Shown here: piece after piece, positions 1 through 51,975 of the stretch | Layout of the letters: each line of letters opens with the position of its first letter | How positions within the stretch are numbered: position 1 is the stretch's first letter | Assembly (NCBI GenBank): GCA_030692925.1 | Contig: JAUYBY010000057.1 | Coordinates: forward strand, 1-51,975 | Length of the DNA stretch: 51,975 nt | From: Candidatus Zixiibacteriota bacterium | GTDB taxonomy: Bacteria; Zixibacteria; MSB-5A5; RBG-16-43-9 | Direction of reading: 5' to 3' | The notes under the pieces: model-generated | What the model was told of the DNA's origin: nothing | The model's input: the letters and a program-made list of their open reading frames with translations, nothing else | The model's database searches: none | Translations under genes and position numbers: made by a program

Positions 1-242
1 TAGGTAAGGCGGTTATTGTAGCTAAAACCCCTGGGGTTATTGACTATGTAGAAGATGGGGAGAATGCTTTATTTTATGAACTGGCTAATCCCAATGATCT
101 AAGAGAAAAAATTGAGTTCCTCTTAAACAACCCAAGTGAAATCGAAAGATTGGGAGCAAACGCCAGAAAATCGGTCGAGTCGCACTATAACGAAAAAAAT
201 ATGGCACAAAATATTTATTTTGCCATTAAAGATCTATGTTAA
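1..242 (+). CDS. Glycosyltransferase, C-terminal fragment (5' end outside window)
   Basis: This reading frame is open from base 3 to the TAA at 240-242 and gives about 79 residues, beginning GKAVIVAKTPGVIDYVEDGE. The 'TPGVIDYVEDGENALFYELANPNDLREKIEFLL' type of pattern is the C-terminal nucleotide-sugar-binding half of GT-B glycosyltransferases (GT4-like), including the E-(x)n-G-N acidic region and the closing 'NPSEIERLGANAR' helix. The next gene ends with a closely similar stretch, so the two are probably paralogues in the same polysaccharide locus. The N-terminal acceptor half lies before the window, so substrate cannot be guessed. Confidence 0.8.
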   Translation, partial: GKAVIVAKTPGVIDYVEDGENALFYELANPNDLREKIEFLLNNPSEIERLGANARKSVESHYNEKNMAQNIYFAIKDLC

Positions 243-263
243 CAAAATTTAGTAAAAGGGGCT

Positions 264-1301
264 ATGAATAAGGTTTTGTTTCTTGATACGGAGCATAAAA
301 GATTCTCTTCAGTATTTTTTGAGGAGCTTTCATTAAAAGTGGGTGAGATGGATATTATCAAAATGAAAATGCCACCTTTCCATCTTAATTATGGGCCAAC
401 GTTTTTTTCTAAGATTACTCGAGTCTGGTTGCCATTTTTTCTATTTGCTATCAGGGGATTTCGAAAAGGTCTAAGGTATGATATTGTAGTCTCTTGGAGT
501 GGTGTAGTGGGCTTGTTTCTGGGATTTTTCAAGCTCATCTTTTTCCTAAATAAGCCCAAATTATTCGTCACCACTTTCATCTTCAGACCGAGAAAAAATA
601 AAATCGCGACTTCAATCCGTTTTTGGTTCTTTAAGGCCTGCGTGAAAAAAATGGATGGAATTATATGTCATTCAAGCGATGAGGCTAATTATTATAAGAC
701 TCTATTTCATCTGAACGATAATAAAATAAAGTTTGTTCCATATGGTATTGAGCTTCCAAAAGTTAATTTTCAAAATAACGGAGAAGAACCATATATAGCA
801 AGCGCGGGTAAAAGTAATCGTGACTATGAACTTCTAAAAACAGCAATAACTGGAATAGAAACAAAAGTGAAGATTTATTGTAGCCGCGATTATAAAGCAT
901 TAACGGATGATGAAAAAAATCCTAATCTGGAAGTACATTTTGATACTCCATTAAAAGAATTTCTTGAGGGTTTGAATAATGCACTTTTTGTAGTAATTCC
1001 TCTTAAATTTCCAGAGTTTTCATCAGGTCAGCTTGTTTTACTTCAGGCAATGGCATTGGGTAAAACAGTTATTGCTACTGATTGCTGGGGGACCAGAGAT
1101 TACATTAAACATATGGAGAATGGTATCTTAGTTGCGCCGGGTGATGAATTTGAACTGCGGGAGAAGATTCTCTATCTCTCAAGTAACCCAAGGGAGATTG
1201 AAAGAATGGGAAGAAACGCCAAAGAAACTGTGGAAGAATCTTTTAACATCCGTTCTTTTGCCTCAGCTATTGGGAACTATATAAAAGAGAGGGGTTGTTA
1301 A
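264..1301 (+). CDS. Glycosyltransferase, GT-B fold (GT4-like)
   Basis: The protein has 345 residues. The C-terminal half carries the GT4-type signature: 'FSSGQLVLLQAMALGKTVIA' and then 'GILVAPGDEFELREKILYL', which in this family bind the nucleotide-sugar donor. The N-terminal half is hydrophobic around residues 50-105, consistent with a membrane-associated acceptor domain. ATG 264 follows an AAAGGGG ribosome-binding site. It lies 21 bases after the upstream glycosyltransferase fragment, and its tail (residues about 300-340) resembles that fragment, suggesting duplication. The likely role is adding one sugar to a lipid-linked surface glycan at the cytoplasmic face. Donor and acceptor cannot be told from sequence. 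Confidence 0.85.
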   Translation: MNKVLFLDTEHKRFSSVFFEELSLKVGEMDIIKMKMPPFHLNYGPTFFSKITRVWLPFFLFAIRGFRKGLRYDIVVSWSGVVGLFLGFFKLIFFLNKPKLFVTTFIFRPRKNKIATSIRFWFFKACVKKMDGIICHSSDEANYYKTLFHLNDNKIKFVPYGIELPKVNFQNNGEEPYIASAGKSNRDYELLKTAITGIETKVKIYCSRDYKALTDDEKNPNLEVHFDTPLKEFLEGLNNALFVVIPLKFPEFSSGQLVLLQAMALGKTVIATDCWGTRDYIKHMENGILVAPGDEFELREKILYLSSNPREIERMGRNAKETVEESFNIRSFASAIGNYIKERGC

Positions 1302-2320
1302 TGGAAATGACTTTATCCACGTCAGAATACGTAAATTGCAACATCTGTGGGATAGATGAGGCCGAATTGGTTTTTGTAGCCAAAGAAAATCAATTCAACC
1401 TGGATGGGCATTTTAAAATAGTTAAATGTAAAAAATGCGGTTTGGTTTATGTGAATCCACGTCCTACTAAAGAAAATATAGGATTTTACTATCCAGAAGG
1501 AAAATACTATACACACTGTGAACCATCTAAAAACAAACCCTTGCGACATAAAATAAAGCGTTTAGTGATTAGGAGTATACCCGGATACGATACCAAGACA
1601 GGAAGATTTAAAAAACTTTTAGGAACCATCTTGGAGAAATTTTTATCCGGACAGATATGTAACATTGTTCCTTTCAAAGAAAACGGAAAGATTTTAGATG
1701 TTGGCTGTGGAAATGGGGAGATGATTGGTTGGATGGAAGAATATGGTTGGAAGACTTATGGAGTGGAAATTAGCAAAGAAGCATGTGAACAAGCGGAGAA
1801 GCAAGGTATACAGGTTTTCTATGGAGAATTACAGAATGCCCATTTCCCTTCAGAATTCTTTGATGTTATTACTGCGAACCAAGTCTTAGAACATGTGTAT
1901 GATCCCTTAGCTTTGCTGAAGGAATGCAATCGCATATTGAAAGAAGATGGCCTTCTGATTATAGGCTGCCCTAACTTTGGGTGTTTCGATAGCAGATTAT
2001 TTAGTAAAGATTGGTCAGCACTTCAAGTACCTACTCACCTTTATCATTTTACTCCTTCAACTCTGAACAGAATCCTTAAAACTGCAGGGTTTGAAATTAA
2101 TAAGTGGAAATTTAAAATTCCATTTCCCTTTTGCGATCAGCCCAGTATCAAAATCTATAAAGAAAACAATAAAAATATTTATTTAATACATCTGCTCAAA
2201 TTGATATTAAAGGCATTCTTGTTTAAAGGAATTAAATGGATTTTTAGTACGAATCGGGGCTCAAAATTTTCTGTAAATCTTAATGTGTATGCTTCAAAAA
2301 CTTCTGGAGGAGAATATTAA
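1301..2320 (+). CDS. SAM-dependent methyltransferase with N-terminal zinc ribbon
   Basis: Class I methyltransferase of about 339 residues. The N-terminus has two CxxC pairs ('CNICG' and 'CKKCG') followed by 'LVYVNPRP', a typical zinc-ribbon lead seen in glycan-cluster methyltransferases. The Rossmann SAM motif 'ILDVGCGNGEMIGWM' lies in the middle, with 'ITANQVLEHVYDP' as motif IV. I place the start at ATG 1301, not the TTG six bases upstream, because GAGGGG lies just before it. The ATG overlaps the previous stop by one base (TAATG), so the two genes are translationally coupled. It probably methylates a sugar or glycan intermediate; the target is unknown. Confidence 0.85.
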   Translation: MEMTLSTSEYVNCNICGIDEAELVFVAKENQFNLDGHFKIVKCKKCGLVYVNPRPTKENIGFYYPEGKYYTHCEPSKNKPLRHKIKRLVIRSIPGYDTKTGRFKKLLGTILEKFLSGQICNIVPFKENGKILDVGCGNGEMIGWMEEYGWKTYGVEISKEACEQAEKQGIQVFYGELQNAHFPSEFFDVITANQVLEHVYDPLALLKECNRILKEDGLLIIGCPNFGCFDSRLFSKDWSALQVPTHLYHFTPSTLNRILKTAGFEINKWKFKIPFPFCDQPSIKIYKENNKNIYLIHLLKLILKAFLFKGIKWIFSTNRGSKFSVNLNVYASKTSGGEY

Positions 2321-2485
2321 ATGAATCCTGTTATGGGTGAGCTAAAGCCAAAAACACAGTTGGAATATACTAATTGCGATCCTGAGGTGAAGAGAAATCT
2401 GATGATTGCCGATACAAAAAATCAGTGGGGGTTTAGTTTCTCCGAAAGAAAATTAGGGGGCGCTGATTTTCTCGAAAATTTTTGA
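2321..2485 (+). CDS. Small ORF of 54 codons, possible remnant of a truncated gene
   Basis: An ATG directly abuts the stop of the upstream methyltransferase, with GGAGGAG eleven bases before it, and reads MNPVMGELKPKTQLEYTNCD onward to TGA at 2483-2485. I do not recognise the product. The good ribosome-binding site, the operon position and the abrupt end at a hairpin-rich stretch suggest either a real tiny protein or the surviving N-terminus of a longer gene lost by deletion. Nothing in the sequence decides between these. Confidence 0.35.
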   Translation: MNPVMGELKPKTQLEYTNCDPEVKRNLMIADTKNQWGFSFSERKLGGADFLENF

Positions 2486-2569
2486 GAGTCGGTTTTTTTC
2501 AAAACCAGGGACGGAAACTTGAAGTTTCCTCGATTTGCATATCCTGAATACAAAGTTTGAGAAAATGAT
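2486..2569. repeat. Hairpin-containing spacer
   Basis: The 84-base spacer holds GGAAACTTGAAGTTTCC (2513-2529), a perfect stem with an internal CTTGAAG. It resembles the inner hairpins of the dispersed repeats elsewhere in the window. A poly-T run (2495-2501) lies before it. I see no good promoter or gene. Confidence 0.5.
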
Positions 2570-3808
2570 ATGAAGATTTTATTTGTGAACAAATACTATC
2601 ATCCCAGCGGGGGACCGGAGACGGTTATGTTGCAGTCCAAGGAGAAGTTGGAATCCTTGGGGAATGAGGTTATCCTTTTCTCGATGCAGCACCCCAGGAA
2701 TCTTGAGACATGCTATTCTAAATACTTTGTCTGCAATGCGGATTATAATAACTCTAACTCCTTCTTCAATAAAGCCAAAATGTCTCTGAACATCTTCTAC
2801 TCTCTGGAAGCCAAGAAGAAAATGGAACTCCTTTTAGAGGAGGAAAAACCGGATTTAGCTCATCTGCACAATATCTATCACCAGATCTCCCCTTCCATTC
2901 TTCCAGTTTTGAAGAAAAAGGGGGTTCCTGTGGTTATGACCTTGCACGATTTTAAACTGGTCTGTCCTAATTATACTTTTCTGCGGAAGGGGGACCCCTG
3001 CGAGAGCTGTGAAGGAAAGCATTTTTACAGGGCGGTAATCCATAAATGTGTGAAAAATTCTTACTGGAAAAGTTTAGTCTGCGCTGTAGAAATGTATTTG
3101 CATAAAATCCTTAGAATATATGAAAGTGTAGATCGTTTTATTGTGTTAAGTCAATTCTCCAAAGAGAGATTCATTAGCTATGGTTTGCCAGAAGATAAAC
3201 TAACATTTTTACCCAACTATATAGAGATACCCTCTTTACCAAAAAGTGAAGCACAGGAAAGATACATACTATTCTTTGGTAGGCTTTCAGATAAAAATGG
3301 GATATTTACTTTAATAAAAGCAATGAAACGACTTCTTGAAATTAAGCTTTTGGTTTTGGGTGAAGGTGAACAGAAAGAGCTTATCCAGAATTATATTAGA
3401 GAGAATAAGATGGAAAATGTTCAAATTCTTGGTTTTAAAAAAGGAGAGGAACTCAGAAAGCTGATTCGTGAGTCATCTTTTACTGTATTTCCTAATCACT
3501 ATTATCACCTTTGTCCAATGACGATTCTGGAGTCCTTTGGTTTCGGAAAGCCAGTTATCGGCTCGAATTTAGGAAGCGTTCCGGAGCTAATCGAGGATGG
3601 GGTAAACGGGCTTTTGTTTGAGCCGAAGAATGTGGACGATCTGGCGGACAAGATCAGATACTTATTTCATCACCCGCTTTTAGCAGAGAAAATGGGGATT
3701 TCTGCCAGGAAAAAAGTGGAGGAGAAATATTCAGAGGAGGAGTATTATAAAAAGCTTTTAGGCTTGTACGATAGCCTTATTAAGAACGGGGGCACAAAGA
3801 ATGTTTAA
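2570..3808 (+). CDS. Glycosyltransferase family 4
   Basis: The protein has 412 residues and a full GT4 layout. 'NKYYHPSGGPETVML' at the N-terminus is the glycine-rich acceptor loop. 'HLHNIYHQISPSILP' and 'VVMTLHDFKLVCPNY' follow. A CxxC pair ('CESCEG') sits near residue 146. The C-terminal domain starts at 'ILFFGRLSDKNGIFTLIKAM' and contains 'PMTILESFGFGKPVIGS' with the conserved donor-binding E. Only weak Shine-Dalgarno pairing is visible. The last eight bases overlap the radical SAM gene downstream, so the two are coupled. Likely a cytoplasmic enzyme extending a surface polysaccharide; sugar specificity unknown. Confidence 0.9.
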   Translation: MKILFVNKYYHPSGGPETVMLQSKEKLESLGNEVILFSMQHPRNLETCYSKYFVCNADYNNSNSFFNKAKMSLNIFYSLEAKKKMELLLEEEKPDLAHLHNIYHQISPSILPVLKKKGVPVVMTLHDFKLVCPNYTFLRKGDPCESCEGKHFYRAVIHKCVKNSYWKSLVCAVEMYLHKILRIYESVDRFIVLSQFSKERFISYGLPEDKLTFLPNYIEIPSLPKSEAQERYILFFGRLSDKNGIFTLIKAMKRLLEIKLLVLGEGEQKELIQNYIRENKMENVQILGFKKGEELRKLIRESSFTVFPNHYYHLCPMTILESFGFGKPVIGSNLGSVPELIEDGVNGLLFEPKNVDDLADKIRYLFHHPLLAEKMGISARKKVEEKYSEEEYYKKLLGLYDSLIKNGGTKNV

Positions 3809-4880
3809 AAACACGGAACTGGCAATAATGCCGACTTTCAGATGTAATGCTCATTGCCAGATGTGCCATATCTGGCAGTATCCGAGCAGAAGGGAAGAGG
3901 AGATAGCCCTTGACGACCTGGATAAACTTCCGCAAGGTTTTGCCCGCATCAATCTCGGCGGAGGCGAGCCTACCCTGAGGAAAGATATACTGGAAATGGC
4001 GGACCTTCTTTCAAAAAAGACCAAACATCTGGAGATCAGCACCAATGGCTATTTTACCGATAAATTAGTTTCCATTGCCAGGAAACATCCGGATATCAGG
4101 ATAAGGATAAGTTTAGAAGGACTGCCCAGGAAAAATGATGAGATTCGCGGTATAAGAAACGGGTTCGACCGGGCAATGAGGAGTATGCTCAAACTCAAAC
4201 AAGCAGGGATAAAAGACATCGGCTTTGCCATAACCATCTCCCATCGAAATGCGGAAGAGCTGGTGGATTTATATCATCTGTGTGCTTCTATGGGAGTTGA
4301 GTTCAGCCAGTGCGTGGTGCACGATGCCTGGCAGTTCCGGGTGCCTTACAATGTAATTGAGAATAAAACCGAAGTTATAAGCCAGATAAAACATTTCATC
4401 CGGGAATTACTCCTTTCAAAAAGAAAAGACCTATCTCTGAAAGTCAAAGATTGGTTTCGGGCTTATCTTAACCGGGGATTTATAAATTTCATCCGGGGCG
4501 ACCAGAGGCTTCTTCCCTGTGGGGCTGGAACGGATATAGTCTTCATTGATCCGTATGGGGAAGTTTATCCTTGCAACGCCCTTAAGAAATCGATGGGGAA
4601 TATAAAACAGAAAAGTTTTGAGGAGATCTGGAACGGCTTTCAGGCACAGAAAGCCAGAAAAATGGTCTCTGAATGTAAGGATAATTGCTGGATGGTCGGA
4701 ACTTCCAGACCCGCGATGAGAAAAAATATCCTGAAGCCCAGCATTTGGGTATTAAAGAACAAGCTAAGGTTACTTTTTAGGAAAGACGTAATCTGGAATA
4801 TGGAGGATAAGCTTGATTTCTCAGAAAAAGAAGAAATTAAAGATAAAGAAGAAAACCCTTATCAGTTGATACATTCTTAG
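3801..4880 (+). CDS. Radical SAM protein with SPASM domain
   Basis: The protein has 359 residues. C15-x3-C19-x2-C22 ('FRCNAHCQMC') is the radical SAM [4Fe-4S] motif, and 'NLGGGEPTLRKDIL' is the SAM-binding GGE region. A C-terminal SPASM-type segment has C240, C258, C292 and C296, including 'FIDPYGEVYPCNALKKSMGN', which in the family binds auxiliary Fe-S clusters. It overlaps the upstream glycosyltransferase by eight bases and lies nine bases before a methyltransferase. SPASM proteins modify peptides or do dehydrogenations; in polysaccharide loci related proteins act on sugars or are uncharacterised. The role here is inferred only from context. Confidence 0.85.
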   Translation: MFKNTELAIMPTFRCNAHCQMCHIWQYPSRREEEIALDDLDKLPQGFARINLGGGEPTLRKDILEMADLLSKKTKHLEISTNGYFTDKLVSIARKHPDIRIRISLEGLPRKNDEIRGIRNGFDRAMRSMLKLKQAGIKDIGFAITISHRNAEELVDLYHLCASMGVEFSQCVVHDAWQFRVPYNVIENKTEVISQIKHFIRELLLSKRKDLSLKVKDWFRAYLNRGFINFIRGDQRLLPCGAGTDIVFIDPYGEVYPCNALKKSMGNIKQKSFEEIWNGFQAQKARKMVSECKDNCWMVGTSRPAMRKNILKPSIWVLKNKLRLLFRKDVIWNMEDKLDFSEKEEIKDKEENPYQLIHS

Positions 4881-4889
4881 GAGAGAAAA

Positions 4890-5795
4890 ATGGAAAAGGA
4901 TTTTTGCCAATTGTGTGGTAAGGATGATTTTGAAGAAATTCCAGTTAGACATACCTTTAATGATTACAATTATAATTTAATCCATTGCAACAATTGCAAT
5001 CTTATCACCGTTGACCCAATGCCTTCGTCAGAGACAGTAAAAAGTTTTTATCGTGATGAATACTTTGAGAAAGATTATAGATGTGGAGTTAAAAGTCATA
5101 GCTACTATGAAGAGGAATCCGCTGCAATTGAGAAAGCAAATCAAGTGTTACCTATTGTGAAGAATTTGAAGCCGCAAGGAACTCTTTTAGAAATTGGGTG
5201 TGCAGGAGGAACTTTTTTGGATCAGGCTTCAAAGAAAGGCTATCAAACGATGGGGGTAGAAGTCTCCACATCAATGAGTCAGAAAGCCTCAGAGCTTTAC
5301 GGGGTAAAGGTGAGACAAGGAGACTTTGAGGAATTGGAATTTATGGATGAGTCGTTTGACATAGTTTGCATGTTTGATGTGTTTGAGCACCTCAGAGAGC
5401 CAAGGAAGGCTTTAGAGAAAATCTATAAGATTTTGAAACACACGGGGATAGTTGTAATAGATGTTCCAACTACAAAGAATGCCTTGGCCTTCAAGCTTTC
5501 TGTAAATCTTCTAAAGATTTTTAAAAAGACAAGAAGGATTTCATCGCCCCCTTATCATCTTTATGAGTATCTTCCTAACACACTTCAAGGTTTTATGAGC
5601 CAGGTTGGGTTTAAGCCATGTGAGGTACGAAAATATGCAACGCCTCCTTGGAAATACTTAAACGAAGATGAGTCTAAGATCAAAAAGTTAGTATTGGGCA
5701 CAGTAAGATATTTGAACTATTTCTTGAGCATAACTTTCAAGATCTACACTGATAGGTTGTTGGTCATTGCTAAAAAAGGAGATGACCAAGAATGA
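4890..5795 (+). CDS. SAM-dependent methyltransferase with N-terminal zinc ribbon
   Basis: The protein has 301 residues. It has the same plan as the methyltransferase at 1301: N-terminal 'CQLCG' and 'CNNCNLITVDPMP' pairs, then the SAM motif 'LLEIGCAGGTFLDQA', and 'CMFDVFEHLREPRKAL' for motif IV. A GAGAG Shine-Dalgarno precedes ATG 4890. Its end overlaps the epimerase gene (ATGA). It is likely a sugar or glycan methyltransferase of the same locus. The two methyltransferases are clearly related but not near-identical, which suggests different target positions. Confidence 0.85.
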   Translation: MEKDFCQLCGKDDFEEIPVRHTFNDYNYNLIHCNNCNLITVDPMPSSETVKSFYRDEYFEKDYRCGVKSHSYYEEESAAIEKANQVLPIVKNLKPQGTLLEIGCAGGTFLDQASKKGYQTMGVEVSTSMSQKASELYGVKVRQGDFEELEFMDESFDIVCMFDVFEHLREPRKALEKIYKILKHTGIVVIDVPTTKNALAFKLSVNLLKIFKKTRRISSPPYHLYEYLPNTLQGFMSQVGFKPCEVRKYATPPWKYLNEDESKIKKLVLGTVRYLNYFLSITFKIYTDRLLVIAKKGDDQE

Positions 5796-6751
5796 GATAT
5801 TTCGTTACCGGCGGAGCAGGTTTTATTGGTAGTCATTTGGTGGACAGGTTAATCCACCAGGGTGAGGTTACAGTATATGATAACCTCTCCTCTGGAAAGA
5901 TTGAATTCATCTCCCAGCATTTTGGCAAGCCGAATTTTAGTTTTATCCAGAAAGACCTTCTGGATTTAGATGATCTGAAAGAGCTGATGAAGGGTCACTC
6001 AATAGTCTTCCATTTAGCCGCTAATCCAGATGCTCGTTTGGGGATTGAAGATACAACTCTTGATCTGAAACAAGAAACTTTAGCTACCTACAACGTCCTG
6101 GAGGCTATGAGGGTGAATGGAATAAAAAAGATTGTTTTCTCCTCCTCCGGCACAATCTATGGGGAGACACCAGTGATTCCCCTGCCTGAAGAGTATGGTC
6201 CGGTTCTGCCCATCTCTTTGTACGGCGCAGCTAAACTTGCCTGCGAGGGTTTGATCTCTGCTTTCTGCCATACTTTTGAGATGCAGTCCTGGATTTTCAG
6301 GTTCTCCAATATCATTGGTCCCAGGGGAACCCACGGAGTAATATTTGACTTCATTCACAAGCTCAAAGAAAATCCTGAGGAGCTGGAGATTTTAGGGAAT
6401 GGGACCCAGGAGAAACCTTATCTATCAGTCGAGGACTGCGTGGAGGGGATCCTGTTTGGCTTGAAAAACTCATCTGAAAAAGTAAACCTTTACAACTTAG
6501 GGTGTGAATCGACCACCGACGTTAAAACCATAGCTAAAATGGTGACAGAACAGATGGGCTTGGAAAAGGTCAGGTTTAAATATACCGGAGGAGACCGCGG
6601 CTGGAAAGGGGATGTTCCGCAGGTGAGGTTCAATATCGAAAAGATGAAAAAATTAGGCTGGAAACCGACCCTCTCTTCGGATCAGGCAGTTTTGAGCACA
6701 ATAAAAAGCTTAATTCAGGAGATACTGGAGGAAAAAGTATGCAGATGGTAA
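5792..6751 (+). CDS. NAD-dependent sugar epimerase/dehydratase (extended SDR)
   Basis: The protein has 319 residues. The N-terminal 'VTGGAGFIGSHL' (G7xxG10xxG13) binds NAD. The catalytic pair is Y144-x3-K148 ('SLYGAAK'), with the upstream 'FSSSGTIYGE' serine region. This is the nucleotide-sugar 4-epimerase/dehydratase branch (GalE/RfbB-like). Length and motifs fit a UDP- or GDP-sugar epimerase. It starts in an ATGA overlap and its end overlaps the nucleotidyltransferase gene, placing it in the heptose sub-operon. It may act on the activated heptose made by the next genes, as a heptose-modifying epimerase, but that is inference. Confidence 0.85.
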   Translation: MRYFVTGGAGFIGSHLVDRLIHQGEVTVYDNLSSGKIEFISQHFGKPNFSFIQKDLLDLDDLKELMKGHSIVFHLAANPDARLGIEDTTLDLKQETLATYNVLEAMRVNGIKKIVFSSSGTIYGETPVIPLPEEYGPVLPISLYGAAKLACEGLISAFCHTFEMQSWIFRFSNIIGPRGTHGVIFDFIHKLKENPEELEILGNGTQEKPYLSVEDCVEGILFGLKNSSEKVNLYNLGCESTTDVKTIAKMVTEQMGLEKVRFKYTGGDRGWKGDVPQVRFNIEKMKKLGWKPTLSSDQAVLSTIKSLIQEILEEKVCRW

Positions 6752-7452
6752 TCCTGGCAGGAGGATTAGCCACAAGGCTAAGGCCCTTGACTTTAAAATT
6801 GCCCAAATTAATGCTTCAGATAAAAGGGCGACCTTTTTTGGAATATCAACTGGAGCTTTTAAAGGAGTATGAGATAAAGGATATCCTCCTTTGCGTGGGA
6901 TATAAGGGTGAGTTGATCAAAAATCATTTCGGAGATGGCAGAAAATTCGGGGTGAATCTTTCTTACAGTTTTGATGGAGACAAACTCTTAGGCACAGCTG
7001 GTGCTTTGAAAAAAGCCTATAAGCTCTTAAATGAAAATTTCTTCCTGATGTATGGGGACTCCTATCTCCCTTACGATTATCAGAAAATTGAGGAGTCCTT
7101 CAAAAGGTCAGATAAACTTTCATTAATGGTCGCTTATAGGAATCAAAACAGATTTGATAAGAGTAACCTCTTAATCCAGGACGGCATGATAAAGCTTTAT
7201 GATAAAACTCTCAGGGGCGAAAAGTTAGAATACATCGACGCCGGGCTTTCCATCCTTAAAAAAGAGGTCTTGAATTTAGTGCCTGAGGAGGAGCCTTATG
7301 ACTTAGAGGAACTCTATAGAACTCTCATTTCCGAAGAGGAGATGTCAGCTTTTGAAGTAAAGCAGAGGTTTTACCAGATAGGCTCTTTTGAGGGGTTCGA
7401 GGAATTCAAAAATTTAGTAGAAAAGGGGGAGAGAATTTATGATCGTCACTAG
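6739..7452 (+). CDS. hddC: Sugar-1-phosphate nucleotidyltransferase, likely heptose-1-phosphate guanylyltransferase
   Basis: The protein has 237 residues. The nucleotidyltransferase signature GGLATRLRPLT lies at residues 8-18, followed by the PK dipeptide. 'LLGTAGALKKAYKLL' and 'FLMYGDSY' supply the Mg/substrate Asp. Length and motif spelling match HddC-like enzymes, which activate D-glycero-alpha-D-manno-heptose 1-phosphate to the GDP form. The assignment rests mainly on context: the three other enzymes of that pathway follow immediately. The gene overlaps the epimerase upstream and the kinase downstream by 13-14 bases each, so the genes are tightly coupled. A different NDP-hexose pyrophosphorylase would be the alternative. 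Confidence 0.75.
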   Translation: MQMVILAGGLATRLRPLTLKLPKLMLQIKGRPFLEYQLELLKEYEIKDILLCVGYKGELIKNHFGDGRKFGVNLSYSFDGDKLLGTAGALKKAYKLLNENFFLMYGDSYLPYDYQKIEESFKRSDKLSLMVAYRNQNRFDKSNLLIQDGMIKLYDKTLRGEKLEYIDAGLSILKKEVLNLVPEEEPYDLEELYRTLISEEEMSAFEVKQRFYQIGSFEGFEEFKNLVEKGERIYDRH

Positions 7453-8422
7453 GACACCGGTAAGGATACCTCTGGGTGGGGGAGGCACAGACCTTCCTTC
7501 CTACTACACCCAGTATGGCGGGTTTTTAATCAGCGCTGCCATAGACAAGTATATTTACATCACCGTGAACAAAAGATTCGAGAAAAGTATACGGGTAAGC
7601 TATTCCTCAACTGAGATTGCTGATTCGTTCGATGACATCAAACATCCGATTGTCAGGGAGGCATTAAAGCACCTGAAGATAGACTCAGGGATCGAGATCA
7701 CCTCCATAGCTGATGTCCCGTCCAACACGGGATTGGGAAGCTCCTCCTCTTTCACAGTAGGTCTGCTGAACGCCCTTCATACCTACAAGAATGAAAAGGT
7801 TAATGCAAAAGAGCTGGCTGAGGAAGCTTGCTATATCGAAATCGAGCTGCTGAAGGAGCCGATCGGAAAGCAGGACCAGTATGCGGCCGCTTTCGGAGGG
7901 ATTATCTGCCTGGAGATTGACAGATTAGGGAGCGTTAAAACGATTCCCTTGAAATTGTCAGAGGATTCTTTAGACCAGTTGGAGAGTAATACTTTGCTAT
8001 TCTACACTGGGATAAAAAGGTCTGCCTCAGAGGTTTTGGGTTCTCAGAATAAAAATGCCAGCCTGAATCAGGAAAAGGTTGTCCAGGGAATGCACCAGAT
8101 CAAAAAGATTGGCCTGGAGATAAAGGAGGCATTTGAAAAAGAGGATCTGGAGACTTTTGGAAAACTCTTAGACCAGCACTGGCAAATCAAGAAAACTCTT
8201 TCAGACAAAATAACCCAGGATAAGATAGATCAGTGGTATGAGGTAGCTAAAAAAAATGGAGCCTTAGGAGGAAAGTTGATGGGAGCAGGTGGAGGAGGGT
8301 TCTTTATGTTTTACTGTAATAACGGGAAAAACGGGTTCAGAAAAACAATGGAACAGGAGGAGCTAAAAGAGATGAGGTTCAGATTAGACTTTGATGGCTC
8401 AAAAGTCCTGGTAAACATCTAA
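7439..8422 (+). CDS. hddA: GHMP kinase, likely D-glycero-alpha-D-manno-heptose 7-phosphate kinase
   Basis: The protein has 327 residues. N-terminal 'TPVRIPLGGGGTDLPSYY' is the substrate-binding motif of HddA/FKP-type GHMP kinases. 'VPSNTGLGSSSSFTVGLLNAL' is the glycine/serine-rich ATP loop, split here as residues around 92-112. 'GKLMGAGGGGFFMF' is the C-terminal GHMP motif 3. In the family it phosphorylates heptose 7-phosphate at C1 to the 1,7-bisphosphate with alpha anomeric specificity, which leads to GDP-heptose rather than ADP-heptose. Between hddC-like and gmhA-like genes this function is well supported. Confidence 0.85.
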   Translation: MIVTRTPVRIPLGGGGTDLPSYYTQYGGFLISAAIDKYIYITVNKRFEKSIRVSYSSTEIADSFDDIKHPIVREALKHLKIDSGIEITSIADVPSNTGLGSSSSFTVGLLNALHTYKNEKVNAKELAEEACYIEIELLKEPIGKQDQYAAAFGGIICLEIDRLGSVKTIPLKLSEDSLDQLESNTLLFYTGIKRSASEVLGSQNKNASLNQEKVVQGMHQIKKIGLEIKEAFEKEDLETFGKLLDQHWQIKKTLSDKITQDKIDQWYEVAKKNGALGGKLMGAGGGGFFMFYCNNGKNGFRKTMEQEELKEMRFRLDFDGSKVLVNI

Positions 8423-8437
8423 AAAGGGGGGAAAGAA

Positions 8438-9091
8438 ATGATAACGGAAAAAACCTTAATCCAGTCTCCGGCATTCGAGAAAAAGCTGAATAACCATGCT
8501 TTTATCGATTCCTATTTAGAGGATATGAAGGAGATAATAGGCAAGCTCTCCAGGGAGAAAATCGACCGAATCGTTGAACTCCTTTTTTCTGCCTGGAAAG
8601 AAGGAAGGACAATTTTTGTAATGGGGAATGGTGGCTCAGCCTCAACTGCTACTCATTTTGCCTGCGACCTGGCAAAGTGCACCATTGTAGAAGGTAAAAA
8701 GAGGTTCAGGGTAATCTGTCTGAATGACAATATCCCGCTGATGAGCGCTCTGGTAAATGATAACGGTTTTGACAATTTGTTCTCGGAACAGCTCAAAAAT
8801 TTGATGCAGGAGAAGGACTATTTGGTCGCTTTTTCCGTGCATGGAGGATCTGGAAAGGATAAAGCAGGTCTGTGGTCTCAGAATCTACTCAAGGCTATGG
8901 TTTTAGCGAAAGAGGAATGCAAGGCTACCTTAATCGGGTTCTCCGGATTTGACGGTGGTGCGATGAAAGATGTAGCGGATGAATGTTTGGTCATACCTGC
9001 TAACTCGACTCCTCAGGTGGAATCGTTCCATTTGGCTATGGAACATCTGATCACCAACTGTTTAAGAAAAAAGATAGAGGAATATGAATAG
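8438..9091 (+). CDS. gmhA: Phosphoheptose isomerase (SIS domain)
   Basis: The protein has 217 residues. 'FVMGNGGSASTATHFACDLAKC' is the SIS-domain sugar-phosphate loop, and 'HGGSGKDKAGLWSQNLLKAM' and 'TPQVESFHLAMEHLI' match the GmhA C-terminal half, including the late active-site His. The length is slightly above the usual 190-200 residues. It converts sedoheptulose 7-phosphate to D-glycero-D-manno-heptose 7-phosphate in the cytoplasm. A strong GGGGGGAAAG ribosome-binding site precedes ATG 8438. It overlaps gmhB by eight bases. Confidence 0.88.
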   Translation: MITEKTLIQSPAFEKKLNNHAFIDSYLEDMKEIIGKLSREKIDRIVELLFSAWKEGRTIFVMGNGGSASTATHFACDLAKCTIVEGKKRFRVICLNDNIPLMSALVNDNGFDNLFSEQLKNLMQEKDYLVAFSVHGGSGKDKAGLWSQNLLKAMVLAKEECKATLIGFSGFDGGAMKDVADECLVIPANSTPQVESFHLAMEHLITNCLRKKIEEYE

Positions 9092-9683
9092 AGGAATCTT
9101 CTTAGACCGGGATGGAGTCATCAACCAGATAGTCTATCATCAGGATATGGGGATTTTAGATACTCCCTTTCATCCTTCTCAATTTGAGCTTCTGCCAGGG
9201 GTGGACAAGGCTTTGACAAAGATAAACCGGTTGGGTTTCAAAGCTGTTCTGGTATCTAACCAGCCCGGTGTGGCTAAGAGACATCTGAGCCTGAAAAACT
9301 TCTGGAAGATTGACCAGAAGATGAATAAAGAGTTAGCCAAAAAGAAAGTTTCCTTAGACGGAGTTTATTATTGTCTGCATCATCCACAGGGAGGTGATAA
9401 AAGGTTTAAGAAAATCTGCAACTGCAGAAAACCTAAGCCGGGGTTAATCCTTAAGGCATCAAAGGAGATGGGTATTGACCCGAAAAGCTCCTATCTGATC
9501 GGGGATTCCCTGACTGATATCCAGGCAGGAAAATCTGCCGGCTGCACAACTTTTCTTTTAGGTAATCATAAGTGCGACCTGTGTAAGCTGATGGAGGAGA
9601 AAAAAACCAGGCCAGATTTTATGGCGGAAAATCTTTATCAGGCAGTTAAACTCATAGAAAATATAGAAACCAAAAGGGGGTAA
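9084..9683 (+). CDS. gmhB: D,D-heptose 1,7-bisphosphate phosphatase (HAD family)
   Basis: The protein has 199 residues. 'GIFLDRDGVIN' gives the HAD nucleophile pair D8 and D10. 'VSNQPGVAKRHLS' is the family's motif II. The zinc loop 'CLHHPQGG...CNCRKPKPG' is diagnostic of GmhB. 'YLIGDSLTDIQAGKSAGC' carries the motif IV acid. It removes one phosphate from heptose 1,7-bisphosphate, leaving heptose 1-phosphate for the guanylyltransferase. It overlaps gmhA and is three bases from the transaldolase gene, so it is part of one polycistron. Confidence 0.9.
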   Translation: MNRGIFLDRDGVINQIVYHQDMGILDTPFHPSQFELLPGVDKALTKINRLGFKAVLVSNQPGVAKRHLSLKNFWKIDQKMNKELAKKKVSLDGVYYCLHHPQGGDKRFKKICNCRKPKPGLILKASKEMGIDPKSSYLIGDSLTDIQAGKSAGCTTFLLGNHKCDLCKLMEEKKTRPDFMAENLYQAVKLIENIETKRG

Positions 9684-9686
9684 AAG

Positions 9687-10409
9687 ATGGAACTTTACAT
9701 CGACACTGCTAATATCCAGGAGATAAAAGAGGCCTTATCCTGGGGCTGCATTACCGGTGCAACCACCAATCCCAAGATTATGTCCAATGAAAAGGGAGGG
9801 TATTCCTTCAAAGACAAGATCTTAGAGATTGTGGAGTTAGTCAAAGAACCGGTAAGCGTTGAGGTGACAGAAGAGGATTTCCAGGGAATGGTGGACGAGG
9901 CTAAAATCTATGCCTCCTGGCATGAGAATATCGTCATCAAAATCCCGATGGGGATAGAAGGTTTGAAAGCAGTTGCTCGGCTTGAAAAATATGAGAACGT
10001 TAAGACCAACGTCACTGCGATTATGGCGACCAATCAGGCTATCTTAGCTGCCTTATCCGGAGCCTCCTATGCCAGCATCTTCTACGGAAGGATCTCAGAC
10101 ATGGGGTATGACCCGGTCGGGGTCATAAAGGAAACTTCTGCTCTTTATAAGGAGCTGAACATCAGAACCAAGCTGATCGTGGGAAGCATCCGAACTATCC
10201 TTGACGTAAATAAAGCTTTCCTTGCCGGAGCAGATATAGTCACAGTTCCTTTCCCGATTTTGAAGAAGATGACCCAGAACCCGAAAACTGAGGAGACCAT
10301 AAAAGAGTTCAACTCCATCTGGAAAGAGATGAAGGAAAAGGGATTGATAAGATTAGACCAGGAGACCCCGGCAAGAAAGCTGACCTTTGCCCTGGCGAAT
10401 GAAGTATGA
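9687..10409 (+). CDS. Transaldolase / fructose-6-phosphate aldolase-like protein
   Basis: The protein has 240 residues, near the short TalC/FSA subfamily length of about 215-220. 'YIDTANIQEIKEALSWGCITGATTNPKI' is the class I aldolase N-terminus, and 'NIVIKIPM' places the Schiff-base lysine at K85, the same number as the catalytic lysine known from FSA. It sits between gmhB and a glycosyltransferase, with three- to four-base spacing. True transaldolase activity would make sedoheptulose 7-phosphate, the substrate of GmhA, so I infer a precursor-supply role. Sequence alone does not separate transaldolase from fructose-6-phosphate aldolase. Confidence 0.85.
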   Translation: MELYIDTANIQEIKEALSWGCITGATTNPKIMSNEKGGYSFKDKILEIVELVKEPVSVEVTEEDFQGMVDEAKIYASWHENIVIKIPMGIEGLKAVARLEKYENVKTNVTAIMATNQAILAALSGASYASIFYGRISDMGYDPVGVIKETSALYKELNIRTKLIVGSIRTILDVNKAFLAGADIVTVPFPILKKMTQNPKTEETIKEFNSIWKEMKEKGLIRLDQETPARKLTFALANEV

Positions 10410-11506
10410 AAATAGCTTTTATTGGACAAAAAGGGATACCTGCCACCTACGGAGGGATTGAGGATTTCACCGAGAAAGTGGCGCTGAGGCTTTCGAAAAA
10501 GGGGCATCAGGTAACAGTTTACTGCAGACCGTACTATACTCAAATCGAAGGGGAGTATAAGGGAGTAACCTTGAAAAAGATAAAAAGCATAAAGACCAAA
10601 CACTTAGACGCCATCTCCCATACTTTTTTCTCCAGCCTGGACGCGTTGTCTGAGGATTACGATATAGTTAACTATCAAGGCATCGGACCTTCCTCCTTAT
10701 CCTTTTTACCCAGGTTAAAAGGCAAAACCAAGGTGGTCGTAACCATACACAGCCTGGACTGGAAAAGGAAAAAATGGGGACCTTTAGCTAAATCCCTTTT
10801 AAAGCTGGCAGAGTATCCCTCAGCTTTTTTCCCCCATAAGTTAGCGACTATTTCTGAAGAACTGAAAAATTACCTGGAGAAAAATTTCAAAAGGGAAGTT
10901 TTCAAAGTCACTCCCGGAATCGACCCTCCGAACTACAGGGAACCACAAAGGATCAAAAAATATGGGCTGGAAAAGAATAAATTCATCCTGTTTTTAGGGA
11001 GGTTGGTCCCGGAAAAAGGGTGTCATTATCTTCTTGAAGCCTTTAAAGACCTGGACACAGACTATAAGCTCTTCGTTGCAGGAAACGGCTTTTTCTCAGA
11101 AGATTACTTGAAAAAGCTTCACGCCTATAAGAGCGAAAAAATCCTTTTTGGCGGTTTTGTGGAAAAAGAGGTGTTAGAGGAGCTTTTCACCAATGCTTAT
11201 CTCTACGTTCTCCCCTCAGAGATAGAGGGTGTCCCTCAGGCTCTGCTACAGGCTTTGAGTTATGATCGGTGCGTTCTGGCATCTGACATCCCTGAGAACA
11301 AGGAGGCTATGGGAAAATGGGGGTTCACTTTCAAAAACAAAGATGTGAGAGACCTGAGAGAAAATTTGACCTTCCTTTTGAGTAACAAAGAAGCAGTCCA
11401 GAATGGAGGAAATCAAAGAAGCAATTATGTAAAGTCAAAATACTCCTGGGACAAAACCGCAGAGGACCTGGAGAGACTTTTCGTGCAATGTCTCGAAGGA
11501 AACTAA
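10406..11506 (+). CDS. Glycosyltransferase family 4 with DUF1972-type N-terminus
   Basis: The protein has 366 residues. The opening 'IAFIGQKGIPATYGGIEDFTEKVA' is the characteristic N-terminus of DUF1972/rhamnosyl-type GT4 proteins. The C-terminal domain begins at 'ILFLGRLVPEKGCHYLLEAF' and includes 'PSEIEGVPQALLQALSYDRCVLASDIPENKE' in the donor site. It starts in an ATGA overlap with the transaldolase gene and ends one base before the Wzi-like gene. It is a reasonable candidate for transferring the GDP-heptose made by the preceding genes, but nothing in the sequence proves the donor. Confidence 0.88.
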   Translation: MKIAFIGQKGIPATYGGIEDFTEKVALRLSKKGHQVTVYCRPYYTQIEGEYKGVTLKKIKSIKTKHLDAISHTFFSSLDALSEDYDIVNYQGIGPSSLSFLPRLKGKTKVVVTIHSLDWKRKKWGPLAKSLLKLAEYPSAFFPHKLATISEELKNYLEKNFKREVFKVTPGIDPPNYREPQRIKKYGLEKNKFILFLGRLVPEKGCHYLLEAFKDLDTDYKLFVAGNGFFSEDYLKKLHAYKSEKILFGGFVEKEVLEELFTNAYLYVLPSEIEGVPQALLQALSYDRCVLASDIPENKEAMGKWGFTFKNKDVRDLRENLTFLLSNKEAVQNGGNQRSNYVKSKYSWDKTAEDLERLFVQCLEGN

Positions 11507-11507
11507 G

Positions 11508-13064
11508 ATGAGAAAAGCTTTTATCTTTTTATCTTTTATACTATTAACCATTCACCATTTACCAATCCTGGCTGGACAGATGGAAACTGTGCCGGTCGGG
11601 GATAAAAGTTATAGCTGGATATACGAGTATATAGATAAGTTATATCTGAGGGGATATTTAAAGGAGTTTCATTTGGGAACCAAGCCTTATTACCGGGGCG
11701 AGGTTGCCTCTGCCCTTTTGAATTTGAACACCAAGATAGGAAAAGACGGACTCCCGTTGAATTCTTTTGAGAAATACCTATTGTCTGAATTAGAGCGTGA
11801 ATTTGAGCCGGAGATGAAAAGCTTGGGGGATAAAAAGAGGTTGAAATTTGGCGCGGATTTTCTCGAGAATAGCCATATTGTCTCCAACCGCAAATCTATT
11901 TTCGATGAATCTTTCCTCCCTTATATCCAAGCAGATATCGGAGACAAGTTCTCTTTGATCTGTCGTTACAGTATTGATGAGGGCTTAGCCAAAGACTCCC
12001 TCTACACTGGCAAGATCTGGAGAGGTTTTGCCGGGGACGCAGTTCAAGCCTATCTTTCGTTCAGGCTTCCCTACTTCAACCTATTCTTAGGTCGAGATAA
12101 TCTTTCCTGGGGACAGAGTCGCCTCTCCTCTCTAATCTTATCACCTGATTCACCTCCGATGGATATGTTAAAATTAGAAGGAAAATGGGGATTTTTCAAG
12201 GCAACCTCATTTTTCACCAAGCTTGACCCTGTCGAATATGCTGACAGCACCGGAATAAGCAAGGCTCGAAGATACCTTTCAGCTCATCGCTTGAGCTTCA
12301 GAATAAAAGAGTTTGCCCAGATCGGTTTTTCGGAGACAGTGGTATATGGAGGTAAGAACAGGCAGTTTGAGCTTTATTACCTGAATCCCTTATTGTGGTT
12401 CCACGGTGCCCAGTTGAATGAGGGTGAAGACGATAACACTTTCTTAGGATTGGATTTCAATTTGACGCTTTTTAGAAAAGTCCTTTTTTATGGGGAATTT
12501 TTAATGGACGATTTTCAGATAGAGAAGAAAAGCTCCTCAGACAGAGAACCGAACGAGATCGCCTATTCTCTGGGGACAAAAGCCGCTGACCTTTTTGGTC
12601 TTACAGGCACGGAGCTGAATTTAGAGTATCTCAGGATAAACAACTGGATCTATAACCAGAAATACCCCTGGAACAGGTATCTTTACAAGAATAAAATCAT
12701 CGGAAACCCCTTAGGCCCAGATACGGATGAGCTCCATTTCTCACTAAGTGGGTACTTGAGAAAAAACTTAGAGGCAAAGATCTCGCTGGACCACTTAAGG
12801 AAAGGAGAGGGAAAAATCAGCTCCTCGTGGAATCAGCCCTGGCTTAATCCAGATTATCAAGATAAGTTCCCCAGCGGCACAGTAGAAAACAGTAACACCT
12901 ATCAACTTTCCCTGAACTACAACTATCGGAATCTGTTCCGGGCAAACCTGTCTGGCGATCTAACCAAAGTGTCCAATGCAGGGAATATTCCGGGGAGAGA
13001 TGAAAAGTTGACCAGATTTTCACTTTTAATTCATTACCATTTGGCAAAAAAGATAGGGGGGTAA
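11508..13064 (+). CDS. Wzi-like capsule-assembly outer-membrane protein
   Basis: The protein has 518 residues with a signal peptide in the first about 23 residues (hydrophobic core IFLSFILLTI, cleavage near ILAG-Q). 'YEYIDKLYLRGYL' followed by an acidic helical segment and then long runs of alternating residues (e.g. 'FLGRDNLSWGQSRLSSLIL', 'LYYLNPLLWF') match the capsule assembly Wzi family, a beta-barrel lectin at the outer membrane that ties capsule to the surface. Its place between a glycosyltransferase and the initiating transferase supports this. It is evidence for a diderm cell envelope. Confidence 0.75.
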   Translation: MRKAFIFLSFILLTIHHLPILAGQMETVPVGDKSYSWIYEYIDKLYLRGYLKEFHLGTKPYYRGEVASALLNLNTKIGKDGLPLNSFEKYLLSELEREFEPEMKSLGDKKRLKFGADFLENSHIVSNRKSIFDESFLPYIQADIGDKFSLICRYSIDEGLAKDSLYTGKIWRGFAGDAVQAYLSFRLPYFNLFLGRDNLSWGQSRLSSLILSPDSPPMDMLKLEGKWGFFKATSFFTKLDPVEYADSTGISKARRYLSAHRLSFRIKEFAQIGFSETVVYGGKNRQFELYYLNPLLWFHGAQLNEGEDDNTFLGLDFNLTLFRKVLFYGEFLMDDFQIEKKSSSDREPNEIAYSLGTKAADLFGLTGTELNLEYLRINNWIYNQKYPWNRYLYKNKIIGNPLGPDTDELHFSLSGYLRKNLEAKISLDHLRKGEGKISSSWNQPWLNPDYQDKFPSGTVENSNTYQLSLNYNYRNLFRANLSGDLTKVSNAGNIPGRDEKLTRFSLLIHYHLAKKIGG

Positions 13065-13065
13065 T

Positions 13066-14463
13066 ATGCTAAAGGAAAATGAATTTTTCTATAGGAGATT
13101 GCACTTTTTGGGGGACTTATTCCTCACCATAGTGGCATTATATCTATCCCTGTACTTGTGCAGTCAGAATCAAATTATGGAGAGTGGCTTTATCCGGGAG
13201 CTTTTGCTTTTTGTCCTTCCGATCTGGAGCTTCTTCTTCCTGACTGATCTGAAAACCTATAAATATCGGCAAATACCTTTAACCCGGATGTTTACAAATC
13301 TTCTTAATCCTTTTCTGAAAAGTACCACTCTCTTATTATTTGCCCTGTTTGCAGCAAATTCCTTGAATGAAAGCTTAAGGGTAATTGCTTTGTTCGCCGG
13401 GATAGACCTCTTAGCTTTAGCAGTCCTGAGAGGGGGGATAAAGTTTTTTCTGAAGGTAAAATATCATAACGGAAACCATCTTTCCAACATTTTGATAGTG
13501 GGCACCGGTTCCCTTGCCATAGACTTTATCCAGAAGGTGAAAGAGAATAGAGACTGGAGATTTAGAATCTTAGGTCTTTTGGATTGGGAAGAGTCCAAAA
13601 AAGGAGAATTAGTCTCCGGGACACAGGTGATCGGAACTTTAAAGGACCTGCCCCGGATCATCAAGAATTCCCATCTGGATTACATAGTCTATGCTGTGCC
13701 CAGGAGATTTTTGAACCTGATTGAGGAAAGCCTGAACATCTGCGAGAAAATGGGAGTTTCGACCTGTATTTTAGCTGATTATTTCCCGAACGGCTTATGC
13801 AAACAGAAGGTTTTGACCTTGGAGGAAAAACCGCTCATACTTTTCTCCTCCGGTCCAAAAAAAGATGAGCTTATAATCGCTAAAGAGATTCTGGATCGAG
13901 CCTTATCCTTTTTCATGGTAATCCTCTTGTCCCCTATTTTCCTCCTTTCTGCACTCTTGGTGAAGATTAGCTCTAAGGGTCCAGTCCTTTTCAAACAGGT
14001 GAGGGTAGGACTGAATGGTAAAAAGTTTATCCTTTATAAATTCAGGACTATGGTGGAGAACGCTGAAGAGCTCAAACAGGATCTATTAAATAAAAATGAG
14101 ATGGATGGACCTGTCTTCAAGATAAAAGAAGATCCCAGGGTCACTAAACTGGGGGGATTCTTGAGGAAAACAAGCTTGGATGAACTGCCCCAGCTTTTCA
14201 ACGTTCTGAAAGGAGATATGTCCCTGGTTGGTCCAAGACCTCCTCTGCCCAGCGAGGTTAGCAATTACGACCTCTGGCATAGAAGAAAACTATGCATGAA
14301 GCCGGGCCTGACCTGTTTGTGGCAGGTGAACGGCAGAAACAAGATAAACTTTGAGAAATGGATGAAGCTGGATTTAGAATATATAGATAACTGGTCTTTG
14401 TTTTTGGATTTCAAAATCTTGCTCAAGACCATCCCCGCAGTTCTTTCCGGAAGCGGAGTGTAA
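13066..14463 (+). CDS. Polyprenyl-phosphate hexose-1-phosphate transferase (initiating glycosyltransferase)
   Basis: The protein has 465 residues. About four N-terminal transmembrane helices (to about residue 130) are followed by a CoA-binding-like Rossmann segment ('NILIVGTGSLAIDFI'). A further membrane helix lies near residue 285, and then comes the catalytic domain. The catalytic domain has 'LYKFRTMVENAEELK', 'KTSLDELPQLFNVLKGDMSLVGPRPPLP' and 'KPGLTCLWQVNGR', the signature of WbaP/WcaJ-type transferases. These load the first sugar phosphate on undecaprenyl phosphate at the inner membrane. It is the last gene of the polysaccharide run, only one base after the Wzi-like stop. The transferred sugar cannot be read from sequence. 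Confidence 0.92.
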   Translation: MLKENEFFYRRLHFLGDLFLTIVALYLSLYLCSQNQIMESGFIRELLLFVLPIWSFFFLTDLKTYKYRQIPLTRMFTNLLNPFLKSTTLLLFALFAANSLNESLRVIALFAGIDLLALAVLRGGIKFFLKVKYHNGNHLSNILIVGTGSLAIDFIQKVKENRDWRFRILGLLDWEESKKGELVSGTQVIGTLKDLPRIIKNSHLDYIVYAVPRRFLNLIEESLNICEKMGVSTCILADYFPNGLCKQKVLTLEEKPLILFSSGPKKDELIIAKEILDRALSFFMVILLSPIFLLSALLVKISSKGPVLFKQVRVGLNGKKFILYKFRTMVENAEELKQDLLNKNEMDGPVFKIKEDPRVTKLGGFLRKTSLDELPQLFNVLKGDMSLVGPRPPLPSEVSNYDLWHRRKLCMKPGLTCLWQVNGRNKINFEKWMKLDLEYIDNWSLFLDFKILLKTIPAVLSGSGV

Positions 14464-14480
14464 AAGATAAGGAGACGTAC

Positions 14481-14533
14481 TGGAGTGTAAACCTTTAGGT
14501 TTACCTTAGATAAAGCTAAAGCTTTATACTCCA
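14481..14533. repeat. Dispersed repeat, family B (TGGAGTG...ACTCCA)
   Basis: The outer ends TGGAGTGTAAA and TTTATACTCCA are inverted. Inside are two small palindromes, AAACCTTTAGGTTTA and AAAGCTAAAGCTTT. The same layout recurs at 21731, 24331, 26401, 27760, 47084, 50481 and 50935. It separates the polysaccharide operon from the next gene. No poly-T run follows, so a terminator role is possible but not obvious. Confidence 0.75.
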
Positions 14534-14626
14534 GCGAAAAATAAAGTAATCAAAAAGTGATTATCTTCCGATATTAAAAAAGGAGTCTTTTAAATCTAAA
14601 ACCTTTCTTTTGAGGAGCAGATTAAG

Positions 14627-16324
14627 ATGAAAAAGGGGAAAATAATATTTTGTTCTCTTTTGGTTATGTGCACCGCCTGGTCTGGTTTTGCATATTCTTA
14701 TGATAATTTAGGGTACGGAGTCAGGGCAACCGGAATGGGGGCTTTTGTGGGGCTGGCTGATGATCCCAGCGCCATCTTTTACAATCCAGCCGGAATTGCC
14801 CAGCTTGAAAGACCCCAGCTTTATCTTATGTATGACAAGATATCTAAATTCACCATAGGAGAAAATGAAAACCCTTACCTTCTTTCCGGAGTTGGAGTCT
14901 ATCCTTTAAATGACAAATTAAGATTTTTCCTTGGAGGAAGCCAGAAAGGTTCCCTGGCTAATCCTACCAATGTGGTAACTAACAACGTTGGAATTATCGG
15001 CCTGGCCGGATGGCTTGCACAGGATTTCTCCCTGGGAGTTAACGGAAAATTTCTTTACAACTCAAACTATGGAAAAAAGAAAGGGGTTGACCTTGATTTA
15101 GGCTTGTTTTACAGATTTTCGCCTAAGTTTTCTGTCGGTGTCGCTTTAGAGAATCTTTTAGCCACAGATATGATCCCGGATAACGGCGATACCTTAGGAT
15201 ATGCCATCAGGGAGGGGAAAATAGGCTTTGCCTACCATTTTGATATGGAAAGGTATTCGACCATCCTGGCATGGGACATTCGGGTGAAAAATTCAACCAA
15301 ACCTAAGAACAAGAGTTATACTTTAAGCTCTCTGGGGATTGAGGAATGGATATTGACCGGAAATAGTGTAAGCTTTGGCTTAAGAGGCGGGTATACCTTC
15401 GGAAAACAGTTTGAGCAGGATATAAAACAACCCAGCTTCGGTTTATCCTTAAGATACAATGGAGGGAGCCAGACCTTTCAATTAGATTACAGTTTCCAGA
15501 AATATCCCTATAAAGCCCCTCAGAGCTCGACCGGGGATCACCGGGTCTCCTTAAGCATCGCTTTTGGAGGAAAAAACGGGAGCAACCATGAATATGCCAG
15601 AAAAGATACAGTAAAAAGGTTCCAAATACAGACGATACCTGCACCACCTGTAACAGCATCCAGCAATCAGATAATTCCTCCTGAGAAAAAGACAGAGGAA
15701 AAAGTTGTGCCTCCTGCGACAGCTACTGAGCCAAAGGTAATCGTTCCTGAAAAGAAAGCAGAGGAGAAAAAGCAGGCTAAAGTAACCGCTCCTGAGAAAC
15801 CAGTGGTCGTTCCCGAAAAAAAGGCAGAAGAGACGAAATTAACCCAAGCAACTTCTACTGAAACTCCGGTAATCGTTCCTGAAAAGAAGACAGAAGAGCA
15901 AAAGCTAACTCAAGTGATTCCTCAAGAAAATCCGGTGATTATTCCTGAGAATAAGACCGAAGAGAAAAAACCGATACCAGTAATGACCTTCCAGACCTTC
16001 AATCTCTCCTCCTCAGTTGAGGAGTTATCCTCAGGCAGAAACCGCTCAATTATGTTTTTGCTAAAGCCGGATTTTGAAGAGCAGATAGATTACTGGAGAC
16101 TTTATGTCTGTCAGGATAAGCCCTCCGGTTACGAAATCGACCAGTTGAAACCGGTCCTGTTAAAGGCAGTGGAGGGAAAAGGTGTCCCCTCTTCTGGAAT
16201 AATCTGGGATTGCAGGTATAATGGACAGAAGCTCAAAAAGGGAACCTATTATTATGCTATGGAGTTAGTCGACAGCAACGGCCAAAGATATTTCAGCCAG
16301 TGGAAATCGTTTAAGTTGAAATAA
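14627..16324 (+). CDS. PorV/PorQ-like outer-membrane barrel with P/E/K-rich linker and FlgD-like C-terminal domain
   Basis: The protein has 565 residues. A signal peptide ends near residue 22 (SGFA-YS). 'GVRATGMGAFVGLADDPSAIFYNPAGIAQL' at residues 31-60 is the PorV/PorQ/UPF0164 signature of outer-membrane barrels, followed by beta-strand-rich sequence to about residue 320. Residues about 347-450 contain at least four imperfect repeats of the VPEKKxEEKK type, a charged, disordered linker. The last about 110 residues end in 'SGIIWDCRYNGQKLKKGTYYYAMEL', which resembles FlgD-type Ig-like domains. It may bind surface proteins or peptidoglycan through the linker. GAGGAG lies before the start. Confidence 0.7.
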   Translation: MKKGKIIFCSLLVMCTAWSGFAYSYDNLGYGVRATGMGAFVGLADDPSAIFYNPAGIAQLERPQLYLMYDKISKFTIGENENPYLLSGVGVYPLNDKLRFFLGGSQKGSLANPTNVVTNNVGIIGLAGWLAQDFSLGVNGKFLYNSNYGKKKGVDLDLGLFYRFSPKFSVGVALENLLATDMIPDNGDTLGYAIREGKIGFAYHFDMERYSTILAWDIRVKNSTKPKNKSYTLSSLGIEEWILTGNSVSFGLRGGYTFGKQFEQDIKQPSFGLSLRYNGGSQTFQLDYSFQKYPYKAPQSSTGDHRVSLSIAFGGKNGSNHEYARKDTVKRFQIQTIPAPPVTASSNQIIPPEKKTEEKVVPPATATEPKVIVPEKKAEEKKQAKVTAPEKPVVVPEKKAEETKLTQATSTETPVIVPEKKTEEQKLTQVIPQENPVIIPENKTEEKKPIPVMTFQTFNLSSSVEELSSGRNRSIMFLLKPDFEEQIDYWRLYVCQDKPSGYEIDQLKPVLLKAVEGKGVPSSGIIWDCRYNGQKLKKGTYYYAMELVDSNGQRYFSQWKSFKLK

Positions 16325-16336
16325 CATTCTACTCGT

Positions 16337-16364
16337 TGGTGCGGGAATTGAAATTCCCGCACCA
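16337..16364. repeat. Palindromic hairpin, GTGCGGGAATT stem
   Basis: A perfect 11-base stem (16339-16349 with 16352-16362) and a two-base loop lie just downstream of the PorV-like stop. There is no T-tract, so it is more likely another short intergenic palindrome than a classical terminator. Confidence 0.6.
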
Positions 16365-16391
16365 GCAGATTGTGGTCGCCCGAAAGTGTAA

Positions 16392-16418
16392 GGGCAGGAG
16401 ATCGTCCTGCCCTTTCTT
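16392..16418 (+). terminator. Candidate rho-independent terminator between convergent genes
   Basis: GGGCAGGA (16392-16399) pairs with TCCTGCCC (16405-16412) around a five-base loop, followed by TTTCTT. It sits between two convergent genes. The T-run is imperfect, so confidence is moderate. Confidence 0.5.
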
Positions 16419-16474
16419 ATTTACGAAATAGTAAGGGCGTATCGGTATTCCCGCCTTGCCCTCAAGGCGGGATA

Positions 16475-18172
16475 TTATTTGCTTCCCGACTTAAAATCAG
16501 ATTCTATTTTTTTCTCAATGGATTCCTTATCGCCTTTAAAGATTTTCTCCAAAAAGGATGGGCCTTTGGTATAAGGCTTTTCATCATCTTTGGCTAAAGC
16601 CCGCATGCAACCCCAGCAACTATCTTTACAAATCGGAGGTGGACCCCCTTTCATAAGGTAACTTATCAGGTAAACTACATCCGAGACACTTACCTTACAA
16701 TCGCCGTTCGCATCCCCCTTCCACAAAGGGTCAGGCGGAGGACCTCCTTTAAAAAAATAATTCACCAGGTAAACCACATCTGCAACCGTGACGTTTCCAT
16801 CGGTATTGGCATCGCCTGCGATATTCGGAAACCGGATAGTGAAATCATAACTGCTTACATCTGTTGCGGTATTGTCCACACAATCGTGAGCAACGACTTT
16901 CACTCTGCATTTATTTGAAGCTGGTCCAGTGACTTTCCAGGCTACCCCTGCGTAATCTTTTCTTGGGATACCAGTGAAAAGCCTTTCTGGATACCCGCCA
17001 TTCCCGCTATTCCTATCCAGAAAAACATCAATAAGAGTGATCGTATCAACGCCGATAGAGGTTTGCGACCAAAGCGCATTCCAGATAATTACACCAGTAT
17101 CCCCAACAATCCATAAATCTCCGCCATCTGGCGTGAAAAGATTAGCGTAATAGGGACCGCCTTTGTAATACGCAATATAGGTATGAGTGGCTTCGCCTGC
17201 AGGTACAACTATTATCCAAAGAGGAGAGGGATATGTATACCCGGTCTCTACTTCGAGCCAGTGATGTGGTTCGCAATAATATCCACCCAAATACTGATAA
17301 TCTGCCTGTAAAGTATGCTGCTCGAATTGGGCCCAGGAAGTGACAAAAGGCGAGCCTCTGATTTCACCATCTACTCTTAGCTGTCCCCCATCACCGTTAA
17401 GCCATTTAGTTTTCACCGTAACAATCCCTGCACCCTGCCAGTAGCTCCTCCAAGCATAATAGAGGCCGGAGGCCTCGTCTGAAATGTGTACGCTATTGGC
17501 GTCAAAAAGAGATTCTTCCCATTCGTCATTATTTATGTTCGATGCTTCAGACAATACTGATACCATGGTGCTGTAGCGAAGCACATCATAACAAGTGTTG
17601 CATTCAAGGATACCCCTGTCTTTACAGTCAGGTGCGGGCCCGCATTTTGAGCTACAACCATCAGCATAATGAAAATAGTTTTGCACCCAAAAAAGAGTCT
17701 TCTTCGCCAAGAGCGAATCGGTATCTCTGTCCGGGAAAGGATCAACTGGCGTCTTTGGGGCGTTACAATAAAAAGCCATTGTCCTCTGGAATTGACCGGG
17801 TAGGAGTCCTTGGTGGTGGATAGAGATATACCAGTCTGCCAGTGAATCATTCGCCATCTGAGCTCTCTCTACCGTAGAGATATCAGTGGTATCTGTTTCA
17901 CGGGTCATTACCATAGGAAAATTTGGGAAAAAGCCTATTCTCCATCTTAACTCTCTAGCAACTTCTAAGTTAATCCATTGTTCAGTTAAATGTAAGTATG
18001 GGCCCATTGCACCATTGTGACCATTTTTACCTCCGCCGTTTTCCCAGTATTTTCCTGCGTCGGGTCCACCATGCCCTGGGTCTATACAGATAATATACTG
18101 GGCGAAGGAATTAATCTCCAATAATAATGCAATAACAAGAACTAAACCGGCAATTAATTTATTGCTCTTCAT
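16475..18172 (-). CDS. Secreted N-acetylmuramoyl-L-alanine amidase-like protein with C-terminal dockerin
   Basis: The protein has 565 residues with a signal peptide (about 1-24, ending SFAQ). 'YIICIDPGHGGPDAG' at residues 26-40 is the zinc-binding start of amidase_3 domains. 'EQWINLEVARELRWRI' supplies the conserved Glu region and 'SIHHQG' the later His. Residues about 450-521 are a type I dockerin: two calcium-loop repeats, 'GDANTDGNVTVADVVYLVNYFF' and 'GDANGDCKVSVSDVVYLISYLM', each followed by KGGPPP. A lysine-rich tail of 44 residues follows. The amidase would cleave peptidoglycan side chains. The dockerin could attach to a cohesin, but no cohesin is seen here. Confidence 0.8.
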   Translation of the reverse strand: MKSNKLIAGLVLVIALLLEINSFAQYIICIDPGHGGPDAGKYWENGGGKNGHNGAMGPYLHLTEQWINLEVARELRWRIGFFPNFPMVMTRETDTTDISTVERAQMANDSLADWYISIHHQGLLPGQFQRTMAFYCNAPKTPVDPFPDRDTDSLLAKKTLFWVQNYFHYADGCSSKCGPAPDCKDRGILECNTCYDVLRYSTMVSVLSEASNINNDEWEESLFDANSVHISDEASGLYYAWRSYWQGAGIVTVKTKWLNGDGGQLRVDGEIRGSPFVTSWAQFEQHTLQADYQYLGGYYCEPHHWLEVETGYTYPSPLWIIVVPAGEATHTYIAYYKGGPYYANLFTPDGGDLWIVGDTGVIIWNALWSQTSIGVDTITLIDVFLDRNSGNGGYPERLFTGIPRKDYAGVAWKVTGPASNKCRVKVVAHDCVDNTATDVSSYDFTIRFPNIAGDANTDGNVTVADVVYLVNYFFKGGPPPDPLWKGDANGDCKVSVSDVVYLISYLMKGGPPPICKDSCWGCMRALAKDDEKPYTKGPSFLEKIFKGDKESIEKKIESDFKSGSK

Positions 18173-18195
18173 TGTTCACCCCCATAAGTGAAAGT

Positions 18196-19239
18196 TTATT
18201 TTAATCTCATAATAAATACTTCCAAATTCTCCCACTTCGGGTCTCTTGTCCAATAAGCTATCTTAGTCCCATCTGGAGACCAGACGGGGTCGTGCTCAAG
18301 CTCATCCGGCGTATCCGTAAGTTGAATTTTGCCACTACCATCCACATTTATTAGGTATATTTCAGAGGCAAGAACATAATGCCCGTCTTCCTTTGTATCG
18401 AAATATACAATTTTCTTACTATCTGGTGCCCAGTTACCTGTTCTCCCTTCACTCAAAATAAGCCCCGTTCCCAAATTGGCCATTTCATTACCGGTGCTGT
18501 CAAATACAATTATTTCACCTCTGGAGTTCTTTCCTATGAATTTAAGACCATCTGGTGCGAGCTGAACAAACCTGTATTCTTTATCAGTTATTCTCTTCTT
18601 AATGTCCCTGTCTGCACTAACTAACCAAACTCCCTTTTCACCTTTAATTCCTGCAACAATCATCTGTTTTATGGCCTCTACTGATTTTAATCTTCCATTT
18701 CTTATTACTTTGAAAAATGGCCCGCCTCTGAGAGCATGTAAATCTTCATAATAACCTACTGAGCCATCTTTCAAGACAATGAACTTACTTGGTTTATCAG
18801 GGGCTGGATCTTCAAATGTAGGATGGGTTTCCCTAATCATCTCTATTTTACCGTCCAGGCTTGCTTTTTTCAGTCTGGTGGTTACTGTCTTTCTGCCTTT
18901 TATCCTACCATATTCCCATTCGCAAACTACTAACTCACTATCGCTCAGCCACTCATAATTCTTGACCTTAAGCGGGGCAATCTTTTTTATTTCTCCTTTT
19001 CCAGACGAGTCTGTTACACAAATTCCCTCCGCACAAAGAAAAGCCAGTTTAGTTCCATCCGGGGACCACTTGGGTGAACTCCCCTTGCCCACTAAAATAA
19101 TCTCAAAATGAGTTACCGGGACGGGAGTTTCTGCAGTTTCCTCTGTTTTCTTAGCTTGCTGGCTCTGTACTACTACATATACTAAAGCTAAAAGCAAAGC
19201 TACTCCAATTAAAGCTAAGACAAGCTTCTTGTTATTCAT
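18196..19239 (-). CDS. Membrane-anchored beta-propeller protein (TolB/PD40-like repeats)
   Basis: The protein has 347 residues. An N-terminal helix (about 5-25, LVLALIGVALLLALVYVVV) anchors an extracytoplasmic domain. Repeated 'SPDGTKLAFL', 'APDSKKIVYF' and 'WSPDGTKIAYW' are PD40/TolB-type WD40-like blades. The function is unknown; such propellers often bind proteins or act as scaffolds. It is transcribed before the amidase gene with 23 bases between them, so they are probably one unit, expressed from the promoter at 19285-19312. AAAGGAGAG precedes the ATG. Confidence 0.75.
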   Translation of the reverse strand: MNNKKLVLALIGVALLLALVYVVVQSQQAKKTEETAETPVPVTHFEIILVGKGSSPKWSPDGTKLAFLCAEGICVTDSSGKGEIKKIAPLKVKNYEWLSDSELVVCEWEYGRIKGRKTVTTRLKKASLDGKIEMIRETHPTFEDPAPDKPSKFIVLKDGSVGYYEDLHALRGGPFFKVIRNGRLKSVEAIKQMIVAGIKGEKGVWLVSADRDIKKRITDKEYRFVQLAPDGLKFIGKNSRGEIIVFDSTGNEMANLGTGLILSEGRTGNWAPDSKKIVYFDTKEDGHYVLASEIYLINVDGSGKIQLTDTPDELEHDPVWSPDGTKIAYWTRDPKWENLEVFIMRLK

Positions 19240-19284
19240 ATTTCTCTCCTTTCGGAAAAAGTTGGATTGTATATTTACTCTATA

Positions 19285-19312
19285 TATATAATTCTATATT
19301 AGTCGTTGTCAA
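19285..19312 (-). promoter_or_regulatory. Candidate sigma70 promoter for the propeller-amidase unit
   Basis: On the minus strand, TTGACA (19312-19307) is followed after 16 bases by TATATA (19290-19285), in an A/T-rich stretch 46 bases upstream of the start codon. Confidence 0.55.
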
Positions 19313-19446
19313 ATACTTTATTATCTTTTGAGGAAAAAAATCTAGATCGGTTCAGGAATGTCCTTTACAGAGCCTTCCTATTGTCAACCGGGCAATGAAC
19401 AGAATACTGATATCTTCTTTAGCCTTAAAAAACTCCTCAATTCCTC

Positions 19447-19474
19447 TTGACAAACCCCAATTTACTCCTATTTT
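19447..19474 (+). promoter_or_regulatory. Candidate promoter for the pth-rpsF-ssb-rpsR-rplI operon
   Basis: TTGACA (19447-19452) lies 16 bases before TATTTT (19469-19474), about 70 bases upstream of pth. The -35 matches consensus fully and the -10 only four of six. Confidence 0.4.
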
Positions 19475-19540
19475 ATAGTCTACCAGAATTTGTGGTATTT
19501 TATTTTTTGTGCCTTTTACATTAGATTTTGTATTTAAGAG

Positions 19541-20134
19541 ATGGTGAGATTGGTAGTGGGATTAGGCAATCCGGGTAGAAGTTACCAGAAGACCAGGCAC
19601 AACTTAGGCTACCGGGTAGTTAACCTCTTAGCAGAAAAACATAAGACGAAGTTCAAAGGAGGAAAGGGAGAGTATCTTTATTGCCGGGTTGTAGTTGAGG
19701 GAAGAAAAGTCTACCTTTTAAAGCCTTTGACCTTTATGAACGCAAGCGGTCAGGCGGTATTTGACTCCTTGAGATTTTTCAACTTGACTCCGCTTGAGCT
19801 TTTTGTTATATGTGATGATGTTAACTTGCCCTTTGGCAGTTTAAGGATAAGGGAAAAGGGGAGCGATGGAGGACATAAAGGGCTAAGGTCGATAATTTAT
19901 CAACTGGGAACTGAGGAGTTTCCCCGGCTGAGGTTAGGGATAGGTCCAGCTGCTGAAGGAATCGATTTAGAGGATTTCGTCTTACAAAGGTTTGAAAAAG
20001 AAGAAGGAAAAAACGTAGAAGAGTTAATTCAAAGGGGGTCACAAGCAGTAGAAAGTTCGATAATTTTAGGCGTAAGAGAAAGTATGAACAGGTTTAATAA
20101 GGATTTTGACAGAAGCATATCAGAAGGACTTTAA
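19541..20134 (+). CDS. pth: Peptidyl-tRNA hydrolase
   Basis: The protein has 197 residues. 'VVGLGNPGRSYQKTRHNLGYRVV' is the Pth N-terminus with catalytic H20. 'KPLTFMNASGQAV' and 'CDDVNLPFGSLRIREKGSDGGHKGLRSI' carry the other active-site residues. It recycles tRNA from prematurely released peptidyl-tRNA. It is first in the ribosomal-protein run, 11 bases before rpsF, whose Shine-Dalgarno starts at its stop. Confidence 0.95.
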   Translation: MVRLVVGLGNPGRSYQKTRHNLGYRVVNLLAEKHKTKFKGGKGEYLYCRVVVEGRKVYLLKPLTFMNASGQAVFDSLRFFNLTPLELFVICDDVNLPFGSLRIREKGSDGGHKGLRSIIYQLGTEEFPRLRLGIGPAAEGIDLEDFVLQRFEKEEGKNVEELIQRGSQAVESSIILGVRESMNRFNKDFDRSISEGL

Positions 20135-20145
20135 GGAGGTGAGAT

Positions 20146-20499
20146 TTGAGAAAGTACGAGACTGCATTTATCTTGGATCCGGGCCTGGATGAGGCGACCC
20201 TGGATAAAGAGGTGAAAAAGGTAGAAGAGCTGATTGAGAATAATAAAGGCAAAATCATCCAGACCGACCGCTGGGGTTTAAGGAAACTTACTTACCACAT
20301 CAGGAAAAAGCTGGAAGGGTATTATGTAATAACCCATTTCGAGGGTCCTACAGCTCTTATCCGCGAGCTTGACCGCCATTACAAGCTGGACGAGAACGTT
20401 CTTAGGTTTTTAAGCGTGGTCAAAGTGGAAAAAAAGCCTTCGGAAAAAGATAAGGAGCTTTCCTCCGCTGAAGGTAGTAAAGAGAAGACAAAAATCTAA
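20146..20499 (+). CDS. rpsF: 30S ribosomal protein S6
   Basis: The protein has 117 residues. 'YETAFILDPGLDEATLDKEVKKV' and 'DRWGLRKLTYHIRKKLEGYYVI' are typical of S6, which pairs with S18 in the 30S platform. The start is TTG at 20146, preceded by a strong AAGGAGG with five-base spacing; no in-frame ATG offers a better fit. The C-terminus has an unstructured K/E-rich tail of about 20 residues. Confidence 0.95.
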   Translation: MRKYETAFILDPGLDEATLDKEVKKVEELIENNKGKIIQTDRWGLRKLTYHIRKKLEGYYVITHFEGPTALIRELDRHYKLDENVLRFLSVVKVEKKPSEKDKELSSAEGSKEKTKI

Positions 20500-20532
20500 G
20501 CTTTTGGACCGGAGAATAGAGGAGGTTATCAG

Positions 20533-20976
20533 ATGTCCAATACCAGGCTTCCCCATCTGAACAGGGTTTTGATCGTGGGGAATTTAACCCGGGACCCGGA
20601 ACTGCGCTACACGTCGACTGGAGTACCGGTGGCTAATTTCAAGATCGCCTCTAATAAAAAATATAAAGACGATTTGGGCAACAGCAAGGAGGATGTCTGT
20701 TTCATAGGAATTGTGGCTTGGCAGAAGTTAGCTGAAAGCTGTAGTAGATTTTTAAAAAAGGGGAGTGCGGTTTTAGTGGAAGGGGAGCTGAGGAGCAGAT
20801 TCAAAGAGAACGAGGATGGCACCAAAAGGAATTTAATCGAGATCCGGGCTTTCCAGGTTCAGTTTCTGGATAAGAAAACGGAGACTGTACAAGTGGGGGA
20901 AACCACTTTCCCTGATTTTAAGTTTCCAGGAGAGGATAACCTATCCGGACTGGGAAGCACCCTGGATAACCTGTAA
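20533..20976 (+). CDS. ssb: Single-stranded DNA-binding protein
   Basis: The protein has 147 residues. '[33 protein letters not shown]' is the SSB OB-fold start, and '[35 protein letters not shown]' completes it. The C-terminal tail ends STLDNL, which lacks the usual DDDIPF-type acidic tip. That tip binds partner proteins in many bacteria, so its absence is notable. It sits between rpsF and rpsR in the standard order. Confidence 0.93.
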
Positions 20977-20996
20977 AAGGAGGAAAAACTAAAAGT

Positions 20997-21233
20997 ATGT
21001 TTGACGATCTGGAAAGAAAAAGAAAGAAGACCTGTCGCTTTTGCGAGGACAAGTCGAAGGTAATCGACTACAAAGATGAAAGGCTGTTAAGAAGATTTAT
21101 CACCGATCGGGGAAAGATAATTCCCAAGCGGATAACCGGGAACTGTGCAGGGCATCAGAGGGAGATAACTATAGCAATAAAGCGTGCCCGGCATATAGCC
21201 CTTCTTCCTTTCACCACCGAGATCTATAGATAA
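20997..21233 (+). CDS. rpsR: 30S ribosomal protein S18 (zinc-ribbon form)
   Basis: The protein has 78 residues. '[19 protein letters not shown]' and '[26 protein letters not shown]' are S18 hallmarks. The CxxC and the later C-AGH suggest the C+ zinc-binding form of this protein. GGAGG lies before ATG 20997. It forms a pair with S6 at the 30S platform. Confidence 0.95.
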
Positions 21234-21247
21234 AAAGGCTGGAAAAA

Positions 21248-21700
21248 ATGAAGATAATCTTGAAAGAGGATTTGGAGAGTTTGGGAAAATGCGGGGAGGT
21301 CATCCAGGTAAAGGATGGCTATGCCCGGAACTACCTCTTCCCCAAAAACTTAGCTATCCCGGCTACCAAAGGGAACTTAAGCTCAATTGAGGAGATCACC
21401 CGGCAGAAAAAGTTCCGGGACGAGAAAAAGAAAAAAGGGGAGGAAAAGCTCAAATCTGACCTGGAGAAAATCTCCATAACCGCAGAGGTTAAAGTAGGGG
21501 AGGAAGACAGGGTTTTCGGCTCAGTCACCTCTCAGAACATAGCAGAGCTTTTGAAAGAGCAGGGGTTTGAGATCGATAAAAGAAGAATAGACTTGGAGGA
21601 GCCGATTAAAGCTCTGGGAGTCTACACGGTTCCGGTAAAGATTCACGGGGACGTAGTGGCGAATTTAAAGCTCTGGGTAGTCAAGAAAAGCGAGGAATAG
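21248..21700 (+). CDS. rplI: 50S ribosomal protein L9
   Basis: The protein has 150 residues. 'MKIILKEDLESLGKCGEVIQVKDGYARNYLFPKNLAIPAT' is the L9 N-terminal domain, then a long charged helix (K/E-rich, about 45-75), and a C-terminal domain with 'VFGSVTSQNIAELLKEQG'. It binds 23S rRNA. It is the last ribosomal gene of the operon; a family B repeat follows 31 bases after its stop. Confidence 0.96.
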   Translation: MKIILKEDLESLGKCGEVIQVKDGYARNYLFPKNLAIPATKGNLSSIEEITRQKKFRDEKKKKGEEKLKSDLEKISITAEVKVGEEDRVFGSVTSQNIAELLKEQGFEIDKRRIDLEEPIKALGVYTVPVKIHGDVVANLKLWVVKKSEE

Positions 21701-21730
21701 CTCTGACAAAGTACTTTTAGGAGGGATTTT

Positions 21731-21819
21731 TGGAGTGCGAACCTTTAGGTTTGCCTGAATAAATTATCAAAATTTTCAGGGAAAGGAAAGTTATCCCGCC
21801 ATCGGCGGGATACACTCCA
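21731..21819. repeat. Dispersed repeat, family B, with CCCGCC palindrome
   Basis: The outer ends TGGAGTGCGAA and ATACACTCCA are inverted. Inside are AACCTTTAGGTTTG and a palindrome ATCCCGCCATCGGCGGGAT (about 21793-21811). It separates rplI from the bifunctional-nuclease gene. The remaining bases of the gap are plain A/T-rich sequence. Confidence 0.7.
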
Positions 21820-21885
21820 GATTTTTCCTTAAAAAATTTGAATTCAGAAACCACTGAGGATTATTTTGAGGGACAATAAATCGAT

Positions 21886-22371
21886 ATGAGAGAGGTAAAG
21901 ATTAACGGTTTAGCCTTGGATATGACTACCAACTCTCCGGTTATCATCCTGGCTCCTCTGGATTCAGAGGAGCTTCTTCTTCCTATCTGGATAGGTCATT
22001 TTGAAGCCTGGGCAATCGGTATGGAGCTTTCCGGGCTTTCCTCCAACCGTCCGCTGACGCATGATCTTTTGAAGTCTTCCATCGAGTCCTTAGGCGGCAA
22101 AATCCTCAAAGTTGAGGTAACCAAACTGGTCAACCAGACTTTTTATGCCACAATCTATGTGGAGATGGACAGCACGATAAAGGAGATAGATGCCCGCCCG
22201 TCTGACTCTATTGCCTTGGCCTTAAAAGCCAAAGTGAAAATCTACGTGGCGGATGAGCTTTTCCAGATGAAAAAAGGGGACGGGAAAACTCCCGGTGTAA
22301 CTGATGCGGAATCTTTAAGGGAAAGGCTGAGAAGGATTAATCCGGAAGATTTTGGAAGATATTCCCTTTAA
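21886..22371 (+). CDS. Bifunctional nuclease family protein (BFN/DUF151)
   Basis: The protein has 161 residues. 'PVIILAPLDSEELLLPIWIGHFEAWAI' and 'IDARPSDSIALALKAKVKIYVADEL' are the two conserved parts of the BFN domain. Members are small soluble proteins named for nuclease activity in plants; bacterial functions are mostly unproven. It is 35 bases before larE and may share its transcript. Confidence 0.9.
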   Translation: MREVKINGLALDMTTNSPVIILAPLDSEELLLPIWIGHFEAWAIGMELSGLSSNRPLTHDLLKSSIESLGGKILKVEVTKLVNQTFYATIYVEMDSTIKEIDARPSDSIALALKAKVKIYVADELFQMKKGDGKTPGVTDAESLRERLRRINPEDFGRYSL

Positions 22372-22406
22372 AACTTTTTTATTTTATCCTCACGGGGTTC
22401 TTCTTT

Positions 22407-23231
22407 ATGAAATCGACTCAACTAAAATTCAAATCCTTAAAGAAATCCCTTAAGAAAATGGGAAAGGTTTTGATCGCCTTTTCCGGGGGCGTTGATTCTT
22501 CTTTTTTATTGAAAGTGGCCCTGGATACTCTGGGAAAGGAAAATGTTCTGGCAGTGACTGCTGATTCAGAAACCTATCCTCATACAGAGCTTAAGGAAGC
22601 TTCTGACCTGGCAAGAGATTTAGGTTTAGATGGAAGACACAGGATAATCAAGACCTCTGAGTTTAAAATTAAGAAATTTTCAGAAAACCCGCCAGACAGG
22701 TGCTACTATTGCAAATTAGAGCTTTTCTCTAAATTGAAAAGAATCGCCAGAGAAAATAAAATCACTTATGTTTTAGATGGCTCAAATTACTCAGACCGGG
22801 ACGATTTCAGACCTGGCAGAAAAGCCATAAAAAAGTTGAAAGTGAGAAGCCCGCTTCTGGAATCGGAGCTTACTAAAGAGGAGATAAGAGCACTTTCTAA
22901 AAAGCTAAATCTTCCGACCTGGAACAAGCCAGCTTTTGCCTGTTTATCCTCCAGGATACCTTATGGTGAGAACATCACTCTCGAAAAGCTGAACCGGATT
23001 GAGAAAGCTGAGGAGTACTTGAGAAGCTCAGGCTTCAAACAGCTAAGGGTGAGGGATCATCAGGGCATTGCCCGGATCGAATTGGAAGCAAAAGAGCTGA
23101 AGAAATTGATGAATCGGAATTTGAGAAAAAAAGTGTATCAGAAACTAAAAGGTTTAGGGTTTTCCTATGTAACCTTGGACCTTTTAGGTTATAGAACCGG
23201 AAGTATGAACGAGGTTTTAAAGAGGAAATAA
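22407..23231 (+). CDS. larE: ATP-dependent sacrificial sulfur transferase LarE-like
   Basis: The protein has 274 residues. 'VLIAFSGGVDSSFLLKVALDTLG' is the PP-loop pyrophosphatase motif, and 'CYYCK' (C99, C102) follows. 'PAFACLSSRIPYG' places Cys179 at the site equivalent to the sulfur-donating cysteine known from LarE. LarE makes the thio-groups of the nickel-pincer nucleotide cofactor for lactate racemase and related enzymes. No larB, larC or larA is in this window. A nickel/cobalt-transporter-like gene lies 13 kb downstream. Confidence 0.85.
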   Translation: MKSTQLKFKSLKKSLKKMGKVLIAFSGGVDSSFLLKVALDTLGKENVLAVTADSETYPHTELKEASDLARDLGLDGRHRIIKTSEFKIKKFSENPPDRCYYCKLELFSKLKRIARENKITYVLDGSNYSDRDDFRPGRKAIKKLKVRSPLLESELTKEEIRALSKKLNLPTWNKPAFACLSSRIPYGENITLEKLNRIEKAEEYLRSSGFKQLRVRDHQGIARIELEAKELKKLMNRNLRKKVYQKLKGLGFSYVTLDLLGYRTGSMNEVLKRK

Positions 23232-23234
23232 GTC

Positions 23235-23453
23235 TTGGAGGAAAAAGAAAAAAGAGTAGCTTTAAAGATATTTTTTGACGGCAAATGGAAAGAGATAACT
23301 TATGAGGAGCTTTGTTTATCCAATAATTTAGCCCAGGAGGCTCTGGTGACCCTTCTGGTCAAAAAGAAATTAATCGACCCCAAAGAGCTTATGGAGATGA
23401 TCGCCAAGATAAGGAAGGAAAGATACAGAACCCCGGAGGATAGAAAAGAATAG
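23235..23453 (+). CDS. Small unknown protein of 72 residues
   Basis: I do not recognise a family. The start is TTG 23235, three bases after larE, and no earlier in-frame ATG exists; the next Met is at residue 52. The sequence is highly charged (e.g. EEKEKRVALK at the start) and looks helical and soluble, with no membrane segment. The end runs into the next gene with zero-base spacing (TAG then ATG). It probably belongs to the larE transcript, but it could be unrelated to the LarE function. Confidence 0.6.
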   Translation: MEEKEKRVALKIFFDGKWKEITYEELCLSNNLAQEALVTLLVKKKLIDPKELMEMIAKIRKERYRTPEDRKE

Positions 23454-23909
23454 ATGGAAACAGTCGATAACAGCTTTACGACGCCTACGGCGGGTTTGAC
23501 TCCCCGTAGGGAAGTTTTAAAATGGATTGACCACCCTTTGAAGAAAAGCGGGAAAAACCTTCTGATAGTTGTGCTTTTTCTCATGGTTGCGCCGGCTGTG
23601 GTTTTTTTCTCGACCAAAAGTCTTCTTTTCCTCTTCCTTTCGATTGTTTTTCTGCTGGGGTCACTTTCCACTTTCTTTTTACCCACCAGTTATGAGCTGT
23701 CAGAGAATTGCATAAAGGTGAAATTCTTTTTCAATACCCGAAAGATGGAATGGGGAAAATATCGCAGTTTTTACGTGGACAAAAACGGGGTTTTGCTTTC
23801 CCCTTTTGAAAAACCGTCCAGATTGGAGAATTTTCGCGGAATATATATAAGGTTTAATCAGAATAAAGATGAAGTTGTGGATTTCATTAAACAGAGGATA
23901 AAAAGCTAA
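23454..23909 (+). CDS. Membrane protein with two helices and a PH-like domain
   Basis: The protein has 151 residues. Two hydrophobic helices lie around residues 35-55 and 58-80. A soluble tail of about 70 residues contains 'YELSENCIKVKFFFNTRKMEWGKYRSFYVDKNGVLL', which looks like a bacterial PH-like beta-domain. GGAGGA occurs about 13 bases upstream, inside the previous gene. The early coding bases (about 23481-23511) contain a palindromic stretch CCTACGGCGG...CCCCGTAGG that resembles repeat sequence, so the N-terminus may have been reshaped. Function unknown. Confidence 0.65.
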   Translation: METVDNSFTTPTAGLTPRREVLKWIDHPLKKSGKNLLIVVLFLMVAPAVVFFSTKSLLFLFLSIVFLLGSLSTFFLPTSYELSENCIKVKFFFNTRKMEWGKYRSFYVDKNGVLLSPFEKPSRLENFRGIYIRFNQNKDEVVDFIKQRIKS

Positions 23910-24323
23910 ATGTCTTTCAGACACATCTTCTCCACCCAGCCCAAAGGAGCTAAAGAAACCGAAAAAGGGCTAACCCCTGAACAGCAGGAGATACTGGATA
24001 AGATCGCCAAGAAAGTGGTCTTATGGAAGATGTCTACGCCGGCGATACTGTTTTTAGAATCAGTAAAGCCTTTGAATTATATCGGCTCCCAGATGATGGT
24101 TTTCTTCGAGCCTTTTGTGCAGACCCTTTTCTCCTGGAAAGATTATGATGAGTTCAGAAAGATAATGGAAGAGCGGGAAAACGTCGAAAGGCTAATTCAG
24201 GCAATCGAAAAATTCGACGCTGAGGCTTTAACTAAGGAAAAAGAAGATAAAAAAAGAAGGAAAGAGGACCGGAAAACCAAAGGTAGAAGGACTTTGTGGC
24301 AGGTGATTACCGGGAGGGAATAA
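23910..24323 (+). CDS. Unknown protein with charged C-terminal tail, 137 residues
   Basis: The start ATG abuts the previous stop directly. The middle has 'TPAILFLESVKPLNYIGSQMMVFFEPFVQTLF', a mildly hydrophobic helix-rich segment, then an E/K-rich helix ending in a K/R tail (EDKKRRKEDRKTKGRR). I do not recognise the family. Its pattern suggests a peripheral membrane protein that works with the preceding membrane gene. The four genes from larE to here are spaced by zero to three bases. Confidence 0.6.
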   Translation: MSFRHIFSTQPKGAKETEKGLTPEQQEILDKIAKKVVLWKMSTPAILFLESVKPLNYIGSQMMVFFEPFVQTLFSWKDYDEFRKIMEERENVERLIQAIEKFDAEALTKEKEDKKRRKEDRKTKGRRTLWQVITGRE

Positions 24324-24330
24324 AGAGTAT

Positions 24331-24503
24331 TGGAGTGTAAACCTTTCCTACGGATCCGCTTCTCGGATAGGTTTACCTGATTTGGAGTGCATCCAAATGG
24401 ATGCCCTTGTGCTGTCGGGTCCCCTGACCCGACAGGGAATTTGTGGAGTGCGAACCTTTAGGTTTGCCAAAAACAAAAGGTAAAGCTGAAGCTTTACAAT
24501 CCA
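24331..24503. repeat. Compound repeat: two family B copies around a GTCGGG hairpin
   Basis: The first family B half starts TGGAGTGTAAA at 24331 and has an insertion (TCCTACGGATCCGC...CGGAT) at the AACCTT|AGGTTT tip. It is followed by TGGAGTGCATCC and then a CTGTCGGGTCCCCTGACC-type hairpin (about 24411-24435). Next comes a second copy starting TGGAGTGCGAACCTT near 24443 and ending with the AAAGCTGAAGCTTTA hairpin and TCCAG at about 24504. A Shine-Dalgarno for the next gene follows. Confidence 0.65.
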
Positions 24504-24524
24504 GTAAAGTCATAAAGGAGTTCT

Positions 24525-26393
24525 ATGAAAGATTTAAAACCTGAAGATATCAATGTAATTGTAGCCACCGATTGTGGAAGCACTACCACTAAAGCCATTT
24601 TAATCGAGAAAAGAGGAGATGAATATCGTTTGATCGTGCGAGGTGAGGCTCCTACCACTGTTGAGGCTCCTTTTGAGGATGTGACTATGGGGGTTTTAAA
24701 TTCAGTGGCTGAGGTGGAGGAGCTTTCCGGAAGGAAGATTCTGGATGAGAAAGGAGCGATAATCTCTCCTGCTAAGGGAAATGTAGGCACTGATATTTAT
24801 GTCTCCACCTCCAGCGCAGGCGGCGGTTTGCAGATGATGGTCGCCGGCGTGGTCAGGAGCATGACTGCAGAAAGTGCTGAAAGAGCCGCCTTAGGAGCAG
24901 GCGCCATTGTGATGGACGTTATTGCATCGAATGATAAAAGGCTTCCTCACCAGCAAATTCAGAGGATCAGGCATCTAAGACCTGATATGATTGTGCTTTC
25001 TGGAGGAATCGACGGTGGCACAACCACCCACGTAGTTGAATTGGCTGAGCTTCTTTCTGCTGCAGACCCAAAACCCAGGCTGGGTATAGGGTATAGACTT
25101 CCGGTCATCTATGCTGGAAATGTCGACGCACGTGAAGCCATAAAAAATACTCTCGGAGATAAAGTTGACTTGACCATAGTGGACAATATCCGCCCGGTCC
25201 TGGAAAGGGAAAACCTCTTCCCTGCTCGTGAAAAGATTCACGATTTATTTATGGAGCACGTGATGGCTCAAGCTCCCGGTTACAAGAAGCTTATGACCTG
25301 GACCGATGCGCCGATTATGCCCACACCTGGGGCAGTTGGTTTGATTATGAAGAAAATTGCAGACGAAGAGGGGATCGAGGTGGTGGGTGTGGATATTGGT
25401 GGTGCTACTACGGATATCTTCTCCGTATTTCAGGGGACATTTAATAGAACAGTTAGCGCCAACTTAGGAATGAGCTATTCTGTATCCAATGTCTTCGCTG
25501 AGGCTGGCTTAAATAATGTGATGAGATGGGTTCCTTTTCACATGAACGAAAGGGATTTGAGAAACCGGGTTAAAAACAAGATGATCCGGCCAACCACCAT
25601 CCCCCAGACCATGGAGGACTTGATCTTCGAACAGGCAATTGCCAAAGAGGCATTGCGCCTTGCCTTTATCCAGCATAAATCTTTTGCCACGGTTTTAAAA
25701 GGGATCCAGCAGCAGAGGACCATAGCCGATGCCTTTGCCCAGACCGCAGGTGGTCTGACCCTGGTAAATATGATGACCTTAAATATGCTCATCGGCTCTG
25801 GAGGGGTTTTATCCCATGCTCCCAGAAGAGACCAGGCTGCTTTAATGTTAATAGACGGATTTATGCCGGAGGGGGTAACCAGGCTATCAGTAGACAGCAT
25901 CTTCATGATGCCCCAGCTCGGGGTTTTGTCCACTGTCCATACCAAAGCCGCAGTTGAGGTCTTCAACAAAGATTGTCTGATCCATTTAGGAACCTGCATC
26001 GCACCAGCAGGTGAATTAAAGGTCGATTACAGCTCTACGACCCGTAGGGAGGAAAAAGAGATTTTAAAATTTAAATTTCATATGCCCAATGGTGAAACAA
26101 TCGAAGGCACTTTAAAATATGCCGAGATGAAAAAATTCCCCTTAGGCTTTGACGACAAAGGGGTTCCGTTAAAGGCCAAAGCTACTTTAGAGCCGCTTAG
26201 AGGTTTTGACGTCGGCGCAGGAAAAGGAACCAAGGTGGAGAAAGAGATCTCCGGCGGCGTTACCGGAATTATTTTAGATGGCAGAGGAAGACCATTTAAC
26301 GTGCCAGTTGATGATAAAATCAGAGTGCAGAAGCTTAAAGAGTGGATGATAGCTTTGGAGATTTATCCGAAGGAGGCATTGGAGAGGTTGTAA
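24525..26393 (+). CDS. MutL-like (glutamate mutase accessory family) ASKHA ATPase
   Basis: The protein has 622 residues. 'ATDCGSTTTKAILIE' at residues 14-28 is the first phosphate loop of an ASKHA ATPase. A second one, 'VVGVDIGGATTDIFSVF', lies near residue 289. The overall sequence matches the MutL family known beside glutamate and ornithine mutases, whose role is thought to be reactivation or assembly. No mutase gene is present here. The gene instead precedes an unknown protein and the triplicated membrane module, suggesting a different client. AAAGGAG is seven bases before the ATG. Confidence 0.85.
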   Translation: MKDLKPEDINVIVATDCGSTTTKAILIEKRGDEYRLIVRGEAPTTVEAPFEDVTMGVLNSVAEVEELSGRKILDEKGAIISPAKGNVGTDIYVSTSSAGGGLQMMVAGVVRSMTAESAERAALGAGAIVMDVIASNDKRLPHQQIQRIRHLRPDMIVLSGGIDGGTTTHVVELAELLSAADPKPRLGIGYRLPVIYAGNVDAREAIKNTLGDKVDLTIVDNIRPVLERENLFPAREKIHDLFMEHVMAQAPGYKKLMTWTDAPIMPTPGAVGLIMKKIADEEGIEVVGVDIGGATTDIFSVFQGTFNRTVSANLGMSYSVSNVFAEAGLNNVMRWVPFHMNERDLRNRVKNKMIRPTTIPQTMEDLIFEQAIAKEALRLAFIQHKSFATVLKGIQQQRTIADAFAQTAGGLTLVNMMTLNMLIGSGGVLSHAPRRDQAALMLIDGFMPEGVTRLSVDSIFMMPQLGVLSTVHTKAAVEVFNKDCLIHLGTCIAPAGELKVDYSSTTRREEKEILKFKFHMPNGETIEGTLKYAEMKKFPLGFDDKGVPLKAKATLEPLRGFDVGAGKGTKVEKEISGGVTGIILDGRGRPFNVPVDDKIRVQKLKEWMIALEIYPKEALERL

Positions 26394-26400
26394 ACTTGAG

Positions 26401-26483
26401 TGGAGTATAAACCTTTAGGTTTATCTAAAAACTGTAGTTGCTCGATTCATCGAGCAAGAAAGCCAAATAAATTGGGCAACTAC
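26401..26483. repeat. Half family B repeat followed by family C repeat
   Basis: TGGAGTATAAACCTTTAGG (26401 on) is one half of family B. From 26434 to 26483 lies family C: ends GTAGTTGC and GCAACTAC are inverted, with inner hairpins GCTCGATTCATCGAGC and CCAAATAAATTGG. It fills the gap before the next gene. Confidence 0.75.
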
Positions 26484-26506
26484 ATTGAAATCTAAAAGGA
26501 GTTTTT

Positions 26507-27634
26507 ATGGGTCACGCATATACCCCCGGTTTGAAAGTAACTGAAAAGCTTTTAGTAACCAAGAAAAGAATTTTACCTTTAAAGGGCGAGGTCTTAGTAA
26601 AAGTCGGTGATAAGGTAAGCCCGGATACTGTGGTTGCCAGGACCAATCTTCCTGGAAATGTTGAGCCGATTAACATCGCCAATATCTTGGGGCTTCCGCC
26701 AGAGGATGTGCCTGAGCATATGCTTAAAAAAGAAGGGGAAAAAGTTAAGGAAAACGAGGTGATCGCCAGGAGCAAAACCTTCTTTGGACTTTTCTCCTCA
26801 GAATGCAAGTCAAAATCTGAAGGGACAATCGAAAGCATCTCCTCCATTACCGGGCAGGTCCTGATCCGGGGAAACCCTATCCCGGTTGAGATAAAAGCCT
26901 ATTTAGAAGGAGAAGTGGTGGAGGTCTTTCCGAAGGAGGGTGTTTCGGTCAGCACCTGGGGCTCATTCATCCAGGGGATCTTCGGAATCGGCGGGGAGAC
27001 TCACGGAGAACTTAAAATTGTGACCAAGGATAACACCGAAGTGCTAACTGATAGCCTGATTGATAAAGAATGTGCTGGCAAGGTGATTGTAGGCGGAAGC
27101 CTGGTTACCAGCCCCGCGATAAAAAAAGCAGTCTCAGTTGGAGCAAAGGGGATCGTCATAGGCGGGTTTGATGATAAGGATTTGAGGGAATTCTTAGGAT
27201 ATGATTTAGGAGTAGCCATAACGGGTTCAGAGGAATTAGGCATAACTTTAGTGGTTACCGAGGGGTTCGGGCAGATAAATATGGCAGAAAGGACTTTTGA
27301 ACTACTTAAATCCAAACAAGGAAAAATGGCTTGCATAAATGGAGCCACCCAGATAAGGGCGGGAGTGATCAGGCCTGAGGTGGTGATCCCTTATGCTGGT
27401 GATATTCATCAGAAAATCGAGACCGAGAAATTTGAAAACGTCGGCTTGCAGATCGGAAGCCCTATCCGCGTAATCCGCGAGCCTTATTTCGGCAAGCTGG
27501 GCAAGGTAGTTGACCTTCCCTCCCCTTTGCAAAAACTGGAGTCTGAATCCTCAGCCCGGGTTTTGGAAGTAGAATTCGCAGACAAAAAAAGAGCAGTAAT
27601 CCCCAGGGCAAATGTGGAGATGTTAGAAGAATAA
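26507..27634 (+). CDS. Unknown protein with barrel-sandwich-like and KOW-like segments
   Basis: The protein has 375 residues. The N-terminus 'LKGEVLVKVGDKVSPDTVVA' is typical of barrel-sandwich (biotinyl/RnfC-like) beta-domains. A second such segment ('EGEVVEVFPKEGVSV') lies about residue 130. A glycine-rich middle ('IGGETHGELKIV', 'VIVGGSLVTSPAIKKAVSVGAKGIVIGG') follows, and near residue 318 'RVIREPYFGKLGKVVDLP' looks like a KOW/SH3-like turn. I do not recognise a named family. It follows the MutL-like gene with the same orientation; the pair is probably functionally linked. Confidence 0.65.
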   Translation: MGHAYTPGLKVTEKLLVTKKRILPLKGEVLVKVGDKVSPDTVVARTNLPGNVEPINIANILGLPPEDVPEHMLKKEGEKVKENEVIARSKTFFGLFSSECKSKSEGTIESISSITGQVLIRGNPIPVEIKAYLEGEVVEVFPKEGVSVSTWGSFIQGIFGIGGETHGELKIVTKDNTEVLTDSLIDKECAGKVIVGGSLVTSPAIKKAVSVGAKGIVIGGFDDKDLREFLGYDLGVAITGSEELGITLVVTEGFGQINMAERTFELLKSKQGKMACINGATQIRAGVIRPEVVIPYAGDIHQKIETEKFENVGLQIGSPIRVIREPYFGKLGKVVDLPSPLQKLESESSARVLEVEFADKKRAVIPRANVEMLEE

Positions 27635-27845
27635 AGAGTTCAAATGTTCAAAGGTTCAATAGTCCAAAGGAAAAACCTTTAAACCTCTGTGCCTGCCAGG
27701 TCCCCTGACCTGGCAGGTTTCCAAGTCGTGTGAGGGAACCCGACTGACACTGGAAGCTTTATCAAAAGGTAAACCTGAAGGTTTACACTCCAAATCTGGT
27801 AATCCCGCCTTGCCTCCAAGGCGGGATTATTTATGTAAAAAACCC

Positions 27846-27873
27846 TTGACTAAAAAAACTTATTTGGTAAATT
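27846..27873 (+). promoter_or_regulatory. Candidate promoter for the membrane module
   Basis: TTGACT (27846-27851) and TAAATT (27868-27873) are 16 bases apart, about 200 bases upstream of the first module gene. It is the best promoter-like pair in this leader. Confidence 0.35.
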
Positions 27874-27985
27874 AAATGCCGAAATGAAGAAACCTTTAAT
27901 GCCCGGAGGTTCTTTCTGAAGAAAAGAATTATTCTGCGGAGAAAATTTGAAATAGAGACCAGGGCAACTCATTTTTCTTTTTTAG

Positions 27986-28018
27986 CCACTAATTTACTTT
28001 TTAGATTAGTGGTTTTTT
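27986..28018 (+). terminator. Terminator-like hairpin in the leader of the membrane module
   Basis: CCACTAAT (27986-27993) pairs with ATTAGTGG (28005-28012), followed directly by TTTTTT (28013-28018). It is only 55 bases before the chosen start of the first module gene and downstream of the candidate promoter. It may be an attenuator or may simply end upstream transcription. Confidence 0.6.
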
Positions 28019-28072
28019 ATTTTTATAAATATGCTTGACAGGTTCAGAGTCGTAGGCCAGGAAAAGAAACAG

Positions 28073-29230
28073 ATGATCCGCTTTTCTTTTATTTTTCTTT
28101 TCACTCTTCTTTTATTCAGCTCCGCAACAGGTCAAGAGGCAACCCTTCCTCCTTCCCCACCTACAGATGTGATAGCTAAAGATACCCCCAATGACGCTGG
28201 AGGGAGTATAACCATAACCTGGAAGAAATCTCCGGATGACATCGGTGCAGTCAGGGAAGAAAATAAAGTCAAGGGGTACGAGATCCTGAGGTCAACTGAG
28301 AGTGGAGGAGAATACGAGGTATTAGGCAAGACCACGGCTGGCGCAGAAACCTATTTCGATTCTCACGCCAAAAATGGAGTGCTTTACTATTATAAAGTAA
28401 GGGCACTTGGTATGCAGTCGTTTTCGGAGTCTCTCCCCGCCACACCAGCTAAAGCCAAAGCCCAGTGGCTTGACTGGAGAAGAAAGTACACTTTTCTCCT
28501 GGCTCTAATCTTAGCTTTATCCATTGTCTATTTTATCAATCAGGCAAAATCCGGAAAACAGCTTTTCATCCGCAAGATAGCCGGGTTGGAGGCGGTAGAG
28601 GAAGCGGTGGGCAGGGCAACTGAGATGGGCAGAAAGATATTCTATATTCCTGGAATATCGGATATGGACAGTATGCAGACCATAGCCGCGGTCACCATTT
28701 TAGGCCAGGTGGCTAAGAAGACCGCAGAGTACGAGGCAAAACTGGAAGTTCCAACCTCTCGCTCCCTGGTTATGGTCTCCTGCAGGGAAACCATAAAAGA
28801 GGCTTATTCCAATGCCGGCAGGCCTGATCTTTACAACGAGGATATGGTCTATTATCTGACTGACGACCAGTTCGGCTATACTGCGGCAGTGGATGGGCTT
28901 TTTGTCAGGGAAAAACCGGCCGCGGTTTTCCTGCAGGGTCAGTTCTATGCCGAATCCTTAATCTTAGCTGAGACCGGCAATTACGTGGGAGCAATCCAGA
29001 TCGCAGGGACTGCTCAGCCAGCCCAGCTTCCTTTCTTCGTTGCTGCCTGCGATTACACCCTGATCGGGGAAGAGCTTTTCGCAGCCTCAGCCTATCTTTC
29101 CAGGGACCCGAAGCTTCTGGGAAGCTTAAAAGGGCAGGACGTGGGAAAATTTATTTTCCTTTTCTTTATAATAGTCGGCTCTTTATTTATAACCTTTGGA
29201 ATTTACGATTTGAGTTTCTTATTCCGTTAG
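28073..29230 (+). CDS. Module copy 1, gene A: secreted FN3 domain plus membrane-anchored DUF6754-like domain
   Basis: The protein has 385 residues. A signal peptide (1-20), an FN3 domain (about 27-128, with 'PSPPTDVIAKDT...GGSITITWKKSPDD' and 'YYYKVRAL'), a transmembrane helix (about 139-156), a cytosolic-side domain and a C-terminal helix (about 359-380) are in order. The domain carries 'AVEEAVGRATEMGRKIFYIPGI' and 'ACDYTLIGEELFAASAYLS', shared with two paralogues at 31441 and 34846. I associate this domain with DUF6754 from memory, unverified. I chose ATG 28073, not 28031, since the signal peptide then lies at the N-terminus and AGGA precedes it. Confidence 0.75.
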   Translation: MIRFSFIFLFTLLLFSSATGQEATLPPSPPTDVIAKDTPNDAGGSITITWKKSPDDIGAVREENKVKGYEILRSTESGGEYEVLGKTTAGAETYFDSHAKNGVLYYYKVRALGMQSFSESLPATPAKAKAQWLDWRRKYTFLLALILALSIVYFINQAKSGKQLFIRKIAGLEAVEEAVGRATEMGRKIFYIPGISDMDSMQTIAAVTILGQVAKKTAEYEAKLEVPTSRSLVMVSCRETIKEAYSNAGRPDLYNEDMVYYLTDDQFGYTAAVDGLFVREKPAAVFLQGQFYAESLILAETGNYVGAIQIAGTAQPAQLPFFVAACDYTLIGEELFAASAYLSRDPKLLGSLKGQDVGKFIFLFFIIVGSLFITFGIYDLSFLFR

Positions 29231-29251
29231 TTTTTCAGGAGAAGACTTAAG

Positions 29252-29899
29252 ATGCGCAGAGAAGTCCCTTTAGCTATAACTGCCATAGTTGGATTTGCCT
29301 TGATAATCGTCTATTTCATACCCCATCCTCCTTTCAACCACTCTAGAGATTTTTTTGAGGACCTGTTCTTCATTATAGCCGCCTTCGCTATCTGGCTGGG
29401 GTGTTTGAATCTTCTGAAAGTAAATGCGGATAAAGTCTATCGCCAGAAAAAAGGCTGGCTTTTCAGCGTGGTGGTCTGGTTTGGTTTTTTCCTGATGGTT
29501 ATTGTAGGTTTCTGGGAGGGAAGGGGCTTTATGAATCCGGGCACCACTTTTTATTACCTGTATGACAAGCTCTATTATCCTTTGAATGCTACCATGTTTT
29601 CCATTTTAGCTTTCTTTGTAGCCTCAGCCTCTTACCGGGCATTCAGAGCCAGGAACAAGGAAGCAACTATTCTTTTGATCGCGGCTTTGTTTGTGATGTT
29701 AGGCCGGGTTCCTTTTGGATATTATCTTTCCTCCTGGCTTCCAGAGGGGTGGAGATTAGGAAATATAACTGACTGGATAATGGATTTCCCTCAAACCGCT
29801 GCGCAACGGGCTATAATGATAGGGATAGCCCTGGGAATAGTTTCCTCCTCTCTCCGGGTTTTGTTAGGACTAGAGAGGACTTTTGCCAGCGGAGAATGA
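29252..29899 (+). CDS. Module copy 1, gene B: multi-pass membrane protein
   Basis: The protein has 215 residues. About five to six hydrophobic helices are visible, starting at 'LAITAIVGFALIIVYFIPH'. Conserved pieces shared with copies 2 and 3 are the MRREVP-type start, 'YYPLNATMFSILAFFVASASYRAFRARN', and the end 'RAIMIGIALGIVSSSLRVLLGLERTF'. GGAGAAG is in the 21-base gap before the start. The family is unknown to me. The repeated arginines after the hydrophobic segment (YRAFRAR) suggest a conserved cytosolic loop. Confidence 0.75.
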   Translation: MRREVPLAITAIVGFALIIVYFIPHPPFNHSRDFFEDLFFIIAAFAIWLGCLNLLKVNADKVYRQKKGWLFSVVVWFGFFLMVIVGFWEGRGFMNPGTTFYYLYDKLYYPLNATMFSILAFFVASASYRAFRARNKEATILLIAALFVMLGRVPFGYYLSSWLPEGWRLGNITDWIMDFPQTAAQRAIMIGIALGIVSSSLRVLLGLERTFASGE

Positions 29900-29921
29900 A
29901 ATAGGTTTTTGAGGAGAGAAG

Positions 29922-30764
29922 ATGAATTTTTTAGAAAAGCTCTTAGCCCTTGACCGCAGGATAATCTTTCTTTTCATCGCTATTGCCGTAGCCTTGCCTT
30001 TGTTTTTTACGGTCAAATTACATATTGAGGTTACGCCGGTTGTCAGGAATTTACATAATGCCCTGGAAGCCTTACCTCCCGGGTCTAAGGTCTTGGTATC
30101 GTTGGATTATGATCCGGGCTCTATGCCTGAATTACAGCCTATGGCTGAGTCTTTTTTCCGCTACTGCTTTATGAGGGATTTAAAGATAATCATCATAGGG
30201 CTGTGGCCCAACGGGCCTATTCAGGCTAATTCAGCTTTAGAGGTCATCCTGAATGAACCTGACATAAAGAAGAAAAACCCAAAGTATGGCATAGATTACG
30301 TGAACTTAGGATATACTGCCGGAAACGAGGTGGTTATCGAGAGGATGGGAAGCGATATTCCTGTCACCTTTCCTAAGGATTACAGTGGAAGTAAAACTGA
30401 GGACCTTCCCTTGATGAAGGGGGTAAAGAATTTCAACAATATAGATTTTGTCTATAACCTTTCAGCTGGCTATCCTGGCACGGTAGAGTGGGTCTTATTC
30501 GGGGTTGACCCTTACAAGATAAAGTTAGGTGCTGGAAACACCGCAGTCCAGGCTCCTCAGATTTACCCTTATCTCAACAGCGGACAACTGGTCGGACTTT
30601 TAGGCGGTATGAAGGGCGGTGCAGAGTTTGAAATCGCCACCGGGCACCCGGCTAAAGCGGTAAAATTTATGTTCTCTCAATCAGTGTCCCATGCGCTTAT
30701 CTGTTTTTTCATCCTGATCGGTAATTTCGCTTATTTTGCTACCAGAAAGAAAAAAGGTGCATAA
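29922..30764 (+). CDS. Module copy 1, gene C: double-anchored protein with soluble domain
   Basis: The protein has 280 residues. Helix one (about 14-32) follows a conserved start 'MNFLEKLLALDRRIIFLFIA'. A soluble domain follows with 'GSKVLVSLDYDPGSMPELQPM', 'DYSGSKTEDLPLMKGVKNF' and 'PYLNSGQLVGLLGGMKGGAEFE', all kept in copies 2 and 3. A final helix (about 250-272) ends in a lysine tail. No enzyme motif is recognised. A GAGGAGAG ribosome-binding site precedes the start. The aspartates and glycines in the domain are conserved across copies. Confidence 0.75.
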   Translation: MNFLEKLLALDRRIIFLFIAIAVALPLFFTVKLHIEVTPVVRNLHNALEALPPGSKVLVSLDYDPGSMPELQPMAESFFRYCFMRDLKIIIIGLWPNGPIQANSALEVILNEPDIKKKNPKYGIDYVNLGYTAGNEVVIERMGSDIPVTFPKDYSGSKTEDLPLMKGVKNFNNIDFVYNLSAGYPGTVEWVLFGVDPYKIKLGAGNTAVQAPQIYPYLNSGQLVGLLGGMKGGAEFEIATGHPAKAVKFMFSQSVSHALICFFILIGNFAYFATRKKKGA

Positions 30765-30778
30765 ATGAAGAGGAGAAG

Positions 30779-31399
30779 ATGATGGAAACGATCGGGATCT
30801 GGATAGCGGCTTTACTCACCTTAGGGATTTTCAGCTTTTTGTATAAGGACAATCCATTCTATAAGTTTTGCGAATCTTTATTTGTCGGGATCTCAGCAGG
30901 ATACTGGTTTGTCACCACTTTCTGGCAGGTCTTTATGCCCAAGCTGGCAGATAACTTAGTCGCTGGCAGGCTCTATTACATAATTGGAGGCGTCTTCGGC
31001 GTGCTGATGCTCCTACGCCTTTTCCCAAAGATCGGCTGGCTCTCCAGATGGTCCTTAGCCTTGGTAGTGGGAACGACTGCCGGCCTTTATTTTACCCGTT
31101 ACCTGGTGAGCAATGGAATGATCCAGGTGCAGAACACCATCATCCCTCTTTATGTAAAAGGTAATCTATCTCAGACCATAGGGAATTTAGTTATTGTGAT
31201 TGGAACCTTTAGCGGTTTAATCTATTTTTTCTTTTCCAAGGAGCACAAGGGCGCCTTTGGAGGCTTAGCCAAGCTGGGGATCTGGTTTTTGATGCTCTCC
31301 TTTGGCGCCTCTTTCGGGTATACGGTTATGTCCAGGATGTCTCTTCTCATCGGCAGGATGGACTTCCTTTTAGGAACCTGGTTGGGGTTGATTCGATAG
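30779..31399 (+). CDS. Module copy 1, gene D: multi-pass membrane protein
   Basis: The protein has 206 residues. Around six hydrophobic helices are seen. Copies 2 and 3 share 'FSFLYKDNPFYKFCE', 'LIYFFFSKEHKGAFG' and 'SFGASFGYTVMSRMSLLIGRM'. The spacing to gene C is 14 bases, with GAGGAGAAG before a double ATG (30779 or 30782). The charged and glycine residues conserved inside membrane helices suggest a functional channel or pore, but that is inference. Confidence 0.75.
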   Translation: MMETIGIWIAALLTLGIFSFLYKDNPFYKFCESLFVGISAGYWFVTTFWQVFMPKLADNLVAGRLYYIIGGVFGVLMLLRLFPKIGWLSRWSLALVVGTTAGLYFTRYLVSNGMIQVQNTIIPLYVKGNLSQTIGNLVIVIGTFSGLIYFFFSKEHKGAFGGLAKLGIWFLMLSFGASFGYTVMSRMSLLIGRMDFLLGTWLGLIR

Positions 31400-31440
31400 A
31401 AATTAAGGCATGTAAATATAGAGGTTAGAGAAAGGATCAT

Positions 31441-32649
31441 ATGAGGTATAAAAACCTGAACAGATTGTTGATTTTGACGTTTTTTTTCTTTTTCCTAATT
31501 TTACCTTTAGGCCAGATTCTGGCTCAAGAGGATACCCTGCCCCCAGCTCCCCCCACCGAAGTAAGAGCTTCTGATACCCAGAACGATAATGGTCATTCCA
31601 TCACCATAACCTGGAAGCTTTCCGGAGATGATGGAGCAGGTAAGAAAGATGTAGTGGCATACGAGATTTTAAGGTCAGAATCACCTGCTGGCGAGTTTGT
31701 AGTACGGGGGATGGTGCCTGCTGGTAATAACACCTATCAGGATCGAGGGGCTAAAGAAAAGGAAGATAAAAACTATTTCCATCCTTACCATGATTTCTAT
31801 TATAAAGTCAGAGCCAAGACTTTAAATTCCTATTCAGAATCCGGGGTGGCTGGACCTGCCCAAGCTTACGGACAGTGGTTCCATTTAGGCAAACTCCCGG
31901 TATTTGTGGGAACTTTAGCCTTTACCATTATGGTCCTGGCTTTCATCAGCCTGGCACGTAAGGGTAAAAAGTTTTACGTAAGGCCATTGGCAGGTATAGA
32001 TGCGGTGGATGATGCTATCGGTAGAGCTACGGAGATGGGAAGACCTATACTTTACATTTTGGGCCTGGGTTCTGCGGCAGATATCGCCACTATCGCTTCA
32101 TTCACCATCCTGAATAGAATTGCCAAAAAGACAGCTGAGCATAAAACCAAAATAATCGTTCCCTGCAATGACCCGATCGTTATGTCTGTGGCTCAAGAGA
32201 CGGTAAAAGCAGGATATCTGGATGCTGGCAGGCCGGACATGTACCAGGAGGAAAATATCTTTTATATCACCTCAATGCAGTTTGCCTATGTGGCTGCGGT
32301 TAATGGTATAATGCTTAGAGAAAAAACTGCAACCAATTTTTATTTAGGGAAATTCTATGCCGAGTCTTTGATCTTAGCTGAGACCGGTTCTGTGGCCGGT
32401 TCTATCCAGATCTCCGGCACAGACGAGATCGCCCAGATACCTTTCTTTGTGGCGGCAACTGACTATACCCTGATCGGAGAAGAGCTTTATGCTGCATCAG
32501 CCTATTTAGGAAGGGAGCCTTTGCTTTTGGGTGCCTTAAAGGCACAGGATTTAGCCAAAGCCATTGTGATGATAAGCTTAGCCTCAGGGGCTGTGGCAGC
32601 CAGTTTTCATTTAGATTTCTTTTTGAGATTGTTTACAGTTCAAATGTAA
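31441..32649 (+). CDS. Module copy 2, gene A: FN3 domain plus DUF6754-like domain
   Basis: The protein has 402 residues, with the same layout as the copy 1 protein at 28073: signal peptide (ending LAQ near residue 29), FN3 ('PPAPPTEVRASDT...SITITWKLSGDDG'), a helix near 155-175, the conserved 'AVDDAIGRATEMGRPILYILGLG' and 'TDYTLIGEELYAASAYLGREP', and a last helix. The charged loop inside FN3 (AKEKEDKNYFHPYH) is longer than in copy 1. It follows D of copy 1 by 41 bases. Confidence 0.75.
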   Translation: MRYKNLNRLLILTFFFFFLILPLGQILAQEDTLPPAPPTEVRASDTQNDNGHSITITWKLSGDDGAGKKDVVAYEILRSESPAGEFVVRGMVPAGNNTYQDRGAKEKEDKNYFHPYHDFYYKVRAKTLNSYSESGVAGPAQAYGQWFHLGKLPVFVGTLAFTIMVLAFISLARKGKKFYVRPLAGIDAVDDAIGRATEMGRPILYILGLGSAADIATIASFTILNRIAKKTAEHKTKIIVPCNDPIVMSVAQETVKAGYLDAGRPDMYQEENIFYITSMQFAYVAAVNGIMLREKTATNFYLGKFYAESLILAETGSVAGSIQISGTDEIAQIPFFVAATDYTLIGEELYAASAYLGREPLLLGALKAQDLAKAIVMISLASGAVAASFHLDFFLRLFTVQM

Positions 32650-32668
32650 AAATTAAGGAGTAAGTTTA

Positions 32669-33295
32669 ATGCGCAGACAACTTCCCATCTTGATAGTTTT
32701 CGTGTCCGGGGTCTTTATGGTCATCCAATATTTTATACCTCACGAGTCGTTCGAGTTTATATATGAATATGCTATGGACTGGATAATAATCATTGGGATC
32801 TTCGCCATGCTATTAGGCTTATGGAGCTTGACCCGGGCCAGCGTGAGCAAGGTTCAAGCTAAAGCTCCAGGCTGGGGTTTTTCGGTGATGACCCTTGTCG
32901 GACTGGCTACCATGCTTTTTTTAGGCTTCTATAAAGGGAACAAAAGCATAGCTGAAGGCACCTTCTTTATGGATTTATTCTGGTACATCTATACCCCTAT
33001 TCAGGCAACTATGTTCTCCTTATTAGCTTTCTATATCGCTTCAGCCGCTTATCGATCCTTCAGGGTGAGAACTGTTTTAGCTACCATTCTTCTGGTAACC
33101 GCTTTAATCATTATGTTGAGATTGATCCCCTTAGGACCTATCTCTGGTGTAAACCAATGGCTGGCTTCATGGATTTTGACTGTCCCGAATATGGCAGCCA
33201 AAAGGGCTATCTGGATCGGGGTGGGTTTAGGTGCCACAGCTACTGCTTTGAAAATTATATTCGGGATCGAAAGAGCTTATATGGGGAAGGATTAA
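32669..33295 (+). CDS. Module copy 2, gene B: multi-pass membrane protein
   Basis: The protein has 208 residues and is the paralogue of the protein at 29252. Shared pieces include the MRRQLP start, 'YTPIQATMFSLLAFYIASAAYRSFRVR' and the end 'AAKRAIWIGVGLGATATALKIIFGIERAYMG'. AAGGAG is close to the start. About five helices. No enzymatic motif. Confidence 0.75.
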   Translation: MRRQLPILIVFVSGVFMVIQYFIPHESFEFIYEYAMDWIIIIGIFAMLLGLWSLTRASVSKVQAKAPGWGFSVMTLVGLATMLFLGFYKGNKSIAEGTFFMDLFWYIYTPIQATMFSLLAFYIASAAYRSFRVRTVLATILLVTALIIMLRLIPLGPISGVNQWLASWILTVPNMAAKRAIWIGVGLGATATALKIIFGIERAYMGKD

Positions 33296-33345
33296 TAGGC
33301 TATAGCCTAAAGGCTAAAGGTAATAGTTGAATGGAGGAATGAAAG

Positions 33346-34167
33346 ATGAATTTTTATGAGAGGTTGATGCAGTTAGACCGGAGATGGATCTATTTAGGGG
33401 TAGCTATCGCAGTAACCATACCGGTTCTGGCACCCTTTAAAGTTCCAGTTTATATCACACCGGAGGCCAAAGCAGTCTACGAGTTCGTGGAGAACACCAA
33501 GCCAGGGGAGATAATCTTTCTGGCTATAGATTATGACCCCAATGCTATGGCGGAATTACATCCTATGGCAAGAACCATAATGAGACAATCCTTTTCCAGA
33601 GGGATAAGACTTATAATCTCAGCTTTGTCTCAGAATGGACCCGGTATGGCAGAACAACTGATCTCGCAGATCTCCAAGGAATACAATAAAAAGAATGGGA
33701 TGGATTATGTCTATTTAGGATATAAGCCGTATCCTGGGATTACCATCCTGGCTATGGGTCAGAATTTCCGCATTCCATTCCCCACCGATTATTATGGCAC
33801 ACCTTTGGACTCTTTACCGATGATGGATGGGGTAAGAAACTATGACGATGTAAAAGGGATAATCTCCATTGTCGCAGGGAACATAGCCGAATACTGGATA
33901 AACTATGCTAATGGACGTTATAAGGCGAAAGTGTTTTTTGGAGTAACCGGGGTTATGACTGCAGATTATTATCCTTTTCTTCAATCCGGACAGCTCCTCG
34001 GTCTCTTAGGTGGACTGAAAGGTGCTTCGGAATATGAGAGATTAGCTAAACAGGAAGGGGTAGCAACAGAGGGGATGAGCATTCAAACTGTGGCTCATTT
34101 AGTGGTCATCGCCTTTATCGTTGTTGGAAACATCGGATTTTTTATGTCCAAAAAGAAAAAAAGATAA
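33346..34167 (+). CDS. Module copy 2, gene C: double-anchored protein with soluble domain
   Basis: The protein has 273 residues and is the paralogue of the protein at 29922. It starts 'MNFYERLMQLDRRWIYLGVA', has 'GEIIFLAIDYDPNAMAELHPM', 'DYYGTPLDSLPMMDGVRNY' and 'PFLQSGQLLGLLGGLKGASEYE', and a C-terminal helix before a KKKKR tail. Compared with copies 1 and 3 the 'KTEDLP' box reads 'PLDSLP', so that short motif is the most diverged part. GGAGG precedes ATG 33346. Confidence 0.75.
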   Translation: MNFYERLMQLDRRWIYLGVAIAVTIPVLAPFKVPVYITPEAKAVYEFVENTKPGEIIFLAIDYDPNAMAELHPMARTIMRQSFSRGIRLIISALSQNGPGMAEQLISQISKEYNKKNGMDYVYLGYKPYPGITILAMGQNFRIPFPTDYYGTPLDSLPMMDGVRNYDDVKGIISIVAGNIAEYWINYANGRYKAKVFFGVTGVMTADYYPFLQSGQLLGLLGGLKGASEYERLAKQEGVATEGMSIQTVAHLVVIAFIVVGNIGFFMSKKKKR

Positions 34168-34178
34168 GGAGAATAGCG

Positions 34179-34817
34179 ATGGTTACAGATCTAAATACCG
34201 CCATTTGGAATACCTTAGCCGCATTTTTAACCTTTTGCATCTTCTCTTTTCTATATAAAGATAACCCCTTTTATAAGATCGCCGAGCACATTGTGGTGGG
34301 TGTCTCTGCCGGTTATTTTGCCGTGATCCTTTACTGGAACGGCCTGGTACCCAAACTCTGGAACCCGGTGGTAAAACAGGGGAAATGGTATTATCTGATC
34401 CCTGGATTGTTAGGGTTGATAATGTGGACCCGTTTTTCCAAGAAATATGCCTGGATCTCACGTTTTTCCATCTCCTTCTATATGGGGATCGCTACCGGAG
34501 TGGCAGTGCCTCTTTATATGCAAAACTTTGTGATCAGACAGCTAAGCTCAACTATGTTGCCAGTCCACTTTAAAAACTCAGTGGGATTTTTTAACCTTTT
34601 GATAATCGTGGGCGTCTTATGTGCCTTGATCTACTTCTTTTTCTCCAAGGAGCACAAGGGCGCTATGGGCTCAGCCGCCAGGGTGGGTATCTGGACCTTG
34701 ATGGTCGGTTTTGGCGCCGGATTCGGCTTGACCGTTATGGGCAGGGTGTCCCTGCTGATAGACAGGGTTATATTTTTGAAGAATTATTTTACATCGATTT
34801 TTGGTCATATCCTGTAA
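34179..34817 (+). CDS. Module copy 2, gene D: multi-pass membrane protein
   Basis: The protein has 212 residues and is the paralogue of the protein at 30779. 'FSFLYKDNPFYKIAEHIVVGVSAGY', 'LIYFFFSKEHKGAMG' and 'GFGAGFGLTVMGRVSLLIDRV' are conserved. In this copy the last motif has D in place of G (LLIDR against LLIGR). It is 28 bases before gene A of copy 3, so the copies are directly adjacent. Confidence 0.75.
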   Translation: MVTDLNTAIWNTLAAFLTFCIFSFLYKDNPFYKIAEHIVVGVSAGYFAVILYWNGLVPKLWNPVVKQGKWYYLIPGLLGLIMWTRFSKKYAWISRFSISFYMGIATGVAVPLYMQNFVIRQLSSTMLPVHFKNSVGFFNLLIIVGVLCALIYFFFSKEHKGAMGSAARVGIWTLMVGFGAGFGLTVMGRVSLLIDRVIFLKNYFTSIFGHIL

Positions 34818-34845
34818 TTTTGAAACTTATTGTGTTTGGTGACTG

Positions 34846-35721
34846 ATGAAAAGTTCTGCATTTCGCAAGCTTTTTAGCCTTTTTTCTTCATTAATTTTTC
34901 TCTTTTTGTTTTATTCTCCAGCTCAAGGAGCAGAGTCTTCTGCCCCAGCCTGGTTTGATAAAAATCGAGTCAATGTTTTCATAGTCCTGGCTTTGTTTTT
35001 CGCCTTTGTAATCTATTTCATAAATCGAGCCCAGAAGGGGAAATCGCTTTTCGTAAGAAGGATCCCAGGACTGGATGCCATAGAGGAAGCAGTGGGAAGG
35101 GCGACTGAGATGGGCAGGCCAATCCTTTATATCTCCGGGATAGAGGATATGGATAACCTGCAGACCGTTGCCAGCATGATAATCTTAGGAAACGTGGCGG
35201 AGATGGCCGCCGCTTATGAAGTCCCGCTTTTGGTTCCCGTGTGCCAGCCCTTCGTAGTGACAGTGGCTGAGGAATCAGTTAAACAGGGTTATGCCAAGGC
35301 AGGAAAACCAGAGGCCTATAACCCTAATAACGTCCGCTTCCTTACCAGCGAGCAGTTCGCCTACGCCAGCGGGGTTAACGGGATAATGCTCCGGGAAAAG
35401 CCTGCGGCAAATTTCATGTTCGGAAGTTTTTATGCTGAATCTCTGCTTATGGCAGAAACCGGCTTTTCAACTGGAGCCATTCAGGTAGCAGGGACAGCCA
35501 ACATTCACCAGCTCCCTTTCTTTGTGGTGGCTTGCGATTATACCCTGATCGGAGAGGAGCTTTTTGCAGCCTCAGCTTATTTATCCAAAGAACCTAAGCT
35601 CTTAGGAAGTCTAAAAGGCTCAGATTTAGCCAAATTGTTGATAATGATATATCTGGTGTTAGGAGTTTTGTTCGTGACTTTCGGGATAGACATATTCCTT
35701 CGCTGGGTTTTTGTCCAGTAG
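34846..35721 (+). CDS. Module copy 3, gene A: DUF6754-like domain without FN3
   Basis: The protein has 291 residues. A signal-like helix (about 10-25, ending AQGAES) is followed almost at once by a transmembrane helix (residues about 45-62, FIVLALFFAFVIYFI), then the shared domain with 'AIEEAVGRATEMGRPILYISGI' and 'ACDYTLIGEELFAASAYLSKEP', and a C-terminal helix. The FN3 domain of copies 1 and 2 is missing, about 100 residues shorter. Shine-Dalgarno pairing is weak. Confidence 0.75.
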   Translation: MKSSAFRKLFSLFSSLIFLFLFYSPAQGAESSAPAWFDKNRVNVFIVLALFFAFVIYFINRAQKGKSLFVRRIPGLDAIEEAVGRATEMGRPILYISGIEDMDNLQTVASMIILGNVAEMAAAYEVPLLVPVCQPFVVTVAEESVKQGYAKAGKPEAYNPNNVRFLTSEQFAYASGVNGIMLREKPAANFMFGSFYAESLLMAETGFSTGAIQVAGTANIHQLPFFVVACDYTLIGEELFAASAYLSKEPKLLGSLKGSDLAKLLIMIYLVLGVLFVTFGIDIFLRWVFVQ

Positions 35722-35730
35722 AGGAGAAAG

Positions 35731-35793
35731 GTAGCGGAGGTCTTTAGATCTCCATGTGGCAAGAAAAGATGGAAGGCTGAAGCCTTCCGCTAC
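35731..35793. repeat. Dispersed repeat, family A (GTAGCGGA...TCCGCTAC)
   Basis: The outer ends GTAGCGGAGG and CCTTCCGCTAC are inverted. The inner hairpins are GGTCTTTAGATC and GGAAGGCTGAAGCCTTCC. It ends ten bases before the start of the next gene, leaving no Shine-Dalgarno in front of it. Confidence 0.8.
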
Positions 35794-35802
35794 AAAAAAA
35801 CT

Positions 35803-36447
35803 ATGAAAGGTTCATTTTTAATCTTATTACTCTCAACTTTATCCATCGGTTTTTTTCATTCCTTAGCTCCGGACCACTGGGTTCCTTTTGTGATGATTGG
35901 AAGGTCATCCAACTGGTCTAAAAGGAAACTGACCTGGGTGACCTTTTTGTCCGGAATCGGCCATGTTGGCTCCTCAATCTTACTCGGAAGTGTCGGAATA
36001 TTATTAGGCTTAACCCTTTCAAAATTGAAAAGCCTAGAAAGTTCCAGAGGCCAGATCGCTCTTTACCTTTTAATCGGTTTTGGAGTTGCTTATGCCCTAT
36101 GGGGGTTAAGGCAAGCAAAAAAACATAATCACCATCACCATCTGAATGAAAAGTTGGCTCACAAGAAGGCGATAACCGTCTGGGCTTTGATGGCAATATT
36201 TGTCTTAGGACCCTGTGAGCCTTTGATTCCGTTGATGTTTTTAGCCACCCAGTTTGGCTGGAAAGGCATCTGGGGAATCTCAATTGCCTTTTCGATTGTA
36301 ACAATTTTTATGATGATAACCCAGACCCTTTTAGCTTATTCCGGAGTTAAATTGATAAAGACTGATTTCGCGGAAAAGTATACCCATTCGATTGCGGGTG
36401 CAGTTATTGCTTTGACCGGAGTGTTTGTTTTGTTTTTAGGGATTTGA
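35803..36447 (+). CDS. Nickel/cobalt transporter-like (HupE/NicO-type) membrane protein
   Basis: The protein has 214 residues and about six helices. 'FFHSLAPDHWVPFV' near residues 18-31 is an HxxxxDH-type motif of nickel/cobalt transporters, and a histidine-rich loop (HNHHHH, about residues 107-112) may bind metal. The later 'LGPCEPLIPLMF' is also a family-like feature. It interrupts the third module between genes A and B. No Shine-Dalgarno is visible, since the family A repeat ends just before the ATG. The link to larE is only a nickel theme. Confidence 0.65.
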   Translation: MKGSFLILLLSTLSIGFFHSLAPDHWVPFVMIGRSSNWSKRKLTWVTFLSGIGHVGSSILLGSVGILLGLTLSKLKSLESSRGQIALYLLIGFGVAYALWGLRQAKKHNHHHHLNEKLAHKKAITVWALMAIFVLGPCEPLIPLMFLATQFGWKGIWGISIAFSIVTIFMMITQTLLAYSGVKLIKTDFAEKYTHSIAGAVIALTGVFVLFLGI

Positions 36448-36448
36448 T

Positions 36449-36566
36449 GTAGGGGAGGTCTTCAGACCTCCATTTATTCAGGCACGTGGAAGGCTGAAGT
36501 CTTCGCCAGGATCCTGTGGACAAGACCTTGTCCGAATTTGGATCCATAGGAACGGCCTTCCGCTAC
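36449..36566. repeat. Family A repeat with nested insertion
   Basis: Starts GTAGGGGAGGTC at 36449 and ends CCTTCCGCTAC at 36566. The GGAAGGCTGAAG...GGCCTTCC hairpin carries extra sequence at its tip, with TCGCCAGGATCCTGTGGAC and a second GGATCC, about 50 bases in all. Confidence 0.7.
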
Positions 36567-36746
36567 GAAAAAAACACAAGATGGTAGAACAGACATTTCC
36601 TACGGATCCGTTTCTCGGACTTGTCTGTTCGGCAGGGTCAGAGAGCAAAGCCTGGCGCCCTACGGGCGGGCTGGCTCGTAGCCACAGGAATGTCTGACCT
36701 ACCAGAGTGGACAGCCACGAGGGCTATCCCTACTAAAGAAGGATAC
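36567..36746. repeat. Hairpin-rich spacer, GGTAG...CTACC element
   Basis: GGTAGAACAGACA (from about 36582) and TGTCTGACCTACC (to about 36702) are imperfectly inverted. The inside carries TTTCCTACGGATCCGTTTCT, as in the family B insertions. The other half of the spacer is GC-rich sequence with a GCCCTACGGGC palindrome. Confidence 0.5.
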
Positions 36747-37361
36747 ATGCGTAGAGAAGTCCCTGTAATAATCTGTTTTTTAGCTGGAGCTCTTTTTATC
36801 GGGAACTATTTTTCCCCTAAGCTTCAGCCTGTTGCTCAAGTGGTTAATCAATGGGCTATAATTTGCATTGCCTTTGCCTATGTCTTAGGTGTTGCCAACA
36901 TCTTCAGGATAAATTATCAGGTGATAACCAGAAAGGGAAAAGATTGGATTTATAAGGTAGTTTTAATAGTCGGACTTATCTTGATGATCTATCTGGGGAT
37001 TTTCAGGGGAGTCAAAGAGGGAACAGCCTTCAACTGGGTTTTTATGAACGCCATTTATCCTATGCAAGCAACTATGTTTGCCCTTTTAGCCTTTTATATA
37101 GCGTCAGCCGCATTCAGGGCTTTCAGGATAAGGTCCTGGGAAGCAGCTTTATTAGGAATCACTGCTGTTTTAGTGATGATCGGAAGGGTGCCATTGGGTG
37201 AAGCTGTCTGGAAAGAGTTCCCACCTTTTACCGAATGGATTATGAACGTGCCACAACTGGCAGCAAAAAGAGCCATAATGATAGGAGCGGCCCTTGGTGC
37301 TATCTCCACCGGCTTGAAAGTCTTGATCGGATTGGAGAAAACTTATATGGGCGGAGAGTGA
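36747..37361 (+). CDS. Module copy 3, gene B: multi-pass membrane protein
   Basis: I place the start at ATG 36747 (MRREVP), where the two paralogues start and with AGAAGG a few bases before; the longer open frame upstream runs through a repeat. The protein has about 204 residues and five to six helices. 'IYPMQATMFALLAFYIASAAFRAFRIR' and the end 'AAKRAIMIGAALGAISTGLKVLIGLEKTYMGG' are conserved with 29252 and 32669. It is separated from gene A by the transporter-like gene. Confidence 0.75.
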   Translation: MRREVPVIICFLAGALFIGNYFSPKLQPVAQVVNQWAIICIAFAYVLGVANIFRINYQVITRKGKDWIYKVVLIVGLILMIYLGIFRGVKEGTAFNWVFMNAIYPMQATMFALLAFYIASAAFRAFRIRSWEAALLGITAVLVMIGRVPLGEAVWKEFPPFTEWIMNVPQLAAKRAIMIGAALGAISTGLKVLIGLEKTYMGGE

Positions 37362-37574
37362 TTTTTATATGAGGTCTTCGAATCAGTGGAAGTTATCGGT
37401 CGGGCAAAGGTGCCCGACCTACGTAGCTGGATTTGTAGTTGCTCGATTTATCGAGCATCAAGCCCAATGAATTGGGCAACTACCTTGAAGCAGTCGTAGG
37501 CGTCCGCCTGAGGCGGACCAGCCCAGTCCAGGATGGATCCATTCGGACTAAACGAGTTTATCAGAAGTTCCTTT
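37362..37574. repeat. Hairpin and family C spacer
   Basis: Contains GGTCGGGCAAAGGTGCCCGACC (about 37399-37420), family C (37435-37483; GTAGTTGC ends with inner hairpins GCTCGATTTATCGAGC and CCCAATGAATTGGG) and GTCCGCCTGAGGCGGAC (about 37502-37518). It lies between genes B and C of copy 3, unlike the 22- and 50-base gaps of copies 1 and 2. Confidence 0.75.
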
Positions 37575-38411
37575 ATGAGAAACTTTTTCGAAAAACTTGA
37601 AAAGTTAGACCGCAGGGTGATCTTTATCTTTGTAGCGATTGCCCTGATATTACCTTTATTTTTCCCTTTGAATATCAAGTTCTCAGTCACCCCTCCGGTT
37701 AAAAGCTTCTATGATACTATAGAATCTTTACCTCCAGGCTCAAAAGTCCTTTTAAGCGCAGATTACGACCCTGGCTCTATGCCCGAGCTCTGGCCTATGC
37801 ACCTGGCAGCACTCAGGCAGATGTGCAAAAGAAACATCAAGATAATCTCCACCCAGCTCTGGGCAACTGGCTCTCCTTTAGCTGAAAGGGCCTTTAACCT
37901 GGTAGCAGTTGGTGAGTATCACAAACAGTATGGGATTGATTTTGTGAATTTAGGTTTTAAGGAGGGTCGGGAGGTGGTGATGGTCTCAATGGGGAATTCA
38001 ATCCCCCAGACTTTTCCAGCAGATTATCATGGTAACAAGACCGAAGACCTGCCCATTATGAAAGGTGTAAAAAACTTCAGCGACTTAGCTATGATCGTTA
38101 ATATCTCCGGCGGCCTTCCCGGAACAAAGGAATGGGTATTGCAGGTTGTGTCCCGTTATCACATAAAGCTTGTCTCAGGCTGTACTGCAGTAGCCGCCCC
38201 GGAGTTTTACCCTTATCTACAATCCGGACAGTTAGTGGGACTTTTAGGCGGAATGAAAGGCGCAGCCGAATACGAGCAGATGGTTGGCGTTACTGGATTG
38301 GGTAAGAGGGGAATGGATTCACAGTCCGTAGCTCATCTGGTGATCTTTTTCTTCATCATCATAGGCAATATCGCTTATTTTTCAATGAAATTGATGAAAA
38401 AGGAGAAATAG
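37575..38411 (+). CDS. Module copy 3, gene C: double-anchored protein with soluble domain
   Basis: I place the start at ATG 37575 (MRNFFEKLEKLDRR), in line with the two paralogues; an upstream in-frame ATG at 37533 reads out of repeat DNA. The protein has 278 residues. 'GSKVLLSADYDPGSMPELWPM', 'DYHGNKTEDLPIMKGVKNF' and 'PYLQSGQLVGLLGGMKGAAEYE' match copy 1 most closely. An N-terminal helix and a C-terminal helix before KLMKKEK are conserved. Only weak Shine-Dalgarno pairing is seen. Confidence 0.75.
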   Translation: MRNFFEKLEKLDRRVIFIFVAIALILPLFFPLNIKFSVTPPVKSFYDTIESLPPGSKVLLSADYDPGSMPELWPMHLAALRQMCKRNIKIISTQLWATGSPLAERAFNLVAVGEYHKQYGIDFVNLGFKEGREVVMVSMGNSIPQTFPADYHGNKTEDLPIMKGVKNFSDLAMIVNISGGLPGTKEWVLQVVSRYHIKLVSGCTAVAAPEFYPYLQSGQLVGLLGGMKGAAEYEQMVGVTGLGKRGMDSQSVAHLVIFFFIIIGNIAYFSMKLMKKEK

Positions 38412-38417
38412 TAGAAC

Positions 38418-39095
38418 ATGCCTTCATCTGAATTAATCGGTACCTGGGTTGCCGCAGGCCTGACCTTATTCTGTTTTAGCTTCCTGTATAAGGATAATCC
38501 CTTCTATAAATTTGCTGAGCATCTCTATGTAGGGATCTCTGCCGGCTACTGGGTCTCTATGGAATATCACAATGTGTTCAGGCCCAATCTGTGGGACCCT
38601 TTGATGAGGCTTGACTTGAATATCCTTTTCTCCTTCCCCCGGGCCGGGTTTGCCTTTATGTGGCAGTCTTTAATATTGATAATTCCTTTTGCCTTCGGGA
38701 TTTTATTTTTTACCCGGTTTACCAAAAATTTTGCCTGGCTTTCCCGCTGGTCTATGGCTTTAATCATCGGAATTTTCGCCGGGATAGCTATCATAGGATA
38801 TAGCACTGGTGACTTAATCCTTCAGATCCGCGCCAATTTGCTACCCTTATGGACCGGCAACTGGCTCTCTTCTTTGAATAACATCCTTCTGACCATCGGG
38901 GTTCTCACCTCTTTAATCTATTTTTTCTTCTCCAAAGAGCACAAAGGCGCCTTAGGGGCTGGAGCCAAAGTCGGCATCTGGTTTCTGATGATCTCCTTTG
39001 GCGCCTCCTTCGGGTATACGGTTATGTCCCGTATGTCTCTTCTTATCGGCAGGATCTATTTCATATTCGGCGAGTGGCTCGGTTTGATAAAATGA
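38418..39095 (+). CDS. Module copy 3, gene D: multi-pass membrane protein
   Basis: The protein has 225 residues, the longest of the three D proteins. It carries an extra hydrophobic stretch near residues 65-90 (FPRAGFAFMWQSLILIIPF). 'FSFLYKDNPFYKFAEHLYVGISAGYW', 'LIYFFFSKEHKGALG' and 'SFGASFGYTVMSRMSLLIGRIYF' are conserved with 30779 and 34179. It starts six bases after gene C and is followed by a terminator. Confidence 0.75.
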   Translation: MPSSELIGTWVAAGLTLFCFSFLYKDNPFYKFAEHLYVGISAGYWVSMEYHNVFRPNLWDPLMRLDLNILFSFPRAGFAFMWQSLILIIPFAFGILFFTRFTKNFAWLSRWSMALIIGIFAGIAIIGYSTGDLILQIRANLLPLWTGNWLSSLNNILLTIGVLTSLIYFFFSKEHKGALGAGAKVGIWFLMISFGASFGYTVMSRMSLLIGRIYFIFGEWLGLIK

Positions 39096-39127
39096 AAAAG
39101 CCCCCAAAATCTTGAGGGCTTTTTTTC
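39096..39127 (+). terminator. Rho-independent terminator after the membrane module
   Basis: AAAAGCCC (39096-39103) pairs with GGGCTTTT (39116-39123), followed by TTT. It lies directly after the D3 stop and is followed by the convergent lipoprotein gene. Confidence 0.85.
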
Positions 39128-39149
39128 TTCAAAATCCTTAAGTATAATA

Positions 39150-40859
39150 TTATTTTTTCTTGAACAGGGTGGAGCTTAAAGCAACTTTCTTGGTCAAGAC
39201 CATTCCTCCGCCTCTGGGGTCATTGTCAGTAACTGAAATTGTAGCGCTCTTGATGGTGGTGTCAGTTGGTGCATTAAAGAACAAGCCAGAGGATTCTCCA
39301 TAGCCATTGGTTATACTGGGTGAGCCAGTGATCGTGCCTGACGAGGCAGTCGCAGAAAGGGAATGACCGCCCAAGGGGTTACCTGAACGATCCTTTATTA
39401 AAACGGTGAAAGGCTCAGTAGTTCCGTACATCACAGAAGCCACTATATCTATAAGACAATTTTTGTAATAGGCAAAACCGGTCAGGAAATTTACTTGAAC
39501 TGTAGCTGAAGACCAGTCTGCTTTGGCAGTCAGGTTAGAGACCGCGCCTATTCCATCATCCGGTGAAACCGGGGAATAATCCCGGGTCAATATCTGGCTC
39601 ACCAGCTCGGTCTCAAAAAGCGAAGCATTTATTCCATCCTGAGTAGTCCCGGAAGCACAGGTTCCGAAATCCGTCTCCATCTTAACCTGTGTTCCCCCTA
39701 CCACAAAATTCCCATTCAGATCCACAACCCTGATGATTACGTCCCCTTTTGATACCCCATCTGCCACAAGAGAAAGAGGATAGGTCAGGAATGTGGTCGT
39801 ATCTGGTGGACCCGAGACGATGATTAGGACGGTGTTGGACACAGTCCCTCCAGCAGTCGAGGCGTAAACATATGCTAACCCATCGTTTCTGGGCTCGCCC
39901 GAATGATAGACTGATGTGGCTAATCCGCCGGAAGTTATAGCATAGGCATCCACCATCCCTTCCTCTGTTCCAAAATAGACTGCGGTACTATTCTGAACCG
40001 GATTTCCGTAGATATCGTCTACCATCGCTAAGACCTCAGAGGTAACATTCACGACATCCCATCCCCGGATATTCAAAGGCTTTGCTCCTAAGGAGAGATA
40101 AGCTGGAGGACCGGCATTAATGGCCACCCGGGTGACATTGGAAAAAATGGTTCCTGCTTCAGCTCTCAGCTCTACTGTTCCTGAGATGGTACCGCTATTC
40201 AAGGTCACTACTGCCTGGCCTGACTCCATGGTGTAAGCAGTATCCGGACCATAACCTTTATTCTCAAGATTTTCTCCTCCATCCGGACCATTTAAAATCC
40301 TGAAAATTATTTGCTTCCCAGCACCTACTTTATTTCCCAACGAATCATATCCAGTTGCCACCAAAACTGCTGATTCAATTCCTCCAGTCCCTTTAACCTG
40401 AATTGAAGGCCTGAGCGTGTTGAATTCTATGCTGGCAATCGTGCCGCTGGAACCAGATCCAGGGGAAGTTACGCGCAAAGTCGTGGTCAGGCTGTCCCCG
40501 CTGGTAAGTTTTGCTTTCAAAGTGACTGTGCCGGTATCTGAAGATACGAAATAGGAAGAGGCAGTTCCCGAAGTGTCAGTCATGTCATAAACATCTCTGA
40601 AGGAGCCTAAGGATGCAGGTGAGGCTGAGAAATTAACCCGCACGTTATTATAGGGGTTATTATCCTGATCCGTCACTTTTGCCTGGACTAAGCTTGAATC
40701 TCCTGTTTGCATAGAGGTTTTAAGGGCAGTGAATGTTTTCAAAACCGTTTGAGTGCCCGAGGTGGGAGAGGTAGAATTTTTCTTACACCCGGAAATGAGA
40801 AGAACCATAACCAAGGCTACAAAAATTACCCCGAAAACAAAAAAAGCTTTGTTCCTCAT
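39150..40859 (-). CDS. Lipoprotein with Ig-like (Big_1/invasin-type) repeats
   Basis: About 569 residues. The N-terminal hydrophobic run ends in the lipobox LISGC, then KKNSTSPTSG. Repeats of about 100 residues contain 'VQAKVTDQDNNPYNNVRVNFSASPASLGSF' and 'GTASSYFVSSDTGTVTLKAKL', typical of bacterial Ig-like Big_1 domains, with at least three to four along the chain. I place the start at ATG 40859, five bases after AAAGGAG on the minus strand, rather than GTG 40865. It is an exported, lipid-anchored protein, probably adhesive or structural. It faces the membrane module convergently. Confidence 0.8.
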   Translation of the reverse strand: MRNKAFFVFGVIFVALVMVLLISGCKKNSTSPTSGTQTVLKTFTALKTSMQTGDSSLVQAKVTDQDNNPYNNVRVNFSASPASLGSFRDVYDMTDTSGTASSYFVSSDTGTVTLKAKLTSGDSLTTTLRVTSPGSGSSGTIASIEFNTLRPSIQVKGTGGIESAVLVATGYDSLGNKVGAGKQIIFRILNGPDGGENLENKGYGPDTAYTMESGQAVVTLNSGTISGTVELRAEAGTIFSNVTRVAINAGPPAYLSLGAKPLNIRGWDVVNVTSEVLAMVDDIYGNPVQNSTAVYFGTEEGMVDAYAITSGGLATSVYHSGEPRNDGLAYVYASTAGGTVSNTVLIIVSGPPDTTTFLTYPLSLVADGVSKGDVIIRVVDLNGNFVVGGTQVKMETDFGTCASGTTQDGINASLFETELVSQILTRDYSPVSPDDGIGAVSNLTAKADWSSATVQVNFLTGFAYYKNCLIDIVASVMYGTTEPFTVLIKDRSGNPLGGHSLSATASSGTITGSPSITNGYGESSGLFFNAPTDTTIKSATISVTDNDPRGGGMVLTKKVALSSTLFKKK

Positions 40860-41239
40860 AACCACTCCTTTAAATGATTGTTATTGTTTGAACTTTACTA
40901 AGTATTTTATCGGCAGGTTTGGATAAGAATTTAGGGGAAAAGAAGTATATCCCCTCTCCCTTCACGGGAGAGGGAAATTGTAGTTGCTCTATTCATCGAG
41001 CACTAAAATGCCCAGTGAATTGGGCAACTACGAAGAGATTTGTGTAGCGGAAACCTTTAGGTTTCCATCAAGTTGGTGGAAGGCTGAAGTCTTCGCCAGG
41101 ATCCTGCGGACAAGACCTTGAGGCCTTCCGCTACATCAGTGGTCGTCGGGTCCCCTGACCCGACGAAAAAGCCAAGGGGATTCATGAAGTAAAGGCAGGC
41201 TAAAATCCCAAGACCTTGAGACCTTACGCTCTGGTCAAC
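40860..41239. repeat. Repeat-rich intergenic region: family C, family A with insertion, GTCGGG hairpin
   Basis: CCCTCTCCC...GGGAGAGGG (about 40953-40976) is a palindrome. Family C spans 40980-41031, and family A spans 41044-41134 with extra GGATCC-containing sequence at its second hairpin. CGTCGGGTCCCCTGACCC-type hairpin lies near 41146-41165. No gene is seen in these 380 bases. Confidence 0.75.
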
Positions 41240-41593
41240 CTAAATCACCAGAAGCTCGGCTATCTTCTCTTTCAGCTCGGCTAAATTGGAGGATTTGATC
41301 AGGTAGGCATCTGCAATCCAGGAGGAGAAGTCCGACTTGAAAGTCTCGTAAGCCGAATTCAAGACCACCGGCAGGTCTTTATTGAATTCCTTTATCTTTT
41401 TCAGCACCTCTAAGCCGTGGAGTTTCTTTATCTTTATATCCAGAACCACCAGGTCCGGAAGATTCTTTTTGGTAAGCAAGACCGCTTCTTCCCCATCCAT
41501 AGTGCTCATAACCTCGTACCCCTCATCCTGAAGTTCCTCTTGGTAGAGTTCTAAAAGATGAGGCTCATCTTCTACTAACAAAATTTTGTACAT
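41240..41593 (-). CDS. Single-domain response regulator
   Basis: The protein has 117 residues from ATG 41593, which is preceded by GAGGGG; the longer open frame adds no conserved residues. 'ILLVEDEPHLLELYQEEL' holds the acidic pocket, D52 ('VVLDIKIKK') is the phospho-acceptor, and S80 and K100 ('LIKSS') are the switch residues. No output domain is present, as in CheY-like or relay proteins. It lies 41 bases after a repeat protein and two genes from a sensor kinase, a likely partner. Confidence 0.88.
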   Translation of the reverse strand: MYKILLVEDEPHLLELYQEELQDEGYEVMSTMDGEEAVLLTKKNLPDLVVLDIKIKKLHGLEVLKKIKEFNKDLPVVLNSAYETFKSDFSSWIADAYLIKSSNLAELKEKIAELLVI

Positions 41594-41634
41594 AAAACCC
41601 CTCATCAATTTGCCAGACAATAGTTACAGAATTT

Positions 41635-43053
41635 CTACTTCTTTCTTAATAGTGTTTTGTAATAATTATTGTAAAACTCAGTGCTATCGCATTTGACCTT
41701 GTTTTCTTGCCAAATATATCCATGCGGTCTTTCAATTGCCATAGTAACTAGATTAAAAAGTACAATTGAAGTTGAATCATTAAAAACTTTCACATTTGAA
41801 ATTCTGGTAGAGTGAAAGGTAATCTTCTGCGCCTGAATCTTATATTCACCCATACGCACATTAGACAACCAGAATCTTCCAAGGGTGTCGGTTTTTGTGC
41901 CTATTGTTGGCATTCCTTCAACATAGACTACAGCTCCAGAAAGAGGTCGCATAGTCTGTTTATCAACAACTATTCCTGCAATATTCCCGGTCTTATATCT
42001 TGAATCTTTAGTAACTGGTTGGATATAAAATATCTCCTCAAACTTTTTCCTGAAAAAACAACTGCTGTCGCAGGCTATAATCGCATCCTCATGCTCTATC
42101 AGAGGAGGCTCGACTGACAACAACCCAGGAACTATACCAAAATTGACAATGGAGGTGGAATCTGGAGCAATCTTTATCCCTTTTGCTTCTGTCATCTTAT
42201 AGTCATAATGCCATTCATAAGTTTCCGTTTTATATAAACCACTTTCTCCTCTGGCATACATCTCATATTCTCCCGGCTCTATTCCAGAGAAAAAATACCT
42301 GCCTGAGGAATCAGCATAAGTTATTTTCCCCTTGGTTTTCTGCTTTATCCGTACTGTATCCCCTCGAACATCCTTAAACTGCATGATCTCATCCCATTCA
42401 CCTGAAAGCCTTACGAGCCCAACCAGAGCTCCAGGTAGCGGTCCGCCTGAATAAACTACTCCTGCTATATTCCCAGTTCCAAGGTTTTTTTTCTGTGTAA
42501 TTTTCATCTGGTCATTGTCAAACTGAATCAGCCCCTCTGGGTAACGTGATAATCGAACTTCTATTACCGTATCACCATTTATTATTATCTTTCTTGCAGA
42601 ATCTATGACGACTTCCTTCTTCGCCGATGAGAGATCAAGCTTCATCAAATATTCGAGATCCATCTTAACAAAAGAAGCGCTGTCAATTTCCGCTGTTCCT
42701 TTGACCTTACAATTCAGTGCTGGTCGAGGGAGAGTATCTGATAAGAGGATAAGAATTGTGGTCGAATCGGGCCACACCAACACAGGTTTAAAAAAGGATT
42801 TAATACATTTATCTCCGGTGACCGCAACTATGTATGCTCCAGGGATTATATTTGAGATGAGAAATTTTCCATTTGAATCTGTTCTTGCCTTTTTTTCAAG
42901 AATACTAACCTGGACATCTGTCAAAGGTTTTCCTTCGCATACCACTATTCCAGCTATGTTACCGGCTTTAGTCTCTTTAACAAAACCTCTATTTAAAACC
43001 ACTGCGAACAAAACCACCAAAATCAATCCAGTCAAAATACAATTCTTTTTCAT
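41635..43053 (-). CDS. Exported repeat protein with carboxypeptidase-regulatory-like domains
   Basis: The protein has 472 residues. An N-terminal helix (LTGLILVVLFAVVLN) suggests secretion. Three repeats each start GNIAG(I/V)V, e.g. 'GNIAGIVVCEGKPLTDVQV', 'GNIAGVVYSGGPLPGALVG' and 'GNIAGIVVDKQTMRPLSGA'. They continue with 'GKFLISNIIPGAYIVAV'-like lines, the pattern of carboxypeptidase-regulatory-like (CarboxypepD_reg) beta-sandwich domains. It sits between a response regulator and a sensor kinase and is read in the same direction. Function unknown. Confidence 0.75.
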   Translation of the reverse strand: MKKNCILTGLILVVLFAVVLNRGFVKETKAGNIAGIVVCEGKPLTDVQVSILEKKARTDSNGKFLISNIIPGAYIVAVTGDKCIKSFFKPVLVWPDSTTILILLSDTLPRPALNCKVKGTAEIDSASFVKMDLEYLMKLDLSSAKKEVVIDSARKIIINGDTVIEVRLSRYPEGLIQFDNDQMKITQKKNLGTGNIAGVVYSGGPLPGALVGLVRLSGEWDEIMQFKDVRGDTVRIKQKTKGKITYADSSGRYFFSGIEPGEYEMYARGESGLYKTETYEWHYDYKMTEAKGIKIAPDSTSIVNFGIVPGLLSVEPPLIEHEDAIIACDSSCFFRKKFEEIFYIQPVTKDSRYKTGNIAGIVVDKQTMRPLSGAVVYVEGMPTIGTKTDTLGRFWLSNVRMGEYKIQAQKITFHSTRISNVKVFNDSTSIVLFNLVTMAIERPHGYIWQENKVKCDSTEFYNNYYKTLLRKK

Positions 43054-43064
43054 AGTTCTTCTTC

Positions 43065-44699
43065 CTAAAACGGTAAATACACTGTAAACTTTGACCCTTT
43101 ATTCACCTCGCTTTTGACTTCGATATACCCCTGGTGGTCTGCGATTATCTTCTTGCAAACCGGCAAGCCCAGGCCTGAGCCTTTGGGCTTGGTGGTGAAA
43201 AAGGGGATATATAGTTTCTGCAGATTTTCTTCACTTATCCCGGAGCCGGTATCCTCAACCTTGAAGATAGCGAAATCCTCGTTTCTTTTAGTCCTTATAG
43301 TCAAGGTCCCTCCTTCAGGCATCGCATCAATCGCATTTTCTATCAGGTTGAAAAGAACCTGCTCTATCCGTTTGGGGTCGAAATTCACAATGGAAGGTTC
43401 CAGTGAGAACCTGGTTTTTAACCAGATGCCGTTATATCTTAACTTACCCCTGAACACCTCTATAGCATCTTTAATCAGCAGATTCAAATCCTTTTTCTCA
43501 TAATTTAACCTGGTAGCTTTTGAATAGTCCAAGATCTCAGAGGTTATGCTCTCTAACCTTTCGGTTTCCTTCACGATGATCTCCAGCTCGTGCGGCCCGA
43601 GCTTCCCTTCCACTGCTTTTCTTAAAGCCCGGCGAGCATAGCCGCCCATCGTCACCAGGGGGGTTTTTATCTCATGGGCTACAGTAGTGGCTAACTTTCC
43701 TATGTCCACCCATCTTTCAGCCTGCATGAGGTAGTTCTGGTTTTCCCTTAAAAGCTGGCTGGTGAGCTCTAATTCTTTTAGTTTTTGTTTCAGTTCTTCA
43801 TGCAGGATAATGTTCTCAATCTGGGAAGCAGCCTGGTTGGCAAAGGTCTCCAGCCCCACCTGGTCGTCCTCCAAAATCTTGTTCCCGGTGATAAGGTTAT
43901 CTACTGCCAGAATCCCTATGGCTTTATTTTCAGAAAATATCGGGACAAGCAAAAACCCTTTTGGACTTAGAAGTTCCAGGATCTTCCCCGGTTTTAGATT
44001 TGAGACTTCCTCCTCTTTTATATTGAAACTTCTTTTCTCTAAAATTGCCTTGATCGGAATATTCTCTTTTTCCTCCAGGGAAAAAGTGAGAGCCTTTATC
44101 TTAAAAGTTAATTCATTCTCCTGCTCCTCTGAGGAGAGTGCGTTCTCTAACATCTGCTCAAAAGTGACTTTCTCTTTTTTTATGTGTGACCAAATTTTGA
44201 AAGCTTCTTCTTGGTCCTTAGGGCCCAGGCCCATTCTCCCTTCTAAGGTTTGAGTTTTAGGATTTACCAGGAAGATGAATGCCCGGTTAAAACCGAATGC
44301 CTCCCCGGCTGTTACCCCGGTTAAGATTATCCTTAAAGTTTTATCCAGCTCCTTGGACTTGAGCAGGGCATCTGATACTTTTTTCAGGAGGGAAAGCTCC
44401 TCTAATTTCTTGTTAAGGTCCTGGTTTATCCTCTCCAGATAATTATCAAAGGTTTTCACCTGCCCGAGCAGAATTTTTAAAGACTCCTCTGCAATCCGGT
44501 CAGCGCTCCTTCTCCCAGTAGACCTGGAGGAAAGTTTCTGGAAGAAGCTGCATTCCAGACAGTTTCCCAACCTTTTATCTGAAGGAAGGAAAATTTCGAG
44601 CTTCTCCCCTGAAGCTAAAAGATTGACCCAGCAGTTCCCCTGCTCTTTTTTATCTGGAGAAAAACAAGAAAGAGGAATATCCAAAAAATCTGATTTCAT
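43065..44699 (-). CDS. Sensor histidine kinase with GAF domain and N-terminal cysteine cluster
   Basis: The protein has 544 residues from ATG 44699. GGAGGGGG lies just before it, and the longer frame to 44756 reads into the promoter. N-terminal C12, C23, C47 and C50 include CLEC and look like a metal- or redox-binding site. A coiled segment and a GAF-like domain follow (about 130-310). Then comes HisKA with H342 ('ATVAHEIKTPLVTMGGYA') and the ATPase domain ('NLIENAIDAMPEGG', 'DTGSGISEENL', 'GSGLGLPVCK'). It has no membrane helix, so it is a cytosolic sensor. Its likely partner is the single-domain regulator at 41240. Confidence 0.88.
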   Translation of the reverse strand: MKSDFLDIPLSCFSPDKKEQGNCWVNLLASGEKLEIFLPSDKRLGNCLECSFFQKLSSRSTGRRSADRIAEESLKILLGQVKTFDNYLERINQDLNKKLEELSLLKKVSDALLKSKELDKTLRIILTGVTAGEAFGFNRAFIFLVNPKTQTLEGRMGLGPKDQEEAFKIWSHIKKEKVTFEQMLENALSSEEQENELTFKIKALTFSLEEKENIPIKAILEKRSFNIKEEEVSNLKPGKILELLSPKGFLLVPIFSENKAIGILAVDNLITGNKILEDDQVGLETFANQAASQIENIILHEELKQKLKELELTSQLLRENQNYLMQAERWVDIGKLATTVAHEIKTPLVTMGGYARRALRKAVEGKLGPHELEIIVKETERLESITSEILDYSKATRLNYEKKDLNLLIKDAIEVFRGKLRYNGIWLKTRFSLEPSIVNFDPKRIEQVLFNLIENAIDAMPEGGTLTIRTKRNEDFAIFKVEDTGSGISEENLQKLYIPFFTTKPKGSGLGLPVCKKIIADHQGYIEVKSEVNKGSKFTVYLPF

Positions 44700-44727
44700 T
44701 TCCCCCTCCAAAAATTTGTTTAAATTT

Positions 44728-44756
44728 ACTATAAACTCTTCAAGGTAATTTGTCAA
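44728..44756 (-). promoter_or_regulatory. Near-consensus promoter of the sensor kinase gene
   Basis: On the minus strand TTGACA (44756-44751) and TATAGT (44733-44728) are separated by exactly 17 bases. The kinase start codon is at 44699, so the leader would be about 20-25 bases with GGAGGGGG in it. Confidence 0.75.
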
Positions 44757-44802
44757 GAATTTTATGTTGACATCGCGTAGATTTATTTTAACTTTTACCT
44801 TT

Positions 44803-45648
44803 ATGAAGAAATCCGAGTTCCAAAAAATTCAAGAGATAGTTAAAATCGCCTTAGAAGAAGACCTGGGAAAAGGAGATATAACCTCAGAGCTGATTATCCC
44901 GGAAAAACAAAAGGGGATGGGGTTTATCATAGCCAAAGAGAAAGGGATAATCGCCGGGCTGGAGGTGGCAAAATCGGTTTTCAAGCAGGTTGATCCCGGA
45001 TTAGTCTTTAAGCCCTTAGTAAGTGACGGAGACAAAGCGAGACCAAACCAGAAGGTCGCCCTGATCCGGGGAAAGGCAAAAAGTATCTTAGCTGGAGAAA
45101 GGACAGCCCTGAATTTTCTGCAGAGGCTTTCTGGAATTGCCACCCTTACTGGCGAGTTTGTCAGGAGAATCAGAGGCACCAGGGCGAAAATCTTAGATAC
45201 CCGCAAAACCACCCCCGGACTGAGGCTCTTGGAAAAGTATGCAGTAAAAAAGGGTGGAGGAGAGAACCACCGCCAAGGGCTTTATGATATGATCCTGATT
45301 AAAGATAATCATATTGAGGCAGCCGGGAGTATCCCTTTAGCAATCAGGAAAGCTCTGAGAAATAAAAAAGGACTTAAAATCGAAGTCGAAACCAGGAATT
45401 TTGGAGAGGTTAAAGAGGCTTTAAATTTTAAGATCGACCGGATAATGCTGGATAATTTCAAGCTGGAGGATTTAAAAAAAGCGGTCAAGCTCATCCGTTC
45501 AAAAAACAAAAAAGTGGAGATCGAAGCCTCAGGCAGGGTTAATCTGAAAAATGTTAGAAAAATAGCCCTGAGCGGTGTTGACTTCATATCCGTAGGAGCA
45601 CTGACCCATTCAGCCGAGGCTTTAGACTTCAGCCTTTTGCTGAAGTGA
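44803..45648 (+). CDS. nadC: Nicotinate-nucleotide pyrophosphorylase (carboxylating)
   Basis: The protein has 281 residues from ATG 44803. 'VKIALEEDLGKGDITSELIIP' is the NadC N-terminus. 'GERTALNFLQRLSGIATLTGEFV', 'ILDTRKTTPGLRLLEKYAVKKGGGENHR' and 'MLDNF' carry the active site. It converts quinolinate and PRPP to nicotinate mononucleotide in NAD synthesis. An in-frame ATG at 44764 lies over a TTGACA-like box (44767-44772), so I prefer the internal start; no Shine-Dalgarno is visible before it, so the mRNA could be leaderless. It is divergent from the kinase. Confidence 0.93.
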   Translation: MKKSEFQKIQEIVKIALEEDLGKGDITSELIIPEKQKGMGFIIAKEKGIIAGLEVAKSVFKQVDPGLVFKPLVSDGDKARPNQKVALIRGKAKSILAGERTALNFLQRLSGIATLTGEFVRRIRGTRAKILDTRKTTPGLRLLEKYAVKKGGGENHRQGLYDMILIKDNHIEAAGSIPLAIRKALRNKKGLKIEVETRNFGEVKEALNFKIDRIMLDNFKLEDLKKAVKLIRSKNKKVEIEASGRVNLKNVRKIALSGVDFISVGALTHSAEALDFSLLLK

Positions 45649-45652
45649 GGAT

Positions 45653-45979
45653 GTGCGGAGGTTTTTAGACCTCCAATGATTTAGAAATGTGGAAGGCTGA
45701 AGCCTTCCGCTACAAAAAATAGAAATGTAGCGGAGGTCTTTAGATCTCCAATGATTTAGAAATGTGGAAGGCTAAAGCCTTCCGCTACAAAAAAAATAGA
45801 AATGTAGCGGAGGTCTTCAGACCTCCAATGATTTAGAAATGTGGAAGGCTGAAGCCTTCCGCTACAAAAAATAGAAATGTAGCGGAGGTCTTTAGACCTC
45901 CAATGATTTAGAAATGTGGAAGGCTGAAGCCTTCCGCTACAAAAGAGATAGAAATGTAGCGGAGGTCTTCAGACCTCCA
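45653..45979. repeat. Tandem array of about four and a third family A repeats
   Basis: Copies start at 45653, 45727, 45804, 45879 and 45956, periods 74, 77, 75 and 77 bases; the last is partial. Each has GTAGCGGAGGTC, a GGAGGTC-type hairpin, ATGATTTAGAAATGTGG, and GGAAGGCTGAAGCCTTCCGC at the end. The linker between units is a short A-run plus ATAGAAAT. The units differ by single bases only. It lies between nadC and birA. Confidence 0.9.
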
Positions 45980-46102
45980 GGTTTTTTTCGTAGTGCGTCC
46001 CGCCGTTGGCGGGATCAGGTTTGCTTGGGTTGTGGAAGTGGAAATGCTATTCTTCCAAAAAGCATGACCTTTGATCATGGAAAAAAAGAAAAGTAAATAA
46101 CG
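45980..46102. other. Spacer after the repeat array
   Basis: Contains a TCCCGCCGTTGGCGGGA palindrome (about 45998-46014) and A-rich bases before birA. An open frame crossing the array into this spacer is not accepted as a gene. Confidence 0.5.
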
Positions 46103-47077
46103 ATGATCTCTGAGAGCATTCTTACCCTTTTGAAAAGAGAAAAGAAGTCTGGCGGGTTAAGTGCCAGTCTTCTTTCCTCTTCGTTAAGTCTGCCCACCTC
46201 TTCAGTTTATGAAGGGATTGCGGAATTGAGAAAACTCGGGTATAAAATTGAAACTGAAAAAGGAAAAATTTATCGCCTGACCTCAGTGCCAGATAGCCTC
46301 ATACCTTTAGAGATTCACGATAACCTTAAAACTAAAATCTTAGGGAAAAGAATCCTCTCTTACCGCACTCTAAAATCGACCAATGACTTAGCTTATAGAT
46401 TAGCTGAAGAAAAAGCTCCTGAAGGGACTTTAATCGTGGCTGAAAAACAGACTGCAGGAAAAGGAAGACTGGGCAGAAAATGGCTCTCTCCTCCGGAAAG
46501 GGGAATCTGGATGAGTTTGATCTTAAGACCCAAAATCCCGCCAGCCAAAGCACCCGGACTTTCCTTATGTACTGGTTTAGCTTTAGTCAAGACTATAAGA
46601 GAGAAAACCGGACTTCAGGCAGACCTGAAATGGCCCAACGATTGCTTGATCGAAGGAAAGAAATTCGCCGGGATTCTTTTAGAGCTATCAGCAGAGCTGG
46701 ATAAAGTAAACTTCGTCATAATAGGAGTAGGAATAAATGTGAACCAGGTCCAGAACGATTTCCCTAAAAATCTGAAAGGTAAAGCCACTTCCATCCTTAT
46801 GGAATCAGGCAAAAGATACTCCAGGGTTGAACTCCTAAAGACTTTTTTAGAGAAATTGGAAAAAATCTATCTGAATTTCAAAACCTTTGGACTGAAATTC
46901 TATCTGGACGAGATAAAAGGCTCTTCTTCCATCATGTTGGGACATAAAGTGAAGCTTCTATACGGAAAGGAGAAGATCAGGGGCATCGTCAAAGACATTG
47001 ATGAGAACGGTTCCTTAATCCTTGAAACTCGCAGCCGCCTGAGAACCATAAGCTCCGGCGAGGTAACCTTGATTTAA
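46103..47077 (+). CDS. birA: Biotin-[acetyl-CoA-carboxylase] ligase with N-terminal HTH
   Basis: The protein has 324 residues. A winged-helix N-terminus (about 1-65, 'GGLSASLLSSSLSLPTSSVYEGIAELRKLGY') precedes the ligase. 'ILSYRTLKSTNDLA', 'EKQTAGKGRLGRKWLSPPERGIWMSLILRP' with the GRGRxG-type loop spelled GKGRLG, and 'DLKWPNDCLIEGKKFAGIL' are typical of BirA. It biotinylates acetyl-CoA carboxylase and can act as a repressor through the HTH. Only weak Shine-Dalgarno pairing is seen. Confidence 0.93.
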   Translation: MISESILTLLKREKKSGGLSASLLSSSLSLPTSSVYEGIAELRKLGYKIETEKGKIYRLTSVPDSLIPLEIHDNLKTKILGKRILSYRTLKSTNDLAYRLAEEKAPEGTLIVAEKQTAGKGRLGRKWLSPPERGIWMSLILRPKIPPAKAPGLSLCTGLALVKTIREKTGLQADLKWPNDCLIEGKKFAGILLELSAELDKVNFVIIGVGINVNQVQNDFPKNLKGKATSILMESGKRYSRVELLKTFLEKLEKIYLNFKTFGLKFYLDEIKGSSSIMLGHKVKLLYGKEKIRGIVKDIDENGSLILETRSRLRTISSGEVTLI

Positions 47078-47083
47078 AAACCC

Positions 47084-47158
47084 TGGAGTGTAAACCTTTC
47101 CTACGGATCCGCTTCTCGGATAGGTTTACCTTTGATAAATCTGAAGCTTTATACTCCA
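47084..47158. repeat. Family B repeat with GGATCC insertion
   Basis: The outer ends TGGAGTGTAAA and TTATACTCCA are inverted. The first hairpin AACCTT/AGGTTT carries TCCTACGGATCCGCTTCTC at its tip, the same insertion as at 24331. The second hairpin is a CTGAAGCTTT form. It lies between birA and coaX. Confidence 0.8.
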
Positions 47159-47178
47159 ATCAACTTTCAGGAGGAAAT

Positions 47179-47961
47179 ATGCTTATATGTATAGACATTG
47201 GAAACACCAACACCGTGATTGGCATATTTATAAAAAACATTTTGAGGAACTACTATCGTGTATCCTCCAATCATTTTTTGACTATGGACGAATGCGGAAT
47301 ACTAATCCGGCAACTGATCGGGAAGGTCAAAACCGAGAAGATCGAAGGGGTGGTCATTGCTTCAGTTGTGCCAGCCCTGACCACTGTGTATGAGGAGATG
47401 AGCAATAAATACCTGCATACTGAGCCGGTTATAATCTCCTCAAAATTACCTTTGGGGATGAAGATACTTTACGATAACCCCGAACAGGTTGGCGCAGATA
47501 GGATCGCCAATGCCATAGCCGCTTTTGAAATCTATGGAGGCCCGGTCATCGTAGTGGATTTAGGCACAGCCACTACTTTTGATGTTATTTCTGAAAAAGG
47601 CGAATACCTTGGAGGAGTAATATCTCCAGGAATCGAGACCTCTTCTGCTAACCTTTTCCAAAAGGCTGCACTCCTTTCTAAAGTGGAACTCAAAAAACCG
47701 AAAAAGGTCATCGGCACAAACACCCAGGAAAGCCTTAAGTCAGGGATAATCTATGGAGCAGTTGGTCAGATAGACGAGATAGTTAAAAGGATAGAAAAAG
47801 AGCTGAAACATATTCCTAAGATAATAGGCACAGGCGGGTTAGCAGAGTTGATTTATAAGGAATCAAGCTCCATTCAGAAAATTGACCCTACCTTAACCCT
47901 GAAGGGGCTTAAAATCATTTATGACAGAGTAAAAAAATCAAATAAAATAAAGAAAATCTGA
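47179..47961 (+). CDS. coaX: Type III pantothenate kinase
   Basis: The protein has 260 residues. 'MLICIDIGNTNTVIGIF' has the first ASKHA-type loop, 'PEQVGADRIANAIAAFEIYG' and 'VVDLGTATTFDVISEKGEYLGGVISPGI' the conserved core. It makes 4'-phosphopantothenate for coenzyme A. CAGGAGG precedes ATG 47179. The birA-coaX neighbourhood is common in bacteria. Confidence 0.94.
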   Translation: MLICIDIGNTNTVIGIFIKNILRNYYRVSSNHFLTMDECGILIRQLIGKVKTEKIEGVVIASVVPALTTVYEEMSNKYLHTEPVIISSKLPLGMKILYDNPEQVGADRIANAIAAFEIYGGPVIVVDLGTATTFDVISEKGEYLGGVISPGIETSSANLFQKAALLSKVELKKPKKVIGTNTQESLKSGIIYGAVGQIDEIVKRIEKELKHIPKIIGTGGLAELIYKESSSIQKIDPTLTLKGLKIIYDRVKKSNKIKKI

Positions 47962-48277
47962 GTAATTATTGGAAAAATAATCGAGCTTAAGATAATTTTA
48001 ACATTTGACTTGATAATACTGAAATTTTAAATAAAATTTTACTTGCTTTTTAAAAGCTAAGATTATATCTTTTGTCAATCCTTAGCAATCTTCAAGATGG
48101 AGTGCTAAAAAAGTCGCATATTTTGTTTTGAGACAAAAGGATAGGAAACAGGGAACTTTGGACTAAGATGACGTTTGTTCTGTCAAATTCTGTGTTCGAC
48201 AGAGCAAAGATTGTCCGTATTGAAACTAAACTTATAAACTATTAAACCTTCTAAACTATCAAGAAAGGAGGATCTTT
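47962..48277. promoter_or_regulatory. groESL upstream region with CIRCE and A/T-rich promoter zone
   Basis: A TTGACT box at 48005-48010 is followed by A/T-rich sequence but no well-spaced -10; TAAAAT at 48032 is 21 bases away. CIRCE is at 48082-48108. The 169 bases from CIRCE to groES contain TCTGTC...GACAGA (about 48179-48202) as a weak hairpin. No gene is seen. Confidence 0.55.
48082..48108. promoter_or_regulatory. CIRCE operator (HrcA-binding)
   Basis: TTAGCAATC (48082-48090), nine bases, GAGTGCTAA (48100-48108). This is the CIRCE inverted repeat (TTAGCACTC-N9-GAGTGCTAA) with one mismatch in the left arm. CIRCE is bound by HrcA, so the groESL genes are probably repressed by HrcA and relieved under heat stress. 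Confidence 0.9.
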
Positions 48278-48565
48278 ATGAAGGTTAAACCGTTGGGTGA
48301 CAGAGTCTTAATTAAACCCTTAGAGGCAAAAGACGTCAAGAAGAGTGGAATTATCATCCCGGACACTGCCAAAGAAAAGCCCCAGGAAGGGGAAGTAATT
48401 GAAGTTGGTCCAGGTAGAGTAACTGAGGAGGGAGATAGGATAGATATGGAAGTCAAAAAAGGGGATAAAGTTTTATATGGAAAATATTCCGGCACTGAAG
48501 TGACCATTGATGATGTGGAATACCTGATAATGAGAGAAAGCGATATCTTAGCCATAATCGGCTAA
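48278..48565 (+). CDS. groES: Co-chaperonin GroES
   Basis: The protein has 95 residues. '[44 protein letters not shown]' includes the mobile loop. It forms the GroEL lid. AAAGGAGG lies before the start. The next gene is groEL, 41 bases on. Confidence 0.97.
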
Positions 48566-48585
48566 GTTCTTAACTATTAAAATGA

Positions 48586-50244
<1,659 letters not shown>

Positions 50245-50992
50245 AGACAATAACGGATGACGAATATCGGATAACGGATAAATAAAAAACTAATATTTCT
50301 GCTGACCGTTGGTCTCCAGACCAACGGTCTGTAATCTGTAGGGGCGACCTTTCATCTTGAGCGAAGTCGAAGGAGGGGTTGCCCTTTATATTTTCATAGA
50401 GCGCCCCTTTCCCGCAAGGGATCCGTAGGATAGGGTCGCAAAAAAAATAGAGACGCATCGCCATGCGTCTCTACAGATTTTGGAGTGCATTGACCGTGTC
50501 AATGCCGCTCCGGTTCGGACTATGCACTCCAAAGTAAAATATTGATTGACTATCCCCCAAATTTCGTTATGATTAAACTAAAGAAGCCTTGATTTCGTTT
50601 AATTTTAGGCGGTAAGGGTGTCCGTCCTACGGATTTGTTTCAAGGATGGCAACGAAAGGAAAGATTCACAGCAGAATTAGCGGATTAAGCAGACGGTTAT
50701 AACAGATTATCTGCTTAATCATCATAATCAGCCTCAAGGTCAAATTCGACTGTGAGAACTCAGTTTTCCCTCTCTCCTCTACGAGCCGTAAGGCTTTTAT
50801 CGGCTTGTGGGAGAGGGGGAAATAAAATGATTTCACCCTCCCTTTTATTCCCTCCTCTACGAGGAGCAATGCCTCCGTAGGACCGTAAGGCTTTTATCGG
50901 CCGTCAAGGGAGGGAAAAATGAAGAACCTGTAGGCGGGGCTCCCAGCCCCGCACAAGGTAAAGCTGAAGCTTTACACTCCAGCATCTTTGAT
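50245..50992. repeat. Repeat-filled gap of about 750 bases
   Basis: Contains a CCGTTGGTCTCCAGACCAAC hairpin (about 50306-50325), TAGAGACGCATCGCCATGCG-type palindrome (about 50449-50475) and family B-like 50481-50531 with CATTGACCGTGTCAATG inside. Two related stretches with CCGTAAGGCTTTTATCGG follow (about 50785 and 50883), each framed by CTCTCC/GGGAGAG or CCCTCC/GGGAGG ends. A half family B (AAAGCTGAAGCTTTACACTC) sits at 50960-50979. I see no gene; short open frames here run through repeats. Confidence 0.7.
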
Positions 50993-51975
50993 ATGGACCT
51001 TTTTGAGAAACAAAAAGATAAGAGAATCGAGCAGACCCCTTTAGCTGATCGGATGAGACCCAGGAACTTTGAGGAGTTCATGGGGCAGAAGCATATTCTG
51101 TCTGAGGGGAGCGTTTTGAGAAAAGCTATAGAAAAGGGGGAGCTTCAGTCTTTGATCTTCTGGGGACCCCCGGGCACAGGTAAAACCACTTTAGCTTTTA
51201 TAATTGCCAACTATACCGGAGCGGATTTCAGAGCCTTTTCTGCAGTAACCTCAGGCATAAAGGAAATCAAAGAGGTAATCGCCGCTGCTACCAGGCAGAA
51301 AAACCTCTACAATAAGAAAACCATTTTATTTGTAGACGAAATCCACAGGTTCAACAAAGCCCAGCAGGATGCCTTTTTGCCTCACGTGGAAAAAGGGAAT
51401 GTTATCCTGATTGGAGCCACAACTGAAAACCCCTCTTTTGAGGTAATCTCCGCCTTACTTTCCAGGGCAAAAGTTTATACCTTAAATCTTCTGACAGAAG
51501 AAGATCTGAAGGAAATCGTAAATCGAGCACTGCAGGACAAGGAAAGAGGGCTGGGTAACTTGAAAATAAATCTTGAGGAGAAAGCTAAAGATTTCATAGT
51601 CCAGATGGCAAATGGCGATGCCCGGGTGGCTCTGAACACTCTTGAATTTGCTGTGATGACTACTTCACCTGACCAAAAAGGGGTTAGAGACATCACCTTG
51701 CAGATAGCCCAGGAGGCGATGCAGAAGAAGGCATTAGTTTATGATAAGGCTGGAGAGGAGCACTATAATATAATCTCAGCTTTACATAAAAGCTTAAGAG
51801 GCTCAGACCCGGATGCTGCTTTATACTGGCTTGCTCGAATGTTAGCTGGTGGAGAAGACCCGCTTTATATCGCCAGAAGGTTAATCAGGTTTGCCACAGA
51901 AGATATTGGAAATGCAGACCCTCAGGCTCTGCAGGTTACCATTGCTGCTAAGGAGGCATATCATTTCTTGGGAAC
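50993..51975 (+). CDS. rarA: Replication-associated recombination protein A (3' end outside window)
   Basis: At least 327 residues are visible from ATG 50993. 'PLADRMRPRNFEEFMGQKHIL' is the RarA/MgsA N-terminus, 'FWGPPGTGKTTLAFIIA' is the Walker A motif, and 'LFVDEIHRFNKAQQDAFLPHVE' the Walker B. 'GATTENPSFEVISALLSRAKVY' is sensor 1 and the arginine finger. It belongs to the AAA+ clamp-loader family and acts at stalled forks. No Shine-Dalgarno is visible, since a family B half-repeat ends 11 bases before the start. The C-terminal about 100 residues lie past the window. Confidence 0.93.
   Translation, partial: MDLFEKQKDKRIEQTPLADRMRPRNFEEFMGQKHILSEGSVLRKAIEKGELQSLIFWGPPGTGKTTLAFIIANYTGADFRAFSAVTSGIKEIKEVIAAATRQKNLYNKKTILFVDEIHRFNKAQQDAFLPHVEKGNVILIGATTENPSFEVISALLSRAKVYTLNLLTEEDLKEIVNRALQDKERGLGNLKINLEEKAKDFIVQMANGDARVALNTLEFAVMTTSPDQKGVRDITLQIAQEAMQKKALVYDKAGEEHYNIISALHKSLRGSDPDAALYWLARMLAGGEDPLYIARRLIRFATEDIGNADPQALQVTIAAKEAYHFLG

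Follow-up and report, generated by a model that had tools for sequence, protein, structure and literature searches.

DUF6754 (PF20539), one of the known families closest to the locus studied here, is catalogued in Pfam as a domain of unknown function, under a name that conveys nothing of an A-B-C-D module or of Q-M-P partners. Other known systems close to it are the GlmL/MutL family (PF13941, NF040745), the N-terminal barrel-sandwich domain of RnfC and NqrA (PF13375, PF05896), and the inner-membrane envelope machines Tol-Pal and ExbB-ExbD-TonB. Protein A is a clear DUF6754 member and M fits the MutL model, but M differs from GlmL in an extra C-terminal region, a sub-equivalog score, genomes without a mutase and ties to membrane genes. 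P carries the RnfC/NqrA domain type, but combines it with another middle domain and a KOW motif, without a recognised FeS-binding region, and no RnfABDEG or NqrBCDEF partners were found beside it by Pfam on B, C and D or by PDB sequence searches. Tol-Pal and ExbB-ExbD-TonB are likewise envelope machines and are genomic neighbours of the system in four lineages, but no sequence similarity of A-D to TolQRA or ExbBD was found, and Pfam detected no MotA_ExbB or ExbD domain in A1, B1, C1, D1, A2 or C2. As a preliminary description of this DNA had supposed, no system with such a gene set is named in Pfam, NCBIfam, PADLOC, PDB or the literature searched, in which no paper found names either DUF6754 or the A-B-C-D module. 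A defence system was rejected, as PADLOC gave no model match to any known anti-phage defence system. The function of the system appears undescribed to date.

On the + strand of the window, which is the whole stretch of 51,975 nucleotides analysed, R-Q-M-P occupies 23454-27634 and a tandem array of three A-B-C-D modules comes next (28031-39095). All twelve A-D reading frames were found in the constant order and strand previously reported. The features are as follows.

23454..23909, + strand: R, small membrane protein of 151 aa, no Pfam family; same position ahead of Q-M-P in Fermentibacteria (L097, L103, L109, L112) and others
23910..24323, + strand: Q, 137 aa, motif ...ESVKPLNYIGSQ..., no family
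24525..26393, + strand: M, 622 aa, MutL-family (ASKHA-type) putative ATPase, PF13941 at 428 bits
26507..27634, + strand: P, 375 aa, with a barrel-sandwich of RnfC type, an alpha/beta region in the middle and a KOW motif at the C terminus
27984..28014, + strand: between P and A1, a terminator-like hairpin that carries a T-run, by consensus match only
28031..29230, + strand: A1 (likely start 28073), Fn3, TM, DUF6754 (beta-alpha)6 domain and TM; PF20539 at 410 bits
29252..29899, + strand: B1, multi-pass membrane protein with about 6 TM
29922..30764, + strand: C1, TM, (beta-alpha)6 domain and TM, from the AF2 model and conservation
30779..31399, + strand: D1, multi-pass membrane protein with about 5-6 TM
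31441..32649, + strand: A2, PF20539 at 375 bits; by tree, orthologous to the final, m3-type module of other Zixibacteria
32669..33295, + strand: B2
33346..34167, + strand: C2
34179..34817, + strand: D2
34846..35721, + strand: A3, without Fn3
35803..36447, + strand: inserted membrane ORF of 214 aa, UreH/nickel-transporter-like by eye, outside the module, short hairpins on its flanks
36747..37361, + strand: B3
37575..38411, + strand: C3
38418..39095, + strand: D3
39095..39124, no strand assigned (listed match on the - strand): strong terminator-like hairpin at the D3 end, 13 pairs and T-run, by consensus match only

Gaps within modules 1 and 2 span 11-50 bases, and those between modules 41 and 28 bases. 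Module 3 is split between A3 and B3 by the inserted ORF, which is unrelated, has no Pfam match and is missing from the other modules. The hairpins 5' of A1 and 3' of D3 suggest that the ABCD array may form one long transcription unit separate from R-Q-M-P. The A1 frame opens at 28031; yet the in-frame ATG at 28073, from which the gene had been drawn earlier, is the more plausible start, since a signal peptide follows it and AlphaFold confidence is low upstream. Paralogues inside each family are 38-56% identical, well above chance. Two of the sequence boxes proposed as constant in every copy do not hold: in place of QATMFxLLAFYIAS, B1 has NATMFSILAFFVAS, and in place of GRxSLLI, D1 and D3 have SRMSLLI. 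Convergent with the array, the - strand at 39150-40865 encodes a large protein in which bacterial Ig-like and invasin D3 domains occur.

The genes upstream of the array are part of the same system. Q-M-P-A-B-C-D recurs as a single block in Zixibacteria, Fermentibacteria and Planctomycetota, and Q sits before M in these three as well as in WOR-3 and Cloacimonadota. In other lineages, Q-M-P lies apart from A-B-C-D, or P-A apart from B-C-D, within one genome, and in the latter arrangement C was present in 6/6 tested genomes with A. A and P co-occur in Planctomycetota even where they are unlinked: 45 genomes have both, 5 only A, 3 only P and 146 neither (Fisher p = 3e-35, a value that overstates independence because the genomes are related). 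One planctomycete (G300) has Q-M-P and neither A nor C. The recurrent order and the co-occurrence show that A-B-C-D is evolutionarily tied to Q-M-P. Taken with the trees described below, they reveal a seven-gene system that is inherited jointly and whose cassettes were duplicated whole long ago; the membrane machine comprises seven or eight genes in total. An FtsY-like gene (by eye) lies directly upstream of P-A, with B-C-D elsewhere, at two Planctomycetota loci (L163, L159).

M was found in 16/16 genomes of other lineages. Outside the phylum it is 59-70% identical to the window copy, versus about 31-54% for A-D, and there is mostly one strong M match per genome versus several ABCD modules. 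This strong constraint suggests that M may be a housekeeping engine common to several membrane cores. Since M belongs to Pfam MutL, matching PF13941 over its full length, we considered whether it reactivates a B12-dependent glutamate mutase in the manner of GlmL, with ABCD as an associated membrane part. M reaches 229 bits against the NCBIfam GlmL equivalog, far under the cut-off of 475, and the glutamate mutase subunit PF06368 has no match over cut-off in 20 genomes, the window's and 19 others. GlmL/glutamate mutase function is thus largely refuted and extremely improbable; by its sequence matches, M is a MutL-family putative ATPase, not GlmL. Among P members, RnfC_N was detected in 9/19 (best E 1.2e-6), Biotin_lipoyl in 6 and KOW in 1, while the P of the window matches Biotin_lipoyl only, below cut-off. 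P as a lipoylated carrier was rejected, as no lysine is invariant at the hairpin.

The preliminary description had counted three modules. Three in tandem is correct for the window, but two further ABCD modules, on contigs C75 and C99, bring the genome total to five. To compare modules, 121 complete A-B-C-D modules were collected across loci. Pairwise distance matrices of the four families are correlated (r = 0.73-0.85; largest shuffle 0.13). In the concatenated tree, Zixibacteria arrays contain three paralogous module types, m1, m2 and m3; the m1 and m3 clades are intact in all four single-gene trees, and m2 is intact in the B and D trees and takes in additional members in those of A and C. 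The four gene trees agree, and whole cassettes were therefore duplicated together: A-B-C-D was inherited and duplicated as a unit and then diverged, as had been proposed from the window, and the trees give no sign of the separate histories that would have spoken against it.

Window module 1 falls in m1 and module 2 in m3; in the arrays of other Zixibacteria, their orthologues are the first and the last module, respectively. Module 3 is a separate old lineage that groups weakly with the C75 copy. A recent local triplication is ruled out by these trees. Modules of several phyla lie on each side of the deepest split (group I/II) of the concatenated tree, which was midpoint-rooted and is compatible with gene transfer between lineages, and this duplication therefore most likely predates the phyla involved. 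The preliminary description had overlooked the five modules, duplications far older than the genome, and the membership of R-Q-M-P.

DUF6754 occurs in all 132 sampled genomes of the window's phylum at 1-6 copies each, with five matches in the window's own genome. It was also found in 50/199 sampled Planctomycetota genomes and in 5/5 and 7/7 genomes of two small phyla, and in 0/14 well-known control genomes, an absence that helps explain the lack of study. Among named loci, the closest belong to Candidatus Zixiibacteriota, which makes Zixibacteria the probable phylum of the window. More than ten phyla have A next to B, C and D. ABCD synteny was observed in records labelled, as deposited for these MAGs, Latescibacterota, WOR-3/Stahlbacteria, Coatesbacteria, Eisenbacteria, Gemmatimonadota, Planctomycetota, Caldithrix, Fermentibacteria/Aegiribacteria, Poribacteria, Edwardsbacteria and Marinimicrobia. 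That a seven-gene system is retained by every sampled member of one phylum, and is shared by over ten, makes a central role in envelope building or maintenance likely. Because the carriers include planctomycetes, some of which have been cultured and for which transposon genetics is published (PMC10632474), this old puzzle can now be put to the test.

The assignment of A to DUF6754, suggested by the preliminary description, is borne out by Pfam scores of 410 bits for A1 and 375 bits for A2 against a cut-off of 27. The AlphaFold2 model of A (pLDDT 90) contains a signal peptide, an Fn3 domain and then a (beta-alpha)6 domain between two TM helices. The Fn3 domain is carried by A1, where both fold and sequence identify it, and A2, and it took all the listed PDB and viral matches in a Foldseek search with the A model. 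C (pLDDT 95, pTM 0.90) is modelled as TM, (beta-alpha)6 and TM. By the positive-inside rule, the alpha/beta domain is probably cytosolic in A and probably periplasmic in C. Although both proteins share this TM-(beta-alpha)6-TM arrangement, profile comparison matched the TM helix only, and homology between A and C is not claimed. B, C and D have no Pfam family above cut-off, and B and D have no relatives among PDB sequences by sequence search.

The A domain has about 40 invariant residues, many of them polar, including R195, T197, E198, R293, E308, D341, E347, E348, D370 and K373. Invariant residues of C include D153 and E70 in its domain and H257 and N268 in its last TM helix. The C model had no PDB fold match at E < 1e-3, and its weak matches are Rossmann-like enzymes and glycosyltransferases. 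The polar invariant residues of A, these weak matches and the RnfC_N-type barrel-sandwich of P would fit a membrane-bound multi-subunit enzyme. Catalysis would fall to the alpha/beta domains of A on the inside and C on the outside, B and D would bind substrate or conduct electrons or ions, and P would work as a docking subunit of RnfC/NqrA type. We consider such an enzyme rather unlikely: A and C lack a known active-site motif or cofactor-binding family, P lacks a recognised FeS or flavin domain, and another role would be needed for M.

Genomic neighbours in other lineages bear on the role of the system. Tol-Pal genes lie 3' of M-(256 aa)-P at two Zixibacteria loci (L065 and L073), ExbB-ExbD-ExbD-TonB genes 3' of ABCD in WOR-3 and Fermentibacteria, and ExbB-ExbD-ExbD genes 5' of Q-M-P-ABCD in Gimesia-like Planctomycetota; in all four lineages they lie on the same strand as ABCD or M-P. 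ExbB falls within 5 kb in four of about fourteen lineages, for which chance is near 1e-4 at ~1.1 ExbB genes/Mb in these genomes, with the neighbour chosen post hoc because it was the most frequent one; most lineages, and the window itself, lack ExbBD/Tol adjacency. PlsX-FabH adjoins Q-M in WOR-3 and PlsX-Fab genes adjoin ABCD in Phycisphaerae. PlsX/Fab and glycine-cleavage genes are each recurrent neighbours in two lineages, the latter as P-protein genes directly upstream of Q-M (or R-Q-M-P) in WOR-3 (L180, L182) and Fermentibacteria (L096, L109, L112). As glycine-cleavage genes also adjoin Q-M in two lineages, the neighbours point more than one way.

Our best reading, a tentative one because the evidence for the envelope-machine step consists of family membership and neighbours, is that the system forms a cell-envelope complex with a motor-like or transport role. 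The three modules would supply an envelope machine not described before with paralogous cores in the inner membrane, each with a predicted conserved alpha/beta domain on the cytosolic face (A, often with a periplasmic Fn3), another on the periplasmic face (C), and a predicted multi-pass membrane core (B and D). Cytosolic M, a MutL/ASKHA putative ATPase aided by P and Q, would dock on the A domain and drive a conformational change via B/D to the C domain outside, so as to move or assemble an envelope component, be it a lipid, a glycan or a lipoprotein, and would probably do so beside the machinery of Tol-Pal or ExbBD-TonB. Each paralogous module would be a core with its own substrate, and all would share one M-P-Q engine. 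In this model, we infer the ATPase activity of M, the topology of A and C, and any complex; that C has no transporter fold is a point against transport. It is possible, if doubtful, that this constitutes a new class of ATP-driven envelope machine, with a MutL-family engine (M-P-Q) serving several paralogous A-B-C-D cores whose diversification predates the split of the phyla; such a machine would be universal among Zixibacteria and widespread across FCB and PVC bacteria.

Two other readings draw on the same neighbourhoods. DUF4388 adjoins ABCD in WOR-3 and a STAS-domain gene lies between B and C in the C75 module, which, with the Fn3 of A, would suit an envelope sensing or signalling complex whose extracytoplasmic Fn3 and C sense state and whose A domain relays it to cytosolic partners; we find this quite improbable, as there is no consistent linkage to a kinase, cyclase or regulator and the very invariant polar core of A looks more like a catalytic or motor part. 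DUF4388 together with ExbBD-TonB in WOR-3, and ExbBD-TonB in Fermentibacteria, might instead indicate an apparatus for surface motility or adhesion that draws its energy from ExbB/ExbD-type channels. Universality in a whole phylum with modest genomes, conservation of M at housekeeping level and the lack of a consistently linked surface filament or adhesin gene make such an apparatus very unlikely.

The window also contains scattered intergenic palindromes of several kinds that look like a repeat family. They share a leader, GTGGAG or TGTAG, and have variable stems; they lie at 21730-21760, 24443-24473, 26400-26430 and 41042-41072, at 26433-26475, 37434-37476 and 40979-41021, and at 24412, 27693 and 41143. 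An identical 18-bp hairpin, GGAGGTCTTCAGACCTCC, occurs three times, at 36454, 45809 and 45961 (chance expectation for the pattern, 0.25). A 45-bp direct repeat, 98% identical, links 36486-36530, inside the interrupted module 3, with 41076-41120, past the end of the array.
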